Shown here piece after piece: positions 1 to 64,000 of a stretch of DNA of 64,000 nt. The notes beneath the pieces are model-generated. The model was given only the letters and a program-made list of their open reading frames with translations. It ran no database searches and was not told the origin of the DNA. The translations under genes were made by a program, and so were the position numbers. The DNA lies in the NCBI RefSeq assembly GCF_000092405.1, contig NC_014220.1, forward strand, positions 1,364,001-1,428,000. The letters run 5' to 3'. The stretch is from Syntrophothermus lipocalidus DSM 12680 (GTDB lineage: Bacteria > Bacillota > Syntrophomonadia > Syntrophomonadales > Syntrophothermaceae). Every line of letters starts with the position of its first letter. The first letter of the stretch is position 1.

Positions 1-248
1 GCCGCTGTAAGAGCAACCGCCGTAAACTTTGCTCTTACAGCACCTCCTGCTGCCTGGGCGACCACCATGCCGGCAGCCCCGGCCGCCTGGTTGATACCCG
101 AAGCAAGAAACCGGGCATCATTGATGGTTGGCTGACTTAACATTGAAGCGCCGTTACCTGGACCAGAATTGAACGCAGCCCTGGTACCGCAACCCGAACA
201 AAACCTGGCTCCCGCAGGCAGTTCTGTACCACAATAAGGGCAAAACAC
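1..248 (-). CDS. Zinc-ribbon protein, 3' part beyond window edge
   Basis: The reading frame starts at a GTG (248) with a G-rich ribosome binding site just upstream and runs off the left edge. The product begins MFCPYCGTELPAGARFCSGCG, a classic double CxxC zinc ribbon. An Ala/Gly-rich stretch follows (GINQAAGAAGMVVAQAAGGAV), perhaps the start of a membrane or low-complexity segment. Proteins of this type are usually small membrane or signalling-associated proteins of unknown function. It lies downstream of, and on the same strand as, the kinase/phosphatase/TPR genes and may be the last gene of that operon. The function cannot be assigned from the visible part. Confidence 0.6.
   Translation of the reverse strand, partial: MFCPYCGTELPAGARFCSGCGTRAAFNSGPGNGASMLSQPTINDARFLASGINQAAGAAGMVVAQAAGGAVRAKFTAVALTA
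4..41. repeat. 13-bp perfect inverted repeat inside the partial gene
   Basis: GCTGTAAGAGCAA at 4-16 is exactly complementary to TTGCTCTTACAGC at 29-41, leaving a 12-nt loop. It lies within the coding frame of the zinc-ribbon gene, so it could be a chance coding structure or an mRNA hairpin. No T-run follows on either strand. Confidence 0.5.
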
Positions 249-460
249 GCCTACACTCCCCCCCTTCTTGACTTTAGTTAACCTCGATGGCTGGACCTGC
301 CTTCGCACTAGCTGCCAAAATCGCTGCTCCTTTTCCAGCCTTTAAGTGAAGCCCGTAACCCGTTTCAGCGACCTTAGGTCGCGTCAATCTTCCACGTCAT
401 GCAGGCATTCCACCACACTTGTTAAACGTTTTTGCCCCCTTTTCATGAAACTTGAGTCAC

Positions 461-2629
461 TCAGAACACCCTGTCGCTGGTAGGTACCCAGGAACCGTCG
501 ACGTACTTCACAAAACCGTTACGGGATACATTCTCCTTGTATATATCCCCAGTAAGGCTGTTAACAGAGTAGCGTTCGAAGGTATTTGTGTGAGTTGTCA
601 TGTCCCAATACGCCCAAAAGTCAAAAAACAGAGTCCCTTTAGAGTCAACATGCTTATCATAATCGACCACCCTGAAATTATCATACTGGGCGAGATACTG
701 TTTAACTTCGGGAAGCGCCAGTACCATTTCCCTGGCCCTTTCCTGGGTTAGGGGGCTGATAACCGTGCTCCCCGCGGTTGCCGGAGCCGGGGCAGGACTG
801 GGCTGGGACTCCGGTTGCTCGTTTTCTGAATTGCCCGCTGCCTCGTCGTTTCCTTTTGGAGATACTGATACCAGTTCAAGCGTATCCTCTTCTTGGCTGC
901 CATTGTTATAGACGCAGATAGAAGTGGCTTTCACCATACCTAAACCCCGTACACACCACATATCTGTGCTTTCCTTAATCAGTGCCATTGGGTCTTCTGC
1001 ATTCTGTGTTTCCACATACCTGATATGGGCAGCATCCATGGTTTTTCCCATTACCTCTATTCTTTCGACCCCAAGGTATTTACTGGTTCTCGTATAGTTT
1101 TCAATGCTGGTTTCGTACGATTCTTCCTTCATGCGATAATTGCTGGTCCACTCTGTATTGGGATTTACAAACGCTAATACCATACATCTTTCGTTGCCCA
1201 GCGGCACATGGTTCCAGCTTTCACTGGCATACTGACCTGCTTCACCACCCGTCCAGGCAATACCCGAGGAGGTCACTTTATAATAGTCAGTGGAAAAGGA
1301 CGGGTATTTTACCCCAGCCTCGACCATATACCTGCTGTACAAACCGCCAGCATCCTTTTCCCATGATGTTTTGATCTCTCTCGATGTGCCCCCACAGCGG
1401 TCTTGATACGTATACTCATAATCCAGGCGGGGAATAAAGTAATCATAGGTAAGCCTGTTATTTTCCGGCTTTACAGGGGCCGGAAGTGAGTTCGCATACA
1501 TGTCCTCTTGCACAATATAGACCGGCTGCCATGTATAGATCAGGAGTCTCGTAATGTATCTGTTAGCAAGTTGCTCCTGCTCCTTTGTAGCAGCACTCAC
1601 TACTATCTTGAGCGCATCCAGGTTCTGTTCATTGGCTGCCAGGCTCCTGCCAGCCCAGGCCAAGGCCTTGTCTTTATCACCAGTCAGCAAATAGTACCCG
1701 GCTATATCGGCCATAATCCATTCATTGGCCGGCTTTTCAGCTATTTTCTGCACCAGTTCCCCGGCTTTTTGCTCATCTCCACTCCTGAACATGCAAGCCG
1801 CTGCCAATACCGCCGCTTTCTGGTTGGCCTCATCCTGCTTCAGCTCTTCTTCATACAGGCTCAAAGCCTCCTGGTACTGCCCGCTCTCGTACAGGGCATA
1901 GAACCTCATAATGTTCCCAATCCCCTGATCTTCAATACTTCCCGCTTTATCAATCAGTTCTGACCAGTCTTCACTGTACATGTCTTTGAGGATGCGATAA
2001 GCTTCGGCCTGGTTGACGTCAAGGGCAAGCGACTGAACTATGCTCTCTACGGCCTTGTCCTTCTCTCCATTCCTGGCATAATAGCTGGCCAGGGCGTTAT
2101 GGGCCCGGTAATCCTGTTGATTGGCCAGGATTCCCTGTTCCAGAACTGCCAAAGCCTGCTCCCCTTCTCCATTCCGCTCATAGATCATGGCCAGACCCTG
2201 GTATGCTTCTACAGCAGTCTTGTCTTCATCGATAATTTCCTTGTATGCTTTCTCGGCTTGGACCGGGTCGCCTTTATCCATGTACATCCCGGCCAGGCTC
2301 AGCTTGAGCCGCATAACGTCTTCCTCTTTTACAGCCTCAATACCCTGGTCATATGTCTCCTGGGCTTTGTCAAATTTGCCCTGCAGGGTATAGACCTTAC
2401 CCAAGCCCTGGTAAGCTCTTACCTCCCGCTTGTCGATATTGATAACTTCCTGGTAAGCCAGAACAGCTTCGTCGAACTTGTTTTCGCTCACGTATTTGAC
2501 CGCGAGCTCAAGCTGCTTGTTCACCTTGGCCTCGGTACTGCCAAAACACCCGCTTATTAAGCTGGTAAATAACACCGCTACCGCCAGCAACGCCACCCGT
2601 CCACCCTGGCATTTACCCTGCCGTTTCAC
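461..2629 (-). CDS. TPR-repeat lipoprotein
   Basis: 722 residues from a GTG start with AAGGAG upstream. The N-terminus is basic, then hydrophobic, and ends in a lipobox (LISGC), so it is predicted to be lipid-anchored outside the membrane. Residues about 35-370 are tandem TPR units. Residues about 390-620 form a non-TPR region rich in aromatic residues that I do not recognise. A Pro-rich linker (ESQPSPAPAPA) leads to a C-terminal segment that looks PepSY-like. It follows the PP2C and Ser/Thr kinase genes with short gaps, so it is probably co-transcribed and may be a surface partner or sensor of that phospho-signalling module. A truncated paralogue of its central TPR part lies at 6453-7232. 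Confidence 0.8.
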   Translation of the reverse strand: MKRQGKCQGGRVALLAVAVLFTSLISGCFGSTEAKVNKQLELAVKYVSENKFDEAVLAYQEVINIDKREVRAYQGLGKVYTLQGKFDKAQETYDQGIEAVKEEDVMRLKLSLAGMYMDKGDPVQAEKAYKEIIDEDKTAVEAYQGLAMIYERNGEGEQALAVLEQGILANQQDYRAHNALASYYARNGEKDKAVESIVQSLALDVNQAEAYRILKDMYSEDWSELIDKAGSIEDQGIGNIMRFYALYESGQYQEALSLYEEELKQDEANQKAAVLAAACMFRSGDEQKAGELVQKIAEKPANEWIMADIAGYYLLTGDKDKALAWAGRSLAANEQNLDALKIVVSAATKEQEQLANRYITRLLIYTWQPVYIVQEDMYANSLPAPVKPENNRLTYDYFIPRLDYEYTYQDRCGGTSREIKTSWEKDAGGLYSRYMVEAGVKYPSFSTDYYKVTSSGIAWTGGEAGQYASESWNHVPLGNERCMVLAFVNPNTEWTSNYRMKEESYETSIENYTRTSKYLGVERIEVMGKTMDAAHIRYVETQNAEDPMALIKESTDMWCVRGLGMVKATSICVYNNGSQEEDTLELVSVSPKGNDEAAGNSENEQPESQPSPAPAPATAGSTVISPLTQERAREMVLALPEVKQYLAQYDNFRVVDYDKHVDSKGTLFFDFWAYWDMTTHTNTFERYSVNSLTGDIYKENVSRNGFVKYVDGSWVPTSDRVF

Positions 2630-2658
2630 AACCCATTCTCCTTTCCCAATTATGCCCC

Positions 2659-3531
2659 TCAGCGGGGAACAACCAAGTAGTAAGCAATCGCGACTATGGC
2701 AACAAGAATAATCAAAAGAGCCGCTGTCCCTATCCCTTTCCTGATCAATCCTCCTTCTGCCCCAACCGGATCCTGTATTTTGACGGCAACCGCCGTTATA
2801 TTGTCGGGCCCGCCTCTCTTGTTGGCCAGGTGGACCAGCATTTCGGCGGCCCTTTGCAGGTCTTGGTTTAAGGCCACCGCCTCTTTTATTTCTTTGTCGC
2901 TTACCACGTTATACAACCCATCGGTACAGAGCACTAAAAAATCCCCAGGTTCAAGGGGATAAGAAAGAACGTACACTTCCGGGGGTCTTGCCCCTCCCCC
3001 TACAGACTGGGTGAGCATGTGACGATGGGGATGGCTCTCCGCCTCTTTGATACCGATCTTCCCCTGGCGTACGAGATCAGCTACAACGGTCTGATCCCGG
3101 GTAAGGCAGATAATTTGCTCGTGCCGGATAACATAAGCCCGGCTATCTCCGACGTGAGCAACGTAGGCAGTATCGCCCACTACCGAGACCGCGGTAATAG
3201 TGGTACCCATGCCGCTTTGCCCGGGAACACTGTGAGATTGCTGGCGTATAGTTTTGTCGGCTGATAGTATCGCCTGTTTAAGGCTTTCTAAGGGAGCTTC
3301 GTCCTGTCTGGAAAAATAGCGCTCTTTAACGGTTTGAACTGCCAGACAGCTGGCTACTTCGCCGGCAGCCGCTCCACCCATACCATCCGCGACCACATAA
3401 AGCCTTCCCTTAGTTTTCAGGGTCGTCATATCCTGCGGTTCGTGTATCAACCAGCTGTCTTCGTTGTTCTTTCTTCTCCGTCCCGTGTCACATACTACCC
3501 CCACCGGGGGCTTCTTCGCTCGCCTTTTCAA
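2659..3531 (-). CDS. PP2C-type Ser/Thr phosphatase with C-terminal membrane anchor
   Basis: 290 residues from a TTG start with AAAGGAG eight bases upstream. The PPM/PP2C metal-binding motifs are present in order: NNEDSW near residue 22, VADGMGG near 48, GDSRAY near 125, TDGLYN near 203 and GGPDNITAV near 240. These residues bind the two Mn/Mg ions that hydrolyse phospho-Ser/Thr. A single hydrophobic helix at about 267-287 ends the protein, so the catalytic domain should be cytoplasmic and membrane-tethered. The gene sits directly downstream of the Ser/Thr kinase, the usual PrpC/PrkC-like pairing, and presumably reverses that kinase. It is longer than soluble PrpC (about 250 residues) because of the tail. 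Confidence 0.9.
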   Translation of the reverse strand: MKRRAKKPPVGVVCDTGRRRKNNEDSWLIHEPQDMTTLKTKGRLYVVADGMGGAAAGEVASCLAVQTVKERYFSRQDEAPLESLKQAILSADKTIRQQSHSVPGQSGMGTTITAVSVVGDTAYVAHVGDSRAYVIRHEQIICLTRDQTVVADLVRQGKIGIKEAESHPHRHMLTQSVGGGARPPEVYVLSYPLEPGDFLVLCTDGLYNVVSDKEIKEAVALNQDLQRAAEMLVHLANKRGGPDNITAVAVKIQDPVGAEGGLIRKGIGTAALLIILVAIVAIAYYLVVPR

Positions 3532-3552
3532 TCTCTTTGCTCCTTTGTAAAG

Positions 3553-5520
3553 CTATATCCAGCCCTTTTCCCTCAACTCGGCTATCCTGGCCCGGGCGAC
3601 CGATACCTCGTAGCTATCCTTATTGAGGTCCACGGTTTTCTGCAGATACTTGTAAGCAGTCTCGTACTGCTTGTGTTTCAATTTAAACAAGCCGTATACG
3701 AAGTTTGTATGTGAATCTCCCTCGTCCAACCGCAACGCTTCTTGAAATGCTTGCTCGGCTGCGGCGTAATTTCCTAGCTTGTCGTGGATCATTGCTATGT
3801 TGAGGTATGTATTGCCATCAACAATTCCGATGTCGACGAGTTTGTTAAAGGCAAGCAAAGCCTGCTGGAATAACGGAACCGAAGTCTCCTCCCCGGAAGA
3901 TTGGTATAACTGGCCTAATTCGAAACAATATTTCCCATAGTCACTGATAGCTTGAATGTGGTAGGGGTCTATTTCCTGGGCAGCTTTAACCGTAGCGACA
4001 GCCCTTTTCAAGTATTCAACCTTTTCGGCCTGGGACGCCGCTTGGGTACTCATAGCCTCGTATAATCTGGCCGTGCCGAGCTTGTACTCGATATTGGTCG
4101 AATCGCCCTTCTGCGCTCGCTCAAAGTAGGCCAAGGCTCGGGAATAATTCTTTTGGGCCATCTCCACTTCTCCCAGAACATAGCTGGTCACATGGGTTGT
4201 GGACCCTTTACTGGCTTCCAAGGTATTCAATACCTCTCTCGCCTTGCTAAAGTCCCCCATCCGGCAATAACTCACGCCCAGGTCCCGGACCGCCGCCTCG
4301 TAATCCTCTCCCGGCAACCCCTGGCTATCCTGAATACAGCGGTCAAAATACAACGCCGCTCTAGCGTAATCGTTCAAGGCAAAATAAGCGGATCCCAACA
4401 AGTACGAAGTAGCAGCATCGTCCTTGATCACCCCTGTTCTGATTTTTTCTTCCAAGAATTCAATGGCTTTTGAAGCCCGGTTTTCCCGTAAGTACAGCCG
4501 GGCCAAGTTGTGATACACCTCTGGTTCGTTCTTATACTTTAACGCCTCTAAGAAAGAGTCCTCTGCCTGGGTGTACTCGCCTCGCTCCGCCAGACTTATG
4601 CCTGCATCTATTCTCTGCTGGTATAACTTGGTGCTGGTCAACTCTCTTTCTTCCACGCCTTTCCCTATGGACGCGATACCGAGCAGCATCATTGCCGCGA
4701 TTCCGAGTGCCGCTAGCACCCGCCTTAGCTTTCCGATTTTGTATTCACGGCTAAACCTGTCAATAAACCTTAGGTCGTGATACAAAGCGGAAGCGCTCTG
4801 GTACCTCCGCTCTGGTGCCTGTTCCAAACACTTGTGGATGATGTAATCGATACCCTCGGAAAAGTACTTGTTGACTTCCCTCAACTTTACTGGATTAGCA
4901 GGGTCATACCTGCGCCCGGTCAGCACATGGTAAAATGTTGCCCCAAAACCGTAAATATCGGTCCTCTCGTCATAAATACCCCGGTACTGTTCGGGAGCCG
5001 CGTATCCCTTGGAACCGAAGCCGCCTTGGCTGGAACCCCCTCTGCTCTCCCGCGAAATACCGAAATCAACCAGCTTCAGGTCCTCATTCTTGTCGATGAT
5101 AATGTTGCCAGGTTTCAGATCGCTGTATATGATAGGCGCGGGCTTTAAGTTATGGAGGTAAACGAGTATCCCGGCCAACTGCCTGGCCCACTTAACGGCC
5201 GTCTCCTCGTTTACCGCTTTTCTGATTTCCAGCAGTTTTTGCAGGTTTTGTCCCTCAAAATAGTCTTCGATAATGTAGATTCTGGTGTCGGATTTTATAA
5301 CATCGACGATACGAGGCAGGTTTGGATGATTCAAGCGCTTCAATATCTCCGGTTCAACCAGCAACCCCGAAGGGCTACCAGGCCTGTGTTCGATTTCCTT
5401 GATGGCCCACTTATTGCCTACGTTAACGTTCTCAGCAAGGTAGACCCGCCCCATGCCCCCTTTGCCCAATAGCTGTAATATTCGGTATTTTCCAAAGGCA
5501 ATCTCACCTGTCTTCAGCAT
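3553..5520 (-). CDS. Membrane Ser/Thr protein kinase with extracytoplasmic TPRs
   Basis: About 655 residues. I chose the ATG at 5520 (MLKTGEIAFGKYRIL) over the GTG 15 bases upstream because a GAGG site precedes it. Residues 1-265 form a Hanks-type kinase: glycine loop GKGGMGRVY, ATP-anchoring Lys in WAIKEI, catalytic loop YSDLKPGN, DFG, then AAPEQY. The catalytic loop reads YSD instead of HRD, making it a non-RD kinase, so activation-loop phosphorylation may not control it. A transmembrane helix at about 270-290 (LAALGIAAMMLLGIASI) is followed by roughly 350 residues of TPRs, replacing the PASTA repeats of PrkC. It is paired with the PP2C gene downstream. The TPR part may sense or bind envelope proteins. 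Confidence 0.88.
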   Translation of the reverse strand: MLKTGEIAFGKYRILQLLGKGGMGRVYLAENVNVGNKWAIKEIEHRPGSPSGLLVEPEILKRLNHPNLPRIVDVIKSDTRIYIIEDYFEGQNLQKLLEIRKAVNEETAVKWARQLAGILVYLHNLKPAPIIYSDLKPGNIIIDKNEDLKLVDFGISRESRGGSSQGGFGSKGYAAPEQYRGIYDERTDIYGFGATFYHVLTGRRYDPANPVKLREVNKYFSEGIDYIIHKCLEQAPERRYQSASALYHDLRFIDRFSREYKIGKLRRVLAALGIAAMMLLGIASIGKGVEERELTSTKLYQQRIDAGISLAERGEYTQAEDSFLEALKYKNEPEVYHNLARLYLRENRASKAIEFLEEKIRTGVIKDDAATSYLLGSAYFALNDYARAALYFDRCIQDSQGLPGEDYEAAVRDLGVSYCRMGDFSKAREVLNTLEASKGSTTHVTSYVLGEVEMAQKNYSRALAYFERAQKGDSTNIEYKLGTARLYEAMSTQAASQAEKVEYLKRAVATVKAAQEIDPYHIQAISDYGKYCFELGQLYQSSGEETSVPLFQQALLAFNKLVDIGIVDGNTYLNIAMIHDKLGNYAAAEQAFQEALRLDEGDSHTNFVYGLFKLKHKQYETAYKYLQKTVDLNKDSYEVSVARARIAELREKGWI

Positions 5521-6010
5521 GAGATCTAACCTCACTTTGCAGGTTTTGAGGCTTCGCCATCCGGTCAGTTTTTACATGATTCGGGGTTGGCACCGCAGGA
5601 GCAAGGACTTGAGTCTCGATGAATTGCTCCAATAACAACGTCGTGTCAGCACCTGCTTGATGATCATGAAGCGTTTTCGTAGCAGGGTAAGGTTCTTGGG
5701 AAGGAATAATGGGGTAAGCCGGAAGGGTTACCTCTTCACTGGCGCCTGCTGCCAGCCTCTTTATCGTCCGGAGGTCTTGGGCCACGGCATCGACCTCATT
5801 TAATTCCCGTTCACGCCTGTGTTTCACATATAGGACGATTGCAGCGACTAAGCCCGTTACTATTAGCACAAGGCCACCGAGAATATACAGGTATGAAATG
5901 AGGTAGGTCCGTATATTTTCGCCTAAAGACATATGTATGGTTGCAATGCTAGAAACGTCCGCTCCCACGTCTATTCTCCCCTGATAGCTAAATGCTCTTT
6001 GCCAATACAC
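5504..6010 (-). CDS. Single-TM protein, probably the 3' remnant of a larger gene
   Basis: The open frame gives up to 168 residues from a GTG, or about 142 from an internal ATG (MSLGENIRTYL). It has one strong transmembrane helix (YLYILGGLVLIVTGLVAAIVLYV), then basic KHRRERE and a polar cytoplasmic tail. It overlaps the kinase start by 17 bases, so it belongs to the same operon. Just upstream, in another frame of the same strand (to about 6095), lies VEDERITNTGIEYSIQRVEL, which ends at the point where this frame opens. That suggests one longer protein broken by a frameshift near 6010. A role as an FHA/VWA-like partner of the kinase is only a guess from position. Confidence 0.45.
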   Translation of the reverse strand: MYWQRAFSYQGRIDVGADVSSIATIHMSLGENIRTYLISYLYILGGLVLIVTGLVAAIVLYVKHRRERELNEVDAVAQDLRTIKRLAAGASEEVTLPAYPIIPSQEPYPATKTLHDHQAGADTTLLLEQFIETQVLAPAVPTPNHVKTDRMAKPQNLQSEVRSHAEDR

Positions 6011-6452
6011 CCCTGCTCAACACAGCCAGTTCCACACGCTGTATGCTGTATTCGATACCCGTATTCGTAATCCTTTCATCCTCTACATCTTTTTTCTAAG
6101 GAAGATATTAACATTTCTTCGGAAACAATCTTGGTCCGGCGCCCCGGGCAGCAGAGGGCAAGCACGTTGAGACTGACCACGTGACAAGAAGGAAATCCGG
6201 CTGCAGAAGCACTCTGAGCAACCTAACCCCAAAAATCCTCATCTTCGCTGCGAAATGATGCATGAAACCCCCGATGATCCGTATCGGCTTCACTCAACGC
6301 CAGCCCAAGTAATCCAGCATATACCCCACCCCAAAACAAAACCTGCCGATGTACGCGCGTCTGACCACTTATCCGCGCCGAATTGATTCTCGTTGTATTG
6401 TAGCTCTTCATTGTCATGGAAATAAATAGCACAACAGTAACAAATCGATCAC
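6011..6452. other. Gene-poor junction between divergent units
   Basis: This 440-base stretch holds the frameshifted coding remnant described for the minus-strand gene (down from about 6095) and otherwise only short overlapping frames without good start sites. I see no RNA gene. Promoters for the kinase operon should lie here, but no clear -10/-35 pair could be picked out. Confidence 0.4.
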
Positions 6453-7232
6453 ATGATTGCCTCCCGTACCCTTTCTATCCGGAGCGAAATCCTGCAGAAT
6501 GAAATCAGTTTGTTATTAGCGGACCTGTATGTCCAAAAGGGAGATAACCAAAAAGCACTGGCGATCATAAGCGGTTTAATTACACGGGATCCGGATCAAT
6601 CATTAGCATATAAAGTATTGGAAGGCATGTACGCAAACCGCTGGCAAGAACTAATGGATCTGGGAGACGAGTATACTGCCCAGAACCAGCCCAAGGTAGG
6701 CAAGTTATTCAAGTTGACCGCATTGTATAACTTGGGCCGCTACCAGGAGATAGTAAACCAATATGAGCCCTTGCCCGAGGAGCTAAAGGATAGCGTTCAG
6801 GCCAAGTTGATATTAGCCCAGTCCTATATTAAAGTGGGGCAGCAAAAGCGGTCTGCAGACCTCGTGAAGTCAATAAATGCCGAAAACATCAAGGATGCTG
6901 GAATGTTTGCTGCTCTAGCTGACTACTACGTCGATGTCGGAGAAGATACAATTGCCCGCAAGCTAGCCATGGAAGGGATAAATACAGATGAAACGGTGAT
7001 AGACAACTACCTGATACTGTATAGAAGTTATGAAGGCGAAGACGAAGTCAAGGCCAGGGTATGGCTTTTCGAATACTTGTTGAAGAGTATTCACGGCACC
7101 GCTCAGGCAATAGACGAACTCTTCGCAGCGGGAACCAGCTTAGCCAAAAAAATAAGGCAGTCGGTTATTACCTGCCCCCTGAGCCGATGGTCGCAAAATG
7201 ACAAATCATCGGCTCACTCGTCTGCGCAATGA
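6453..7232 (+). pseudogene. Truncated paralogue of the TPR lipoprotein
   Basis: 259 residues of TPR-like helices. SLAYKVLEGMYANRWQELMD and the 130 residues after it align along their length with residues about 205-350 of the lipoprotein at 461-2629 (AYRILKDMYSEDWSELID onward). Shared features include the GKLFKLTALYNLGRYQEIV / GNIMRFYALYESGQYQEAL segment. It lacks the signal peptide and lipobox at the front and the large C-terminal region at the back. The last 25 residues run through a hairpin and look like read-through. It faces away from its relative. The likeliest reading is a duplicated copy that lost both ends. A cytoplasmic functional protein is possible but less likely. Confidence 0.6.
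7181..7215. terminator. Hairpin between convergent genes
   Basis: GAGCCGATG (7181-7189) pairs perfectly with CATCGGCTC (7207-7215) across a 17-nt loop. It lies at the end of the TPR fragment and before the convergent stalk-domain gene. There is no clear T-run, so it may be a bidirectional weak terminator or simply an inverted repeat. Confidence 0.35.
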
Positions 7233-7283
7233 ATATGCCTAATTACCTCAAATCTACTATACCTTGATGCACCTTTATCCGGC

Positions 7284-8099
7284 CTATTCGCTCCAGCTAA
7301 AAGTATACGTGCTCCCGTCATACTTCACATAATAACTGGAATTGCTCTTATCTACCGCTTTCCCGGTTATGTCAGCATCCTCATAATCCGTATCCTCTAT
7401 CTCGGATTCAATCTTCGATTTTACAGCCTTCAGGAAGGATTTCAGCCTGCTCTGGGAAAGCTCTGTCAGTTTCTCGTATTCATCAGCACCGCTGAAGCTA
7501 AAGGTAGCCTTATACACTAGGTCATCTTCATCACCGCTCAAAGTGAACGTAATCCTTATGCCGTCGTCACCGAAATAATCATCACCTGCATCTTCGAAAT
7601 AATCGTCAAGCCTGTCTTCGATATCGTCCAAGGAAACGTCGTTTTTGTCCTTGAGTTCCTCTATCTCGTCCTCAAGATCGCTGATTCTGTTCTTCAGCGT
7701 TGTATTCTCATTGGTTAAAGAAGTGTTTTTGCTCTCCAAATCCCTTACCTTACTCTGAAGCTCGGCTATCTGCGCCTGATATTGAGTTAATTGCTGTCTC
7801 AGGGCAGTTTCGGTAGAGCTTGCTTTATCTGTAATGACCACTTTTTGGTTGATCCGGTCCCACGTAGTCTCTTTATCGCCAAAATAGTTCATCAGCATGC
7901 GTAGAGGTATGTACGTGGTGTTATTGATCACGTACGGCTGGTTCGAATCCGTCAACTGCTTCCCGTTATAGAATATGTTTACTCCTTTGTACGCTTTGAT
8001 GGTTTGCATCGCAAGGCTCGCGTTGGCTGCCGGTACAGCAAATATCATAACAATAAAAATCGTACTCACAAGCAAAATCCATTTCTTTAAGCCCTTCAT
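7284..8099 (-). CDS. Exported stalk-domain coiled-coil protein
   Basis: 271 residues with a Sec signal peptide (KKWILLVSTIFIVMIFAVPAANAS). Residues about 35-90 match the copper-amine-oxidase N-terminal-like stalk domain common in clostridial surface proteins (IFYNGKQLTD, YVINNTTYIPLRMLMNYFG, WDRINQKVVIT). Residues about 100-155 are a heptad-rich coiled coil (LRQQLTQYQAQIAELQSKVR and on). An acidic linker (DRLDDYFEDAGDDYFGDDG) and a C-terminal beta-rich domain follow. The Sec signal puts it outside the membrane. It has no enzymatic motifs. It is monocistronic and convergent with the TPR fragment. An AGGGGTG site precedes the ATG. Confidence 0.75.
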   Translation of the reverse strand: MKGLKKWILLVSTIFIVMIFAVPAANASLAMQTIKAYKGVNIFYNGKQLTDSNQPYVINNTTYIPLRMLMNYFGDKETTWDRINQKVVITDKASSTETALRQQLTQYQAQIAELQSKVRDLESKNTSLTNENTTLKNRISDLEDEIEELKDKNDVSLDDIEDRLDDYFEDAGDDYFGDDGIRITFTLSGDEDDLVYKATFSFSGADEYEKLTELSQSRLKSFLKAVKSKIESEIEDTDYEDADITGKAVDKSNSSYYVKYDGSTYTFSWSE

Positions 8100-8297
8100 C
8101 CTATTTCACACCCCTTCGTTACTAGACTTGTTTTTACTTTCCCGGTCGGAATTCGGGTTTTGACCAAGTATTACACCCAGATAGCACACGCACCTCCCCA
8201 AGCTAATTAGCTTAGTCTTACCATATCACCTACTTCCAAACCTGGCAACCTTATCCTTTATCCGCTTGTCATCGTTCTCTGATATTGTCACCTTGTA

Positions 8298-8413
8298 TTA
8301 GTCCAGTGAAAATGTTCCCATGGGCGAGGAATATGTAAAGTCGAGTACAAAAGAACTCAATTCAATCGTTTGGTTGTCATCCAAAAGCACATCGAAGGTC
8401 TCATCGCCACGCC
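8298..8413 (-). pseudogene. Orphan C-terminal coding scrap
   Basis: In the 388-base gap 8100-8487 the minus strand carries an uninterrupted 36-residue frame ending in TAA at 8298 (GDETFDVLLDDNQTIELSSF, then VLDFTYSSPMGTFSLD). Its composition is protein-like but it has no start codon and is cut upstream by TAG. It looks like the 3' end of a lost gene. I do not recognise the family. Nothing else is visible in this gap. Confidence 0.3.
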
Positions 8414-8487
8414 ACTAGTGACGCTGAAATCCTTGGCCTGTCGAGCCGCCAGGCCTAGCTCTTACAAAGCTGCTCGCCGGGCTTTGC

Positions 8488-9867
8488 CTAATTCTTGCGA
8501 AACAAAGAACCCAGCACCGTCCGGCTGGAGGCAAGACCCAATCCGGCAAAGCTGCGGTGTCGGGATAGAATAGCTTTCAATGGGTCCACCACCGCCTCCA
8601 GGTCCTCCCAGGAAACGATGAGAGGAGGCTCCAGCCTTATGACGTTGGGGTTGTTCAACGTATAGGCGGTGAGAATACGGTGCTCGTTCAAAAGCAGCCC
8701 CGCTACCAGTGAGGCGGTGTATTCTTCTCGCAGGTTTGATACCAGCCCGCCAGCCAACTTATCCAGGAAGCCCTCGCCCCCACCGGTAAACTCTATGCCC
8801 ACCATCAAACCTTTCCCCCGCACCGCCTTGACCAGCGGATGGCCGCTCACCACATCTTGAATGCGCTCCAGAAAGAACTCGCCTTTGTGCCTGGCCTCCT
8901 CCGCCAGGTTCTTCCCTACGATGGTCTCGAGCGCCGCCAGCCCCGCGGCCATGGCCCAGGTGTTGCCGCCGAAGGTCGAGGTGTGAAGAAGGCACTTGTC
9001 CAAGCCGCCGTAGGCCTGCTCCCAGATCTTAGGGGTGCACATGAAGGCACCTACCGGGATAACTCCCCCTCCTAAGGATTTGGCCAAGCACAGGATGTCA
9101 GGTGCAACCCCTTCGTGCTGGCAGGCAAAAAGCGCACCGGTGCGACCGAGCCCGGTTTGCACCTCATCCGCGATCAGGAGCGTACCGTACCGCCTGGTCA
9201 ACTCGCGCGCCCCAGCCAGATAACCTTTAGGAGGAACAATAATGCCGCCCTCGCCCTGGATGGGCTCCACGATGAAAGCCGCAGCCTCGGTCTGTTTGAG
9301 GGTTTTTTCTAGGGCGTCAAGGTCGCCATAGGGGATGGCGCAGCAGCCGGGTAACAGGGGCACAAACGGCTTCTGGTATTTGGGCCGCCCAGTAACGGAA
9401 AGGGCACCGAAAGTCTTGCCGTGAAAAGAACCCTCGCAATGTATGATCTCGTGGCGGCCGGTAGCCGCCCGTGCTACCTTCAAGGCCCCCTCTACCGCCT
9501 CGGCTCCGCTGTTGCAAAAGAAGCAGTGCCGCAGTTCCCCAGGAGCTACCTCGGCAAGGTTGTGGGCTAAAGCGGCAGCCAAGGGATTTAAGGAAGCCTG
9601 CAGCAGATTCGGTCGCTCCCGGACCGCTTCCAAAGCCCGCAGCACCTCCGGCGGGTTGTGCCCGAGATTGAGGGCGCCATAGGCGCCTAGGAAATCAAGG
9701 TAGCGGTTGCCGTCGTTGTCCCAGAGATAGGCACCCTGAGCCCGGACAAAGCGCTTATCAAAATCCAGAAGGCCCAGCAGCGTGGCCAGGCCAGGGTTGA
9801 CATACTGCTTGTACAGCTGAACAGCAGAGGCTCGATCGAGACGAAGGGCTTCATCAAAAGTCAGCAT
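8488..9867 (-). CDS. Class III PLP aminotransferase (putrescine/ornithine/taurine type)
   Basis: 459 residues from the ATG at 9867 (MLTFDEALRL), chosen because AGGGGGG lies nine bases upstream. The open frame extends 13 codons further. Class III fold-type I motifs are present: GAYLWDNDGNRYLDFLGAYG at the front, the cofactor site NSGAEAVEGALKVAR, HGKTFGALSVTG, the DEVQTGLGRTG segment, and the Schiff-base lysine in LAKSLGGGVIPVG. Overall it most resembles putrescine aminotransferase (PatA/YgjG) and ornithine aminotransferase. It lies directly behind an ABC transporter of the taurine/sulfonate/nitrate class, so the substrate may be an omega-amino compound that the transporter brings in. Substrate choice cannot be read from the sequence. 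Confidence 0.85.
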   Translation of the reverse strand: MLTFDEALRLDRASAVQLYKQYVNPGLATLLGLLDFDKRFVRAQGAYLWDNDGNRYLDFLGAYGALNLGHNPPEVLRALEAVRERPNLLQASLNPLAAALAHNLAEVAPGELRHCFFCNSGAEAVEGALKVARAATGRHEIIHCEGSFHGKTFGALSVTGRPKYQKPFVPLLPGCCAIPYGDLDALEKTLKQTEAAAFIVEPIQGEGGIIVPPKGYLAGARELTRRYGTLLIADEVQTGLGRTGALFACQHEGVAPDILCLAKSLGGGVIPVGAFMCTPKIWEQAYGGLDKCLLHTSTFGGNTWAMAAGLAALETIVGKNLAEEARHKGEFFLERIQDVVSGHPLVKAVRGKGLMVGIEFTGGGEGFLDKLAGGLVSNLREEYTASLVAGLLLNEHRILTAYTLNNPNVIRLEPPLIVSWEDLEAVVDPLKAILSRHRSFAGLGLASSRTVLGSLFRKN

Positions 9868-9898
9868 CGAAGCATTCCCCCCTGGTTGAACAATTCCT

Positions 9899-10687
9899 CT
9901 AAACATCGAGAACTGACACTTCTTCGGCCGCTTTTTTACTCTCTTCCCATATCATGTCCACTATCTCTTTTTTCATGGCTATGAACTCGGGAGTCAAAAG
10001 GATGCTGTGATCGCGCGGACGAGGCAGAGAAACCTTAATCGTTTTCTTTATGGTACCCGGCTGCCGCGTCATAACGTGAATAGTATCAGCCAAGAAAATA
10101 GCCTCGTCGATGTCGTGGGTGATGAACAACACCGTCTTGTGGTCTTCCTCCCAGACTCTCAGGAGCAGCTCCTGCATGACCACACGGGTCTGGGCATCTA
10201 ATGCACCAAACGGCTCGTCCATTAATAAGATGTCCGGCTCGTTGGCCATGGCCCTGGCAATTGCCACCCTCTGCTTCATACCTCCCGAGAGCGCCTTAGG
10301 ATAGAGTCTTCTAAATTCAAGCAAACCAGTAACTTGAAGATAATGGTCGACTATTGATTCCACTTGTTTTTCGGGAATCCTGCGCAGCCTGGGCCCAAAG
10401 GCCACGTTATCTTCTACTGTAAGCCACGGGAACAAGGTGTAAGCCTGAAAGACCATCCCCCGGTCGGCTCCGGGTCCACTAATGGGACGCCCGTGCAGCG
10501 TGATAGTGCCGGAAGTAGGTTTCTCCAGCCCGGCCACCATGCGGAGCAGAGTAGTTTTACCGCACCCGCTAGGACCGACGATAACCGCAAATTCCTGGGG
10601 CTCGATCCCGAGGTTGATATCTTCTAAGGCAACAACCTGCCTGCCTCCCGCTAAGAATACCTTGCTTACTCCTTCTACCGACAGCAT
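9899..10687 (-). CDS. ABC transporter ATPase, nitrate/sulfonate/taurine class
   Basis: 262 residues. Walker A GPSGCGKTT near residue 38, Q-loop in VFQAYTLFPW, signature LSGGMKQRVAIARAM, Walker B ILLMDEPFGALD and the switch His in LFITHDIDEAIFLAD are all intact. The class is that of SsuB/TauB/NrtD ATPases, which power import by a two-subunit permease. The ATG follows the permease stop directly (TAGATG), so the two are translationally coupled. It is part of the permease-ATPase-aminotransferase unit with the binding protein upstream. Confidence 0.9.
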   Translation of the reverse strand: MLSVEGVSKVFLAGGRQVVALEDINLGIEPQEFAVIVGPSGCGKTTLLRMVAGLEKPTSGTITLHGRPISGPGADRGMVFQAYTLFPWLTVEDNVAFGPRLRRIPEKQVESIVDHYLQVTGLLEFRRLYPKALSGGMKQRVAIARAMANEPDILLMDEPFGALDAQTRVVMQELLLRVWEEDHKTVLFITHDIDEAIFLADTIHVMTRQPGTIKKTIKVSLPRPRDHSILLTPEFIAMKKEIVDMIWEESKKAAEEVSVLDV

Positions 10688-11482
10688 CTAACTCCCCAAC
10701 CTTTCCCACCAAGGAAACAGGGCCTTCGACAGGGCCTTGAAGGCAAAGTCAGTTACAACCCCCAGGCCGCCAATAACCAAAAGTCCCACGAATATCCGAT
10801 CCGTCTGCAAAAAACGCTGCGATCTCAATATCATGAACCCCAGGCCCGAGTTGGCCGCAACCAGCTCTGCCACAACCAGGTAGGTCCACGCCCAACCCAT
10901 ACATATCCGCAGGTTGTCCATTATTCCCGGAAGTGAAGCAGGTAAGAGCACCTTGGTATAGACTGCCCTTCCTTTGGTCCCCAAAGTGTAGGCCGCATGC
11001 AACAACTCCTTGGGCACGGTAGAAACGGTGTCCTGCACCATCAACACCAGTTGAAAGAACGTCCCCACGAAGATTACGGCCACCTTCTCAAAGTCCCCAA
11101 TCCCGAAATAAAGGATCATCAAGGGAATCAACGCGGTTACCGGCAAGTAACGGACAAAATCGATAAACGGTTCAAAAAAAGCCTCCGCCTTCCTGCTGGT
11201 AGCCATGACGATCCCTAAAGGAATGGCTAAAACCGCGGCAACCAGAAAACCCGCCAAAACCCGATATAAGCTGACCAGAGTATAGGGAATCAATACCCCT
11301 TCCTCCTGCAGCGAGACAAAGGCCTTAGCTACAGCCGCCGGCGATGGAAGATAGATCGGGTTAACCCGTCCGCTGAAAGACAGTACACACCAGGCCCCTA
11401 ATATCACGATTACCGACAACATCATGTAAGTGCGCGGTTCCATGCTGGAAAACCTGGAAAACGAGTCCTTGTTTGCTTCCAT
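10688..11482 (-). CDS. ABC transporter permease, SsuC/TauC-like
   Basis: 264 residues, about six transmembrane helices, and the cytoplasmic EAA-type loop (ELLHAAYTLGTKGRAVYTKVLLPASLPGIM) characteristic of binding-protein-dependent permeases of the BPD_transp_1 family. The ATG start has GAGGAG seven bases upstream. It would form a homodimeric pore for the ATPase encoded immediately downstream. A 160-base gap separates it from the binding-protein gene. The class imports nitrate, aliphatic sulfonates, taurine or thiamine precursors. The genes alone do not tell which. Confidence 0.88.
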   Translation of the reverse strand: MEANKDSFSRFSSMEPRTYMMLSVIVILGAWCVLSFSGRVNPIYLPSPAAVAKAFVSLQEEGVLIPYTLVSLYRVLAGFLVAAVLAIPLGIVMATSRKAEAFFEPFIDFVRYLPVTALIPLMILYFGIGDFEKVAVIFVGTFFQLVLMVQDTVSTVPKELLHAAYTLGTKGRAVYTKVLLPASLPGIMDNLRICMGWAWTYLVVAELVAANSGLGFMILRSQRFLQTDRIFVGLLVIGGLGVVTDFAFKALSKALFPWWERLGS

Positions 11483-11641
11483 GTCAGTCGCTCCTCACAA
11501 GTACCGGTATGAAAGACGAACTACGGATAAACCTAGGCCCTCTACGACACCTGACGTAATTACCATTAGAGAATAACAATAAGTATTCGTCTTACAGCCG
11601 TAGAACAACCCCTTCCTTGCATTAACGGGTATTCGGCCCAT

Positions 11642-12655
11642 TTACCGGGCAGCTTCCTCAACAAACCGGGAGACGATTACATCTTTGGGGTCTACCTTGG
11701 TCTTAAGGACGCCCTTCTCCGTCCAGAACCGGGAAGCCAGTTCGGTAATGTAATAGATGTTGTTCGGTTCGTTCGGATCAAAGAACTTCTTGTTTTCCTG
11801 GGTACCCATGAACTGCACGCCTTTGGCCATGTCAGCGATCTCCTCTTCCGATAGGGAAAGAGCCTTAGCCATGATGCTGTTGCCTTCCTCAGGGTGTTCA
11901 CGGTAATAGTCGACAGCTTCGTTCCAGGCCTTTACCAAGCCCAAAACGGCATCCGGGTGCTGGTCGATAAAGTCCTGCCGCACAGAGATTACGTCCACTA
12001 TATAGCCGGGGAAATCGCGGCTGGAAATCAATACATGTCCGCCCTCTCGCTGGCTGGCCTTGGTCAGCCACGGCTCCCAGACCACGGCAGCATCCAATTT
12101 TCCAGCCACGAAAGCTGCTCCCGCATCTCCTGCGGTCATCTCTTGAATCTGTATTTTGCTTTCGTCCACTCCATATTTGTCGAGAACAGCCAGGAAGAAG
12201 AAATAACTGGTCGAAGCCTTGTCCAGCCCTACCGTTTTCCCTTCTAGGTCCTTTACCGTCTTTATATCGGCTGACGCAATGATTCCGTCCCCTCCAAAAG
12301 ACTGGTCCATCCCGCAGACGAACTTTGCGTTCACCCCGTTGGCGTAATGAATAACATCACGATCCACAACATTTCCTAATGCTTGAATCTGGTTAGCTGC
12401 GAGCGCCGCCGCGTATTGGGATTCGTCTTCGATGATTACCATTTCCGGATCAATATTGTACTTCTGGAAGAATCCCTTTTCCTTGGCTATGTACAGAGGA
12501 CCGTAACCCACCCAGGTACAGTGACCTATCTTAAACTTCACCGGTTCGTCTTTTTTTTCCGTCGCCGGTTTGGAACTGCATCCCCCAATGAACAGAGCTA
12601 GCACAAAAACCAGCAAACTCGTCAGCAACAACTTTCTTTTCCTGAAAAAAACCAT
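11642..12655 (-). CDS. ABC transporter substrate-binding lipoprotein, NMT1/SsuA-like
   Basis: 337 residues from the ATG at 12655, which has GGAGG eight bases upstream. A longer frame begins 15 bases earlier. The signal peptide ends in a lipobox (LFIGGC), giving a membrane-anchored binding protein. The mature part has the NMT1/THI5 and SsuA-type pattern: FKIGHCTWVGYGPLYIAKEKGFF at the front, DLEGKTVGLDKASTSYFF, then GKLDAAVVWEPWL in the hinge region. It is the solute receptor of the ABC system encoded downstream. WVGYGPLYIAKEKG is typical of taurine/sulfonate and aminomethylpyrimidine receptors. The ligand is unknown. Confidence 0.87.
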   Translation of the reverse strand: MVFFRKRKLLLTSLLVFVLALFIGGCSSKPATEKKDEPVKFKIGHCTWVGYGPLYIAKEKGFFQKYNIDPEMVIIEDESQYAAALAANQIQALGNVVDRDVIHYANGVNAKFVCGMDQSFGGDGIIASADIKTVKDLEGKTVGLDKASTSYFFFLAVLDKYGVDESKIQIQEMTAGDAGAAFVAGKLDAAVVWEPWLTKASQREGGHVLISSRDFPGYIVDVISVRQDFIDQHPDAVLGLVKAWNEAVDYYREHPEEGNSIMAKALSLSEEEIADMAKGVQFMGTQENKKFFDPNEPNNIYYITELASRFWTEKGVLKTKVDPKDVIVSRFVEEAAR

Positions 12656-12765
12656 CGATCCAACCTCCATTCCTTGTCTTTGACTTCTTTATCTATAATA
12701 AAGCATTAACACGGCAGAGTGGTAGGTTAACTTTAGCTTCGGGCGCAAAAAATCCCGGGAGAATC

Positions 12766-12876
12766 GAAGCGGACGAGGCTTACGTCAAGGGAAGAAAAGG
12801 CAAAAGGCATGGAGCGTACCATCAGGCAAGAGTATCTCTCCGACTACCCTTTATGCGTAACCCGTTCGGCCGCTAG
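12766..12876 (+). pseudogene. Possible DDE transposase scrap
   Basis: A short plus-strand frame reads EADEAYVKGRKGKRHGAYHQ and then decays to a TAG. DEAYVKG-like strings surround the first catalytic Asp of several DDE transposases (IS1595/IS6-like). Only about 37 codons survive and there are no visible inverted repeats, so this is a tentative call. The rest of 12671-12933 shows nothing recognisable. Confidence 0.3.
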
Positions 12877-12933
12877 CGTGTCCAGAGGTTTTCAAAGACA
12901 TGATTTGGGACCCAGTAACCCTGTTAACCGTTG

Positions 12934-13326
12934 TTACATTTTGTAGCTGTAGTAGTAAAAGTAGCCCACATATAAGAGCACTAACAGGGCGAGGCAGGTT
13001 CCAAGAGCGTCGTACAGATTAACACTCATCACCGGTCCGATTACTGACCCTATTACCACCACAATGCTGCTGGCAATAATGAACGTCACATAACCCGCGT
13101 AGGCTGCTTTGCCCGATATCATCTGTACCCTTTCATCGTAAGGATTGAGACCCCGTTCTTCCAGGCGCCGCAGTCTCTTCATCTTGATGGTACGGGCAGT
13201 AAAGGCAGCCGCGCTGCCTGCGATGAGGCCTATTCCCATCCCTGTCTTGCCGTTTACCAGTGCCAGTGACCCCAGTCCTATCAGGACCGCAAAAATAACT
13301 GCGAGAAAAAGCTTCCCAATTCTCAT
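12934..13326 (-). CDS. Small membrane protein, DUF2178-like
   Basis: 130 residues with four predicted helices (two near residues 6-43, then about 72-93 and 101-124) around a short basic loop, MKRLRRLEERGLNPYDERVQMISGKA. The DERV..I..KA pattern after the second helix is typical of the DUF2178 family, which often sits next to small XRE regulators. The gene starts within the stop of that regulator (ATGA overlap), so the two are translationally coupled. Function is unknown. The pairing suggests a membrane component controlled by, or controlling, the regulator. Confidence 0.7.
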   Translation of the reverse strand: MRIGKLFLAVIFAVLIGLGSLALVNGKTGMGIGLIAGSAAAFTARTIKMKRLRRLEERGLNPYDERVQMISGKAAYAGYVTFIIASSIVVVIGSVIGPVMSVNLYDALGTCLALLVLLYVGYFYYYSYKM

Positions 13327-13535
13327 TTCTCTTCCTCCTCTCTCTCCTCAAAAATAAACACTTCCTCGATAGTCAAGCCGAATACCCGGGCTAGTTTATG
13401 TGCGAGGATAATTGAAGGATTATACCGACCGTGCTCCAGAGAAATGATGGTCTGGCGCGAGACATCAACCATGGATGCCAGATCCTCCTGGGTCAGGCCT
13501 CTTTCTTCTCTCAGGGCTCGCAAACGGTTTTGCAT
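13323..13535 (-). CDS. XRE-family helix-turn-helix regulator
   Basis: 70 residues, almost entirely one Cro/CI-type HTH: LRALREERGLTQEDLASMVD, then SRQTIISLEHGRYNPS, and LARVFGLTIEEVFIFEE. The start ATG has GGTGAGG upstream. Regulators of this size (YozG/YgzD type) usually repress their own operon with the neighbouring membrane protein. A perfect 16-bp palindrome lies 30 bases upstream of the start codon and is the obvious operator candidate. Confidence 0.88.
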   Translation of the reverse strand: MQNRLRALREERGLTQEDLASMVDVSRQTIISLEHGRYNPSIILAHKLARVFGLTIEEVFIFEEREEEEK

Positions 13536-13565
13536 TACCTCACCACCCTCGCTATCCCTCGCGTA

Positions 13566-13581
13566 GTAAAGTTAACTTTAC
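13566..13581. promoter_or_regulatory. Palindromic operator candidate for the XRE regulator
   Basis: GTAAAGTTAACTTTAC is a perfect 16-bp palindrome upstream of the regulator gene. Two partly similar sequences occur near by: AAGTTTATTTTACAT at about 13616-13630, and GGTTAACTTTAG near 12725 upstream of the ABC binding-protein gene. Autorepression is inferred. Confidence 0.5.
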
Positions 13582-14027
13582 ATCTTCAGCATAACCGCAA
13601 CGCTGGTCGATGTCAAGTTTATTTTACATAGGAAGGCAGTAAAAGAAGTTTCCCAGTTGAGCCTGGTTTTCGCTTCCCGGACCGGGCAGTTTTTCGGCCC
13701 AAAACAACCACAATGAGGCTTCCACTATCGAACCGGTCTTTGGGCTCCAGATTCCAAAAGATATTAGACTTGATGGTTGAAGTAACAGAAATAGTGAACT
13801 GTTACTGCTCTCATATCCACAGGCTTAACCTGGTTAAATATCTTGGCCCAAAATGCCTAGTACGAGATAGAGCTCATTGCTACACCAGCCTGTAGTTGGA
13901 TACAACTGTCATAGCAAAAGGGATTAAACTAGCCACCGTACAAAATGGCACCACAATGGTAATCAAGCTAGTTGAAGATGGCAACCATATTAATAACAAA
14001 AACACAAGTGCGGAGGTCGGTTCTCAG
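13582..14027. other. Intergenic stretch before the terpenoid cassette
   Basis: About 450 bases between divergent units. The plus-strand frame of the prenyl synthase stays open back to 13896, but those codons have no ribosome binding site and do not look like the family's N-terminus. No RNA gene or clear terminator was recognised. The promoter for the terpenoid genes should lie here. Confidence 0.3.
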
Positions 14028-15065
14028 TTGATAGCAAGCACAGCTACGGAGCGGGTACAAAAGAGGCTCAAAGAGGTCCTCTCCGGTGGCCAAGCCCAGT
14101 TGGAGGAGGTTCTTATGGGTCCGCTTCAGGGTTTGGGAAAGATGTTGAGGCCGAGGCTGGTCCTTCTAAGCCGGGGGCTTTTAGGGCCGATTGAGGATCT
14201 TACGGTTGACGTTGCAGTGGCGGTTGAATGCATACACAATGCCTCCCTAATTCACGATGACATCATCGACGCCGCCGTACTGCGGAGAGGGGCACCCACT
14301 ATAAACCACCTCTACGGACCCAAGATCGCAGTCCTGGTAGGTGACCATTATTTCGCCGCCGCCTTTGGGTTACTGACCCGCCACAACCTCAAACACATTA
14401 TGCGGGAATTGAGTGATGCGATTCAAGACATGTGCAAAGGCGAGATTTACCAAGACTTAAACCTGTTCAACCCCTATATCACTGAGGATGATTATTGGAC
14501 CAGTATATTCGGCAAGACGGCCAGCCTCTTCAGTGCTGCCTGCCGCTGTGGGGTGATGGCGGGAGGGGGTAGTGCAAGGGAGGTTTACCTTATGGGCAAG
14601 TTCGGCCGGGAGTTGGGATATGCCTACCAGGTGGCAGACGACATTAACGACTTGATTGGAGACGAGGAGAAGATGGGCAAGCCAGCCGGAACGGATTTAG
14701 TCAACGGGGTGATAACCCTTCCGGTCATTAGAGCCCTCAAGATATCGCCTGAAAGGGAACTGATTTCGTTTCTTATTCTCTCACGCCGGATTTACGGTTC
14801 TGACCTCAAGAAGGTAATAGCCCTGATTGAAGAATGCGGAGCCTTTGAGTACGCGGCCTGCAAAGTCAAAGCCAAGGTAGAGAAGGCCAAAGAGGTTTTA
14901 GCTGCGTTCAGGGATTGCCCTGCCCGTGACGAACTTATAGAGATGGCGGATTCAATAATAAGCATGTTGCCGGCCGGTTTGGCAGGGAGAATCGAGGGCT
15001 GTGTAGATGAGGAGGAAGAAACGTGCGTTGCTTGCCACCCGCTTCCTGGTTATGTCGTTACCTGA
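14028..15065 (+). CDS. Long-chain trans-polyprenyl diphosphate synthase
   Basis: 345 residues from the TTG at 14028, chosen because GGAGGT lies ten bases upstream and the resulting N-terminus (MIASTATERVQKRLKEVL) fits the family. The two Asp-rich motifs that bind Mg-diphosphate are present: DDIID in ASLIHDDIIDAA and DDIND in YQVADDINDLIGDE. GKMLRPRLVLLS matches the isopentenyl-diphosphate site. It resembles the catalytic subunit of heptaprenyl diphosphate synthase. The product should be a C30-C50 prenyl diphosphate. The stop lies 43 bases inside the next gene, a YtpB-like cyclase, so the two are tightly coupled and this synthase probably supplies that enzyme's substrate rather than menaquinone. 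Confidence 0.85.
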   Translation: MIASTATERVQKRLKEVLSGGQAQLEEVLMGPLQGLGKMLRPRLVLLSRGLLGPIEDLTVDVAVAVECIHNASLIHDDIIDAAVLRRGAPTINHLYGPKIAVLVGDHYFAAAFGLLTRHNLKHIMRELSDAIQDMCKGEIYQDLNLFNPYITEDDYWTSIFGKTASLFSAACRCGVMAGGGSAREVYLMGKFGRELGYAYQVADDINDLIGDEEKMGKPAGTDLVNGVITLPVIRALKISPERELISFLILSRRIYGSDLKKVIALIEECGAFEYAACKVKAKVEKAKEVLAAFRDCPARDELIEMADSIISMLPAGLAGRIEGCVDEEEETCVACHPLPGYVVT

Positions 15066-16081
15066 AAGAGGTCTTGCCGCTGGTTGACAAGGAACTCCTG
15101 GTTTGGCGAGAAAAAGCCGACAATATAGAGGATGAGTCCTTAAGGCATCAAGCCCTGGACAGCCTCGAAGCGAAAGCTTTCCATTGTTACGGGGGAGCCG
15201 TGATGTCCCTCCTAGGCCCCAAGGAGCGACTTGAGGACCTGGTAGCTCTCATCGTTGCCTTCCAAACCATATCTGATTACCTGGACAACCTGTGCGACCG
15301 GGCTGGCATTGTCGATGAGGTCGCCTTTACCCGACTGCATCAGGCAATAGTGGTGGCCCTCGCTCCTGAGGCCCCGCTAGTGGATTTTTACGAGCATTAC
15401 GCGGACGCGGAGGAAAAATGTTACCTTCCTGCTTTGGTTAGGGCGTGCCAGAAAATCGCGGCTTCCCTGCCGCGGCTCGAGTTGGTGCGGGACCGTTTAA
15501 TCGAGCTTGTGAGGTATTACTCGAACCTGCAGGTCTTGAAACACCTGCCGGTCGGACAACGCCAGGAACGCCTTGAGGCTTATATCAAGAAGGAGGTACC
15601 TGATCAGTACGGGCTGGCATGGTGGGAACTGGCAGCGGCTACCGGCTCAACCCTCGGCGTGTTTGGGCTTATGGCTCTAGCGGCCCATCCGGACTGTGCC
15701 CCTGCTTGGGCTGAGGGGCTCTACCACGCCTATTTCCCCTGGATCTGCGGTCTGCACATCCTCCTCGACTACTTGATCGACCAGGAGGAAGACAAGCTGG
15801 GAGGTGACCTCAATTTTGTTTCCTACTACCGCGATGAAAACCAAAAATGGGAGGCTCTGCGGTTGTTCGTTGGCAGTTCGCTCCAGGCGGCGTCGGGGCT
15901 CAGGACGCCTTCCTTTCACCGCCTCGTAGTTACCGGCCTATTGGCCATGTATCTGAGCGATCCCAAGGTCAGAAAGCTCGGGTACACGCCCTCGGCCCTG
16001 AGGCTTATGAAGACGGCGGGCCAAGGCACATTACTCCTTTATCGCATCTGCCAGCTGGTGCGCCGAGCCAAGCAGGTATAA
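15023..16081 (+). CDS. YtpB/DUF2600-family terpene cyclase
   Basis: 352 residues starting at a GTG preceded by GAGGAGG, within the end of the prenyl synthase gene. It matches the DUF2600 family, whose Bacillus subtilis member YtpB is tetraprenyl-beta-curcumene synthase, a helical class I-type cyclase of C35 diphosphate. Asp-rich segments that could bind Mg are visible: DYLDNLCDR at about 85-93 and DYLIDQEEDKLGGD near 249-262. Length is close to YtpB. No squalene-hopene-cyclase homologue, which in Bacillus takes the product onward to sesquarterpenols, is in this window. Function follows from family membership. The C35 chain length is inferred. Confidence 0.82.
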   Translation: MRCLPPASWLCRYLKEVLPLVDKELLVWREKADNIEDESLRHQALDSLEAKAFHCYGGAVMSLLGPKERLEDLVALIVAFQTISDYLDNLCDRAGIVDEVAFTRLHQAIVVALAPEAPLVDFYEHYADAEEKCYLPALVRACQKIAASLPRLELVRDRLIELVRYYSNLQVLKHLPVGQRQERLEAYIKKEVPDQYGLAWWELAAATGSTLGVFGLMALAAHPDCAPAWAEGLYHAYFPWICGLHILLDYLIDQEEDKLGGDLNFVSYYRDENQKWEALRLFVGSSLQAASGLRTPSFHRLVVTGLLAMYLSDPKVRKLGYTPSALRLMKTAGQGTLLLYRICQLVRRAKQV

Positions 16082-16093
16082 CAAGATTTGTTG

Positions 16094-16114
16094 ACCAGGC
16101 CCTTAGGGCCTGGT
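16094..16114 (+). terminator. Rho-independent terminator of the terpenoid cassette
   Basis: ACCAGGCCC (16094-16102), loop TTA, GGGCCTGGT (16106-16114), then TTATA. A compact GC-rich stem 12 bases after the cyclase stop codon. The T-run is short, so termination may be partial. Confidence 0.6.
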
Positions 16115-16143
16115 TTATACTTGACTTGGAGGTGGGATGGCAC

Positions 16144-16233
16144 TTGGAAAACCGTATAAGGATCGGCGACTTTGTTAAGCTGACGGGAAGTACATTGAAA
16201 ACCATAAATTACTATCACAAGGACGGGAGGTAA
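16144..16233 (+). pseudogene. Truncated MerR-type HTH (29 codons)
   Basis: From a TTG with GGAGGTGG eight bases upstream the frame reads MENRIRIGDFVKLTGSTLKT, then INYYHKDGR and a stop. This is the beginning of a MerR DNA-binding domain (IGDFAKLTG..VKTIRYYHEIGLL), cut after the second helix. The stop codon lies in the ribosome binding site of the following methyltransferase-like gene. MerR regulators often precede such membrane methyltransferases, so this is probably a regulator that lost all but its start. It could still act as a short leader peptide. Confidence 0.55.
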
Positions 16234-16238
16234 TATCA

Positions 16239-16919
16239 ATGCGAGATGACGCTAAATTGTCCTCATTTAAGGCTTATCTGGTGCCTGTAATAATCATGGT
16301 TGTGATGGGTCTTGTGCTATTTCTTCCGGCAGGATCGTTGAAGTATTGGGAAGCATGGATTTGGTGGTCGATAATTTCAGCGATGACACTCTTTATTGCC
16401 GCCTATTTCTTGAAAAGGAATCCTGAGCTCTTATCAAGACGAATGAAGGTCAAAGAAAAAGAACCACAGCCCGCTATCATACGTTTCTTATCATTCTTAT
16501 CTCTGTTCGCCTTCTTGGTTCCAGGCTTTGATTACCGATATCACTGGTCGGCAGTGCCGGTTTGGATTGTTATCCTCGCCAATGCCTTGGTCTTTTTGGG
16601 ATATTTGTTCATTTTCTTAGTATTTAAAGAAAACAGTTATGCTTCGACGGTCATCCAGGTAGAAAAAGAACAACCGGTTATTACAACCGGTCCCTACGCT
16701 GTTGTTCGTCATCCCATGTATACCGGGTTGTTGATAATCCAGTTGTTTACTCCTCTAGCCCTCGGTTCCTATTGGGCATTGATATTCTCTCTCCTTTTCG
16801 TACCCATGATTATGTTCAGGATTAAGAAAGAAGAAGAAGAATTGCTGTTGCGCGATCTTCCCGGCTACGCTGATTACGCTAATACGATAAGATATCGCTT
16901 GGTTCCGTATGTTTGGTAA
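16239..16919 (+). CDS. Isoprenylcysteine-methyltransferase-like membrane protein
   Basis: 226 residues with about six transmembrane helices and the ICMT/PEMT signature in its second half: TTGPYAVVRHPMYTG near residue 150, then the EEEELLLRDLPGYADYANTIRYRLVPYVW tail, with the RHPxY and E/RE elements that hold S-adenosylmethionine. Bacterial members are integral-membrane methyltransferases of mostly unknown substrate. GGGAGG stands upstream of the ATG. It follows the terpenoid cassette after a terminator, so a link to the terpenoid product is possible but not shown. Confidence 0.8.
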   Translation: MRDDAKLSSFKAYLVPVIIMVVMGLVLFLPAGSLKYWEAWIWWSIISAMTLFIAAYFLKRNPELLSRRMKVKEKEPQPAIIRFLSFLSLFAFLVPGFDYRYHWSAVPVWIVILANALVFLGYLFIFLVFKENSYASTVIQVEKEQPVITTGPYAVVRHPMYTGLLIIQLFTPLALGSYWALIFSLLFVPMIMFRIKKEEEELLLRDLPGYADYANTIRYRLVPYVW

Positions 16920-17034
16920 CAGCTGGCGTGGGCCTTATCACCAGTGAAGTGAGACCGTTGATGCGTATTCTTGGTCTATTTGGGTTTCGTTTTTTCAAAT
17001 TGTCCGGTTGTCTTAAGCTCGCGTAAGGAACGAA

Positions 17035-17364
17035 TTGATAGCGGACCAGCAGGAATGCAGGCTAAACTGGCTGGAAAAACAGTACTCGGCATACCATCTG
17101 GTAGTCATTGACGGGCTTAGCTATGTACCATTCAGCAGGACAGTTCTTGAACTGCTGTTTCAGTTGTGCTCATCCAAACATGATAGGGGTAGCTTGATTA
17201 TTACCACTAATCTTGAATTACTAAAACGGACGGATGTGTTTTTAGACGAGCAAATGACGGCGGTATTGCTGGACAGGCTAACTCACAAGGCCCACATTTT
17301 GAACATCAATGGTGAGAGTTATCGGTTTAAACAGGCTCTTGCCAGGCGGACAATACCTCATTGA
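17035..17364 (+). pseudogene. IS21-family IstB ATPase remnant
   Basis: The frame encodes the C-terminal 105 or so residues of an IS21 helper ATPase: VVIDGLSYVPFSRT (Walker B region), LLFQLCSSKHDRGSLIITTN, then AVLLDRLTHKAHILNINGESYRFKQAL. Full IstB is about 250 residues, so the Walker A half, the IstA transposase and the element ends are missing. Upstream frames are broken. It is dead mobile DNA, distinct in sequence from the second IstB scrap at 20956. Confidence 0.8.
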
Positions 17365-17490
17365 TCTTTTTACCCGGGTAGCCTGAAATCTGACCGGCAT
17401 GTGGCCTAATTTATGATTGATATTAACACTTAAAGACGGAACGTGCGAGAACAAGCCTCAGGCAGCGCACATAGTCGCCCGAGACTGTGC

Positions 17491-17799
17491 TTATGGAGAT
17501 GAAAGGTCCGCGAGGATTGCGCCGTGCAACCCCACATGGTACGATGAAGCTACACACTCAGGTCCTATTAGCCTCAGCATTTCAAGCAGATAGGGGTCAA
17601 ACTCTTGAACTAAAGGAAAAAACTTCATTGCCCTGGCAATGACTTCTTCCCTGGTGGCTTGGTACATCAGGCTCGTTACATTAAAGAGATTTTCTGAAAC
17701 CTTCAAAATGCTTTCTTTGCAGCCCTCCCCCCACTGCAAGCCGATTTCATAAGCTGTGCCCCGGCACTCGATTACCTTAAATTCCTTTGCACTCTTCAC
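17491..17799 (-). pseudogene. N-terminal fragment of a C45/acyl-CoA:6-APA acyltransferase-like gene
   Basis: 102 residues beginning KEFKVIECRGTAYEIGLQWGEG, the typical opening of the penicillin acyltransferase-like (C45) Ntn-hydrolase family. It has the usual following helices (ARAMKFFPLVQEFDPYLLEMLRLI), but the frame then loses similarity and stops before the catalytic Cys. Intact members run to about 350 residues. The gene appears truncated on its 3' side toward the IstB remnant, consistent with insertion and deletion. Its start and ribosome binding region look normal. Confidence 0.6.
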
Positions 17800-18097
17800 A
17801 TAAATCCACTCCTTTCATCCCATTTGGTCTGTATATCGTACCAATCATTTTTTGCGATTTCAACATAGAAGTGAACCACTCCGCTTATCAAGACTGAGCC
17901 ACTTTTGCTCATGGACCTGTTGCCAAACTCCCTGAATTGTAGGATTCTTGCGGTTAATGTAGAACATCACACCCTAAAACCAAAACATGGCGTGATTCAA
18001 AAGACCAGCGGCTCAGCAAGAGATGGACGAGTCGCACTGCCCCCGAGGCATCGCTGGATTTGGCAACAGGTCCATTGACAATGACACGAGTATCCTG
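17800..18097. other. Intergenic, nothing recognised
   Basis: About 300 bases downstream of the glycosidase-like gene and upstream of the acyltransferase fragment. Short frames only, no hairpin with T-run, and no repeat that I could identify. Confidence 0.3.
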
Positions 18098-19597
18098 TTA
18101 CCCCGCTTCGGGTACGGTCCAGAGATAGACGGCTCCTTCTTTTGCCCTCCATTCCACCTCAGCCTCCAAAGCCTCGCCCACGAAGCGCAGGGGAACAAAC
18201 ACCCTCCCTTCGGTAACTCTAGGGGGGACATCCAAATCAACTGTCTTGCCGTTGATCTCTGCCTTAAAAGAGTTGAGTCTTAGGATGATGTTCTTGTCTC
18301 CTTTTTCCGCTACGACGCTTTTTAGTTTCTCGTTCCAGGTGACCTCAGCCCCTACCGCTTCAAACAGAACCCGCATAGGCAGCATGACCCTAGAACTCTC
18401 GATGCGAGGAGCAGGGTTGCAGGACAATTTCTTGCCATTCACGACAACTTGAACATTGGTCGAGACACGCTCCAACCCCGTTTTTTTCGTAACAACCAGG
18501 GCATTGCTCAGCAATCGTCCCGGCGTTGTCAAATACTTACCCCTGTACCACAACCCTGAAGACGCCCCGCCGTCCAGGTTCATGGCGTCGCACAATCCGA
18601 GCGAAAGAGCGATCTCGGCAAGCTCATAGACAGTAACGTTCGGCACAGTCCCCACTATAAGAACCTGATCGTTCCTGACACCTATGAAACTCCTTTGTCC
18701 CCGATTCGCGGTAATCTTGGCCTCGGTAAAACCTTCAGCTTCCGGAGCTACGCATATCGTTCCATTCTTTAATAATCGCGGTCCGGCGCCAATAGTGGTG
18801 TATACGCCTTCCCAGTCGACTGGCTCCCCACTACGGGCCCTGCTGAACTCCAACCTGTATTCCGCTTTTTTGCCCGGAGTAAATCGGGATATTATGACAT
18901 TATTGCCGGTGACCACGGTGAACCCGTTTGCAGGAATCCTCGCCGCTCCCCCGACAACTTCTCTTACAGTGCCGTTTTCTACGACTATCGATGTCAGGTC
19001 ATGATCCGGTGTCCTAGTTCCGTATTCAGGGGTGTATATCACAATTGAACTGCTGTCCTCATACGAATGGTTAATGTTCCATGCGTACCAGTTGTTAACC
19101 CAGTCTCCGCTGTCCTCTAAATATCCATCTATGGAAACATATAGATTATCCATGCGTACCTTGTTATCCGCAGTGAATCCGATGCACGTTCCGGTATTAC
19201 CTATGTGAACAAACTTGCCTTCTGTCTGGATAGTTCCCCATGGGGTAGGGGGTTCCCCATACGCGTGAAAGAAAGTCCCGTTGATCGCAGCCAGTACTTC
19301 GGTGTCCGGTGATTGCTTACGCATCGCCATGTCAGCCAGGTTCTCTACGGATCCGACCCTATTCTGCGCCAACGCTGCCTCGATTCTTACCGAAGGATCC
19401 TTAAGGTCGACCGAAACCATCTGTACATTTCGAATTCCACCAGAAATCTTTACCTTTGCGCTACCTGCTGTAACACTGTCTGCTGGGGAAGCCCTGGCAG
19501 GAATGAGAACTAAGATGACCGTAGTCAGGGTAAGAATCAAAGCCAGTAAATACATAGTTGGAGATGCAGACGGTTCACTTCTCCTAGCCCTGTACAA
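18098..19597 (-). CDS. Exported phosphodiester-glycosidase-like protein with stalk domain
   Basis: 499 residues from a TTG with GGAG upstream. A signal/anchor helix lies at about 15-36. Residues about 60-370 match the NAGPA (phosphodiester glycosidase, formerly DUF2233) domain: AAINGTFFHAYGEPPTPWGTI, GPRLLKNGTI, and the hallmark AMNLDGGASSGLWYRGKYL. Residues about 385-495 are a copper-amine-oxidase-type stalk domain (ESSRVMLPMRVLFEAVGAEV, RVFVPLRFVGEALEAEVEWRA). The family cleaves sugar-phosphodiester bonds in envelope or exopolysaccharide material, here outside the cell. The tail is closely similar to the stalk remnant at 50505-50630, showing that this family exists in several copies. Confidence 0.85.
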   Translation of the reverse strand: MYRARRSEPSASPTMYLLALILTLTTVILVLIPARASPADSVTAGSAKVKISGGIRNVQMVSVDLKDPSVRIEAALAQNRVGSVENLADMAMRKQSPDTEVLAAINGTFFHAYGEPPTPWGTIQTEGKFVHIGNTGTCIGFTADNKVRMDNLYVSIDGYLEDSGDWVNNWYAWNINHSYEDSSSIVIYTPEYGTRTPDHDLTSIVVENGTVREVVGGAARIPANGFTVVTGNNVIISRFTPGKKAEYRLEFSRARSGEPVDWEGVYTTIGAGPRLLKNGTICVAPEAEGFTEAKITANRGQRSFIGVRNDQVLIVGTVPNVTVYELAEIALSLGLCDAMNLDGGASSGLWYRGKYLTTPGRLLSNALVVTKKTGLERVSTNVQVVVNGKKLSCNPAPRIESSRVMLPMRVLFEAVGAEVTWNEKLKSVVAEKGDKNIILRLNSFKAEINGKTVDLDVPPRVTEGRVFVPLRFVGEALEAEVEWRAKEGAVYLWTVPEAG

Positions 19598-19695
19598 TCA
19601 AGTTTCACTCCTCTCGACACGACCCCGTAACCTTTTGTTGTTGGAATTGTCTATCTGAGGTCTTTGCACACTAACCAATTTCTGATAGCAGAAGC

Positions 19696-19836
19696 GCTGA
19701 CTGGGGTATAAAAAGCGATATCAACGGCAGCCCGGTTAAGTGGTTCGGATACAAGCTTCACGCTGTCTGTGAAGTCGGGTCGGGGCTGCCGCTTAACCGG
19801 CGTAACGCCAAGCAGCCCCAAGCCGGGTTTGACTAG
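19696..19836 (+). pseudogene. DDE transposase remnant (IS4/IS1182-like)
   Basis: The plus strand reads ADWGIKSDINGSPVKWFGYK, then LHAVCEVGSGLPLN and a stop. This is the conserved block around the second catalytic Asp of IS1182/IS4-type transposases. Only about 46 codons remain, without ends or flanking repeats. The rest of 19598-19965 shows nothing else. Confidence 0.65.
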
Positions 19837-19965
19837 GACGGAACCCCTGTTTGTTCAGCCGGTTACCGCCTTGCCATAACCATATACGCAGCTGTAATCG
19901 CGATTAACCAGCAATATTAAAGCAAAGAGAAACTAGCAGTCTGGTTGGTCTCGGATAACCTACGA

Positions 19966-20910
19966 CTAATGCATTTGCAGGGCGTATTCGTACGAAATGA
20001 TGGTCCCTACCGGGGTTTTCTTCCACGCTTCTTCCTTATGGGAAATCTCCGAAAGCTCTCGGGCGCTGAGCCCCTGGAATTCCGACTTGACCTCTCCCAT
20101 TATTTCGATCTCGGTGGGTGTGAATACAGACCCGTCGAACTCCCTCGCCGCTCTTACCATTTCCACTTCGAATTCGCCAAGATACTCCACTTCGATATTT
20201 ACAAAACCCCGGTCTTGAGCTATTCCGAGAAGTACCTCCCATTTGTGCAATGCGGGTCCGTGCGGGAGAGCGGCATACAGAGCTCCGCTGATCGACGTTG
20301 ACGTTTCGCGGAAGCACCTGAAGTCCGAAAACCACAAATGTTTCATCAAAGCCGTTTTGGATAACGGATTATCTATCGTAAAAAACACCAACATGTTGAA
20401 TAGTTTTTCCGCCATGAATCTTTTAAAGCCGGTTTCTATACTCGGCCCGATCGACGCCAGCTTTTCAATCCAGACCTCGGCAAGGTTCAGTTCTTCTCTC
20501 TTCTCTCCTTCGGCTTCTCCCATAATCTCCCGGAAGCCTTCCGGTTCCATTAACCATTTCAATACCGTGTTGTGAGCAGGAGAAGGCAGAGCTCCGTTTT
20601 CATAACGGTTAACGGTTGCCGGACTCCAGCCCAGACGTTTTGCAAACTCCCTCTGCGACAGTCCGGTTTTTTTTCTCAAGCTCCTAATCTCCTCAGCAGG
20701 AACAATTCCATGTCTGTCCCGGTATATGCGGTAAGCGTTTTCCAGGTTTTCGAACTCGATCTCGCCGACGAATACTTCAGTGCCGCACGCTTTGCATACG
20801 GCAACGCGGGCATCGATCGTAATTTTTTCTCCTTTTACCGGGTAGGTTTCTTTTTTGTTTATTATTGCGAGTTCTTCAGTGCTGTTGCAGGTCGGACAAT
20901 ATCCCCTCAT
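19966..20910 (-). CDS. MqsA-like zinc/HTH protein with Panacea (DUF4065) antitoxin domain
   Basis: 314 residues from the ATG at 20910 (MRGYCPTCN, with AGAGGG upstream). The open frame continues 34 codons further, into the flanking IS21 scrap. Residues 1-65 carry two CxxC pairs (CPTC, CKAC), as in MqsA. Residues about 70-130 are an XRE helix-turn-helix (LRKKTGLSQREFAKRLGWSP). The C-terminal half is the Panacea/SocA-like domain (FFTIDNPLSKTALMKHLWFSDF, SISGALYAALPHGPALHKW). Panacea proteins are antitoxins for diverse toxins. No toxin gene adjoins it: remnants of mobile DNA lie on both sides. It may be an orphan antitoxin or a regulator. Confidence 0.78.
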   Translation of the reverse strand: MRGYCPTCNSTEELAIINKKETYPVKGEKITIDARVAVCKACGTEVFVGEIEFENLENAYRIYRDRHGIVPAEEIRSLRKKTGLSQREFAKRLGWSPATVNRYENGALPSPAHNTVLKWLMEPEGFREIMGEAEGEKREELNLAEVWIEKLASIGPSIETGFKRFMAEKLFNMLVFFTIDNPLSKTALMKHLWFSDFRCFRETSTSISGALYAALPHGPALHKWEVLLGIAQDRGFVNIEVEYLGEFEVEMVRAAREFDGSVFTPTEIEIMGEVKSEFQGLSARELSEISHKEEAWKKTPVGTIISYEYALQMH

Positions 20911-20955
20911 CGCGAGTCCCTCTTTTCCGGTAACCCAATTATAACCCGAAGACAA

Positions 20956-21087
20956 TTCGGTGATGAAAAAATGACTGCGGCCCTTTTGGACCGGATAACC
21001 CATAATGCTCACATCCTGATCACCAACGGAGAAAGCTACCGGCTCAAGCAGACTTTGAAAAGACGCCGCGAGTCAAACCCTGAATAA
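20956..21087 (+). pseudogene. Second IstB remnant (C-terminus)
   Basis: The frame FGDEKMTAALLDRITHNAHI, LITNGESYRLKQTLKRRRES is the last 43 residues of an IS21 helper ATPase, truncated at the front where the antitoxin gene begins. It runs into a recognisable IS21 right end at 21110-21156, so this is the intact 3' extremity of an otherwise deleted element. Confidence 0.8.
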
Positions 21088-21101
21088 CTCGTATTATTTT
21101 T

Positions 21102-21353
21102 TTACCTCAGGTGGTCAACTTTTTCACGAGCACGGGGGTCAACTTTTCGATTGACAAAGACAAGATATGGAAGTTCGTGATGGATCCGTTTACAATCGGC
21201 ACATCGCATTCTGCGGATGACCAGACAAATCTTTTGCCCTTGAGCGTTAACATACTTTCGTTCCCTGCTGCCGATTACCTTCAACCGCCCTTTACAACAC
21301 GGACAAAAAACCTGCTCCTCGCTCCTGACAAAAAACTCCCTTTTCAGGCTTCT
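21102..21353 (-). pseudogene. DUF6431-type zinc protein disrupted by IS21
   Basis: The minus strand encodes VFCPCCKGRLKVIGSRERKY, then ICLVIRRMRCADCKRIHHEL, a short Cys4 zinc-binding protein (DUF6431) often found with transposases in Firmicutes. After HELPYLVF the frame enters the IS21 end and stops at 21102, so the C-terminus was replaced. No proper start codon is visible upstream of the CxxC. Confidence is high for the family and moderate for the insertion interpretation. Confidence 0.65.
21110..21156 (+). mobile_element. IS21-type right end
   Basis: Two direct copies of GGTCAACTTTTT/C occur (21112-21125 and 21136-21148), the second running into CGATTGACA. Such tandem terminal repeats ending in TGACA are usual for IS21 ends, and the IstB 3' end lies 22 bases upstream. 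The element boundary is placed at 21156, where the disrupted DUF6431 coding sequence resumes. Confidence 0.6.
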
Positions 21354-21370
21354 TTATTAGCTGATATTTT

Positions 21371-21477
21371 GATATAATGACCATGCTTTTCTGGGGACGT
21401 TCCTGGTGCTTCTGTTTGCTCCAGAAGCACATCAAACAGGGACGTCTTTCCTTTCTTCAAGCTATGGCCATTATATC
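21371..21477. repeat. Nested inverted-repeat element (REP/MITE-like)
   Basis: The outer arms GATATAATGACCAT (21371-21384) and ATGGCCATTATATC (21464-21477) pair at 13 of 14 positions. Inside is a long imperfect hairpin, from GGGACGTTCCTG, TGCTTCTG, loop TTTGCTC, CAGAAGCA, to CAGGGACGTC (about 21394-21446). GGGGACGTTCCT-type palindromes are typical of REP sequences mobilised by IS200-like transposases in Firmicutes. No transposase is present. It sits 40 bases from the decayed end of the CRISPR array. Confidence 0.55.
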
Positions 21478-21516
21478 TAGCAATTCCAGGACAGGCAATT
21501 CCATCAGCTTTCGGTC

Positions 21517-21546
21517 ATTTTAAATGGACTGTAACACGATTGGATC
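21517..21546 (-). repeat. Decayed terminal CRISPR repeat
   Basis: The last ten bases (CGATTGGATC) are identical to the array repeat, but only about half of the other twenty match. A 36-base spacer-like sequence separates it from the first intact repeat at 21583. Repeat decay marks the end farthest from the leader, so this is the oldest end of the array. Confidence 0.85.
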
Positions 21547-21582
21547 TAACGCCATTTGGTAACTTCCCCGAGTGACATTTCC

Positions 21583-24500
21583 GTTTCAATCCCACTATGG
21601 TTCGATTGGATCTTACCTCTAAATCGCAACCGCGGAACGAGAACGACATGTTTCAATCCCACTATGGTTCGATTGGATCTCCAAGAGCCTTGTAGCGAAG
21701 CAGTGACGCAGTACGTGTTTCAGTCCCACTATGGTTCGATTGGATCGAAACCTGGCGGGCCAAAGATAAGTTTGAGATATAGTTTCAATCCCACTATGGT
21801 TCGATTGGATCCCTTGTGTCCAGGTATAGGACCAGGACCAGCGTTCCTGGTTTCAATCCCACTATGGTTCGATTGGATCGCCGCACTTTCCCTGAGCTGC
21901 AGCGCAGTTTAGTTAGTTTCAATCCCACTATGGTTCGATTGGATCCGGAGCGGAAAAGCACCATCAAGGAACAACTGTTAAAGTTTCAATCCCACTATGG
22001 TTCGATTGGATCGCAGTTAAACCGCGAGCACCGCCAGGAGATGCTGACAGTTTCAATCCCACTATGGTTCGATTGGATCCCCCATCCTCTCGAAACCCTG
22101 CCTGTCCCACTCCAAAGTTTCAATCCCACTATGGTTCGATTGGATCTTTTCCTTTACCCACTTAATATCTTCAATAGCCCAGGTTTCAATCCCACTATGG
22201 TTCGATTGGATCGCGTACCCTCCGCGAGCGGTCGAAACTTCGCTTTGTAGTTTCAATCCCACTATGGTTCGATTGGATCACAAAAGGCTCGCAATTCCGA
22301 ACCTGCTCTGCCACGTTTCAATCCCACTATGGTTCGATTGGATCTTATTAGTCCTGCGGCCATAGTAGTGTATCCCCTTATGTTTCAATCCCACTATGGT
22401 TCGATTGGATCTGGCCCCGCTCGTCTGTGCCCCACTCCCAATTCCTCGTTTCAATCCCACTATGGTTCGATTGGATCCTGCCTTCCGGCAAAGCCTCCAA
22501 TAGCTCAAAAATAGTTTCAATCCCACTATGGTTCGATTGGATCCGGAGATAAGGTCCGGCTAAAAATGCGGAGTTATACGTTTCAATCCCACTATGGTTC
22601 GATTGGATCGGCATCGCGGACCATGGTAACGGTTCTTAGGCAACGTTTCAATCCCACTATGGTTCGATTGGATCCCCAGCAATCCATACTAGAAAATCAG
22701 CATTGTTACTGTTTCAATCCCACTATGGTTCGATTGGATCATAAATGCTACCTACCGGGAAAGTCTGGAGGATATGGTTTCAATCCCACTATGGTTCGAT
22801 TGGATCGTTACCTTGGTGGGGACCGTCCAGGCCGGGCGCACTCGTTTCAATCCCACTATGGTTCGATTGGATCCCGAGGTTGGCAGTTACATCATTAAAA
22901 CTATGAACGCGTTTCAATCCCACTATGGTTCGATTGGATCCCAGGAAACTGTTACCAGTTTCCTGGGTAGCCTCAGTTTCAATCCCACTATGGTTCGATT
23001 GGATCTCATCCCAATCATGGATGAACAGATTATCTTCAGCCGTTTCAATCCCACTATGGTTCGATTGGATCCCAGTCCCGCTCAGTCATCTTTATTACCT
23101 TCTTCCAGTTTCAATCCCACTATGGTTCGATTGGATCTACCGACGCGGCAAATGAGTTGGGCGTTCCGTATAGTTTCAATCCCACTATGGTTCGATTGGA
23201 TCTGCAAAGAAGAAGGTGTAAGTACCAGGGAGGCTGCTGTTTCAATCCCACTATGGTTCGATTGGATCGGAGCAGGAACTTGACAGAGCCAGCCCGCAGA
23301 TAGGTTTCAATCCCACTATGGTTCGATTGGATCTTGAGGTCAAGACCACAAGAAGCATAACCGAGCTCTATGTTTCAATCCCACTATGGTTCGATTGGAT
23401 CTGTCTCAGGAGGAATTGGACGTATACGCAGGTCTCAGTTTCAATCCCACTATGGTTCGATTGGATCAAAAGCTCGGCCATGAACAGCGCCCCTTATGCT
23501 AGGTTTCAATCCCACTATGGTTCGATTGGATCCCTGTACGCCCAAATGCGTTTTCTCTCGCCCAAGATTCGTTTCAATCCCACTATGGTTCGATTGGATC
23601 CGTGAACATCCTCATTACGGAGGATACGATGGGTTTCAATCCCACTATGGTTCGATTGGATCCGTCTATCTTAGCCTCCTGCCGGGCTAACGCCACCGTT
23701 TCAATCCCACTATGGTTCGATTGGATCTCAAGAAAAAAAATAAAAAAGCCGGGGCACTAAGCCCGTTTCAATCCCACTATGGTTCGATTGGATCGCTGTC
23801 CCGGCAATATTCTTTCCAGTTTTCAGCCCAGTTTCAATCCCACTATGGTTCGATTGGATCTTAACGGAGACCTTCTTTTGCTCGTTATTGACCCTGTTTC
23901 AATCCCACTATGGTTCGATTGGATCCAAGATTAAAACTTTTCTCTCATGGTGGGAGAAAACGTTTCAATCCCACTATGGTTCGATTGGATCTATTCCAGC
24001 TTTTTTCGGGGCTCCAGCAGGTGGTATGGTTTCAATCCCACTATGGTTCGATTGGATCGGCGTAACTGTCCGAGATATAGCGCCGCTCCAAAAGGTTTCA
24101 ATCCCACTATGGTTCGATTGGATCCTAGACTGCTAGACTGCTAGACTGGGAGTCTGAAAGGTTTCAATCCCACTATGGTTCGATTGGATCAGTGGGCCAT
24201 ATCCGGTAGCCACAGAAGTCAATCCCCGTTTCAATCCCACTATGGTTCGATTGGATCAGATTTTGCCAAGGCTTCGTCTTGCGAAGCCCGGCGGTTTCAA
24301 TCCCACTATGGTTCGATTGGATCAGACTTCACGCTCCTTGCATCCTTTTCCTACCACCCGTTTCAATCCCACTATGGTTCGATTGGATCTGGAAATGAGC
24401 AAAGACGATCGTCTAATGAAAACGGGTTTCAATCCCACTATGGTTCGATTGGATCCTAATATTTCCTCTAACTCCTCGCTGTTAATTATCTTCCCCGGTT

Positions 24501-27500
24501 TCAATCCCACTATGGTTCGATTGGATCCAAACCCAGCATTCTCCAGCCACTCCCGGACGGGGTCGTTTCAATCCCACTATGGTTCGATTGGATCATGAAA
24601 ACTATAAAGCTGGTATGATAGGCTCTCAACAATGTTTCAATCCCACTATGGTTCGATTGGATCCATATTCGTGCCCCCAGTCTAGGTCGCTAGGACGGTA
24701 CCATGTTTCAATCCCACTATGGTTCGATTGGATCCTCGATATAACTAGACAAAAAGCTAAGCCCCAAGTCGGTTTCAATCCCACTATGGTTCGATTGGAT
24801 CCCCGGCCTGTGTGGCACAGATTCCCTGGCAGGGCTCGTTTCAATCCCACTATGGTTCGATTGGATCAAATTCTTTCGGGATACCCTAATTCCCAGTCTG
24901 GACCGTTTCAATCCCACTATGGTTCGATTGGATCCCAGGCGCAACCTGGGGGTTCCCAAGGCGGTCAGCAGTTTCAATCCCACTATGGTTCGATTGGATC
25001 CGTCGTCCACCTTGACCACGCAGCGAGGCTTGCCGTGTTTCAATCCCACTATGGTTCGATTGGATCGTAGTTAAGGCCGACATCAATGCCGACCTGACCC
25101 GTTTCAATCCCACTATGGTTCGATTGGATCGCCCGGCAGGTAGACATCTACCTGTTTCCCCTCCTGCGCGGCGTTTCAATCCCACTATGGTTCGATTGGA
25201 TCGTCCGGCTCGGAGGAGAACCGGACTACATACATCCACGTTTCAATCCCACTATGGTTCGATTGGATCTTTGTACTGTGCAACTATTTTCTTATATGCC
25301 AGGTAGGTTTCAATCCCACTATGGTTCGATTGGATCGCAACACCAGCCCATCTTGCACCCGAACCAAGTCAAAGTTTCAATCCCACTATGGTTCGATTGG
25401 ATCTGCAACAATCCCTGCTACTTCTTCAGCACTTAAGTTTAGTTTCAATCCCACTATGGTTCGATTGGATCCTCTGCCTGAAACAAGCGAGAAGGTAGCT
25501 GCTTACGGGTTTCAATCCCACTATGGTTCGATTGGATCATAAATATATAAAAAGGAATGTATCTAGCTAGGTTAGTTTCAATCCCACTATGGTTCGATTG
25601 GATCCGAACACATAAAGCCCCAGAGCCGTTAAAACAGCCAGTTTCAATCCCACTATGGTTCGATTGGATCATGGAGCATGTCCAGCGCTGGATTTATGAG
25701 AAAGCAGTTTCAATCCCACTATGGTTCGATTGGATCCTTCCCACTGGGACTATTCTCTTGAAAAAAAGATAGTTTCAATCCCACTATGGTTCGATTGGAT
25801 CCGAACACCGGATAAGGGATCTCCTGAGTTTGTTTTAGTTTCAATCCCACTATGGTTCGATTGGATCCAGGTAACACTGGCCACGGGCCGGCAACCTTTC
25901 CCCAGTTTCAATCCCACTATGGTTCGATTGGATCTCATAGGTTTTACGGCCGTTTTCATACAGCGCTCCGGTTTCAATCCCACTATGGTTCGATTGGATC
26001 CACAAAAGAAACTGCGTCAAAGAGCTTCTGTCTGAAGGTTTCAATCCCACTATGGTTCGATTGGATCTTAGTTTATGGGCTTTACATTCTGGACAGTTGA
26101 ATGTTTCAATCCCACTATGGTTCGATTGGATCTTTGCCGCGGGGGAGGGCGGGCTGGTAAGGCACACTCGTTTCAATCCCACTATGGTTCGATTGGATCC
26201 CAGGGCCAGCTCGTTCCAGCGCAGGAAGTAGCGCGTTTCAATCCCACTATGGTTCGATTGGATCCTTGTTGACTAGAGCCTGCACGTCGTCCACCGCTGG
26301 TTTCAATCCCACTATGGTTCGATTGGATCGCCCTGGGCCGTCCTCGGGTCGCCGTCGGACAGGACCGTTTCAATCCCACTATGGTTCGATTGGATCCCCC
26401 TGGAACTCCTTCGCCAGTTTCATGGTATTCTCCGTTTCAATCCCACTATGGTTCGATTGGATCGCTTTCAGAGCCGCGATGATGGCCTTGACGTTGCGGT
26501 TTCAATCCCACTATGGTTCGATTGGATCCCCCTGGCGGCACAGACCGCCACCCTGGTGGAAGCGAAGTTCGTTTCAATCCCACTATGGTTCGATTGGATC
26601 GCCGGGGCCATGGTCTGCCTGAACGCCAGCGGCTACGGTTTCAATCCCACTATGGTTCGATTGGATCATACGAGAAAGCAAGGAAGTTACCTTGCTTGCC
26701 GCGTTTCAATCCCACTATGGTTCGATTGGATCACGTCCTCCTTGACGAGGACATACTTCTATACAGTCCAGAGGTTTCAATCCCACTATGGTTCGATTGG
26801 ATCCCAGAATTGAATCCCTCAGTAAGCAAAAAGAACAGCCGTTTCAATCCCACTATGGTTCGATTGGATCCCGGCTTCGATGTGGCGGAAGTCCGCTATC
26901 TTGAAGGTTTCAATCCCACTATGGTTCGATTGGATCATGACAGCTGGTGCCGTCCCAGCGACCTGGACTGGAAGTTTCAATCCCACTATGGTTCGATTGG
27001 ATCAAATTCGTCCCAGCAAAAAAAAAGAACGCCGAAAATGTTTCAATCCCACTATGGTTCGATTGGATCCTTTCCTGAGCTGGTTTAGGAAGGGTGAAGC
27101 AGGCGGTTTCAATCCCACTATGGTTCGATTGGATCGATGAATTTCAGACCAATTTATGTTTGCTTGGACAAAGTTTCAATCCCACTATGGTTCGATTGGA
27201 TCCCAAGAAGGGCAGGGGCAGTCATACATGCGAGGTGTGGTTTCAATCCCACTATGGTTCGATTGGATCTCCGCCGCAGTATTTTACTTTCCCACCACTG
27301 CCATGTTTCAATCCCACTATGGTTCGATTGGATCGAAGACATGAAAAGAGAAGCGGTGCAAATAGCAGCTAGTTTCAATCCCACTATGGTTCGATTGGAT
27401 CTATCTAGTAGACACATACTATCAAATCCAAGATTACGTTTCAATCCCACTATGGTTCGATTGGATCGCAGTACCACGCGCACGATTAATTTCCATTGTG

Positions 27501-30500
27501 CCGTGTTTCAATCCCACTATGGTTCGATTGGATCCGTATCCACTTCTGTAGAGGAGGCGACTTTTGATGCGTTTCAATCCCACTATGGTTCGATTGGATC
27601 CGATATATTGATGAAGGTAAAGCGCAACTAGTTAAGTTTCAATCCCACTATGGTTCGATTGGATCACACTTACTACCGTCTTTTTCGTGATCCTCGCTTC
27701 CGTTTCAATCCCACTATGGTTCGATTGGATCCAAAGATGGAGCTTCCCAGTATTCTTTGACCACAGCGGTTTCAATCCCACTATGGTTCGATTGGATCAG
27801 CGGTGAACCGCGAAATTAGATACAGTATCGACTGTTTCAATCCCACTATGGTTCGATTGGATCTTGGAAGATAGGCCAGTACTACAGAGGACTGGTTGAG
27901 TTTCAATCCCACTATGGTTCGATTGGATCGCAGAATGGCACTGTATGACGCTTACAGTGCCGTATGTTTCAATCCCACTATGGTTCGATTGGATCGCGCC
28001 GCGCTTCTGATATCATAATAACACGCCGCGTGTTTCAATCCCACTATGGTTCGATTGGATCTTACCAATTTCTGGTTGGCATGATTCTTGCTACTAACGT
28101 TTCAATCCCACTATGGTTCGATTGGATCTTGATCGGGTGTGCCTCCGGGCGTTGCTTTGTACGTTTCAATCCCACTATGGTTCGATTGGATCTATTGTGG
28201 CAGGAGTGGGCTATAAATGACTTTACAGGTTTCAATCCCACTATGGTTCGATTGGATCGGAGTTGCCAGCGGAGAAACAAGGCAAACTCCATCGAGTGTT
28301 TCAATCCCACTATGGTTCGATTGGATCGAGTATAGATATTTTTGATGCGATTGTCGACTTCTAGTTTCAATCCCACTATGGTTCGATTGGATCTCCGTCC
28401 ATTCCCTATCCCAGCATGGTGGCGACGTGTTTCAATCCCACTATGGTTCGATTGGATCGCAGGGCGGCAGTAGCGGTCACTCCCTGATTGTGGGTTTCAA
28501 TCCCACTATGGTTCGATTGGATCTTTCGTGCGGCTAATGCCCATTTTTGGTAATCACCAGGTTTCAATCCCACTATGGTTCGATTGGATCCTGAAAGAGG
28601 GGAGGAAGCTCCCCCAAATAACAAAAGTTTCAATCCCACTATGGTTCGATTGGATCCTGGCGTCCTCTTCATCTGTGAAGATGAGTAGCTCAGTTTCAAT
28701 CCCACTATGGTTCGATTGGATCCCTTGCCGGGGGCTTAAAGCCCCTCACGCATACACGGTTTCAATCCCACTATGGTTCGATTGGATCTTCCCACTCTCT
28801 CAGCCCAGGTAAATAGGAATTCACGTTTCAATCCCACTATGGTTCGATTGGATCCTGAAGCTGGGAAATTCTACCTTCTGGATGGTTTTCTGTTTCAATC
28901 CCACTATGGTTCGATTGGATCTTTGATGCAATAGACGACACCCTTTCCTTCTTGTGCGTTTCAATCCCACTATGGTTCGATTGGATCCCACGAGCACACG
29001 CACGAAGTCGGAGCTAGGACGTTAGTTTCAATCCCACTATGGTTCGATTGGATCTCGATATCCGCAACTACGGGCTCATTCTTCTTATGGTTTCAATCCC
29101 ACTATGGTTCGATTGGATCGTCGAGGAAAGTGAAATTAGAAATCGAAATTGACGAGTTTCAATCCCACTATGGTTCGATTGGATCCTGCTGAGATACCCA
29201 GAGCTATTGCCAGGTGAGTCTTGCGTTTCAATCCCACTATGGTTCGATTGGATCCCAAAAGAGCCGTGGTCATTTTTTCATCACCGAAGATTGTTTCAAT
29301 CCCACTATGGTTCGATTGGATCCAAGAAGCATAACCGAGCTATATTGGGATGCCCGTTAGTTTCAATCCCACTATGGTTCGATTGGATCCCTCATACCCG
29401 CATAGGCGGAAGCATTCGCATACCCAGTTTCAATCCCACTATGGTTCGATTGGATCTTATTTGCTAGCAGGAAAGGAGGGAAACCAATCACAGTTTCAAT
29501 CCCACTATGGTTCGATTGGATCCTCATCTCCTCGCTCGCTCCCGTGACCTTTTTAATGGTTTCAATCCCACTATGGTTCGATTGGATCTATTCCTTCGCC
29601 GCCGGATTACAGAGACTATGCTTAGTTTCAATCCCACTATGGTTCGATTGGATCCTGCGCTTTTTGCTTACACGATTATGAATGTGAACCGTTTCAATCC
29701 CACTATGGTTCGATTGGATCTGCGAAAGGGAGGACTAAAGGTGGAAGTCAGACTTCGTTTCAATCCCACTATGGTTCGATTGGATCCAAGAAGTTCCGGG
29801 AGGTGCTATGAATGGGCGAAGAAGTTTCAATCCCACTATGGTTCGATTGGATCTCTTTCGGCCAACTGTGTAACTTCGGAGAAAATATGTTTCAATCCCA
29901 CTATGGTTCGATTGGATCACTCATACGCGGTCCTCATGGATGACGACCTGCGAGGTTTCAATCCCACTATGGTTCGATTGGATCTCTGTTGGGCCTTATC
30001 TTTACTTCATATCCGATGAGTTTCAATCCCACTATGGTTCGATTGGATCACCTCGTTCACATACCCTTTGATGTGTACCCGGCAGTTTCAATCCCACTAT
30101 GGTTCGATTGGATCGGCTGTAATCTTTGTTTGGCCTGGTCATAATCCTCCGTTTCAATCCCACTATGGTTCGATTGGATCCCATTAGCCCCGCAAATCCC
30201 TTTGGTTTTTCCTCAAGTTTCAATCCCACTATGGTTCGATTGGATCATGGCAATCCTAGCTTATTCGGCGTACAGAGCAGAAGTTTCAATCCCACTATGG
30301 TTCGATTGGATCTTAAAGGGGGTCGCGATGCTTCTCCTGTCGTGCTCGTTTCAATCCCACTATGGTTCGATTGGATCAAAAAGACGGCTACTGCCTTGAG
30401 TGTTATATAGAGTGTTTCAATCCCACTATGGTTCGATTGGATCTCTGGCTATGGGGGAACGTCCTGGGCCCGAATAGCAGTTTCAATCCCACTATGGTTC

Positions 30501-31709
30501 GATTGGATCCTTGTTCGAACACCTCCTGGATGGTCTTTTTGGTGTGGTTTCAATCCCACTATGGTTCGATTGGATCAAAAGCCAACCTTGAGTTCGTAAA
30601 GATACTGAAGCTCGTTTCAATCCCACTATGGTTCGATTGGATCCCGGGCAACTGCTGTTTTTAGATTGTCGTATACGAGTTTCAATCCCACTATGGTTCG
30701 ATTGGATCGCTTCCTGTTCTTTGCGGTTCTTCCCCTGCAACACCGTTTCAATCCCACTATGGTTCGATTGGATCGCCCAATACAATCCACAGCAGTTTCT
30801 CCCTGTGCTGGGTTTCAATCCCACTATGGTTCGATTGGATCGCCGTAGAATAAGCGATATTCTAAAACTGCAAGTCAGTTTCAATCCCACTATGGTTCGA
30901 TTGGATCAAAAATGCAGAGGTTGAGAGGGAAGCCGAAAAGACAGTTTCAATCCCACTATGGTTCGATTGGATCTTCTACAGTTTGCTCGATATGCAGACG
31001 ATCATAAAAGTTTCAATCCCACTATGGTTCGATTGGATCCCCCTCCTCTCCTCTCCTCCTGCTCACTCGCTCGAGGTTTCAATCCCACTATGGTTCGATT
31101 GGATCCCCCTCCTCTCCTCTCCTCCTGTCCATTCGAGATAGGTTTCAATCCCACTATGGTTCGATTGGATCTGGCTATCAGGTTTATTACCGATGTATGC
31201 GAAAGGGGTTTCAATCCCACTATGGTTCGATTGGATCTAAACTAAGCGAACAAAGCACGTTAAGCCAATCAGAGTTTCAATCCCACTATGGTTCGATTGG
31301 ATCCTGGCAGCCTACTATGCCGGATTTGACAGCATTAGAAGTTTCAATCCCACTATGGTTCGATTGGATCCTCCTAACCTAGGCCAGAGAGAGGAGACTG
31401 AAAGAGGTTTCAATCCCACTATGGTTCGATTGGATCTAAGATCCGTTACCATGGTCCACGGTGCCGGTCTCCGGTTTCAATCCCACTATGGTTCGATTGG
31501 ATCCATCAAGTCACACGAGCCGGGCTTGCTCTGTTGCGCGTCCTTGGTTTCAATCCCACTATGGTTCGATTGGATCTGCCCAGGCTTTAATTCGGAGGTG
31601 GGAAGAAACAAAGTTTCAATCCCACTATGGTTCGATTGGATCAGAATCAAATTCTCAGGTCAAAAAGTCTGTGTCATTTGTTTCAATCCCACTATGGTTC
31701 GATTGGATC
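21583..31709 (-). CRISPR. CRISPR array, 153 repeats and 152 spacers
   Basis: A 30-bp repeat (plus strand begins GTTTCAATCC and ends TTCGATTGGATC) recurs 153 times by direct count, with spacers of mostly 35-38 bases (range 32 to 42). On the minus strand the repeat ends in ATTGAAAC, the standard 5' handle of Cas6-processed crRNAs. Together with the leader at 31710 and the decayed repeat at 21517, this fixes transcription on the minus strand. Only one internal variant was noticed (GTTTCAGTCC at 21717, third from the old end). The array is adjacent to cas6 of the type I-B operon and probably also serves the type III-B operon, which has no array or Cas6 of its own. New spacers enter at the 31709 side. 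Confidence 0.98.
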
Positions 31710-31926
31710 CAAGCCAAAAACCCGCATTTTTTAAGCGTTGCTCCGATTGTTCCTGCAGTCGATCCCCGATCACCGGTTTGTGCCAGGAGATCGACTGCAC
31801 ATGTCAAAGGCCAAATTTACCATGTCTACGGCACTTTCACGTTAGGCAACTTTAAGTCTCACCTTCGTTTGCCTCAAAGCATGTTCGATCGACTGCAATT
31901 ATACCACATCTCCACATACGATTTAA
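31710..31926 (-). promoter_or_regulatory. CRISPR leader with pre-crRNA promoter
   Basis: The leader lies between the newest repeat and cas6. On the minus strand it has a -10 TATAAT (31898-31903) and a -35 TTAAAT (31921-31926) with 17-base spacing, the -35 overlapping the cas6 stop codon. The motif GATCGACTGC occurs in direct orientation at 31789-31798 and 31887-31896, and inverted (GCAGTCGATC) at 31755-31764. These may be binding sites for adaptation or regulatory proteins. The promoter is closely similar to that of the type III operon at 50438-50476. Confidence 0.7.
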
Positions 31927-32699
31927 CACTTCTTACCCTGCTTCGTTCCCTCCTTGCCTTTCTGCTCAACAACTCGGAACATGCCAAATCCCTGGCTGTT
32001 ACGTTCCCCCAGGCCAGCCTCGTACGCGAGTGCGAACAGTTTTTCTGCTCCCATGATGATAAAACTTCCTTCATATCCACGAACCCAGGTGCCTTGAGCT
32101 TCGAAAAGCCGGGATTTCCAGTTTCCAATAACCTCAAACTTCATTTCATCCGTATGCACAACTGATAATCCTAGTGCGACTGCTTTACGCCTCAGGTTAT
32201 CCTCCACCACCCTCCAGAAATCAGGCTCCGAAGGCAACAAAAACCGCTTGTGCAATTTCCTATTCCTAACAATACCGGTGGAGGCAATCAAAGGCGAAAT
32301 CATCTCGCATAATACTCGTCCTGTAAATTCTGGAACGGGCTCTGCCTCGATTTTTTTTATCCTCAACTCCACGCCGCCTATCAGTGCTGTCCCTTCCTTC
32401 AGCATAGTGGCAGCCAATGCTTCCATCGCAGGGCTCAATGGTGAAGATACCCACCAGTGAAAGGGCGGTTGCAGAATCAGACCATCGTCTATCCCAGCCG
32501 CCTTTTTAGGAAACAAGCGGGAAAAAACCAACATCTTGTACTTGTGATCCTCCACTACAAAACCCTGCTCGTGTAAAAATACCCCAACGTCTGGATAGGT
32601 CCTGGTAATGGCTGCATACAAGTATCCGTGCAATAGGTGCAAGTAGTTCCAGGGCAGCTTAATAGGACCATCAGAACTAAAGATTACGTGCAACCTCAT
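31923..32699 (-). CDS. cas6: Cas6 pre-crRNA endoribonuclease
   Basis: 258 residues, with the start ATG overlapping the stop of a small upstream ORF and GGGGGG nine bases before it. The RAMP fold is indicated by MRLHVIFSSDGPIKLPWNY at the front and the C-terminal glycine-rich loop GLGERNSQGFGMFRVVE. LHGYLYAAI contains a His near residue 24 at the usual place of a catalytic His. It cuts the repeat transcript to leave the AUUGAAAC handle. It is the last gene before the leader and the only cas6 in the window, so it should feed both the I-B and III-B complexes. Confidence 0.92.
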   Translation of the reverse strand: MRLHVIFSSDGPIKLPWNYLHLLHGYLYAAITRTYPDVGVFLHEQGFVVEDHKYKMLVFSRLFPKKAAGIDDGLILQPPFHWWVSSPLSPAMEALAATMLKEGTALIGGVELRIKKIEAEPVPEFTGRVLCEMISPLIASTGIVRNRKLHKRFLLPSEPDFWRVVEDNLRRKAVALGLSVVHTDEMKFEVIGNWKSRLFEAQGTWVRGYEGSFIIMGAEKLFALAYEAGLGERNSQGFGMFRVVEQKGKEGTKQGKKC

Positions 32700-32893
32700 G
32701 CCACTATCCCCCCGATTAAGAAACCAACCCCCAAAAACGACAGGAAGATGACAAGCTCTCTTACACGGTTGTCCCGAACCACGTCCTCACTTTCAACAGA
32801 GCAACCAAAGACCAAACCATCAAACCTGCAGTGGACAGTATAGTTCCTTCGTTCACCGCCCGCAACCGCAAATGTGTGAAAGTACAGAGGCAT
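32696..32893 (-). CDS. Small putative membrane protein between cas2 and cas6
   Basis: 65 residues: a polar N-terminal half (FHTFAVAGGERRNYTVHCRF) and a C-terminal hydrophobic helix (LVIFLSFLGVGFLIGGIVA). Its stop overlaps the cas6 start (ATGA), which suggests translational coupling, and GGTGG lies upstream of its ATG. It is not a known Cas protein. It could be a genuine accessory protein, a short coupling leader, or a chance frame over the internal promoter noted here. Confidence 0.35.
   Translation of the reverse strand: MPLYFHTFAVAGGERRNYTVHCRFDGLVFGCSVESEDVVRDNRVRELVIFLSFLGVGFLIGGIVA
32837..32865 (-). promoter_or_regulatory. Possible internal promoter for cas6
   Basis: On the minus strand TTGCGG (32860-32865) and TATACT (32837-32842) are spaced by 17 bases, upstream of cas6. 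It lies inside the small ORF between cas2 and cas6. If real, cas6 could be made independently of the long operon. Confidence 0.35.
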
Positions 32894-32917
32894 TTCTCAT
32901 GCTTCCACCATCGTTGC

Positions 32918-33184
32918 CTAGTCCAGTATCTGTGCTATCGGCGCCTTTTCTATTCCCAATACCTGTTTTTTTAGGTATTTCTCATGAGGCAAACAATAGA
33001 TGTATATGCTATCGTATTCCTCGTCCACGAGCTTGTGGAGCCCTTGCTTTATACGCTCTAGCTGGGCCTCGGTCACTTCTCCTTCGAAAACACTGTTTTG
33101 AACCCAGTGTAGAAAGCGTCTCAGGTACTGGCATACTTTGGCGACTCTTTCCTGTTCTACATCATAAACAATTACCACGTACAT
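32918..33184 (-). CDS. cas2: Cas2 adaptation protein
   Basis: 88 residues from the ATG at 33184 (MYVVIVYDVEQERVAKVCQY). A GTG five codons earlier is possible but the ATG fits the family better. The ferredoxin-like Cas2 fold is clear: first strand with YVVIVYDV containing the metal-site Asp, then LRRFLHWVQNSVFEGEVTEAQ, and DSIYIYCLP. Cas2 dimerises and bridges two Cas1 dimers in spacer integration. It is directly downstream of cas1. Confidence 0.95.
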   Translation of the reverse strand: MYVVIVYDVEQERVAKVCQYLRRFLHWVQNSVFEGEVTEAQLERIKQGLHKLVDEEYDSIYIYCLPHEKYLKKQVLGIEKAPIAQILD

Positions 33185-33189
33185 CTCAG

Positions 33190-34209
33190 CTACCACCACG
33201 CTCTTAGGGACCTGTATGGCTCCATACCCGTAAGGTGCCGGATTATCTTATAGGCCTCCAGCCGTATCATGTGGCGATACGACACTTTACGCTTGAGCAC
33301 GCGGTGATAAACGGTCGTTTGCCATGTTTCTTCCATCTCGCGAAGAACTCTCTTCCTCGCGTCTTCTGTCATATATATCGCTGGAGCGTCCCCCACTCCC
33401 ACGAAGTCCTTTTCGCTGATCACTCCCTTATTCAATAATCGAAATAAAACCCGGTCCCCAACCAGAGGTTTAAATACCTCGGCAACATCCAAAGCCAGAG
33501 AAAACCGTCTGTGCGAAGGCTCATGTAGGTAGCTGATAGTTGGGTTAAGCTGAGTCACGTATATCTGAGAAAGCGTTGCCGTGTAAACCAAAGTGTTGAC
33601 AAATGACATCAAGGCGTTAAGCATGCTGTTTGGAGGCCGCCTAACCCGCTTTTCGAATTCCTCTTCCACATCCACGATCTCGTTGAAAGCATGGTAGTAA
33701 GCCTCACGTGCCCTGCCTTCTTCCCGCATCAGTTCGGGGATACTTTTGCACGATTCGAGCCTGGCCATGCACTCCTCAATCACCTTTACGCAGTCACTCA
33801 CCGGTTTTCCCCTGGTCTTGTAGTAGTTTAGGTTCCTCCTAATGTGAAAAAGAGCGCTGGCAACAAATTCACGGGCGATGGTGAGCCGTCTTTCAAGGTC
33901 CAAGTAATGCTCTACCTGTTTCACGAGCAAATGCCCGCTGACGTTTGATTCTCGCGGATAGAAACTGCCCGTGTAGAAACCATAGTAATTAAAGCAGTGA
34001 ACCACTATTCCGTTCTGGGCAAGGAAGTTGAGAAGCTTAGTATTCAGATCCACCTCGCCGAAAAGATATATGTCGTCCACACCTTCGATAGGAATAGCTT
34101 GACGATTGACTTTCGCTTCCTCGGCTTCTTGTTCGAGATACAGTGTGTTTTGCCGTCGACGCAGACGCCCGCTACGCAAAATGTAGTAAGTGCGCCCCAC
34201 AGCCTTCAC
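33190..34209 (-). CDS. cas1: Cas1 integrase (type I-B)
   Basis: 339 residues, the normal length for type I-B Cas1. The N-terminal beta-domain (TYYILRSGRLRRRQNTLYLE, DDIYLFGEVDLNTKLLNFLA) is followed by the helical catalytic domain, with SYLHEPSHRRFSLALDVAEVFKP holding the His and Asp ligands. It inserts new spacers beside the leader together with Cas2, and Cas4 trims them. The stop lies just before the cas2 start, so the two are co-translated. Confidence 0.95.
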   Translation of the reverse strand: MKAVGRTYYILRSGRLRRRQNTLYLEQEAEEAKVNRQAIPIEGVDDIYLFGEVDLNTKLLNFLAQNGIVVHCFNYYGFYTGSFYPRESNVSGHLLVKQVEHYLDLERRLTIAREFVASALFHIRRNLNYYKTRGKPVSDCVKVIEECMARLESCKSIPELMREEGRAREAYYHAFNEIVDVEEEFEKRVRRPPNSMLNALMSFVNTLVYTATLSQIYVTQLNPTISYLHEPSHRRFSLALDVAEVFKPLVGDRVLFRLLNKGVISEKDFVGVGDAPAIYMTEDARKRVLREMEETWQTTVYHRVLKRKVSYRHMIRLEAYKIIRHLTGMEPYRSLRAWW

Positions 34210-34228
34210 CTAGCCTTTACTATAATCG

Positions 34229-34768
34229 TTACCCCCAGCACAATTCACAGTAGGCACAAACACGGCAGACCGTGGTAAAGTCTGCCTCAGGTGGTGAATC
34301 CATGGCTTCAATAGTTGCGATGCTGCGCAACGCTTCCATGATCGCAGATTCTATCTCTGGTGAGAGACTCACCTGTTCTTTTTTTCTCTCTTTTGGAAAC
34401 CGTAGCTCCCCTGTGAGATCGCCAGCACCCATTCGTCTGAGGTAATACAAGTAATAAGACACCTGGAGCAACGCGGCTTCTTTGAATTTGCGAGAGTACT
34501 TCACTTCCAGTATCTTGCTCTCCGCTTCGATGACATCAATCTTGATGAGATCATCCAAGAGCACTTCCCGGCGAACAAGGTCAGGATAGGCTTGTTCATG
34601 CAAAAGCCGACCGAGGGTAACACGCTCGGAGAGAGGCTCCATTCGTAGACCTTTGCTATAAAGCCAAACCTTACGTTTGCAGACTGCCCAATAGTTGATC
34701 TTGATGCCGTTTGTCCGCAACCTTTCGAATTCTTCATCGTTGATGCTCTCAAGCGATAAACTGGACAT
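34229..34768 (-). CDS. cas4: Cas4 exonuclease
   Basis: 179 residues from the ATG at 34768 (GAGGAG upstream). A TTG three codons earlier is the longer alternative. The iron-sulfur ligands are visible as one Cys near the front (YWAVCKRKVWLYSKGL) and three near the end (CRVCAYCELC). The RecB-type nuclease core includes LHEQAYPDL and EVKYSRK. Cas4 processes prespacers and selects their PAM end. The gene overlaps the cas3 stop by 20 bases. Confidence 0.94.
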   Translation of the reverse strand: MSSLSLESINDEEFERLRTNGIKINYWAVCKRKVWLYSKGLRMEPLSERVTLGRLLHEQAYPDLVRREVLLDDLIKIDVIEAESKILEVKYSRKFKEAALLQVSYYLYYLRRMGAGDLTGELRFPKERKKEQVSLSPEIESAIMEALRSIATIEAMDSPPEADFTTVCRVCAYCELCWG

Positions 34769-37031
34769 CCAGGTCAATCTCCTCAGGAAGCAACCCTAGC
34801 CCTCGATCATAGGCAACATCAGCCACGAGAGTACCATCATTCAGCCGCGTAAGCCTTCCCGCCTTGTTCAGCTTCCAAAACGTCCCAATTGGAATCGGCA
34901 CCAGGAGCTGAGCAGCCAGGAGGTACTGCTTGTGGCTCCGGTACTGGTCATATTCCTCGAATAGGGCGCGGGGCAGGATTTCCACACCCTGGAACATATC
35001 ATAGAACTGCTCCCCTGTTTCAGGAGAATTATTAAGCGGGCGCAGAGCCTTCAGCACGTTGCGGAAAGCGCTCTGGGCTGACCGAAACCGGTCTAGTTCT
35101 TTTTCGGTCCAGCCGTTTTTGTAAACACTAAGAACCCAGTCTCTGGCCAGTTCTACTGAGAGTTCCGCTTCGTCAGCGGGGGCGGTATTCAAAGTAGCCT
35201 CCAGGCGTTCCAGGTCATACACCCACCGCAGTTTGTTTGCATTATACCCACGGGCTACGTGGACCTCGACTCCCCCAGGATGCTCGCCATAACGGTTGAC
35301 CCGCCCGAAGCGCTGCAAGAGATCGTCTACCGGAGCTAATTCCGTAAAAATCGTATCGAAACTGACGTCCAGAGAGACTTCTACCACTTGGGTTGCAACT
35401 AAGACGCGCACGTTTGTGAAACTCAGACCTCCCAAAGATCCTATGATCTCTCTTTCCAAAGCGACGCGATCACGACGGGTAAAACGACTATGCAGAAGGT
35501 AAACATCCTGGATCTTACCCTTCAAACTGCGATACAATTCTTGGGCCTGAGCCACGCGGTTGGCTACAACCAGCACCCGATTCCGACCTTTTGCTGCTTT
35601 TACGATATCGGGGATTAAATCGTCTAGCGATTCCTCGTGCCACCGCAAGCGGTGGCGTGCTTGCGCGAGAAGTTTGCGCGTCCATGGATCCTTTTCATCC
35701 CGGGTAATCCCGTATTCACGAACCGTTTCTCCCAAAGCTTCTTCTAATATGGACTTGAGAAAAGGCGGAAACGTAGCGCTCATGAAGAAACAGCGCCCAC
35801 CAATCTGCCTTAGCACCCTAACCATCTCCGCAATGAGCGCCGCGGTGTGGGCATCGTAAGCATGGATTTCATCGAAGACGAACAAACCACCTATCATTTC
35901 ACTCAGCCCGATTTCAAACCGCGGGATACCGAAAAACCACTTCAGCAGCTGGAAAGGCGTGCCGACTTTAAGAGGCTTGTGTACCAAACGGTTGAGCTCC
36001 GTTTCGGTTTTAGCCAACCGGGCTGCAGTTTCGTAATCACCGCTCACTTCGAAGTGTTCGCGAAACGCGTAATCGAGAGCCCGCGAATGCACAACCCCAA
36101 CGTATTCCTGCCCTAATGCTTTTTCTAAAGTCTGGGCCATCGCCTCAATGCTGGCCTGGTAAGGCAAAAGATAGAAAACGCGTTCTCCGTGTTTCCGGTT
36201 ATTCTCGAGCCACAGCATTGCGGCCAGGGTCTTCCCCGACCCGGTGGGAGCCTCTAAAAAAGCGTGTCCTGTATGGCTGGCCAGGCGCTGCTGAAATGGC
36301 CGCACAGCAGGTGGTTTCGGAAATCGCGGCAGTACATCATTGAAATTGCCTACACCCGCGCTCACAGCATGATCGGCAGCCATAAGCCAGCCCCTGGCCA
36401 AAAGCAACTCATTCGCTCTTGTATCCGCAAACATCTCAATACCTTCGATTTCATCCTTCAAACGCTCTACCCACATATCGGGAGCCACAAGTTCCTCCGG
36501 CTTTTCGGGGAAAACTATGTGCTGAAGCTCAGGCTCCTTTCCGCAAAAATTCTCTAACCATCCCCACCAAGTTGTTAATTCCCGAGCTTTTTCCGAGAAT
36601 TTCCTGAGAACCATTTCCAAAATATCCGGTTCAGGTAAGGCTACGAGGCACGCATCGTTGAGCAAGCCTGAATCGTTCAGGTCCCGGTGATGGGTGAGAA
36701 CCGCAGCTAAGGCCAGCATTTTTGTCGAGTCGTCAAGGTTTCCGCATGATAGAAGAGCCGCTGACAGCACTTCATGTCGAAATTCCCAGCGAAAGTTCCT
36801 TTCTTGAAGGCTTCTTTGAAACCCGCAGGCAGCCTTGCCCAAGTCATGGGCAAGCGCGGCAATAACCAACGCACGAGCTAGTTGCTCTGCGTTCTTCTCG
36901 CCTAGCAGCTGTTGCCAGTGGCACTTATAAGCCCTGGCCACAGATCTGACATAGTCGGCAACTTGGCGCGAGTGCAGGCTGAGGCTCGTGCTGGTTTCAC
37001 CAGACTTGGCAAAAGGCTCGTTTGCACACAT
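34749..37031 (-). CDS. cas3: Cas3 nuclease-helicase (type I-B)
   Basis: 760 residues with an N-terminal HD nuclease domain (LHSRQVADYV, AALAHDLGKAACGFQ, FRHEVLSAALL, LTHHRD). An SF2 helicase follows: LEAPTGSGKTLAAM (motif I), VFDEIHAYD (DExH box), FMSATFP (motif III), TQVVEVSLDVSFD (motif V) and LLQRFGRVNRYGE (motif VI). All key residues appear intact. It degrades target DNA recruited by Cascade. The gene lies 33 bases after cas5. Confidence 0.95.
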   Translation of the reverse strand: MCANEPFAKSGETSTSLSLHSRQVADYVRSVARAYKCHWQQLLGEKNAEQLARALVIAALAHDLGKAACGFQRSLQERNFRWEFRHEVLSAALLSCGNLDDSTKMLALAAVLTHHRDLNDSGLLNDACLVALPEPDILEMVLRKFSEKARELTTWWGWLENFCGKEPELQHIVFPEKPEELVAPDMWVERLKDEIEGIEMFADTRANELLLARGWLMAADHAVSAGVGNFNDVLPRFPKPPAVRPFQQRLASHTGHAFLEAPTGSGKTLAAMLWLENNRKHGERVFYLLPYQASIEAMAQTLEKALGQEYVGVVHSRALDYAFREHFEVSGDYETAARLAKTETELNRLVHKPLKVGTPFQLLKWFFGIPRFEIGLSEMIGGLFVFDEIHAYDAHTAALIAEMVRVLRQIGGRCFFMSATFPPFLKSILEEALGETVREYGITRDEKDPWTRKLLAQARHRLRWHEESLDDLIPDIVKAAKGRNRVLVVANRVAQAQELYRSLKGKIQDVYLLHSRFTRRDRVALEREIIGSLGGLSFTNVRVLVATQVVEVSLDVSFDTIFTELAPVDDLLQRFGRVNRYGEHPGGVEVHVARGYNANKLRWVYDLERLEATLNTAPADEAELSVELARDWVLSVYKNGWTEKELDRFRSAQSAFRNVLKALRPLNNSPETGEQFYDMFQGVEILPRALFEEYDQYRSHKQYLLAAQLLVPIPIGTFWKLNKAGRLTRLNDGTLVADVAYDRGLGLLPEEIDLDVQFIA

Positions 37032-37064
37032 GTGTTCTTACCTTCCACATCGCAAGAATTGTTT

Positions 37065-37772
37065 TTAATGGATGCTGTACCAGGCAACCCACTCCCGGCG
37101 ATAGATAGGCACGACCCGACCATCATTCGAATCTCTGATCAGCCAGTTACGGGTCCTGATTAAGGAGGAACCTCCCTGGGCGTCCACTATGCCAAAAATT
37201 CTCATGCCCAACAGCCTGCGGTATGGCTCACCTGTCAAAGCTAAGGGGAGGTTTTGTAGCCATGCCTTTACGCGGTTGCCTTGGTCCGATACCAGTTCAA
37301 TCGGGAGTATAACCCCTTTTACCTGTCCTTCGTCCGGAAACTCGAGCTTGACAAGCTTCAATGATTCTACTGTCGCTACGTCCTGGCTCCGTCCCAATAA
37401 AAGAGGATAACGAGGTCTTAGAAACGCAGCTTCCCACTCGGGTGGCAAGTACAACGTCAACGAAGGCATGAATAAAAACTCTCTTTCAATTACGGTTCGG
37501 CTTTTGGGGTAAGGTTTGAGAACAGGCACAGATTTCTCGTCTTTTCGCTCGAACTGGTAGATAGCCTCAAGATCCTTCCCCTTGGACTGGTAATCGCAGG
37601 CATAGGCCAGCCACTCAACATCAGAAGGAGAGACCCATCTTCCCACGGCGGCCGCAATTATCCCGTAGACCGTAGCCAGCGGCGGCACTGGAAGCGTCAG
37701 CTGGTATCCGTAAAAGCCAGGCACCCGAAACGAAGCAGTGTAGGCCCTTAAAACCACTCGAACTGCATCCAT
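37065..37772 (-). CDS. cas5: Cas5 (Cas5t, type I-B Cascade)
   Basis: About 235 residues. I chose the ATG at 37772 (MDAVRVVLRAYTASFRVPGF). A GTG at 37793 overlapping the cas7 stop is the alternative. The RAMP-type N-terminal strand and GYQLTLPVPPLATVYGIIAAAVG are characteristic of Cas5 in Tneap-type I-B systems. It caps the 5' handle of the crRNA. Located between cas7 and cas3. Confidence 0.92.
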   Translation of the reverse strand: MDAVRVVLRAYTASFRVPGFYGYQLTLPVPPLATVYGIIAAAVGRWVSPSDVEWLAYACDYQSKGKDLEAIYQFERKDEKSVPVLKPYPKSRTVIEREFLFMPSLTLYLPPEWEAAFLRPRYPLLLGRSQDVATVESLKLVKLEFPDEGQVKGVILPIELVSDQGNRVKAWLQNLPLALTGEPYRRLLGMRIFGIVDAQGGSSLIRTRNWLIRDSNDGRVVPIYRREWVAWYSIH

Positions 37773-37789
37773 CTTTCCACACCCCGGAC

Positions 37790-38881
37790 TCACAGGCTGT
37801 GTTTCGTAAACACTTGATTAACTGCAGCCGCCGCCTTATCTAAGGCGTCTTTAGGGGTTTTGACCAGCGCTACCGTAGCCTTCAAGACCTCATCGGTTTC
37901 TAAAGCCTGGGCCACTTCAGCCTCGTTAGCCAGCACCGAGGGGTAGTAGCCCAGGTATACAGCTTTGCCTTCCTCCGGTTTCAGCAGCCTTTCTCTGTAG
38001 TCGCTCAATACTGACCGAAGTCTACTCAGGTTAAGCACCACCCGTTCGTTGTTGGCATCTGCTTCGAACAGTCTCTGGAAGGGAGCATTCCCGCCGTCCA
38101 AAAAACCAATCAGTACCGCAACCGGCGTAACGTCGGACAGATTTCGGGCAAGGCGAGCTCCACCCCGCAACCGGGACAAGGCGTCGATGACATCTTTTAC
38201 CCGTTTTATACGTTTCTCTTGGGACAGGACATAGCCCCGTTCCCCTTCATTGGTCAAGTCTTGTTTGTTCTTGACAGCTTCCTCCGGCAGGTCGCGCATC
38301 TCCCCTACTTCGAAACGCCCCACATCGCTCAAAGATACGGTGAATACGCCGTTCAGGTAAGTGGTGTAGTGCTCAGCCTCGAAAAGCAAGGGGTCCGCGT
38401 CTACTGGGAGATTCCGGGTAAAATGGCCAAAATCCCTGTCGATCACGTTGGCGAGTACAGAAACGAGCAGGCTGTTCTTAAGCGGAGATATCCGGCGATA
38501 AGTCCCTGCCTGGCTGGCAGCTTCGCCGTTCTCCTCTGGCTCTGTTCCTTTTTTCCCCTTTTGGGCTCGTTTCCTGGCAACCATATAGCCGAATATATCG
38601 TCCTCTTCGAAAGTAATAGGGTCTCCGGCCGTAAAAGCTTGCTGAGGCTTTTTGATCGTGGTGATAGGGCTTCGCTGCCACCCGAAGTCTTCATAAAGGA
38701 CCTCGCGCCACCATCTCCTCCAGGCCTGGCCAGACACGTAAGGATAACGCAGCCTCCCTACGCGGATCTGTTTCACCACGATGGCGTTGTCCACGCGGGC
38801 ACCTGGTTCTTGCCCTCCATTGTTCAAAGCGGCCCCGTTTGCTTCCACCAATACCGTACCAGTAACTATGGGATAAGACAT
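37790..38881 (-). CDS. cas7: Cas7 (Cst2/DevR family, type I-B backbone)
   Basis: 363 residues. The opening VTGTVLVEANGAALNNGGQE and RYPYVSGQAWRRWWREVL fit the Cst2/DevR Cas7 family. It also has KNSLLVSVLANVI and the glycine/arginine-rich RLRGGARLARNLSDVTP. Cas7 multimerises along the crRNA spacer. It lies 15 bases after cas8. The 361-363 residue length and the Cst1-type cas8 next door place the system in the Tneap branch of I-B. Confidence 0.93.
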   Translation of the reverse strand: MSYPIVTGTVLVEANGAALNNGGQEPGARVDNAIVVKQIRVGRLRYPYVSGQAWRRWWREVLYEDFGWQRSPITTIKKPQQAFTAGDPITFEEDDIFGYMVARKRAQKGKKGTEPEENGEAASQAGTYRRISPLKNSLLVSVLANVIDRDFGHFTRNLPVDADPLLFEAEHYTTYLNGVFTVSLSDVGRFEVGEMRDLPEEAVKNKQDLTNEGERGYVLSQEKRIKRVKDVIDALSRLRGGARLARNLSDVTPVAVLIGFLDGGNAPFQRLFEADANNERVVLNLSRLRSVLSDYRERLLKPEEGKAVYLGYYPSVLANEAEVAQALETDEVLKATVALVKTPKDALDKAAAAVNQVFTKHSL

Positions 38882-38896
38882 CGCTCCCCACCTCCG

Positions 38897-40615
38897 TTAA
38901 AAAGTTTCGATTTCCCTTACCTCATCGGCACCGAATTCCGGATATTCATCTTCGGGCAGTTCCACCCGACCTACATCAAAAAGAAACGCCAAAAGATAAT
39001 CCCGCAAAAGCCACATAGCCCGTTGGTCCTGAAGCGGAGCCAAAAATACATAGTCTTCGAAACCGACAGCGCCATGCCGAACAGCGTTGAGGTATACACC
39101 TCGAATCCGCTCGGCATAACGTGCACTCGTAAGCTCTTTGGTCCAACGCTGCAGGTTCGGCAGGTTATTCGTCAAGCGGCGCCCGATTTCTTGGATGCGG
39201 CGCAACGTTTCGTCAGGACTAGCTTCCGCCTTATCGAAAGTACTTCTGGGGAACTCCTTTCCTTCCTGCTGGCAGTGCTGCCACTCGTAGACCACTGCCA
39301 GGAGGACGTCGCGAATCTCGCCCGCAACCTTATGGGCATTCGGCGGAAGCAAGAAATAGAATTCCTGGTGACTCAACCAGCCTTTTCTAACGTAACCCAG
39401 TAGTAAGCCGTACAGTTGATGATACTGCGCCGTCACCAGTTCCGTTACAAGTTTCTTCGCGTCCTCACTAGCAGCAATACTGATACCCAGCCGTTCTAGG
39501 ATTGCCAGTTTTTCGGGTGCCATTCCTCTCACCTCTTGTAGATACAGCCGGTGTCCCAACCAGCCTCCCTGCAAATTAGGCGGATCGCTGGTCAAGCACA
39601 TCCCGACAATATTCTCGCCCGCAATCATGCGGTTAGAAATGCTCCGTACGAACCCTGCACGGGTTTTCCTTTCATCCTCCCTCAAATCTCCGCGTACCTT
39701 CAGCAGCCCCTCCCAGAAGTCCTTAAAAGCATTCTTTGACTCAATCTGGAGCTTAGCAAGAAAGGCGAGGAGTTCGTTAGGAACATGAATAGCCTGGACA
39801 AAGCCCCCGCGGTTGTCGTTGGAAAAAACATAGGCGGTCGAGGGTAATCCGCTTCGGTATATCGCGCGTAACTGATCCGGGAAACTGTTCAGCAGTTCGC
39901 AGAAAAGATAAACCACTGTTCCTGCTTCGCCAGCCGTCTCCCACGAACCATAGAAATCCAGGGCTTTATTGCCTGTTATGAGTCGGTCAAAATGCTCCCA
40001 CCCATACCTGCGGGCAACGGTAGCCGCTAAGCCTAGGTGCTGAGAGTGTAAAAACCAGAGCCGGTTTTGGTTGCCTGCCAGCATAGTTGACAACGGCAGA
40101 AACCGCACAGCCAGAGAGCACAAACCGCATACGCGAACCCCATGTGAGAAGCCCGGGTAAAAGTTGACTATTCCCTCGAACAACGGCATCTTGTCTTTGC
40201 GCCGCGTTTCCATGGCGATCTTCGGGCGCCGCTCACCGCAAGCAAAGCAAGTCTCACCTGCCTCCTCAAGCTCCAGGCACTGCTTCGCTTTGTTCAGCTC
40301 TGATCGTAAAGCATCCTGGAATTTGCGTCGCGCGTTATCTTCCTTTTCCTTCGGTGTTCGACCCTTCCAGTTCGAGGGGTTGTCGAGCTCGCTGTTCGGA
40401 AACACCTGCCGCAGCGCTTTCTTAGGACCGGAAAACGCCTTATCCACACCAATCCCCAGTGCCTGGTCGCTGAGCAAGACTCGCTCCAACTCCTTTACGG
40501 CTTGCTCGATATGCTCGGCCCCCAACTCTTCCAGCGTGCTGACCCTCGCCGCTGCTGCCAACGCCGCTAACCCGGCATCTACAAAAGGGTTTCCTGTCCA
40601 GTGTACATGTGGCAT
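38897..40615 (-). CDS. Cas8 (Cst1-like CXXC-CXXC large subunit, type I-B)
   Basis: 572 residues from the ATG at 40615 (MPHVHWTGNPFVDAGLAALA), with GGAGGTG eleven bases upstream. The frame continues 20 codons further but without a site. Two CxxC pairs (ETCFACGERRP near 128 and VCGLCSLAVRF near 170) define the Cst1/Cas8 zinc-containing family. It is the large Cascade subunit that recognises the PAM. It is first in the I-B operon, with a 240-base leader. A second copy of its first 27 codons survives at 50654-50734. Confidence 0.9.
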   Translation of the reverse strand: MPHVHWTGNPFVDAGLAALAAAARVSTLEELGAEHIEQAVKELERVLLSDQALGIGVDKAFSGPKKALRQVFPNSELDNPSNWKGRTPKEKEDNARRKFQDALRSELNKAKQCLELEEAGETCFACGERRPKIAMETRRKDKMPLFEGIVNFYPGFSHGVRVCGLCSLAVRFLPLSTMLAGNQNRLWFLHSQHLGLAATVARRYGWEHFDRLITGNKALDFYGSWETAGEAGTVVYLFCELLNSFPDQLRAIYRSGLPSTAYVFSNDNRGGFVQAIHVPNELLAFLAKLQIESKNAFKDFWEGLLKVRGDLREDERKTRAGFVRSISNRMIAGENIVGMCLTSDPPNLQGGWLGHRLYLQEVRGMAPEKLAILERLGISIAASEDAKKLVTELVTAQYHQLYGLLLGYVRKGWLSHQEFYFLLPPNAHKVAGEIRDVLLAVVYEWQHCQQEGKEFPRSTFDKAEASPDETLRRIQEIGRRLTNNLPNLQRWTKELTSARYAERIRGVYLNAVRHGAVGFEDYVFLAPLQDQRAMWLLRDYLLAFLFDVGRVELPEDEYPEFGADEVREIETF

Positions 40616-40711
40616 AAATTCAACTTCACCTCCCTTTCCCTGTTCAACCCCTTTCGGCATGTACTCGGACTGCACCTCTCGAATTAAAGATTCTCGTCCG
40701 TGAAGTTCTAC

Positions 40712-40749
40712 GCTACTTCTGAACCAGGGCCTTACTTTTCAGAAGTAGC
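40712..40749 (-). promoter_or_regulatory. Perfect 12-bp hairpin in the cas8 untranslated leader
   Basis: GCTACTTCTGAA (40712-40723) and TTCAGAAGTAGC (40738-40749) are exact reverse complements across a 14-base loop. It lies between the predicted promoter and the cas8 start and has no T-run, so it is more likely a binding site or mRNA structure than a terminator. Confidence 0.5.
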
Positions 40750-40857
40750 CGTTGTTTTCATTCCCTTCGAATGCTCAGTACACCTTTTTGCACTATGCTA
40801 GTTTCGCCGCACCTGTTATCTGGCCGGGTGTTCTTGACATTGGACACCTTGCCAACT

Positions 40858-40885
40858 GTAATAGCGTTCCGCATGTCCTCTCTAA
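40858..40885 (-). promoter_or_regulatory. Predicted promoter of the type I-B operon
   Basis: On the minus strand TTAGAG (40880-40885) and TATTAC (40858-40863) are spaced by 16 bases and followed by CAGTTGG. Parts of it, TTA..AGAGGA.ATG.GGA and CAGTTG, match the type III promoter at 50438-50476 with small gaps. This would leave a 5' untranslated region of about 235 bases. Confidence 0.35.
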
Positions 40886-40955
40886 CACTCAAACCCCGGT
40901 CTCAACCCATCAATTGAATACACCCACGGGCTTCGCCAAAACAGCAAAATATTTG

Positions 40956-42698
40956 CTATCCGTAAAAGCCAAGGAGACCAAATTTTACAGCAGTTGCCAG
41001 TCCCACTATGACAACCAATACGATGAAAATAAGCAATTTTTGCTTGCCTCTGAAACTCAACCAAGTAACAGCTAGCATAAAAACTGAAAACGCTAAGACC
41101 AGCAATATCTGGTCTATGCCTACAGCAGCTGCTAAGGTGCCAAGAGCAGTAAGCACTGCCATCTGTATCTCTCGTCTTCGCTCCATGATGGTGTTCACCG
41201 TGTTCTGGACAAGATTGAGCTGGGCGTCCAGTTCCGCAGCTTCCTCACTAATGTAGAGCGCCTGTTGCATCATCTTGTACATCTCGATTCCCTGTTCCTG
41301 AGCCGTTACTTCGAAGTTCATAATCCGTGCTTTAAAAGAATTGTATCTTTCCTGTAAGCTGATCAAGTCATCCACGTTATACTTGAAAACGTTAAAGTCT
41401 TCTCCGGTTGTTTCTAGTAAATTGTGCGAAATATTCGAAGTTTCATTATTAAACTGAACGAAGAAAACTCGCTGAGCCAGCACTAACATGAGCATTTGGG
41501 TGTAGAGGGTAAGCATGTGAGCAGTTATCACATTCTTGCTGAAATCGTCGTCTTGTTTCGTGATGCAAACAAAACCCTGGTGGGTTATCCCGTACAAGGT
41601 GCCTTCTTCCACCCACCTCGAGTAACAATGCCGTTTGATTAAGTCACGTCTCATGATTCTGTCGGCGCAACTCGGGCTTTTCGTGTCAACGAACATAAAT
41701 TGGTACAGCTTCAGGCTGTTTTCGGCGAAAACGTCGTCTTCGTAAAAGTACCTGTTCTCCGAAGCAAGCCACTCTCTCATCGTTTCAGCGAGCTGGTTAT
41801 CCCTTACCACCGAAATCACAAACATACGGTCATCTATTATAGGCTCTATGTAGATCGTCTTTTCTCCTTCTCCTCGTTTCCGTGCATGGCAAAACCTTCC
41901 AAAGAAAGTCCTCTTTCGCAAAGCCTTAGACGAGTTCCTCTGCTTTTGGAAGGAAAAATTCCCCCCCAGTGTTTCCATAACAATTTTTGATATGTAATTG
42001 AGGTGCTGTTCGGGGTTACTCACAACAACCTTAAAATCCTCACAGATTTCTTTCCCGTCTATAACCAGGGTTAACCGGTCGGCGAGCTCAGGGCAACTAT
42101 CACCTGCCTCTAAAGAAATAAACGGTGGACATACTCTCCTCCCGTATTGGTTTATGGCCAGGACGTCGTCAAAGTTCGGGGTTCGTTTCACCTCGTTATT
42201 GACCATCTTATCACCGTAATACTCCGCCTGAAACAGTAGAATAGCCACGCCGGTATTGTAGACTTTGAGGTTGATGGAATTGACGTGGAGTAAATATTCA
42301 ATATTTTCTTTATTATCTTTATTATCTTTCTTAATCAGAATATGCGAATCACACCCGCTTTCAAAACGCCGCAAGTAATTGTGCACTATCTCCTTGCCGT
42401 CTCCCTCGCCGTAGATGGCTATCCTGGCAGAAGCGTGAAAGTATTTGTATTCGTTGTAAGCGAGCAGTATTCTTTGATTGTCGTCCAAATCGGTATCAGA
42501 TAGCCTGAATCGATAGTTTTGGGCGATGTATCTCACCAGGCTCGGGTCATCTTTTGAGCAAGCCCACTTACCGTCTTGCAAGCACTCGTAGAACAAGTCC
42601 ATATCGTGCTTTCCTTCATTGTGTTCCCACCTGAAAGGGAACAAAAATGTATGATAGCTGTATGGCGACGCGCCTTTACAGTTCCTAGAGCATTCCAT
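40956..42698 (-). CDS. CorA-like membrane protein of the type III-B locus
   Basis: 580 residues from an ATG with GGAGG upstream, overlapping the exonuclease stop. The first 440 residues are soluble and have no family I can name (motif SYHTFLFPFRWEHN at the front). Residues about 440-520 form long helices (LISLQERYNSFKARIMNFEV, ALYISEEAAELDAQLNLVQN). Two or three transmembrane helices close the protein (AVLTALGTLAAAVG, ILLVLAFSVFMLAVTWLSF, LLIFIVLVVIVGLATAV). This architecture, a big cytoplasmic part, a stalk helix and terminal membrane helices, is that of CorA-family channels, including the CRISPR-associated CorA effectors of type III-B systems. The classical GMN motif is not seen. It is the last gene of the cmr operon. 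Confidence 0.5.
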   Translation of the reverse strand: MECSRNCKGASPYSYHTFLFPFRWEHNEGKHDMDLFYECLQDGKWACSKDDPSLVRYIAQNYRFRLSDTDLDDNQRILLAYNEYKYFHASARIAIYGEGDGKEIVHNYLRRFESGCDSHILIKKDNKDNKENIEYLLHVNSINLKVYNTGVAILLFQAEYYGDKMVNNEVKRTPNFDDVLAINQYGRRVCPPFISLEAGDSCPELADRLTLVIDGKEICEDFKVVVSNPEQHLNYISKIVMETLGGNFSFQKQRNSSKALRKRTFFGRFCHARKRGEGEKTIYIEPIIDDRMFVISVVRDNQLAETMREWLASENRYFYEDDVFAENSLKLYQFMFVDTKSPSCADRIMRRDLIKRHCYSRWVEEGTLYGITHQGFVCITKQDDDFSKNVITAHMLTLYTQMLMLVLAQRVFFVQFNNETSNISHNLLETTGEDFNVFKYNVDDLISLQERYNSFKARIMNFEVTAQEQGIEMYKMMQQALYISEEAAELDAQLNLVQNTVNTIMERRREIQMAVLTALGTLAAAVGIDQILLVLAFSVFMLAVTWLSFRGKQKLLIFIVLVVIVGLATAVKFGLLGFYG

Positions 42699-43203
42699 TT
42701 ACGACCAACCTCCAGCACTTAGCTGCCAACCGTGCGTCATCTAAGGGGTTATGCCTTGTAAATGCCTCACCGGAGACCAGCGCCCCCCGGTCGATAAGCG
42801 GGTCAATCCCCTTGACATAAAGCGCGGTGCTTAAGTCGAGCAAAGGGTAAGGTCCTTGGAAGCGTCTTTCCTGTTCGTTTTTCAGCACGCATTTCTTGAA
42901 CAGCGACATTTCAACGGGATAAGCCACGTCTGCTATGCAGAGGCAGCCTTCCCGATGCGTAATCCAGAAACCCCAAAATGCATCTAGTAATTCACTTTCG
43001 GACTCATACCGGGGCGCAATCTGCTTCATGTGAGGCAAAACGTTTTGTTTTACCCACTCCTCGGTCATTATGTAGTTGTCTAGGTCTACAGCACCTTGGA
43101 AAGTTCCAAGCTCAGTCCACCCATCGTCGTAAACGACTGCCCCGACCGCGATCACAGGACCGTATAGCCCGTCTGTCTCCGCGTCTACAAAGAAGTATTT
43201 CAC
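42685..43203 (-). CDS. DEDDh-family 3'-5' exonuclease-like protein
   Basis: 172 residues from the GTG at 43203, nine bases after GGAGG. The DnaQ-type motifs are in order: FVDAETDG (Exo I, Asp and Glu), CIADVAYPVEM (Exo II Asp) and HNPLDDARLAAKC (Exo III, His and Asp five apart). It begins four bases after cmr6 and overlaps the CorA-like gene, so it belongs to the type III operon. In CorA-containing type III loci a phosphodiesterase or nuclease gene normally accompanies CorA and degrades the nucleotide messenger. This protein may fill that place, or act on RNA/DNA directly. Confidence 0.75.
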   Translation of the reverse strand: MKYFFVDAETDGLYGPVIAVGAVVYDDGWTELGTFQGAVDLDNYIMTEEWVKQNVLPHMKQIAPRYESESELLDAFWGFWITHREGCLCIADVAYPVEMSLFKKCVLKNEQERRFQGPYPLLDLSTALYVKGIDPLIDRGALVSGEAFTRHNPLDDARLAAKCWRLVVNGML

Positions 43204-43207
43204 CCGT

Positions 43208-44218
43208 TCAGACCTCCTGGAAATACCCATACCCGATACGGGTCTTGGCGCCTATCCCCATATCTTTTAGGATATTCTTGAACAGACCGAGTTTAATCTC
43301 AGCGCCGACCTTGATATCCCCAAGCGCTGTCTCAGTCAACATGAAACGGAATTCATAATTGACGCCGGGAGCAACTTTCAAAAAGCGGATGGGCGTGGGG
43401 TTTTTGAGGGCCGAATTCTCCTCTATGAAATACCCTCCATCGGGGTTTCTGCCGTCTCTGATGTGGGGAGTCACATAGTCGTCGTAGAACAGTCTCCCAG
43501 CGGAAACACGCCCTCCTCCGATTGGCCATGCATCGAAAAACACATCCCGCGCGGCTAAGGGAAGCTGGGTTCCGCTTACAATCCCTTCGAATATTGCCGT
43601 TTCCAGCTGCTCAATGTCGTCCGTTGCCACCTCAACTCCTACCTTCTTAAGTTGCTCGGCAATATATTCGTGCTTTTGTCTCCTGTACTTCTCGCTTTTA
43701 TTGTGCCCAGCGCCAAAAGCACTCCGGAGCACCCCTTTGACCGATGAACCCGGGATCACCGGAAGGCCCGTTGTGTAATCAAAGTAAAACCCCAGCTTAA
43801 AATCGCTTTCAAGCTCCGCCTTAGAATCGCTTTCAAACCCCGGCTCAGAATCTTTCTTGCTGCTTATACCGTGACTGTACCCGGCCCCTATCAACAAGCC
43901 CGGGTAGGCAGTTTGCAAAACAAAACTGCACATTCTTCTCTGGTTGCTTCTGAATGAGGCCAATTGTCCTTCCGGCGGCAGGTCATCCGCGTTATTATGC
44001 TCCAGAAAAAACCGTACCCGTCGTCCTATCTGGTCCTGGACATAGCGGCTCTTATCCATGAGGAGTTGCGATTCCAACCCTTCGTAAAGACCGCGGTAAT
44101 AATAATATCCGTAGTTCCCCGTCTTAGCCCATACCTTGTACTTGGAGTTCCTGGGTTCAGGTCCCGCGCTGGAATCATATTTCCCTCTTCCCTTCTCCCT
44201 TCCCTCACCCCAGTTCAT
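43208..44218 (-). CDS. cmr6: Cmr6 (type III-B RAMP subunit)
   Basis: 336 residues. Cmr6 features: LIGAGYSHGISS, DYTTGLPVIPGSSVKGVLRSAFG (the GSSxKG RAMP motif), DVFFDAWP, HIRDGRNPDGGYFIEENSALKNPTPIRFLKV, and the C-terminal Gly-rich GIGAKTRIGYGYF. It caps the 3' end of the Cmr filament and binds the spacer part of the crRNA. It begins at the ATGA overlap with cmr5. Confidence 0.93.
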   Translation of the reverse strand: MNWGEGREKGRGKYDSSAGPEPRNSKYKVWAKTGNYGYYYYRGLYEGLESQLLMDKSRYVQDQIGRRVRFFLEHNNADDLPPEGQLASFRSNQRRMCSFVLQTAYPGLLIGAGYSHGISSKKDSEPGFESDSKAELESDFKLGFYFDYTTGLPVIPGSSVKGVLRSAFGAGHNKSEKYRRQKHEYIAEQLKKVGVEVATDDIEQLETAIFEGIVSGTQLPLAARDVFFDAWPIGGGRVSAGRLFYDDYVTPHIRDGRNPDGGYFIEENSALKNPTPIRFLKVAPGVNYEFRFMLTETALGDIKVGAEIKLGLFKNILKDMGIGAKTRIGYGYFQEV

Positions 44219-44637
44219 GATGCCTGCACCCTCCCGTTGTTCTCTTCTTCTCTCGATTCGTTGCTTTCTTCGTCCGGATAGGTACGCATGGCCAGCTTCA
44301 GCGCCACAGCCGCCGCCTCGACCTGCTGCTTCGTGCGGTAGAAACTTGACATATCATTTTCGTAGCTGCTCGCTAGTTGCTTGTACAATTCATGTCCGTC
44401 CTTCGACCCCACGACCTTCGCTATCAAATGAACGATAACGCGCCTATCCCCTTCGCCCTGGCTATTGCCCAAATAGAAGGCAATACAGGGAAGCAAACCC
44501 ATCTGCACGATAGTGGGGCCGAAGGCGGCCATATAGGACTTATATATCTTTTTTACTTTGCCGTTCTCCACAAGTATTTCCCTGACAGCCTTTTCGGCTG
44601 CAGGAATGTACGATTGCACTAGGTGAACGTTATGCAT
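44215..44637 (-). CDS. cmr5: Cmr5 (type III-B small subunit)
   Basis: 140 residues, all helical, with the family segment KIYKSYMAAFGPTIVQMGLLPCIAFY near residue 30 and the second helix bundle around SSFYRTKQQVEAAAVALKLAM. Small subunits line the target-binding groove of the Cmr complex. Overlaps cmr4 by 8 bases and cmr6 by 4. Confidence 0.9.
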   Translation of the reverse strand: MHNVHLVQSYIPAAEKAVREILVENGKVKKIYKSYMAAFGPTIVQMGLLPCIAFYLGNSQGEGDRRVIVHLIAKVVGSKDGHELYKQLASSYENDMSSFYRTKQQVEAAAVALKLAMRTYPDEESNESREEENNGRVQAS

Positions 44638-45478
44638 CTACACCTTCCCCCCCAGTACAGTTTTCTGCGCCGTCTGCCCCCGTTTTTAGCTCCATTATAT
44701 TGGTATAACCGTAACCGACGGTCGCATTTGCACCTATCTGTACCGGCATCTGCTGAACTTTCTTGGCAAAATCCTCGAGAATCGCCTCGTCGCTTTCTTC
44801 GGCGAGAACGGCAAAGAAAAACCTCGACTTATGGGGAACGAACTCTTCGTACCACAAATTCTTGCTTATACCGTTCTCCAAGTGGTTGCGGGCAGCTACC
44901 GGCAGTTCTCTAAAGATTCTGCATTGTTCTTTTTCCAGTATCACTATATCCTCGGTACCAAATAAGCATTTTATCCATGACCGCCCCTTCAGTACCGGCT
45001 GACTGGCGAGTTCGCCTTCGATGTTAATCTTTTGGGACCGCCCGTTATTTTGGGACTTGTCCTTGTTGGCTAGAAAATCCCGCAGGCCCTTTAGACAGGT
45101 GTTGCCCACGGGGTCGGTCGCCCCCTCGAGCCTTTCGTAAAGGTCGACAAACTCCTGCAATACCTCCTTCATAGTAACCAAGATCCACGGTTGTTCCTGG
45201 CAACGTACTGGTCGCCCCAGCATCAGAGCCTGAAGGATTCTAAGCTTACCTTTGGTATTTGGATCCCCAAACATCTCGTCGACCTTATTTTGGGAGCCGG
45301 CATAGACATGCTGCTCAAAGTGTTCCCTCAGCGCTCCTTTAAGGCTGGAAGCGTAGATGACCGGGAATCCGGTCGTTTCGTCCCTCTGCACTTCCAGGTC
45401 GATAGTACCGCCAGACGTGCTCCCGGTCCCCACATGCATGTTTGTCAGGCACTCAATAATGAAAAACTTTTTAAGCAT
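44630..45478 (-). CDS. cmr4: Cmr4 (type III-B backbone, target-RNA cleavage)
   Basis: 282 residues from the ATG at 45478 (GGGGAGAGAGG upstream). FFIIECLTNMHVGTGSTSGG and GFPVIYASSLKGALREHFE are the Cas7-type signature, and GANATVGYGYTNI ends the RAMP fold. Cmr4 carries the Asp that cuts target RNA every six nucleotides. An Asp in GTIDLEVQRDETTG near residue 25-35 is at the expected place. Overlaps the cmr3 stop. Confidence 0.93.
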   Translation of the reverse strand: MLKKFFIIECLTNMHVGTGSTSGGTIDLEVQRDETTGFPVIYASSLKGALREHFEQHVYAGSQNKVDEMFGDPNTKGKLRILQALMLGRPVRCQEQPWILVTMKEVLQEFVDLYERLEGATDPVGNTCLKGLRDFLANKDKSQNNGRSQKINIEGELASQPVLKGRSWIKCLFGTEDIVILEKEQCRIFRELPVAARNHLENGISKNLWYEEFVPHKSRFFFAVLAEESDEAILEDFAKKVQQMPVQIGANATVGYGYTNIMELKTGADGAENCTGGEGVDA

Positions 45479-46718
45479 AACCTCTCTCCCCACCTATCAC
45501 GATTTTCCTGTTGTAGCCCAATCTCTGCATAACGCAATTATCAAGCTCTTTCCCACTAACTCCTTCTTTAGGATAAATCACCGTTCCTCGCTTGAGAAGC
45601 CGATAAGCAACAGTACTGCGGTCCCACAGACTTTTAACCGCCTTACCGGCTTTTACTCTGGACTGAGCCTGAGAAATATCGATCGAAAAAGGCCTGAAGT
45701 CAACAGTCTCATACACTGCGTACTCAGCTATCTGGTTCAAGACTTCGTTTGACACTAGAGTGTCGGAGATCAACACTATTCTGGATTGGTCAGAGGCATC
45801 GAGGACTCGCGCGTAATATTCACGCTCGATCTCGGGGTAACAACATTCCTTGTCCTCCGTTACCTCGACCGCGAAAAGGCCTCCTCTCCCTCCTAACATC
45901 ACCTCAAAATTGGCAGAACCTCCTTTGCAGTTGATCTCGATTCCGTCCCTCAACTTGACAAAGACTGCGAACCTGTCGGGGAATCCACCTTCGTCCCGGC
46001 GGAAATTGTGGTCAGATCCAACCTCTCGGCAACCGCCTTGAGTCCCCCATGAGTTCTGCTTGCGGAAGGATATGTAGGTCTGCTTGTAAAACTTTTTTTC
46101 CTCTTGCTGTCCTGTTACTTTTTTAAGCTGTTCAGGAATCTCAATCCCAACTCTTGTACACTGAACAAATATCTTGTCGTCACTCAACAACTCTCCGGTT
46201 GAGACGTTCATCCACCCGTGGAATAACCCTTTCTTCGCGTTATACTCTTTCAAGAACCCTATGCTCCCGAAATTGCCCCTAGCTATTTTGCTGTCCAAGC
46301 ACACATAAGACATCGGCGTGTACTTCGTGTCGTTCTCTCCCAGATGGTCGAGAGGAACCGGCAACCAGTAAACATCATCCATGTTTAACAAAAGAGGCGA
46401 GATTTCTTCAACTGCTCCGAAAAACCTGCTTTCACCTTCCTCTTCCGCATTAATCATTCCGCTCCCGGCTATGGAGCTTATTTTTTCCCACTCCTCGTCC
46501 GAATACCTCCAATCGGTCTTGACTTCTACGCCTTGGCTTTTTAATAGAATATACTTCACCACGCCGAGCAGGGTCGTTTGTTGCGGAATGAGATTTGACT
46601 TCACAAAGTAATTCAAGTTCCCTGGGTAGTCGACAGCATCTGGCCCATATCTGAATCCCCGCTCTCCCCCAAAAAACCAAGGTTGCAGTGGATAAAACCT
46701 AAATATATACTCAGGCAT
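45471..46718 (-). CDS. cmr3: Cmr3 (type III-B Cas5-like subunit)
   Basis: 415 residues from the ATG at 46718, nine bases after GGAGGAGG. The frame extends 31 codons further into cas10. Its opening IFRFYPLQPWFFGGERGF and PQQTTLLGVVKYILLK are typical of Cmr3, which holds the crRNA 5' handle next to Cas10. C-terminal GGRGGLFAVEVTE and related glycine loops are present. Confidence 0.88.
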   Translation of the reverse strand: MPEYIFRFYPLQPWFFGGERGFRYGPDAVDYPGNLNYFVKSNLIPQQTTLLGVVKYILLKSQGVEVKTDWRYSDEEWEKISSIAGSGMINAEEEGESRFFGAVEEISPLLLNMDDVYWLPVPLDHLGENDTKYTPMSYVCLDSKIARGNFGSIGFLKEYNAKKGLFHGWMNVSTGELLSDDKIFVQCTRVGIEIPEQLKKVTGQQEEKKFYKQTYISFRKQNSWGTQGGCREVGSDHNFRRDEGGFPDRFAVFVKLRDGIEINCKGGSANFEVMLGGRGGLFAVEVTEDKECCYPEIEREYYARVLDASDQSRIVLISDTLVSNEVLNQIAEYAVYETVDFRPFSIDISQAQSRVKAGKAVKSLWDRSTVAYRLLKRGTVIYPKEGVSGKELDNCVMQRLGYNRKIVIGGERGYA

Positions 46719-48285
46719 CCTGAGTCGCCTCCTCCCATTCCCCCATAAACCTTGCGAAGCTAAGCACCGCCTCTGTTGTTTCCAGAGCTTCATGCGGAGA
46801 AGAAAACTCATCGAGGTTTTTTCCCAAGATATCTTGAACCAGTTTCAAAGTAGCTCCATGTCCTTCGAACTCCTGGCTAAACCACCAGGATAAGCGGGAG
46901 CTTCGTTCTTCTCTGCTGTTGCTAGCGAGAATCTGCAAAAGCACAGCTCTCCGCTGTCTTAGTTTTCTCTCTACCGATCGCAGAAAATCGACATTTTCTT
47001 CGGTCAGCGGATTGCACAGAGTCTCTATTAGGTCTAAGAGTAACGTGTTATTCATTGTAAGCAACAGCTGTGCGGACTGACCGCTATGAACCGTCAGGCT
47101 TATTCCTAGAGCATTCTTTGTCTTGTAACGCTTTGCTTTATCGAGCTGAGCTTTAGCTATTTCTAAGGCCTCGTAAAGCGGATATTTATGATAGGCAACC
47201 GCCAACCCAAAAGATAGGGAAAATCTGTCTCCAAGCCTCTTCTTGAATTCTTCGTCAAGTGTTCGCAGCATATTTAAGATGAGTACAGGGTGGCCACCAT
47301 CGCACCACCCCATAAGGGGAGCAAAAAACATCAAATCGTCTCCTCCGGCATAAACGGGAAAGGCTCCGTACTGTGTCATAATTCCTACCGCTGAATCGGC
47401 GTACTCCAGAAGCGTTCGTGACGTGTTGCTGATTTCACCTATGTCTGCCAGACTCGTAATATGCCCACCTATACCGTCGCCGTCTGCCTGCACCAACGCA
47501 TAGTAATTCGCAAATTTGGGCATACGGGGTTTGGGATCTTTTGTATTTGTATTTGTGATTGTACAAAAATCCGAATTAGGACTCTGGCCGGCGTACAGCT
47601 TCTGTACGACAACCTCGAGAATGCTTTTGCCATCTTTTTCTTTTCTTCTTGTTGTTTCTGTCTTAGCGATGTCAGTAAGGGAGGGAAAAACAAATTTGCC
47701 AACCCCAAAAGCTCCTGCAAACATACGGGATTTTTTCACGGTTTCGTTATTCAAAAACCGGGCCATAAGGTGCGGAGACTCATTCTTGAAAACGTAAGGA
47801 GGCCGGAGCTCCGCAGCATCCAACAGCTTGTTCAACACTTTTAAAACAGGCTCACCGTACAAACAACTGTCGTCTATGGCTACGTAGTACACCTGCAAAT
47901 ACTGACGCAAAAAACCCCGCACCTCTTCCTTGAGCAACTGGTCGCTGTGAGTTTTCGAGCGCAGACTGTTCCAAATATCGTCAACAATTTCTTCTACCGC
48001 CTCGTTCTTAACCCTCTCCAACATCTCGAAGAATCCGTCGGCTTCCGGATCTCCATCGTATGCGAAATATATTCGGTCGGAGAAAGCCCCCACCCGCTTA
48101 TTAATCCTGTTTGCTTCAGGATTAGGAGAAAATACGCTGACGCGAGGGAACTCCCGCAACCTTTGCACCAGGCAGTGGGATATATAGGAAAACAAGTAGC
48201 TCGCTGCCCACAGACCACCGGTATCCCGGGCAAGAGACATGGTCCCGTAAATCGGCCCAATGGTGATTCCAAAAAACCAAGTCAT
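46711..48285 (-). CDS. cmr2: Cas10/Cmr2 without HD domain
   Basis: 525 residues from the ATG at 48285 (MTWFFGITIGPIYGTMSLAR), which lies just past the preceding gene's stop. A 95-codon upstream extension overlaps that gene and is not protein-like. The first residues are the usual Cas10 start of a cyclase-like domain, so there is no N-terminal HD nuclease. The catalytic palm has YYALVQADGDGIGG near 261-274 and the YAGGDDLMFF box at 312-321 with GGDD intact, so cyclic or linear nucleotide messenger synthesis should be possible. It is shorter than the usual 700-1000 residues. The loss of HD with GGDD retained is the pattern seen in signalling-only type III-B complexes. Confidence 0.92.
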   Translation of the reverse strand: MTWFFGITIGPIYGTMSLARDTGGLWAASYLFSYISHCLVQRLREFPRVSVFSPNPEANRINKRVGAFSDRIYFAYDGDPEADGFFEMLERVKNEAVEEIVDDIWNSLRSKTHSDQLLKEEVRGFLRQYLQVYYVAIDDSCLYGEPVLKVLNKLLDAAELRPPYVFKNESPHLMARFLNNETVKKSRMFAGAFGVGKFVFPSLTDIAKTETTRRKEKDGKSILEVVVQKLYAGQSPNSDFCTITNTNTKDPKPRMPKFANYYALVQADGDGIGGHITSLADIGEISNTSRTLLEYADSAVGIMTQYGAFPVYAGGDDLMFFAPLMGWCDGGHPVLILNMLRTLDEEFKKRLGDRFSLSFGLAVAYHKYPLYEALEIAKAQLDKAKRYKTKNALGISLTVHSGQSAQLLLTMNNTLLLDLIETLCNPLTEENVDFLRSVERKLRQRRAVLLQILASNSREERSSRLSWWFSQEFEGHGATLKLVQDILGKNLDEFSSPHEALETTEAVLSFARFMGEWEEATQDA

Positions 48286-48286
48286 C

Positions 48287-49549
48287 TTACACACTCTCTC
48301 CCTTAACAAAAGTAACTTTAAGCAAATCCCCAAGCGCGTCCTTATACTTTCGCACTGAAACCGAACCAACACTTTTCCTTCGGCTTTCGATTTCGCTGGC
48401 AAACGAACGGAGCAAATCGTCAAGGCCGAATTCGCTCTTCGAGGGGGTCTTAATTCCTCTTCTTTCGTCGCCTCCTTCGGAATCGCGAGATGCTTCTCTG
48501 GTAAATGCGAATTCGCGCTCGTACATGGCCTCAGGAATCTTCTCAGCGATGAAATACGCAGTGTTACCAAGGATTTTAATAGTGATGGGGCTTTTGAAGC
48601 GTTCTACTTCGTCCGATTGGTCATATATTCGCACTTTAATCTCATCGCTCTTCTGTTTACCCGTACGGAAAACAATGAAAGGCGCAACGCCGAGCATCCC
48701 CCGCACGTACCGGAAATCGCTGTAAGGCGAATTTTGCTTTCTTCCAGAAAGTTTTCTTAGTTCCTCTGGCGTTAATATGTGCTTCTTAATAAACGCCTTT
48801 TCGCTGCCTATCCCCTTCTTTGCCATATATTTCTTCAGGAAGAATGATGGTTCGTACCGCTCTTTGCCTTCTTTTTTATCGATTCCGAGGTTAATCCCCG
48901 ATTTCAGTACTTGGTAGAAAGTATAAGCGTGCTCCATTATTCGTGTATTGTCCTTCGGGTTATTTCGAAATTGAAACTCTATGTAAGTCCTGCCTTTAAG
49001 CAGAGCCTTACTCGTTCCGTTTACCGGTGTATCATCGATACTTCTTGCCGAGAATGACCCGAAACCTTTGCTGCTGCGGGTGCCAAAATTGGTGACGGCG
49101 AAGAAGGCAGGGATGTGTTTTTTGATAATGTCCAGCAAACCGGGGTGAAAACTGAAAAGGTCCACAACGATATATTCATAAGTTACCAGCTTGACATGCT
49201 CGTACTTTTTCTTGTCTTCATCTATAGCGGGGGCATAGTAAGATGATACAGTGGGGTTATATCTAGTTTTGCCGCTCTTATCCGTTCTTTCGTGCAACGG
49301 AGGTTTTTCTGTTGAGTTTCCCACAAAATAAATACGCATCTTGTAATCGAGCGCCTTATGTTGCCTGTCGACAAAATAATCCTCAATGAATTTTCCGCTT
49401 TCGTTTCTGAATTCCGACCCGAAATTCATAACCAGGTACCTGTCCAGCTTGGTCTTCACCTCGCTGGCCCGCAGGCAGGCCCCCGGCTGATCGCCCTGAA
49501 AGTGTATGATAGGTGTATGCTGTTGAAGACGTATTTGCACTTTGTACAA
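48287..49549 (-). CDS. Cmr1-type RAMP protein
   Basis: 420 residues from the TTG at 49549, seven bases after GGAGG. A GTG six codons earlier is possible. The RAMP nature is shown by LRASEVKTKLDRYLVMNFG near the front and NFGTRSSKGFGSFSAR near residue 165. By position, first cmr gene followed by cas10, it should be Cmr1. The opening HTPIIHFQGDQPGACLRASE differs from classical Cmr1, so it belongs to a divergent branch. The stop lies just before the cas10 start. Confidence 0.7.
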   Translation of the reverse strand: MYKVQIRLQQHTPIIHFQGDQPGACLRASEVKTKLDRYLVMNFGSEFRNESGKFIEDYFVDRQHKALDYKMRIYFVGNSTEKPPLHERTDKSGKTRYNPTVSSYYAPAIDEDKKKYEHVKLVTYEYIVVDLFSFHPGLLDIIKKHIPAFFAVTNFGTRSSKGFGSFSARSIDDTPVNGTSKALLKGRTYIEFQFRNNPKDNTRIMEHAYTFYQVLKSGINLGIDKKEGKERYEPSFFLKKYMAKKGIGSEKAFIKKHILTPEELRKLSGRKQNSPYSDFRYVRGMLGVAPFIVFRTGKQKSDEIKVRIYDQSDEVERFKSPITIKILGNTAYFIAEKIPEAMYEREFAFTREASRDSEGGDERRGIKTPSKSEFGLDDLLRSFASEIESRRKSVGSVSVRKYKDALGDLLKVTFVKGESV

Positions 49550-49594
49550 AATACTGCCTCCTCTCACTGTAATGTCCAGAGGCTTGAAGGTGTC

Positions 49595-50260
49595 TTATTC
49601 TTTCTTTTCCCCGATTGCCTTTACGACTGCAACGGTGTGACTTGAACCTGATACTACGAGTATTCGTCCCCCGGCAACATCAATAGTGAACTCTTTTAAA
49701 CCGCCGTCCTTCGACACCCCATAGCGACCCACAATCTCTTCGTCCAGCAACACGTCGAAGCTCCCCTCAGAGTAGTAAGCGTCGTCAGGCACCCCGACCG
49801 CGAGTTTCACCGTTTTAAAATTGCCATCCAGGTTCCACCGCACGGGAGGATTATAGTATTCGGCGATATATCCCGAATTGTAACTTACACCGCTAATCAC
49901 TACCCCGGTCGCTCTTTTTCCCGTAAAGGGGCGCAAATCTTCGAAAAGGTCTACCGTATTGTCTCCCTCATTGTCCTGCGCCAACCCCTTGCTTTTGGGT
50001 TCCTTCGAGTCCCCAGCTTCGTTGGAAACATCCCTTGAAACGGTGGCCGGTGTGTTATGCTTTTTCGATTCTACGCTATCGCTCTTGCCGTTGCTGCTGG
50101 GAAGCTCCCCATTGTCAGCGACACCGGTAGTCATCGTTTCAGTTGCAAACCGCTGCTCGAATCTCATGCCCAAAGCAAAACCAACCCCGAGCACTATGAT
50201 GAGAGCCAACATTCCCAAAAAAATTCTGTAAGTTGTAAGGCCTTTACTCGATTCGCTCAC
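49595..50260 (-). CDS. Membrane-anchored NPCBM-like protein heading the cmr operon
   Basis: About 221 residues from the GTG at 50260 (GGGGG eight bases upstream). An ATG nine codons earlier lacks a site. One transmembrane helix (YRIFLGMLALIIVLGVGFALGM) is followed by a long Ser/Asn/Lys-rich linker and a C-terminal beta-sandwich. That domain (YNPPVRWNLDGNFKTVKLAV, GSFDVLLDEEIVGRYGVSKD, FTIDVAGGRILVVSG) looks like NPCBM, a carbohydrate-binding-like module usually found outside the cell. It ends 45 bases before the cmr1-like gene and sits behind the shared promoter, so it is the first gene of the type III transcript. It is not a known Cas protein. Its role is unknown. Confidence 0.65.
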   Translation of the reverse strand: MSESSKGLTTYRIFLGMLALIIVLGVGFALGMRFEQRFATETMTTGVADNGELPSSNGKSDSVESKKHNTPATVSRDVSNEAGDSKEPKSKGLAQDNEGDNTVDLFEDLRPFTGKRATGVVISGVSYNSGYIAEYYNPPVRWNLDGNFKTVKLAVGVPDDAYYSEGSFDVLLDEEIVGRYGVSKDGGLKEFTIDVAGGRILVVSGSSHTVAVVKAIGEKKE

Positions 50261-50437
50261 CGTCTCATCCCCCTTTGTTGCATTCATTAGTGTCTGCCAT
50301 TGAATGCGTACCGCTCGCTTTTGTAGCAGCTTTCAAACCCCCGCAAACACTCCCGTTATGTAGTAGTATGTCGTTCACTGACGCGGTCCGCACAGTTCCA
50401 ACCGTTACGACTACTGTTCTGGGACAGTGTTGTGCGC

Positions 50438-50476
50438 ATCAACTGCAATTATGCCATGTATCCTCATTCCTCTTAA
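50438..50476 (-). promoter_or_regulatory. Promoter of the type III-B operon
   Basis: On the minus strand TTAAGA (50471-50476), 17 bases, CATAAT (50448-50453), then TGCAGTTGAT. Compared with the CRISPR leader promoter (TTAAAT, 17 bases, TATAAT, TGCAGTCGAT), 29 of 39 aligned bases agree, including an unbroken ATAATTGCAGT. A 5' untranslated region of about 180 bases would follow. Confidence 0.65.
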
Positions 50477-50504
50477 CCATTTCGGCATCTGTTTCCTAAT
50501 TTAA

Positions 50505-50734
50505 TTACACCTGGAATTTCTTTTCAATATCCTGTTGCCCAGCTTCGGCTGCTGTCCGGACATAGACGGCTCCTTCTTTTACCCTCCACTCCACCTCAGC
50601 TTCCCAAGCCTTGCCCACGAGCTTGATCAGGTTGCTAGCCAGCCAATCCTTCCAGCGCTGACCCCTGCCGCTGCTCCCAATGCCGTCAATCCGGCATCCA
50701 TAGGAGGGTTGCCTGTCCAGTGTACATGTGGCAT
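50505..50734 (-). pseudogene. Mosaic scar: cas8 start fused to stalk-domain tail
   Basis: From the ATG at 50734 the frame reads MPHVHWTGNPPMDAGLTALG, then AAAGVS, matching the first 27 residues of the cas8 at 38897-40615 at all but five positions. Similarity ends near 50654 and a TGA follows. From about 50630 to the TAA at 50505 another minus-strand frame reads LVGKAWEAEVEWRVKEGAVY, which matches the C-terminus of the glycosidase/stalk protein at 18098. Upstream of the ATG, GAATTAAAGATTCT and TCACCTCCCT are shared with the cas8 leader, so a whole promoter-proximal region was duplicated before the deletion. Confidence 0.75.
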
Positions 50735-51236
50735 AAAGTTGGCCTCACCTCCCTATTTGATCCTGTTTATCCTCCGGCTATGTTTTTTGAATTAAAGATT
50801 CTTGTAATAGGGCATCGTTTAGCCACGGCCCAGCTTCGGAAGGGTCCTACGCTATGTATTGTCACAAAAAGGAGAAACACATTCGATTGTAATTTCTCCC
50901 TCACCCTTCTCGATTCCTTCCAAAATTTGTCGTCAAATTTCGACAAATTACGACCTAATGTGACTCTGGTGAAGCCGGTAACCATCGAATTTTAGGAGTT
51001 CCGTGCGAGGGGGTTACGGCCTGGGACCGGCTCTTTGAGTTTTTGACATTTCTTTCCCTAAATTGCTAAACTGTTGTTGGATGCTGACGAGTCCGATCCA
51101 TGTAGGAGGATGCACGTTGGCCATGCTTAATTTTCACGTGCATCTCGTTGGGAGAGCTTAGGTTCATCGGAATCGATTACTGGTGTCTGCCATCACTGAG
51201 CTTTCGCTTGATTCCCGAAAAGAAAGGAGCAATGCG
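50735..51236. other. Intergenic stretch at the edge of the CRISPR island
   Basis: The first 70 bases repeat parts of the cas8 leader. The rest, to 51236, shows only short frames without good starts. TTTGTCGTCAAATTTCGACAAATT near 50927-50950 contains a short inverted repeat. No RNA gene was recognised. Confidence 0.35.
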
Positions 51237-51596
51237 ATGTCGGAAGCCTTGGCTCCCACGGAACCAGTACGTAAAGCAGAAATTAATTTGCGTTTGGCCC
51301 AGTTTGAGTTTCCGCCTATGCAGGACGTTCTGCTTGTCGGGAGGAAAGCTCCCATCGGTGCCGAAGCAGCGAAGAGAATGGTAGAAGCTTTGTCCCCAGA
51401 TCAATACGAGTTGTTCGTTCTCGACCATGAACTTTTTGAAGCAGCCGTAATAAGAAAGTCGCTGCTTAATGTGGTCCCTAAAGAGAGCCTTATTCCCATA
51501 GTCCTCGAAGAGAGTTCGAGAATCGCGGATGATTCCATGATCATCAAGATAGGGATTAACGCGGTGATTCAGGTAAGTCGCTTGGTCAGCCTATAA
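51237..51596 (+). CDS. Hypothetical protein
   Basis: 119 residues from the ATG at 51237, with AAAGGAG nine bases upstream. The open frame reaches 18 codons further. It contains QFEFPPMQDVLLVGRKAPIG in the first half and a helical second half (YELFVLDHELFEAAVIRKSL). No signal peptide, membrane helix or known motif. It precedes the CBS-GGDEF gene by 114 bases on the same strand, so a link to cyclic-di-GMP signalling is possible but unsupported beyond position. Confidence 0.6.
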   Translation: MSEALAPTEPVRKAEINLRLAQFEFPPMQDVLLVGRKAPIGAEAAKRMVEALSPDQYELFVLDHELFEAAVIRKSLLNVVPKESLIPIVLEESSRIADDSMIIKIGINAVIQVSRLVSL

Positions 51597-51710
51597 CTGC
51601 AAAAACGGTAGTTTATCCGGCTCTTGCCAGACGGTTCTTGAGTCAGCTCTGTAGTTTCTTTAATAATCTAATGGGGAGGGGAGCGGTACTGGGCAGGCCG
51701 CTGTGAAAAC

Positions 51711-52580
51711 ATGGGTACGCTTAAGAGTATAATGGTACGCGATCCGGTTACAGTGTCGCCGGATGCTAGTGTCGCTCGAGCGGTTCAGTTGATGCAGAGG
51801 TTCAAAGTGGGCGGGCTCCCTGTGGTCCAGGAAGGGATGCTGGTAGGTATTCTGACTTCCCGCGATGTTCGCAATTCCCATCCTAACCGGCTTGTGGCAG
51901 ACGCTATGACCAGAGAAGTCATAACCATCAGCCCTGATTGCTCTATTTGGGAGGCAAAAGAGAAAATTGACCGCTACTGCATCGAGAGGCTGGTAGTGGA
52001 GGCTGAAGGCAGGCTATTAGGGATCATTACGAAATCTTGCCTGCTTATCCACTTCGGTAAAGCCGTCGACTCTCTTACTGGCCTTTTTACAGCCGATTAC
52101 GCCTACTATGCAGCAGAGAAACTGCTCAAAACCAATTCTTCAGCAGTCGTCATTTTTATCGACCTCGATAATTTTGGAGAAATCGATAAGCAACTGGGCC
52201 ACGCCGAAGGGAACAGCATCCTAGTAAAGGTCGCGCAGGCTCTCAATAGCGGCACTGCCGAAGAAGTAGATTACTTGTGCCGCTATGGGGGCGACGAGTT
52301 TGTGGTGGTGACCTCGAGGAACGTAAAAGAGGCACAAGAGTTGTGTTTTTCTCTTCTCGACGCCATTAGCAACGTAACCTGGCCGGGACTGCAAAACCGG
52401 GGACTGGCTTTGGCGGCTTCTGCCGGTATAGTACCCGGCCGCCGATCTGCAAGTGACAAGGACAAGCAGAATTGGCTCAATGTGGTTGATCTCGTCAATC
52501 TAGCCAGCCTCGGATCCACCCAAGCTAAACAGAAAGGGCATCGGGTTCTCACCATGGAAGAAGTGGAAGTCGTGGAGTAG
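51711..52580 (+). CDS. CBS-pair diguanylate cyclase
   Basis: 289 residues. Residues about 1-118 contain two CBS repeats (MVRDPVTVSPDASVARAVQL, GLPVVQEGMLVGILTSRDVR; then AMTREVITISPDCSI, LLGIITKS), which normally bind adenine nucleotides. Residues about 122-285 are a GGDEF domain with FIDLDNFGEIDKQLGHAEGN and the active-site box CRYGGDEFVVV intact, so it should make cyclic di-GMP. There is no RxxD inhibitory site before the box. Cytoplasmic, with synthesis probably gated by nucleotide binding to the CBS pair. The ribosome binding site before the ATG is weak. Confidence 0.88.
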   Translation: MGTLKSIMVRDPVTVSPDASVARAVQLMQRFKVGGLPVVQEGMLVGILTSRDVRNSHPNRLVADAMTREVITISPDCSIWEAKEKIDRYCIERLVVEAEGRLLGIITKSCLLIHFGKAVDSLTGLFTADYAYYAAEKLLKTNSSAVVIFIDLDNFGEIDKQLGHAEGNSILVKVAQALNSGTAEEVDYLCRYGGDEFVVVTSRNVKEAQELCFSLLDAISNVTWPGLQNRGLALAASAGIVPGRRSASDKDKQNWLNVVDLVNLASLGSTQAKQKGHRVLTMEEVEVVE

Positions 52581-52595
52581 GTCTTGGTGAAATTA

Positions 52596-53165
52596 TCAAC
52601 TGCTGTTCCGCCTCAGATAAGCGACAACGAGATAGCCTGCTGCCAGTACCAGAACGAGCCCTGCTATCGTGGTCACGAGGTCATGTGTTCGGTAGAAATG
52701 ATAACCTAATCCCGTATAGATAAAAGCCGTAGGTAGTTTGCCTATGGCGGAGGCTAGTGTGAAGACGCGGAAGGACACGCCTCCTACCCCGGCAGCCACG
52801 TTGATGAGTGGAGTAGGAACGACCGGAATGATCCGGGCCAGGACGATGCTCCAGAAACCGTAGTGGGGGTTTATACTTTCCAGGTCCACCCGGTAACGCT
52901 GCGACATCCTCTGACTGAACCAATCATAACCCAAACGGCGAGCCATCACGAAAGCGGCACAGGCACCGCTCAAGGCTCCCAGCCAGGCTAAAAGAAAGCC
53001 TTCCCAAAAACCAAAAAGCATCCCCGCGGCCCCAGCCAAAATAACGTAAGGGAATACGGGGAAAACCGCCTGAATAAAAAAAAGCCCAAAAGCCACTCCC
53101 GGAGCCAGGGCATGGAAATTGTTAATGTATTTTGTAACCTCAGCCATGCTGAAACTTTCAATCAC
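52596..53165 (-). CDS. TVP38/TMEM64-family (VTT) membrane protein
   Basis: 189 residues from a GTG at 53165 (GGAGGAG twelve bases upstream). A longer frame starts at 53240. About five transmembrane helices. The VTT domain is seen in FPYVILAGAAGMLFGFWEGFLLAWLGALSGACAAFVMAR, followed by VLARIIPVVPTPLINVAAG, the conserved re-entrant proline segment. DedA/TVP38 proteins are thought to move lipids or help keep membrane potential. The gene converges with the CBS-GGDEF gene with only 15 bases between them. Confidence 0.82.
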   Translation of the reverse strand: MIESFSMAEVTKYINNFHALAPGVAFGLFFIQAVFPVFPYVILAGAAGMLFGFWEGFLLAWLGALSGACAAFVMARRLGYDWFSQRMSQRYRVDLESINPHYGFWSIVLARIIPVVPTPLINVAAGVGGVSFRVFTLASAIGKLPTAFIYTGLGYHFYRTHDLVTTIAGLVLVLAAGYLVVAYLRRNSS

Positions 53166-53428
53166 AGGCTCTTTGACTCCTCCAACGATACAGCTTGCAA
53201 CAAGGTCAGGTCTTATCCCGCTTCCCGGCAACGTTGGCATAAATTCAGAATAAATTCAGAATACTAGGAAAACGGAAACCGACGAAGACTCAAGCAGTGG
53301 CAGGCAGGCTAAATTTCCAACTCGAGGGGGGCCTCTTCGGATAGTTGCCTGGCCACGCTTAAGCTGATTCCCCCGCTAACAGTATACGCGGAGAAATGCC
53401 TGCCTCTAGCTATGGATAATACTGTTTT

Positions 53429-54199
53429 CTAAGCCTCTTTCAGGAAATGCCGCTCCAGCCATGCCAGGGTTAGGTTTTCTCTGATTTCGTGGCTGGTGGT
53501 AAACCTGTGGTCGCTTCCTTCGACCAGGTGAACTTCCGCATTCTCTCTCAAGGCCTCGCCCAAAAACCGGGCGTTTTGCGGGCTCACCACCTCGTCTTTC
53601 AACCCATGCACGATGAGCACCGGGCGGTCTCTCAGCCCGCTAATATATTCTACCATATTATGGTTATATAAATCAGCCGCAAAACCGGGCCCGAGCCTAA
53701 ACTCTCCCCAATCGTCGGTTATACTCACTTCCAGCCCTTTCTTCATGGCTTCGAACTGCTCCGGCATCATCGCCGAAAAAGTCTCTACCAGAAAAACCGG
53801 GGTTGACCACAACACGACACCCCTCACACGCTCGTCTTTACTGGCCTCGACCAAAGTAGTGCTACCGCCAAAACTCCGTCCCAGGAGCACCAGCGGCTTA
53901 TCAACCCGGGAGCACGCCCAGTCAACCACGTCCTTCAGGTCGTTTGCCTGCCCTGACAAGGTGACCTGGGTAAAGTCCCCCTCGCTTTCACCGCTACCGG
54001 CAAAATCGAAGGCCACGAGACTACCTCCGCGTTCAGCCAATTTCTGGCCCAGGCTGTAGATCCGGCCTCCGTTCTCTTTACTCCCGCGAAAGCCGTGAGC
54101 GGCCACCACCAGGCACCTAGCCCTATCCTCAGGCTCAAAAACCAGAGCCGCTAACCTTTTCCCTTCCCGGTTGGGGATGAAAACCTTATCCCAACTCAT
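53429..54199 (-). CDS. Alpha/beta hydrolase (S33 aminopeptidase-like)
   Basis: 256 residues from the ATG at 54199. A GTG three codons earlier is the alternative. The catalytic triad is visible: nucleophile Ser in LLGRSFGGST near residue 96, Asp in VHGLKDEVVSPQ near 206, and His in EGSDHRFTTS near 234. The oxyanion segment is AAHGFRGSKENGGR. It has the size and order of small esterases/peptidases of the hydrolase_4 group. The substrate is unknown and there is no signal peptide. Confidence 0.87.
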   Translation of the reverse strand: MSWDKVFIPNREGKRLAALVFEPEDRARCLVVAAHGFRGSKENGGRIYSLGQKLAERGGSLVAFDFAGSGESEGDFTQVTLSGQANDLKDVVDWACSRVDKPLVLLGRSFGGSTTLVEASKDERVRGVVLWSTPVFLVETFSAMMPEQFEAMKKGLEVSITDDWGEFRLGPGFAADLYNHNMVEYISGLRDRPVLIVHGLKDEVVSPQNARFLGEALRENAEVHLVEGSDHRFTTSHEIRENLTLAWLERHFLKEA

Positions 54200-54211
54200 C
54201 CCCTTCACCTC

Positions 54212-54385
54212 TCACATCGGCTTCTTCGGTTTTTGCTGGTCTTCCGACTCGAACCTCACCCGGTTTTTGCACATGTCACAGATGTAAGTGCTGGAAGGCT
54301 TAGCAACTAGCTTCTGGTAGGCCGGATTATCCTCTGCAATCTCATATTTCTTCCCGCACAGGGCACAACGAGTAACCAGTGGCAT
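54212..54385 (-). CDS. Small zinc protein, DUF2197/YlaI-like
   Basis: 57 residues, beginning MPLVTRCALCGKKYEIAEDN and ending KPSSTYICDMCKNRVRFESE plus a Lys-rich tail. Two CxxC pairs about 33 residues apart suggest one zinc site. The pattern fits the YlaI-like DUF2197 family of Firmicutes. GGGGGAG lies six bases before the ATG. It ends 12 bases before the hydrolase start, so the two are probably one operon. Function unknown. Confidence 0.75.
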   Translation of the reverse strand: MPLVTRCALCGKKYEIAEDNPAYQKLVAKPSSTYICDMCKNRVRFESEDQQKPKKPM

Positions 54386-54607
54386 CAAACGCTCCCCCTT
54401 TCACAATTCCTCTCCTACCTAATTGTAATCGACGCGGGCAAATAATAGTCACTTATAGACACAGATTAATGCGGATTTACACAGATTTACAACGAATATC
54501 AGACATTTTTGACGATATTCGCAAAATAACGGTTCCTTGAGGGCTCTCGCGCGTCATTTTCTATACGCCTGGCTAGGGCCTAGGTTTTGGAGAGCGGCTT
54601 CTCAACG

Positions 54608-54642
54608 AAAAAGGCACCCGCCGGTCGTGCCGGAAGGGTGCC
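54608..54642 (-). terminator. Terminator of the chemoreceptor gene
   Basis: On the minus strand GGCACCC, TTCCGGCACGACCGGC, GGGTGCC and then TTTTTCG. The 7-bp outer stem encloses an inner CCGG..CCGG pairing and is followed by a T-run, 20 bases after the gene's stop codon. Confidence 0.8.
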
Positions 54643-54662
54643 ATAGCCCGATGACCCGGTTT

Positions 54663-56357
54663 TTAACCCGCTACCTTGAAGAGTTCGATAGATTTCTCCA
54701 GTTCGGCAATTACCCGGTTCAATTCCTCGGCCGAGGCGTTGACCTCCTGCAGTCCCGCCAGCTGCTCTCCCGCCAGAGTGTCTACCTGCTTTGCAGCCTC
54801 AGCCGTTTTCTGGGCCACTTCAGCCGTCCGGTTAACCGCCTGCAGGGCCGTGTCTGTTCCCGCTGCCATTTCTTCACTGGCTGCCGAGACCTCTTGAGCG
54901 TGTTCGGATATCTTCTTGATCCCATCGATAATGCCCTGGAAGGCCATCCCGGACTTAGCCACAACCTGGATACCGTTTGCTACCTCCCGGGTCCCGTCAT
55001 CCATCGCTTTTACCGCGCGCCCAGCTTCCTGCTGGATCTCGCCTATCAACACCGCTATCTTCTTCGCCGCTTCTGCCGACTCCTCGGCGAGTTTTCTAAC
55101 TTCTTCGGCTACGACCGCAAACCCACGCCCCTGTTCTCCTGCTCGAGCCGCTTCGATAGCAGCGTTAAGAGCCAGAAGGTTAGTCTGCTCGGCAATACCG
55201 GTGATAACGTCGACTATCTCCCCGATCCTCTGCGATTTTTCACCCAAACCCTGGACGATACCGGCCGTTGAATTTACCGTGCTGCTTATTACTTCCATCT
55301 GGCGCACCACTTGCTCGACCTGAATTCCGCCTTCTTCCGCTGTCTTACTGGCTTGCACTGAAGCGCTCGACGATTCCTGAGCTCCAACGGCCACCTGTTG
55401 AATACCGGCCGACATCTCTTTTATTATATCTCGGGTCTGCTGGGCCATATCCATCTGCAGGACCGCGTTATCCGCCATTTCCTGGCAACTGGCACTCATC
55501 CGCTCCATGAGACGGGCACTGGCATCTGACCTCTTCTTCAACTGCCCCGAAACCCCGGCGACGTTTTGAGCCAACCTCTGGGTCTGGGCGATGACCGAAG
55601 ATATCTTATCGATCATCACGTTGAGTGAGGCTCCAACTCTCCCGATCTCGTCTTTTGCATCCATTTCAACCTTACGCGTCAAGTCGCCTTCCGCAGCCCG
55701 CTGTATGCTCTCCTCAATCACTTGCAAGGGACCAGCAACACTGCGCGACAGAAGGAAAGCAGCCACACCGGCAAGCACGATACCGATCAAAGTGCCCCAC
55801 AGCATGTTCCGGGCCAAGCGCCCAGCCATCTCGTCATATGGGGTAGCCGGAACCCCTACGTAAAACATTCCGATGATCTTGCCTTGGGCGTCCTTTAGAG
55901 GAACATATGTAGTCAGGTTGCGGGTACCGGCCACGTCGGCTTCGCCCACGAATTTCTGCCCTTCTTTCAAAACCGCTTGTGCCACCTCAGGAGCGCACTG
56001 AGTACCCACCTTCCGCACTCCGTTGGCCTTGACGTTGGTCGAAACCCTGGTATCTCCTTTGAAGATGGTGCAGGTATCCCCGGTCTTTTCCCCCACTAGA
56101 TCGACTATCTCAAAATTCTCATCCATCAAAACATCGCCTTTGTAGAGCTTGCCATCAGAACCGATCGACCACTGCCCGGGGTACTTTTGATCCAGCAACT
56201 CGAGCCCCATATTCAGGTCGGAATCGAGCTTTTGTTCGGCCGCCTTTATTATCTCGTTCTTAAAGGCGGTAGAAGCGTAATACGCTATAGACCCCGTAAC
56301 TATAACGATGACGAGAGTAAAAACCAGCATCAACCTGGTTCCCACGTTGAGCCTCAT
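54663..56357 (-). CDS. Methyl-accepting chemotaxis protein with Cache sensor
   Basis: 564 residues. TM1 at about 9-31, an extracytoplasmic Cache-type sensor ([40 protein letters not shown]) to about 185, and TM2 near 188-210. A HAMP domain follows ([20 protein letters not shown]), then the coiled-coil signalling domain with hairpin tip [21 protein letters not shown]. The periplasmic-type sensor resembles those for small carboxylates, but the ligand is not known. The start ATG has GGGGAG upstream. Monocistronic, ending in a good terminator. Confidence 0.92.
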
Positions 56358-56423
56358 TCTCGTAATCTCCCCTCTCCCACGATATACGCCCGCTACTTTC
56401 CATCACAACCAGTGTTGCAAAAC

Positions 56424-57194
56424 CTACGACAAGTGATGATGTGCCTCTGCCAGTGCTACCTTCTCCCCGCACTTCGGGCAGAACAGATTGCCCTCTTCAT
56501 CGGCTACAAGCCCTAAAATCCTGGCCACGTCGTTCACCTTTATTTCACCCAACAGCATATCGTCGGCATCGATCTCAGCCAGCGATTTGAAACCGAATTC
56601 CCATCTCGGCATCTGAACCCACAGGTTGTAAAGAACACGGTACCAGTTGCTCATGACATACCTTAGATCGTACATCCGGGTCAGAAGATCCATCTGCTGT
56701 AGCAATTCGCTAAGGGTACGGCTATTCAACGCGATTCGTATCACCTGTTCGCTCTTGAGATTGCCACCGCTGAAGCTGTTCAAAACAGATTCCAAGCCTT
56801 GCTTCACTTCCTGCCACAAATCAAAGTGCAAAGCGCGCGCCAGATCGTCCATGCCGAAAGAAAAGGCCACTTCATACTTTTTTCTAGCCTCCAAAATATA
56901 GAGCGGGTCTTTAACCTCCGGCAGGTGTACGATATCTCCGGATGAAATGATGAGTCTTGGATCTCGTTCTATTTCCTCCAACAACCGATCCCACCACGGC
57001 ACGAGCTTAAGGTTAGCCAGCTTTTCCACCCCAGCCACAGCATCCGGCAAAGGCATGGCCCCGGTCAAGCGAAGGAGTCCCAGAATGTACTCCCGCCCAC
57101 GCTGAAGAATCCGTTCCCCTGAGCTACCTTCGGCCCGGTCCAAATCCTTCTCAATCGCTTCAACTATGTCATATGGAATCCCCCCTCTTTCCAC
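56424..57194 (-). CDS. Unknown protein with C-terminal zinc ribbon
   Basis: About 256 residues. The start is uncertain: the frame is open to 57287, but similarity to a coding N-terminus begins near IPYDIVEAIEKDLDRAEG, so I used the GTG at 57194. Mostly helical, with LVPWWDRLLEEIERDPRLII and WYRVLYNLWVQMPRWEFGFK. The end carries GNLFCPKCGEKVALAEAHHH, one CxxC plus two His, a likely zinc site. The front overlaps the small TPR-like gene. It belongs to a three-gene minus-strand set of unknown role. Confidence 0.6.
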   Translation of the reverse strand: MERGGIPYDIVEAIEKDLDRAEGSSGERILQRGREYILGLLRLTGAMPLPDAVAGVEKLANLKLVPWWDRLLEEIERDPRLIISSGDIVHLPEVKDPLYILEARKKYEVAFSFGMDDLARALHFDLWQEVKQGLESVLNSFSGGNLKSEQVIRIALNSRTLSELLQQMDLLTRMYDLRYVMSNWYRVLYNLWVQMPRWEFGFKSLAEIDADDMLLGEIKVNDVARILGLVADEEGNLFCPKCGEKVALAEAHHHLS

Positions 57195-57397
57195 TCCTTC
57201 AGTGCCAAAGAAAGAGCTTCCTTCAGGTATTGCCGAGCCATTCCCCGCTCCTCGGCAACAAAAAAGGAAGCCTTTCCTAAACCCCAATAGTCGGAAAAAT
57301 CGCCTCCTCCACCACTAATGCGGGCGTGAAAATCTCGCACAGCCTTTTCATAATCCCTGCTTTTAAGCCAATCCCAACCCGAACAGGTATCCTGCAT
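57164..57397 (-). CDS. Small TPR-like protein
   Basis: 77 residues from an ATG with GGAAGG six bases upstream. It reads WDWLKSRDYEKAVRDFHARI, then YWGLGKASFFVAEERGMARQ, which resembles a pair of TPR helices. It overlaps the beginning of the zinc-ribbon gene. The two might once have been a single gene (TPR front, zinc-ribbon back) now split by a frame change near 57170-57190. Confidence 0.5.
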   Translation of the reverse strand: MQDTCSGWDWLKSRDYEKAVRDFHARISGGGGDFSDYWGLGKASFFVAEERGMARQYLKEALSLALKEWKEGGFHMT

Positions 57398-57430
57398 GTA
57401 AGCCTTCCTTCCAGCAACAGTCTTTTGCTT

Positions 57431-57640
57431 TTAGCTCCAAGACAACACCAGCAACCGCCCAACACAATCCTCGCACATGATAAGCCCGAATTGCAGACCA
57501 AAAGCCATGCACTCCGAGCACATCAGAACCCCGCACATTAAGCATTTGCGCAAAGCCTGTCTTTGCGGGTGCTGGTCACAAATCAGGAGCATGCCCGCCA
57601 TCAAATCTATGCTATTAACAGATTGGCTTCGACGTTTCAT
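57431..57640 (-). CDS. Small B-box-like zinc protein
   Basis: 69 residues. After about 20 residues the pattern CDQHPQRQALRKCLMCGVLM CSEC and IMCEDC gives C-x2-H, C-x2-C, C-x2-C and C-x2-C spacing like a B-box zinc finger. The start ATG has AGAAGGAA upstream. It is the first of three minus-strand genes (57640 to 56424) with short gaps or overlaps. No known function in bacteria. Confidence 0.55.
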   Translation of the reverse strand: MKRRSQSVNSIDLMAGMLLICDQHPQRQALRKCLMCGVLMCSECMAFGLQFGLIMCEDCVGRLLVLSWS

Positions 57641-57704
57641 CCATTTTTCCTTCTTCTTTCCTATATTTTCTTTAATCGTAATCTAAATTATAACCGTGGA
57701 TGGG

Positions 57705-58016
57705 TCATTTAATGACTTTCATGTACGACACGTGGCTATAATTGAATACCCCTATGACATGACCTCCCGCATCATAAAGGTAGTTGGTTGATGACCCGCC
57801 TACATAAACCGTGCCCTCCTTTGACACGCCGAGTTCTTTAACGTAGCCGACCAGCATCGACCCATCGCTGAAGTGAATTTCCACTTTTATCAATGGTTTG
57901 TGTTCGTCGGCTTGATCGCTGCTGATAAGTCCATTCCATTCCATGCTCCAACCAGCCACTATTCCAACCGTCAAGAGTACCAACGCTAAGAAGGCCCACC
58001 CCCATCGCCTGCTCAT
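57705..58016 (-). CDS. Small membrane-anchored protein
   Basis: 103 residues with an N-terminal transmembrane helix or uncleaved signal (WGWAFLALVLLTVGIVAGW) and a short extracytoplasmic domain (LIKVEIHFSDGSMLVGYVKE, TVYVGGSSTNYLYDAGGHVI) rich in beta strands. Its ATG overlaps the stop of the Lon-like protease gene (ATGA), so it is translationally coupled. I do not recognise the family. Confidence 0.65.
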   Translation of the reverse strand: MSRRWGWAFLALVLLTVGIVAGWSMEWNGLISSDQADEHKPLIKVEIHFSDGSMLVGYVKELGVSKEGTVYVGGSSTNYLYDAGGHVIGVFNYSHVSYMKVIK

Positions 58017-60469
58017 TTCCCTTCCCTCCTTGGCCGGATCCGTCTTCCTCGGGGCAAAACTTCTGCCTGTCCCTGGCGGCCAATGCCCCTGGTCCTGCGC
58101 TCAGCCCACTTAGCTAACTGCCGGTCAACCAGGTAATGGACACTGTCCTTAGTGAAATCTCCATTTGCCTCCCTCTTACCGGCAGGTTTTCCCATCAGTA
58201 TCTCGATGCCCTCGTTAACATGGCCAATGGCCCAGATCGAGAATTTTCCTTTCCTAACTGCGTCTACTATCTCATCCGGCAGCATCAAGTTAGCTATGTT
58301 TTGCTTGGGAATGATAACTCCTTGACGCCCATCCAGTCCTTTTAGCTTACATACCTTGAAAAATCCCTCGATTTTCTGGTTTACGCCTCCTATGGGCTGG
58401 ATCTCTCCGTTCTGGTTAATAGAGCCGGTCACCGCTATCCCCTGCCGGATAGGAACTCCCGAAAGGCTGGAAAGTATGGCAAACAGCTCCGCGGCCGAAG
58501 CGCTGTCACCTTCGATCCCCTCGTACGTCTGCTCAAAAGTCAAGCTGGCGGATAGGGAAAGCGGTTTGTCCTGGGCGTATTGGGCCCCCAGGTATCCTGC
58601 CAAGGTTAAGACCCCTTTGGTGTGTATGCTCCCGCTCATCCGCACTTCCCGCTCGATGTTGATTACACCTTTCTCACCCATGAAGGTGCGGGCGGTTATG
58701 CGGCATGGTTTGCCAAACCAGTAATCGCCCAACGAATACACAGCCAGACCGTTGATCTGCCCGACTGCCTCCCCGTGAACGTCTATTATGATCGTTCCCT
58801 CACTTATGAGTTCCAGGACTTTGGCCTCTAAAAGGTCAGAGCGGGAACGCTTTTCGTCTATCGCTTTTTGAACATGCCGCTTTTCTACGCGCTCGCATTT
58901 TTCTCGGGAAGCCCATACGTTGGCCTCAAAAATGATGTCGTTTATGCGGTCGAACAACGTGGTTAGTTTCTTTTGATCTTCAGCCAGCCAGGTGCCGTAA
59001 TCGACCAGCCTGGCTACCGCTTCTCTAGTAAAATGGCGCAACCCGTGCCGCCTAACCACGCAACTCACAAACTGGGCGTATTTGGAAACGTGCTCGCCGG
59101 TCCGGGGCATCTCCACTTCAAAGTCTGCCCTGATCTTGAAAAGCTGGCGGAACTCCTCGTCATAGGTGTACAGGAGATAATACATTAACGGTTCTCCGAT
59201 GAGAATCACCTTGACTTCGACCGGCATGGGTTCCGGTTCCAGTACTTCCGAGCTGGTTACGCTAAAAGTCTTCAAAACGCTCTCTATGGTTATCTCCCGG
59301 TTCTTGAGAACCCTTTTCAGGGTATCCCAAACAAAAAAGTTCTTAAAAAGATCGGTCACGTGCAGGATAAGGTACCCTCCGTTGGCGCGGTGAACTGCTC
59401 CTGCCCGAACCCGTGTGAAATCAGTGGACAGTATGCCGAATTCGCTCTCGTACTCGATGGTGCCAAAGAGGTTGGCGTAAGTAGGGTTTGTCTCGTAAAC
59501 GACAGGCGCGTGGTCCCGTCCCTCGTTATCTACAAGCACATTGACCTTGTACCTTTTAAATGCGGCCTTTTTGTCTATACGGCGAAAAAGTGCGGCCGGA
59601 AACTGCATCTCTTCCTGTTGTCCTGCAAACAACTCCAGGTTCTCCAGCACGTCCTGGTGAACCTCCTCTAGGTAAGAAATAACCTTAGCATGCTCCCGGT
59701 AAGTCTCGTATAACGCCGCGAAGTATGGAACCATCACACTACGCGCGGTTTCTACCTCCAGCACCCGCATTTTCTCCCTCACGGTCCGCTCGAGTTCCTT
59801 GTATTCGCGCATAGCCTCGTTTATCTTTTCCTGCAAGGCCTTGCTCCGCTCCAGCAGTTCTTGTTTGGTCTCGTCATCGAGGGTGGCAAACTCCTCCTGG
59901 TCCAGCGGTTTCCCGTCTCGCAGCGGAATAGTGCTTATCCCGTGCTGGCTGCGGGAAATAGTAAACCCCTCAGCTTGGGCCATTTTCTCCAGTTTCTGAT
60001 ACATAAGGTTGGTGCTATCGAGGAAACTTCCTAGAATTCTGTTTCTGTGCATCTCAAAATGCTGGCTTTCGAAGGCTTTAGAAATCATTTTGCGCAGGTT
60101 GTTAACCAACCGGTCCATATCACGAGCGAGTCGCCTGCCCTTCCCTGCCGGTAACTGCAGAAGCCGCGGGCGATCGGGATTGCGGAAATTAAAAACGTAG
60201 CACCAATCGAAGGGAGCAGGGTCCTGTTGTGCTCTCTTTTCAACCAGGTTCCTCGCCAGGGTAACCTTCCCGGTGCCGCTGATGCCGGCAAGAAAGATGT
60301 TGTAGCCTTCGCTCTTTATGTCCAAACCAAACTCAACCGATTTGACTGCCCTCTCCTGCCCAATAATTCCTTCAAGAGGCTCAAGCTCTGCTGTCGATGC
60401 GAATGGGAAGTCCTTAGGATCGCACAGTTTCCTCAAATCCTTAGGTTTCAGCTTACTCAGTGTAGTCAC
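58013..60469 (-). CDS. Lon-family AAA+ protease (LonB/YcbZ-like)
   Basis: 818 residues from a GTG preceded by GAGGAGGG. The N-terminus goes straight into the AAA+ module (EGIIGQERAVKSVEFGLDIK, Walker A in AGISGTGKVT). A long helical insertion lies at about 140-280, and the ATPase resumes with RANGGYLILHVTDLFKNFFVW. The C-terminal Lon proteolytic domain has VTGSINQNGEIQPIGGVNQK and EGDSASAAE, supplying the catalytic Ser and Lys. No LAN domain is present, as in the soluble YcbZ-type branch. It degrades misfolded proteins using ATP. Confidence 0.88.
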   Translation of the reverse strand: MTTLSKLKPKDLRKLCDPKDFPFASTAELEPLEGIIGQERAVKSVEFGLDIKSEGYNIFLAGISGTGKVTLARNLVEKRAQQDPAPFDWCYVFNFRNPDRPRLLQLPAGKGRRLARDMDRLVNNLRKMISKAFESQHFEMHRNRILGSFLDSTNLMYQKLEKMAQAEGFTISRSQHGISTIPLRDGKPLDQEEFATLDDETKQELLERSKALQEKINEAMREYKELERTVREKMRVLEVETARSVMVPYFAALYETYREHAKVISYLEEVHQDVLENLELFAGQQEEMQFPAALFRRIDKKAAFKRYKVNVLVDNEGRDHAPVVYETNPTYANLFGTIEYESEFGILSTDFTRVRAGAVHRANGGYLILHVTDLFKNFFVWDTLKRVLKNREITIESVLKTFSVTSSEVLEPEPMPVEVKVILIGEPLMYYLLYTYDEEFRQLFKIRADFEVEMPRTGEHVSKYAQFVSCVVRRHGLRHFTREAVARLVDYGTWLAEDQKKLTTLFDRINDIIFEANVWASREKCERVEKRHVQKAIDEKRSRSDLLEAKVLELISEGTIIIDVHGEAVGQINGLAVYSLGDYWFGKPCRITARTFMGEKGVINIEREVRMSGSIHTKGVLTLAGYLGAQYAQDKPLSLSASLTFEQTYEGIEGDSASAAELFAILSSLSGVPIRQGIAVTGSINQNGEIQPIGGVNQKIEGFFKVCKLKGLDGRQGVIIPKQNIANLMLPDEIVDAVRKGKFSIWAIGHVNEGIEILMGKPAGKREANGDFTKDSVHYLVDRQLAKWAERRTRGIGRQGQAEVLPRGRRIRPRREGK

Positions 60470-60499
60470 CCCTCCTCAAAACGCCTTCATTTACCAACC

Positions 60500-61342
60500 C
60501 TATATCTTAAAATGGAATCCCGTCTCCCCTTTTTTCACCTTGTTCCCGAAATGCCCGTACAGCCGAGCTGCCGCGTAGAAGCCGGTACAATGGGCAACGA
60601 CCAGTCTTTGTATATCGTATGACTCTAAAGCCCGAAAAGTCTTCTCTAGCCTCTCCTCGCCAGCAGACATAAGGTGAGTTCCTCCTATGAATGCCTGGAT
60701 CCTGCTACACCCTGTCAGCTTTTGGGCATACTCCAAGGTGTTGATTAGCCCCGAATGAGCGCACCCGCTAACTACTACCAGCCCTTCGGGGTGGTCTATT
60801 ATTACAGCCTGGTCATCGACCAATAGGTCGGTCTCGTAGTCATCGGCTTCATTCCTGCGACGCAGGAACTGCCCGCCTGTGTCTTCATAAGAATTGGTAC
60901 GGGGAATTGCTCCCGATACCAGTACCCCTGGCCTCAGCTCGTACGCCGAAGAATTTTCGACAATAGTGCTGCCGAGCCTCGCCACCTCTTCTCTGGTAAC
61001 CCTCATCCCTATAAAACGGGGCTCGTCGAAACCGGGCAGGCCTGCCACGAACTTGGGTAACCACGCGTCGGGATGAATAATAACCCGCCGCCCGCCCCGC
61101 ATCTTGAGCAAGGCCTCCAAGCCCCCGGTATGATCGAAATGCCCGTGGCTGATCACGATGTCGTCTAAGAAGTCCAGGTCCACACCCATCCTTTTGGCAT
61201 TGACAAATAAGGCATCTTTAGAACCGGTATCGAATAGGAAACGATAGTCCTCCACCTGCACCATAGCTGCAAATCCATATTCCCCTACCAGTCGTGAATC
61301 TGGGGTGGTGTTTTCCACCAAAATTGTAACCGTGACCCGCAT
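60500..61342 (-). CDS. MBL-fold metallohydrolase
   Basis: 280 residues. The metal-binding HxHxDH motif is SHGHFDHTGG near residue 65. Further ligands fit VSGCAHSGLINT near 193 and a final VVAHCTGFYAA. The organisation matches the metallo-hydrolases annotated as related to methanopterin-type synthase accessory proteins (7,8-dihydropterin-6-methyl-type). The true substrate is unknown. GGGGGGAACGGG lies before the ATG. It ends about 30 bases before the Lon-like gene start on the same strand and may be in its operon. Confidence 0.83.
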   Translation of the reverse strand: MRVTVTILVENTTPDSRLVGEYGFAAMVQVEDYRFLFDTGSKDALFVNAKRMGVDLDFLDDIVISHGHFDHTGGLEALLKMRGGRRVIIHPDAWLPKFVAGLPGFDEPRFIGMRVTREEVARLGSTIVENSSAYELRPGVLVSGAIPRTNSYEDTGGQFLRRRNEADDYETDLLVDDQAVIIDHPEGLVVVSGCAHSGLINTLEYAQKLTGCSRIQAFIGGTHLMSAGEERLEKTFRALESYDIQRLVVAHCTGFYAAARLYGHFGNKVKKGETGFHFKI

Positions 61343-61508
61343 CCCGTTCCCCCCTTCTTGCCCCTAATTCGCCCGCTTTTTCCGTGAATAGGTGATTAAT
61401 TATCCAGTTGCCCGAACATTTCCTGCTAAACGATGAACTGACGGATCAAGGCTTAGGTCGAGCATCTTATCTTTTCCTAGCGTCAAAACTGTAACTATTT
61501 TCCCCTTT

Positions 61509-63449
61509 TTATGGCTCAAAATCAATAGCCGTGTTTGGAATCAGATCCCACCAAGACTGGTGAACGTAACACATTTCGTTCGGTTCTGTCCCCTTGACGA
61601 AGGCCGCTTTCATTACCCTAGGACAGGATTCCGTCGCCACCAATCCAGTATCCATGCAGATATTAATGTTAATGATGTCGTCCGGAACGGGGAAGTATTC
61701 GACCGGAAGCTTCTCGGAGGCCTTTCGCATAAAGTTTGCCCAGATAGGACCCGCAATGCGCCCTCCAGGCAGGTCTACGGTTCTGGTCTGGGTGTCGTAA
61801 CCGACCCATACCGCACACGACAGCTGTGGGGTATAACCTACAAACCAGGCGTCCCGGTATTCTTGAGTGGTCCCGGTTTTCCCCGCCGCCGGTCTCCCCA
61901 CCAAGCTTTTCAGGTGAGAAGCGGTGCCTCCCGGTTCTAATACCCCTTCCAGCATATCTGTTATTATGTATGCGTTTTCGGGCGAGACCAACCTGGACTG
62001 TCGCGGGTGGTGCTCTTCAAGCACTTGTCCGTTTCGGTCCAACACCTTGATGATGGCTACCGGTTCAGCCCTAACGCCGCCGTTGGCAAAAGCGGTGAGA
62101 GCCGACGCCATCTCCAAAGGGGTTACTTCAGATGTGCCGAGAGCCAGCGAAAGCACGGGTCTGATCTTACCGCTGAAACCGAATTTCTTCGCCCATTCTG
62201 CAAATCGTTTCGGGCCAACGCTGTTGTTCAGTTTGACCGATACCACGTTATCCGACACCATTATGGCTTCTTTTAGAGTGAAGTCCCGGTAGTGGTAGGG
62301 CTGGTCGCCATAGTCAGTTGGCCGGTATACCGTACCGTCAGGCTGTGGAAATTCGACCCAATCGCAGGTAAAGGTAGAGGCCGCAGTGTACCCCTCTTCT
62401 ATGGCCAGCGAATACAAAAATGGCTTGAAAGCGGAACCGGGCTGTCGGTAAGCGTTGATGGCCCGGTTAAACTGGCTCTGAGCAAAATCCCTCCCCCCTA
62501 TCATGGCCTTTATATACCCTGACCTGGCGTCAACCGCCACCAAAGCCGCCTGTAGGTCCTTGTCTTTATCTTTCATGGTGTCGTCATAGGCTTCTTGCGC
62601 CGCTTCCTGCATATCCAGGTCTAAACCAGTGTATATCTTCAGCCCGCCCTGGTAAACCATGCGGGCCCCGTACTTCTTGACCAGGTAATCTATAACCATG
62701 TCGGCAAAATAAGGGGCATCCCCTTTGATGAACCTGGCCCTGCGGTACTGAAGTGGTTGGCGTAGAGCTCGTTTCGCCTCCTCCTCGCTTATCTTTCCTT
62801 CTTCAACCATGCGCTCGAGAACGACCGATTGCCTGGATTTAGCGGCTTCAGGGTTTACAAACGGGTTGAAACGGCTGGGACGAGCAGGTATCCCTGCTAA
62901 AAGTGCGCTTTCAGCCAGGGTCAGGTCCGACGCCGATTTCGCAAAATAGGTACGGGCGGCGGCCTCCACCCCGTACGCCCCGTTGCCGAAATAAATGGTG
63001 TTGAGGTACATTTCCAGTATCTCATCCTTCGTGTACTGCTTCTCCAGTAAAAAAGTGTAATAGAGCTCCTTTATCTTCCGGGTTAAGGTCCTCTCCTGGG
63101 TCAAGAAGAGGTTCTTCGCGGTCTGCTGGGTTATGGTGCTACCTCCTTCTACCACCCGCAATTCACGCAAATCAACGAGCAAAGCACGCAGGACCCCCCC
63201 TAGATCAATACCGTGGTGCCGGTAAAAGTTCTTGTCCTCGACCGCGATAAACGCGTCAATCAGGTAGGGGGACACCTGATTCAACCCCACGCTGATGCGG
63301 TTTTGTTGGTATATCCCTTTTACTTCTCTCCCATTAATGTCATAGATTATAGACATCTGAGGAACGTTAAGCTCAGGCAGTTTCCATGTAAAACCGGCAC
63401 TCAGCACCACACTCAGAACCATCACGAGCCATAGCGTAATCTTCCGCAC
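61509..63449 (-). CDS. Class A penicillin-binding protein (PBP1A-like)
   Basis: 646 residues from a GTG (AGGTGG seven bases upstream). A TTG two codons earlier is equally possible. One N-terminal membrane helix. Glycosyltransferase family 51 domain: EDKNFYRHHGIDLGGVLRAL and GGSTITQQTAKNLFLTQERT. Transpeptidase domain: SxxK in QPGSAFKPFLYSL, SDN in VSDNVVSVKLNNS, and KTGTTQEYRDAWFVGYTP. It polymerises and crosslinks peptidoglycan. It has no additional C-terminal fibronectin or PASTA domain. Monocistronic on the minus strand. Confidence 0.93.
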   Translation of the reverse strand: MRKITLWLVMVLSVVLSAGFTWKLPELNVPQMSIIYDINGREVKGIYQQNRISVGLNQVSPYLIDAFIAVEDKNFYRHHGIDLGGVLRALLVDLRELRVVEGGSTITQQTAKNLFLTQERTLTRKIKELYYTFLLEKQYTKDEILEMYLNTIYFGNGAYGVEAAARTYFAKSASDLTLAESALLAGIPARPSRFNPFVNPEAAKSRQSVVLERMVEEGKISEEEAKRALRQPLQYRRARFIKGDAPYFADMVIDYLVKKYGARMVYQGGLKIYTGLDLDMQEAAQEAYDDTMKDKDKDLQAALVAVDARSGYIKAMIGGRDFAQSQFNRAINAYRQPGSAFKPFLYSLAIEEGYTAASTFTCDWVEFPQPDGTVYRPTDYGDQPYHYRDFTLKEAIMVSDNVVSVKLNNSVGPKRFAEWAKKFGFSGKIRPVLSLALGTSEVTPLEMASALTAFANGGVRAEPVAIIKVLDRNGQVLEEHHPRQSRLVSPENAYIITDMLEGVLEPGGTASHLKSLVGRPAAGKTGTTQEYRDAWFVGYTPQLSCAVWVGYDTQTRTVDLPGGRIAGPIWANFMRKASEKLPVEYFPVPDDIININICMDTGLVATESCPRVMKAAFVKGTEPNEMCYVHQSWWDLIPNTAIDFEP

Positions 63450-63658
63450 CGTCAATCCACCTCATGCCTAATTTTCCCAGGAAGAAAAAACTCTATCCCT
63501 ACTGAATTAGCAGATGGGCCGTATTGACAAGGCTACATGCCCGCCGTATATTGGTTATGGGCTAAGACTATTCTCGACAGCAAAGGGCGGTGGTAAGATG
63601 GATCCCATACCCTGGCGAAAATGTGCACAGCTTTATACCATCCTCAATCTACAAACCA

Positions 63659-63697
63659 GGAGGGTCGCGTTTTACCACCTCGTGAGCCGGACCCTCC
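63659..63697. other. Inverted repeat ahead of the CorA transporter gene
   Basis: GGAGGGTC (63659-63666) pairs with GACCCTCC (63690-63697) over a 23-base loop, ending just before the AAAGGAGG site of the downstream gene. It could influence translation. It does not show the conserved core of the Mg-sensing M-box. The rest of 63450-63719 shows nothing recognised. Confidence 0.4.
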
Positions 63698-63719
63698 GAT
63701 AGAAAGGAGGGGTACCCCT

Positions 63720-64000
63720 TTGATCAAGACCTACTTTTATAACCACGCCGAGAATGCTATGTACCATGACGTCGACTTGGCAGATAAAGATGCCCTGCTC
63801 AGTTCCCCATGTAACCTGTTATGGATAGATATCTATGACTGCACCGAAGAAGAGCTTAAGTATGTGGGCCAGGTTTTTAACTTTCACCCCCTGGCCATTG
63901 AAGACTGCTTGCAGGAAAACCCTCGGGCCAAAATCGACCGCTACGACGATTACAGCTTTTTTGTTTTTCATGCCCTCCGCTACTATGAAGAAGCGAGTGA
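63720..64000 (+). CDS. corA: CorA-family magnesium transporter, N-terminal part
   Basis: A TTG start with AAAGGAGG nine bases upstream opens a frame that runs off the right edge. The visible 93 residues (MIKTYFYNHAENAMYHDVDL, LLWIDIYDCTEEELKYVGQV, FNFHPLAIEDCLQENPRAKI DRYDDYSFFVFH) are the typical cytoplasmic front of CorA. This is an ordinary housekeeping ion channel, unlike the CorA-like protein in the type III locus. Confidence 0.85.
   Translation, partial: MIKTYFYNHAENAMYHDVDLADKDALLSSPCNLLWIDIYDCTEEELKYVGQVFNFHPLAIEDCLQENPRAKIDRYDDYSFFVFHALRYYEEAS

Follow-up and report, generated by a model that had tools for sequence, protein, structure and literature searches.

The question raised by this locus is whether a gene whose product is a membrane-anchored protein with a carbohydrate-binding-type domain, and which directly precedes the cmr genes of a type III CRISPR system in the window (the whole stretch of 64,000 nucleotides of Syntrophothermus lipocalidus DSM 12680 DNA that was analysed), takes part in immunity or is only carried along with the immune genes. 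We consider it fairly probable that the gene codes for a lineage-specific envelope protein, which was put behind a CRISPR-type promoter by rearrangement and is co-transcribed with the cmr genes, and that it does not represent a type III accessory family. The gene (49595..50260, minus strand) is an intact reading frame of 221 amino acids from a GTG start at 50260 or of 230 amino acids from an ATG start at 50287, of which the GTG is the one with the better-placed ribosome-binding sequence (AAAGGGGG, at a distance of 8 nt). Its stop at 49595 lies 45 nt ahead of cmr1, in agreement with the distance given in an earlier note on this DNA. This gap follows from the cmr1 start being set at TTG 49549, which is preceded by GAGGAGG and, upon alignment, coincides with the beginning of two related Cmr1 proteins. 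The GC content of the gene (0.503) and its third-position GC content (0.554) were within the range of the adjoining genes, so that its composition bears no foreign mark.

The architecture of the product that had been proposed in the earlier note, namely one membrane helix, a long disordered linker, and an NPCBM-like sandwich, was recovered in full. The sole strongly hydrophobic segment found by hydropathy analysis (residues 22-41 of the 230-amino acid reading; 50165..50224, minus strand; peak Kyte-Doolittle value of 2.65) is probably a signal anchor with the N-terminus inside. Further on, a low-complexity linker of 66 residues (residues 47-112; 49952..50149, minus strand) consists for 77% of S, T, G, P, N, Q, D, E, K, and R, with 14% of hydrophobic residues. 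The last 118 residues (49598..49951, minus strand) make up a beta-sandwich domain of the NPCBM/CBM51 type. Its match with the Pfam family NPCBM (PF08305; E = 5e-4, 20.5 bits) was under the curated cut-off of 23.9 bits; all 19 homologues in the domain alignment matched PF08305 with an E value of at most 0.01 (best 5e-12). Structure prediction of the domain by AlphaFold with this 19-sequence alignment yielded a pLDDT of 95.4 and a pTM of 0.87, superseding an earlier run with five sequences (pLDDT 73). The predicted structure is a jelly-roll beta sandwich as in solved CBM51 modules, and its best Foldseek matches were CBM51 modules as well (PDB 2vmg, E = 6e-6, query-normalised TM 0.69; PDB 7jrl, E = 2e-6). 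Similarly, CBM51 modules came first in a profile search of PDB sequences (E = 9e-10 and 4e-7). The matches across the 19-member alignment, the AlphaFold model, and the top positions of CBM51 in the Foldseek and profile searches make the predicted NPCBM assignment firm. The full-length protein gave only chance matches with PDB by sequence and no match in PADLOC, NCBIfam, or Pfam; as the earlier note had held, it thus falls outside the Cas and type III accessory families described in PADLOC and NCBIfam. Known CBM51/NPCBM modules (PDB 2vmg, 7jrl, and 7js4), which it resembles in fold and profile match, are parts of large glycosidases and peptidases, whereas the window protein has no catalytic domain and is a putative sugar binder. 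The domain probably binds a glycan or a wall polymer.

Direct searches with the protein retrieved only the protein itself among 60 relatives of the order, and none in the GTDB contig scan, IMG/VR, plasmids, and phages. The nearest homologue (L073 in genome G192; 36% identity, E = 1e-14) possesses a secretion signal, a stalk domain (Cu_amine_oxidN1), and an NPCBM domain, and no cas gene occurs within approximately 9 kb on either side of it. This protein and a second secreted stalk-NPCBM protein of the Firmicutes (L004 in genome G028) resemble the window protein in their homologous C-terminal NPCBM domain, their length (about 220-270 amino acids), and their N-terminal hydrophobic export segment, but they carry a stalk between export signal and NPCBM domain, where the window protein has a disordered linker, and they do not adjoin CRISPR genes. 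In the other homologues in the phylum, the NPCBM domain is joined to stalk, PilO-like, coiled-coil, or VanZ-like N-termini, the PilO and VanZ labels being our own reading of the sequences. The N-termini of the related proteins inspected were mostly of the secretory or membrane-anchor type, which, together with the short N-terminus of the window protein, suggests that its NPCBM domain sits outside the cell. The reverse orientation would place the NPCBM fold in the cytoplasm, where it might sense a nucleotide like the soluble domain of Csx23. The charges flanking the helix (+2/-1 on the N side versus +2/-2 on the C side) indicate the orientation only weakly and leave the topology unsettled, and the protein contains no cysteines; nevertheless, the prevailing N-termini of the relatives and a fold that matches sugar-binding modules, not nucleotide sensors, render this reversal extremely improbable. 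Csx23 and Cam1, two small membrane accessories of type III loci, also combine a membrane helix with a soluble domain, which in their case binds cA4 (PMC11229360), but the soluble domain of the window protein is a secreted-type sugar-binding fold that has no match in PADLOC.

On the same strand, the NPCBM gene is followed by a known CorA/DEDD type III-B system (PMC10600005, PMC11229360). It comprises cmr1 (48287..49549; PADLOC Cmr1, E = 3e-83), cmr2 (cas10), cmr3, cmr4, cmr5, and cmr6 (43208..48570), a gene for a DEDD-type exonuclease of the kind accompanying CorA (42685..43230; weak Pfam Rv2179c-like match, E = 0.003), and a gene for a CorA-type membrane effector (40956..42698; PADLOC CorA, E = 3e-144), all on the minus strand. 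Homologues of the DEDD protein were found in five CorA/cmr loci (L051, L052, L057, L060, and L069). The window thus contains the gene set described for such systems, namely cmr1-6, CorA, and a SAM-AMP-degrading enzyme, be it NrN, DEDD, or a lyase (PMC10600005), and its cmr1-6, DEDD, and CorA genes form a standard example; the system of B. fragilis has been reconstituted in laboratory E. coli (PMC10600005). It differs in the NPCBM gene, which is neither described for these systems (PMC10600005, PMC11229360) nor found in related loci, and in the position of CorA, which usually stands ahead of cmr1 but comes after DEDD in the window. The earlier statement that the cmr genes lie between two genes for membrane proteins therefore holds for the window, but the arrangement is not conserved; likewise, a membrane effector is present on the other side of the cmr genes, but type I-B cas genes come after CorA on the same strand, so that CorA is not clearly the end of the operon.

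A consensus scan of the minus strand, which is weak evidence for promoters and terminators alike, revealed promoter-like sites only at 50913-50886, 50527-50498, and 50476-50448, and neither a promoter-like nor a terminator-like site from 49400 to about 50448. No riboswitch or other RNA family was found in the upstream region. The site closest to the gene (50438..50476, minus strand; TTAAGA-17-CATAAT plus TTGCAGTTGAT) resembles the promoter-like site of the CRISPR leader (31888..31926, minus strand; TTAAAT-17-TATAATTGCAGTCGAT), the array of which lies at 21583-31709. The exact sequence ATAATTGCAGTYGAT occurs at two sites only in the 2.4-Mb genome (31888-31903 and 50438-50453, both on the minus strand), and a local alignment of the leader with the upstream region scored 21, a match reached by none of 300 shuffles (mean 10.2, maximum 18). 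Against the whole window, the same match had a BLAST E value of only 0.17, so that it carries weight only insofar as the leader is a reasonable region to compare with. This leader-like site accounts for the wording of the earlier note, which had placed the gene behind a promoter shared with the CRISPR leader: the resemblance in sequence stands, but the two sites are not one physical promoter. As the 45-nt gap, the common strand, the scan result between the two genes, and the leader-like promoter ahead suggest, the NPCBM gene is probably transcribed first, together with the cmr genes, from this promoter. Alternatively, it may have a transcript of its own and be a chance neighbour of cmr1, which would then be transcribed from its own promoter. 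Such independence would suit the separate ribosome-binding site of cmr1 and the cmr operons elsewhere that have no NPCBM gene, but it is quite improbable in view of the short gap and of a minus strand with neither a promoter-like nor a terminator-like site in the scanned interval.

The functional membership in the type III system that the earlier note had implied was not supported by gene contexts elsewhere, and the refuting condition named in that note, namely homologues in unrelated contexts only, turned out against it. When genome contigs were scanned with an alignment of Cmr1 proteins, 23 loci were found, 22 of which also encoded CorA. According to our reading of the gene tables, CorA stands ahead of cmr1 on the same strand in 18 of these 23 loci, with one small ORF between the two genes in L049, L050, L055, L060, and L065; in the remaining loci, CorA comes after the cmr genes (L051, L053, and L057), is divergent (L056), or is missing (L059). 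The order cmr1-6, DEDD, CorA in L057 is that of the window, and there a cas6-like gene, not an NPCBM gene, precedes cmr1. With a profile from the NPCBM alignment, an NPCBM domain was found in none of the 32 loci (0.51 Mb) fetched from the Cmr1 or CorA searches, a set that takes in regions retrieved by searching the phylum for CorA, in some of which the CorA or Cmr matches were only distant. Most matches of this phylum-wide search were weak and confined to the C-terminal portion of the profile, as expected of ordinary CorA transporters. Conversely, none of the 21 neighbourhoods of NPCBM homologues (0.38 Mb) contained a relative of the Cmr, CorA, DEDD, or type I-B Cas proteins of the window at E ≤ 1e-3, a screen that distant Cas proteins could escape because the queries were single sequences. 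Among the homologues recognisable by sequence, which these tests covered, no recurrent neighbourhood with cas10/cmr in independent lineages was thus found; the related domains occurred in secreted stalk, PilO-like, or coiled-coil proteins with no Cmr or Cas relative nearby where checked. A search of the literature on NPCBM domains with CRISPR found nothing related.

These results bear on three ways in which the gene might serve defence. Firstly, it may be a locus-specific accessory of the CorA/SAM-AMP system that is co-expressed from the operon promoter and either influences how CorA assembles or shields or closes the envelope upon opening of CorA. Its first position behind the leader-like promoter would fit such a role, and a membrane protein in the slot before cmr1 is common, given that this slot is taken elsewhere by CorA (18 of the 23 loci) or by unrelated small membrane proteins (L049, L050, L055, L059, and L065). 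However, a homologue is present in none of the 32 fetched loci, the small proteins before cmr1 have no sequence or beta domain in common with it, and its own domain is probably extracellular, apart from SAM-AMP and Cmr, which makes this role unlikely. Secondly, it may be a newly recruited envelope-side component of SAM-AMP type III immunity, extracytoplasmic and glycan-binding, that tunes or limits the membrane damage by CorA or hinders phage adsorption, which we regard as rather unlikely; if the gene were part of immunity, this would be, as far as we know, the first case of a type III CRISPR system with an extracytoplasmic protein of the sugar-binding type. Thirdly, it may be a separate surface defence gene, for instance for a glycan-binding protein masking a phage receptor, that is merely co-expressed with the CRISPR genes. 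Defence genes cluster, and some members of the NPCBM/CBM51 family bind sugars, as seen in solved complexes (2vmg with methyl-galactose and 7jrl with GlcNAc), but PADLOC gave no match and the homologues have housekeeping genes or a TnpB-like gene as neighbours instead of known defence genes, so that this function is very doubtful.

The region upstream of the promoter-like site points to a simpler origin. Window positions 50505-50760 and 50910-50945 represent a scar left by rearrangement of a second type I-B cas operon. In minus-strand order, it comprises a 36-bp segment (50910..50945) that is 97% identical to a stretch (G000:C1:1613724-1613759) in the leader 5' of a second cas3 gene, 200 kb away in the genome. 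Then follow the 5' end of a second cas8 gene (MPHVHWTGNPPMDAG...; 50643..50754), which is 82% identical to 40522-40635, at the 5' end of the cas8 gene at 38897-40675, and the 3'-terminal part of a gene with a stalk domain (Cu_amine_oxidN1; 50528..50620), which is 87% identical to 18091-18183, where a NAGPA and stalk gene (18098-19597) has its 3' end. The cas8 and stalk remnants are in different reading frames. The possibility of a complete, internally deleted cas8 was ruled out, as the 3' half is stalk domain. In this one genome, the scar arose by recombination of cas and envelope genes, and the mosaic that it forms from pieces of a cas3 leader, of cas8, and of a stalk gene is the mark of repeated rearrangement. 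Recombined cas and envelope pieces are the simplest source for an envelope gene in the slot before cmr1. In the preferred scenario of an envelope gene carried along by rearrangement, the product would consist of a short N-terminal stretch, a single helix serving as signal anchor, a flexible linker, and an NPCBM/CBM51 domain outside the cytoplasm. Rearrangement would have inserted its gene between a CRISPR-type promoter and cmr1 and would also have left the truncated cas8 and the end of the envelope stalk gene directly upstream; the gene would probably be the first of the cmr operon and co-transcribed, with no necessary part in Cmr/SAM-AMP immunity. The status of a rider is most likely because the relatives are ordinary secreted surface proteins that were never found beside CRISPR genes. 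Against it, an intact gene that immediately follows a promoter seemingly dedicated to CRISPR functions would equally be expected of a working accessory, and in a single genome a passenger is indistinguishable from a very young accessory. The locus therefore urges caution with guilt by association, as even the first gene of a cas operon behind a CRISPR-type promoter may be a rider of rearrangement. In addition, the scar and the leader-like promoter reveal duplication and cutting of cas cassettes in this genome.

Further observations concern the same genes and their relatives. The CRISPR array at 21583-31709 contains 153 repeats of 30 nt, almost all of them identical, and its leader-distal end has a degenerate repeat. 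In genome G192, the gene of the nearest stalk-NPCBM homologue is immediately followed, in the same orientation, by a TnpB-like gene (L073:55-1335). Several Firmicutes genomes encode PilO-like (type IV pilus) proteins in which an NPCBM domain forms the C-terminal part (L090, L093, L095, and L097). The short ORFs directly before cmr1 in several Bacteroidota Cmr loci (L049:2428-2703, L050:9751-10014, L055:4144-4719, L065:9513-9983, and L059:1701-2255) code for membrane proteins of 87-191 amino acids with one or two helices, followed by a charged or coiled region; they gave no convincing Pfam match where tested and are unrelated to the window protein, and were rejected as analogues of the NPCBM gene for want of a common sequence or beta domain. 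Lastly, a Lachnospiraceae locus encodes a 711-amino acid protein between cmr6 and DEDD/CorA (L051:6237-8372).
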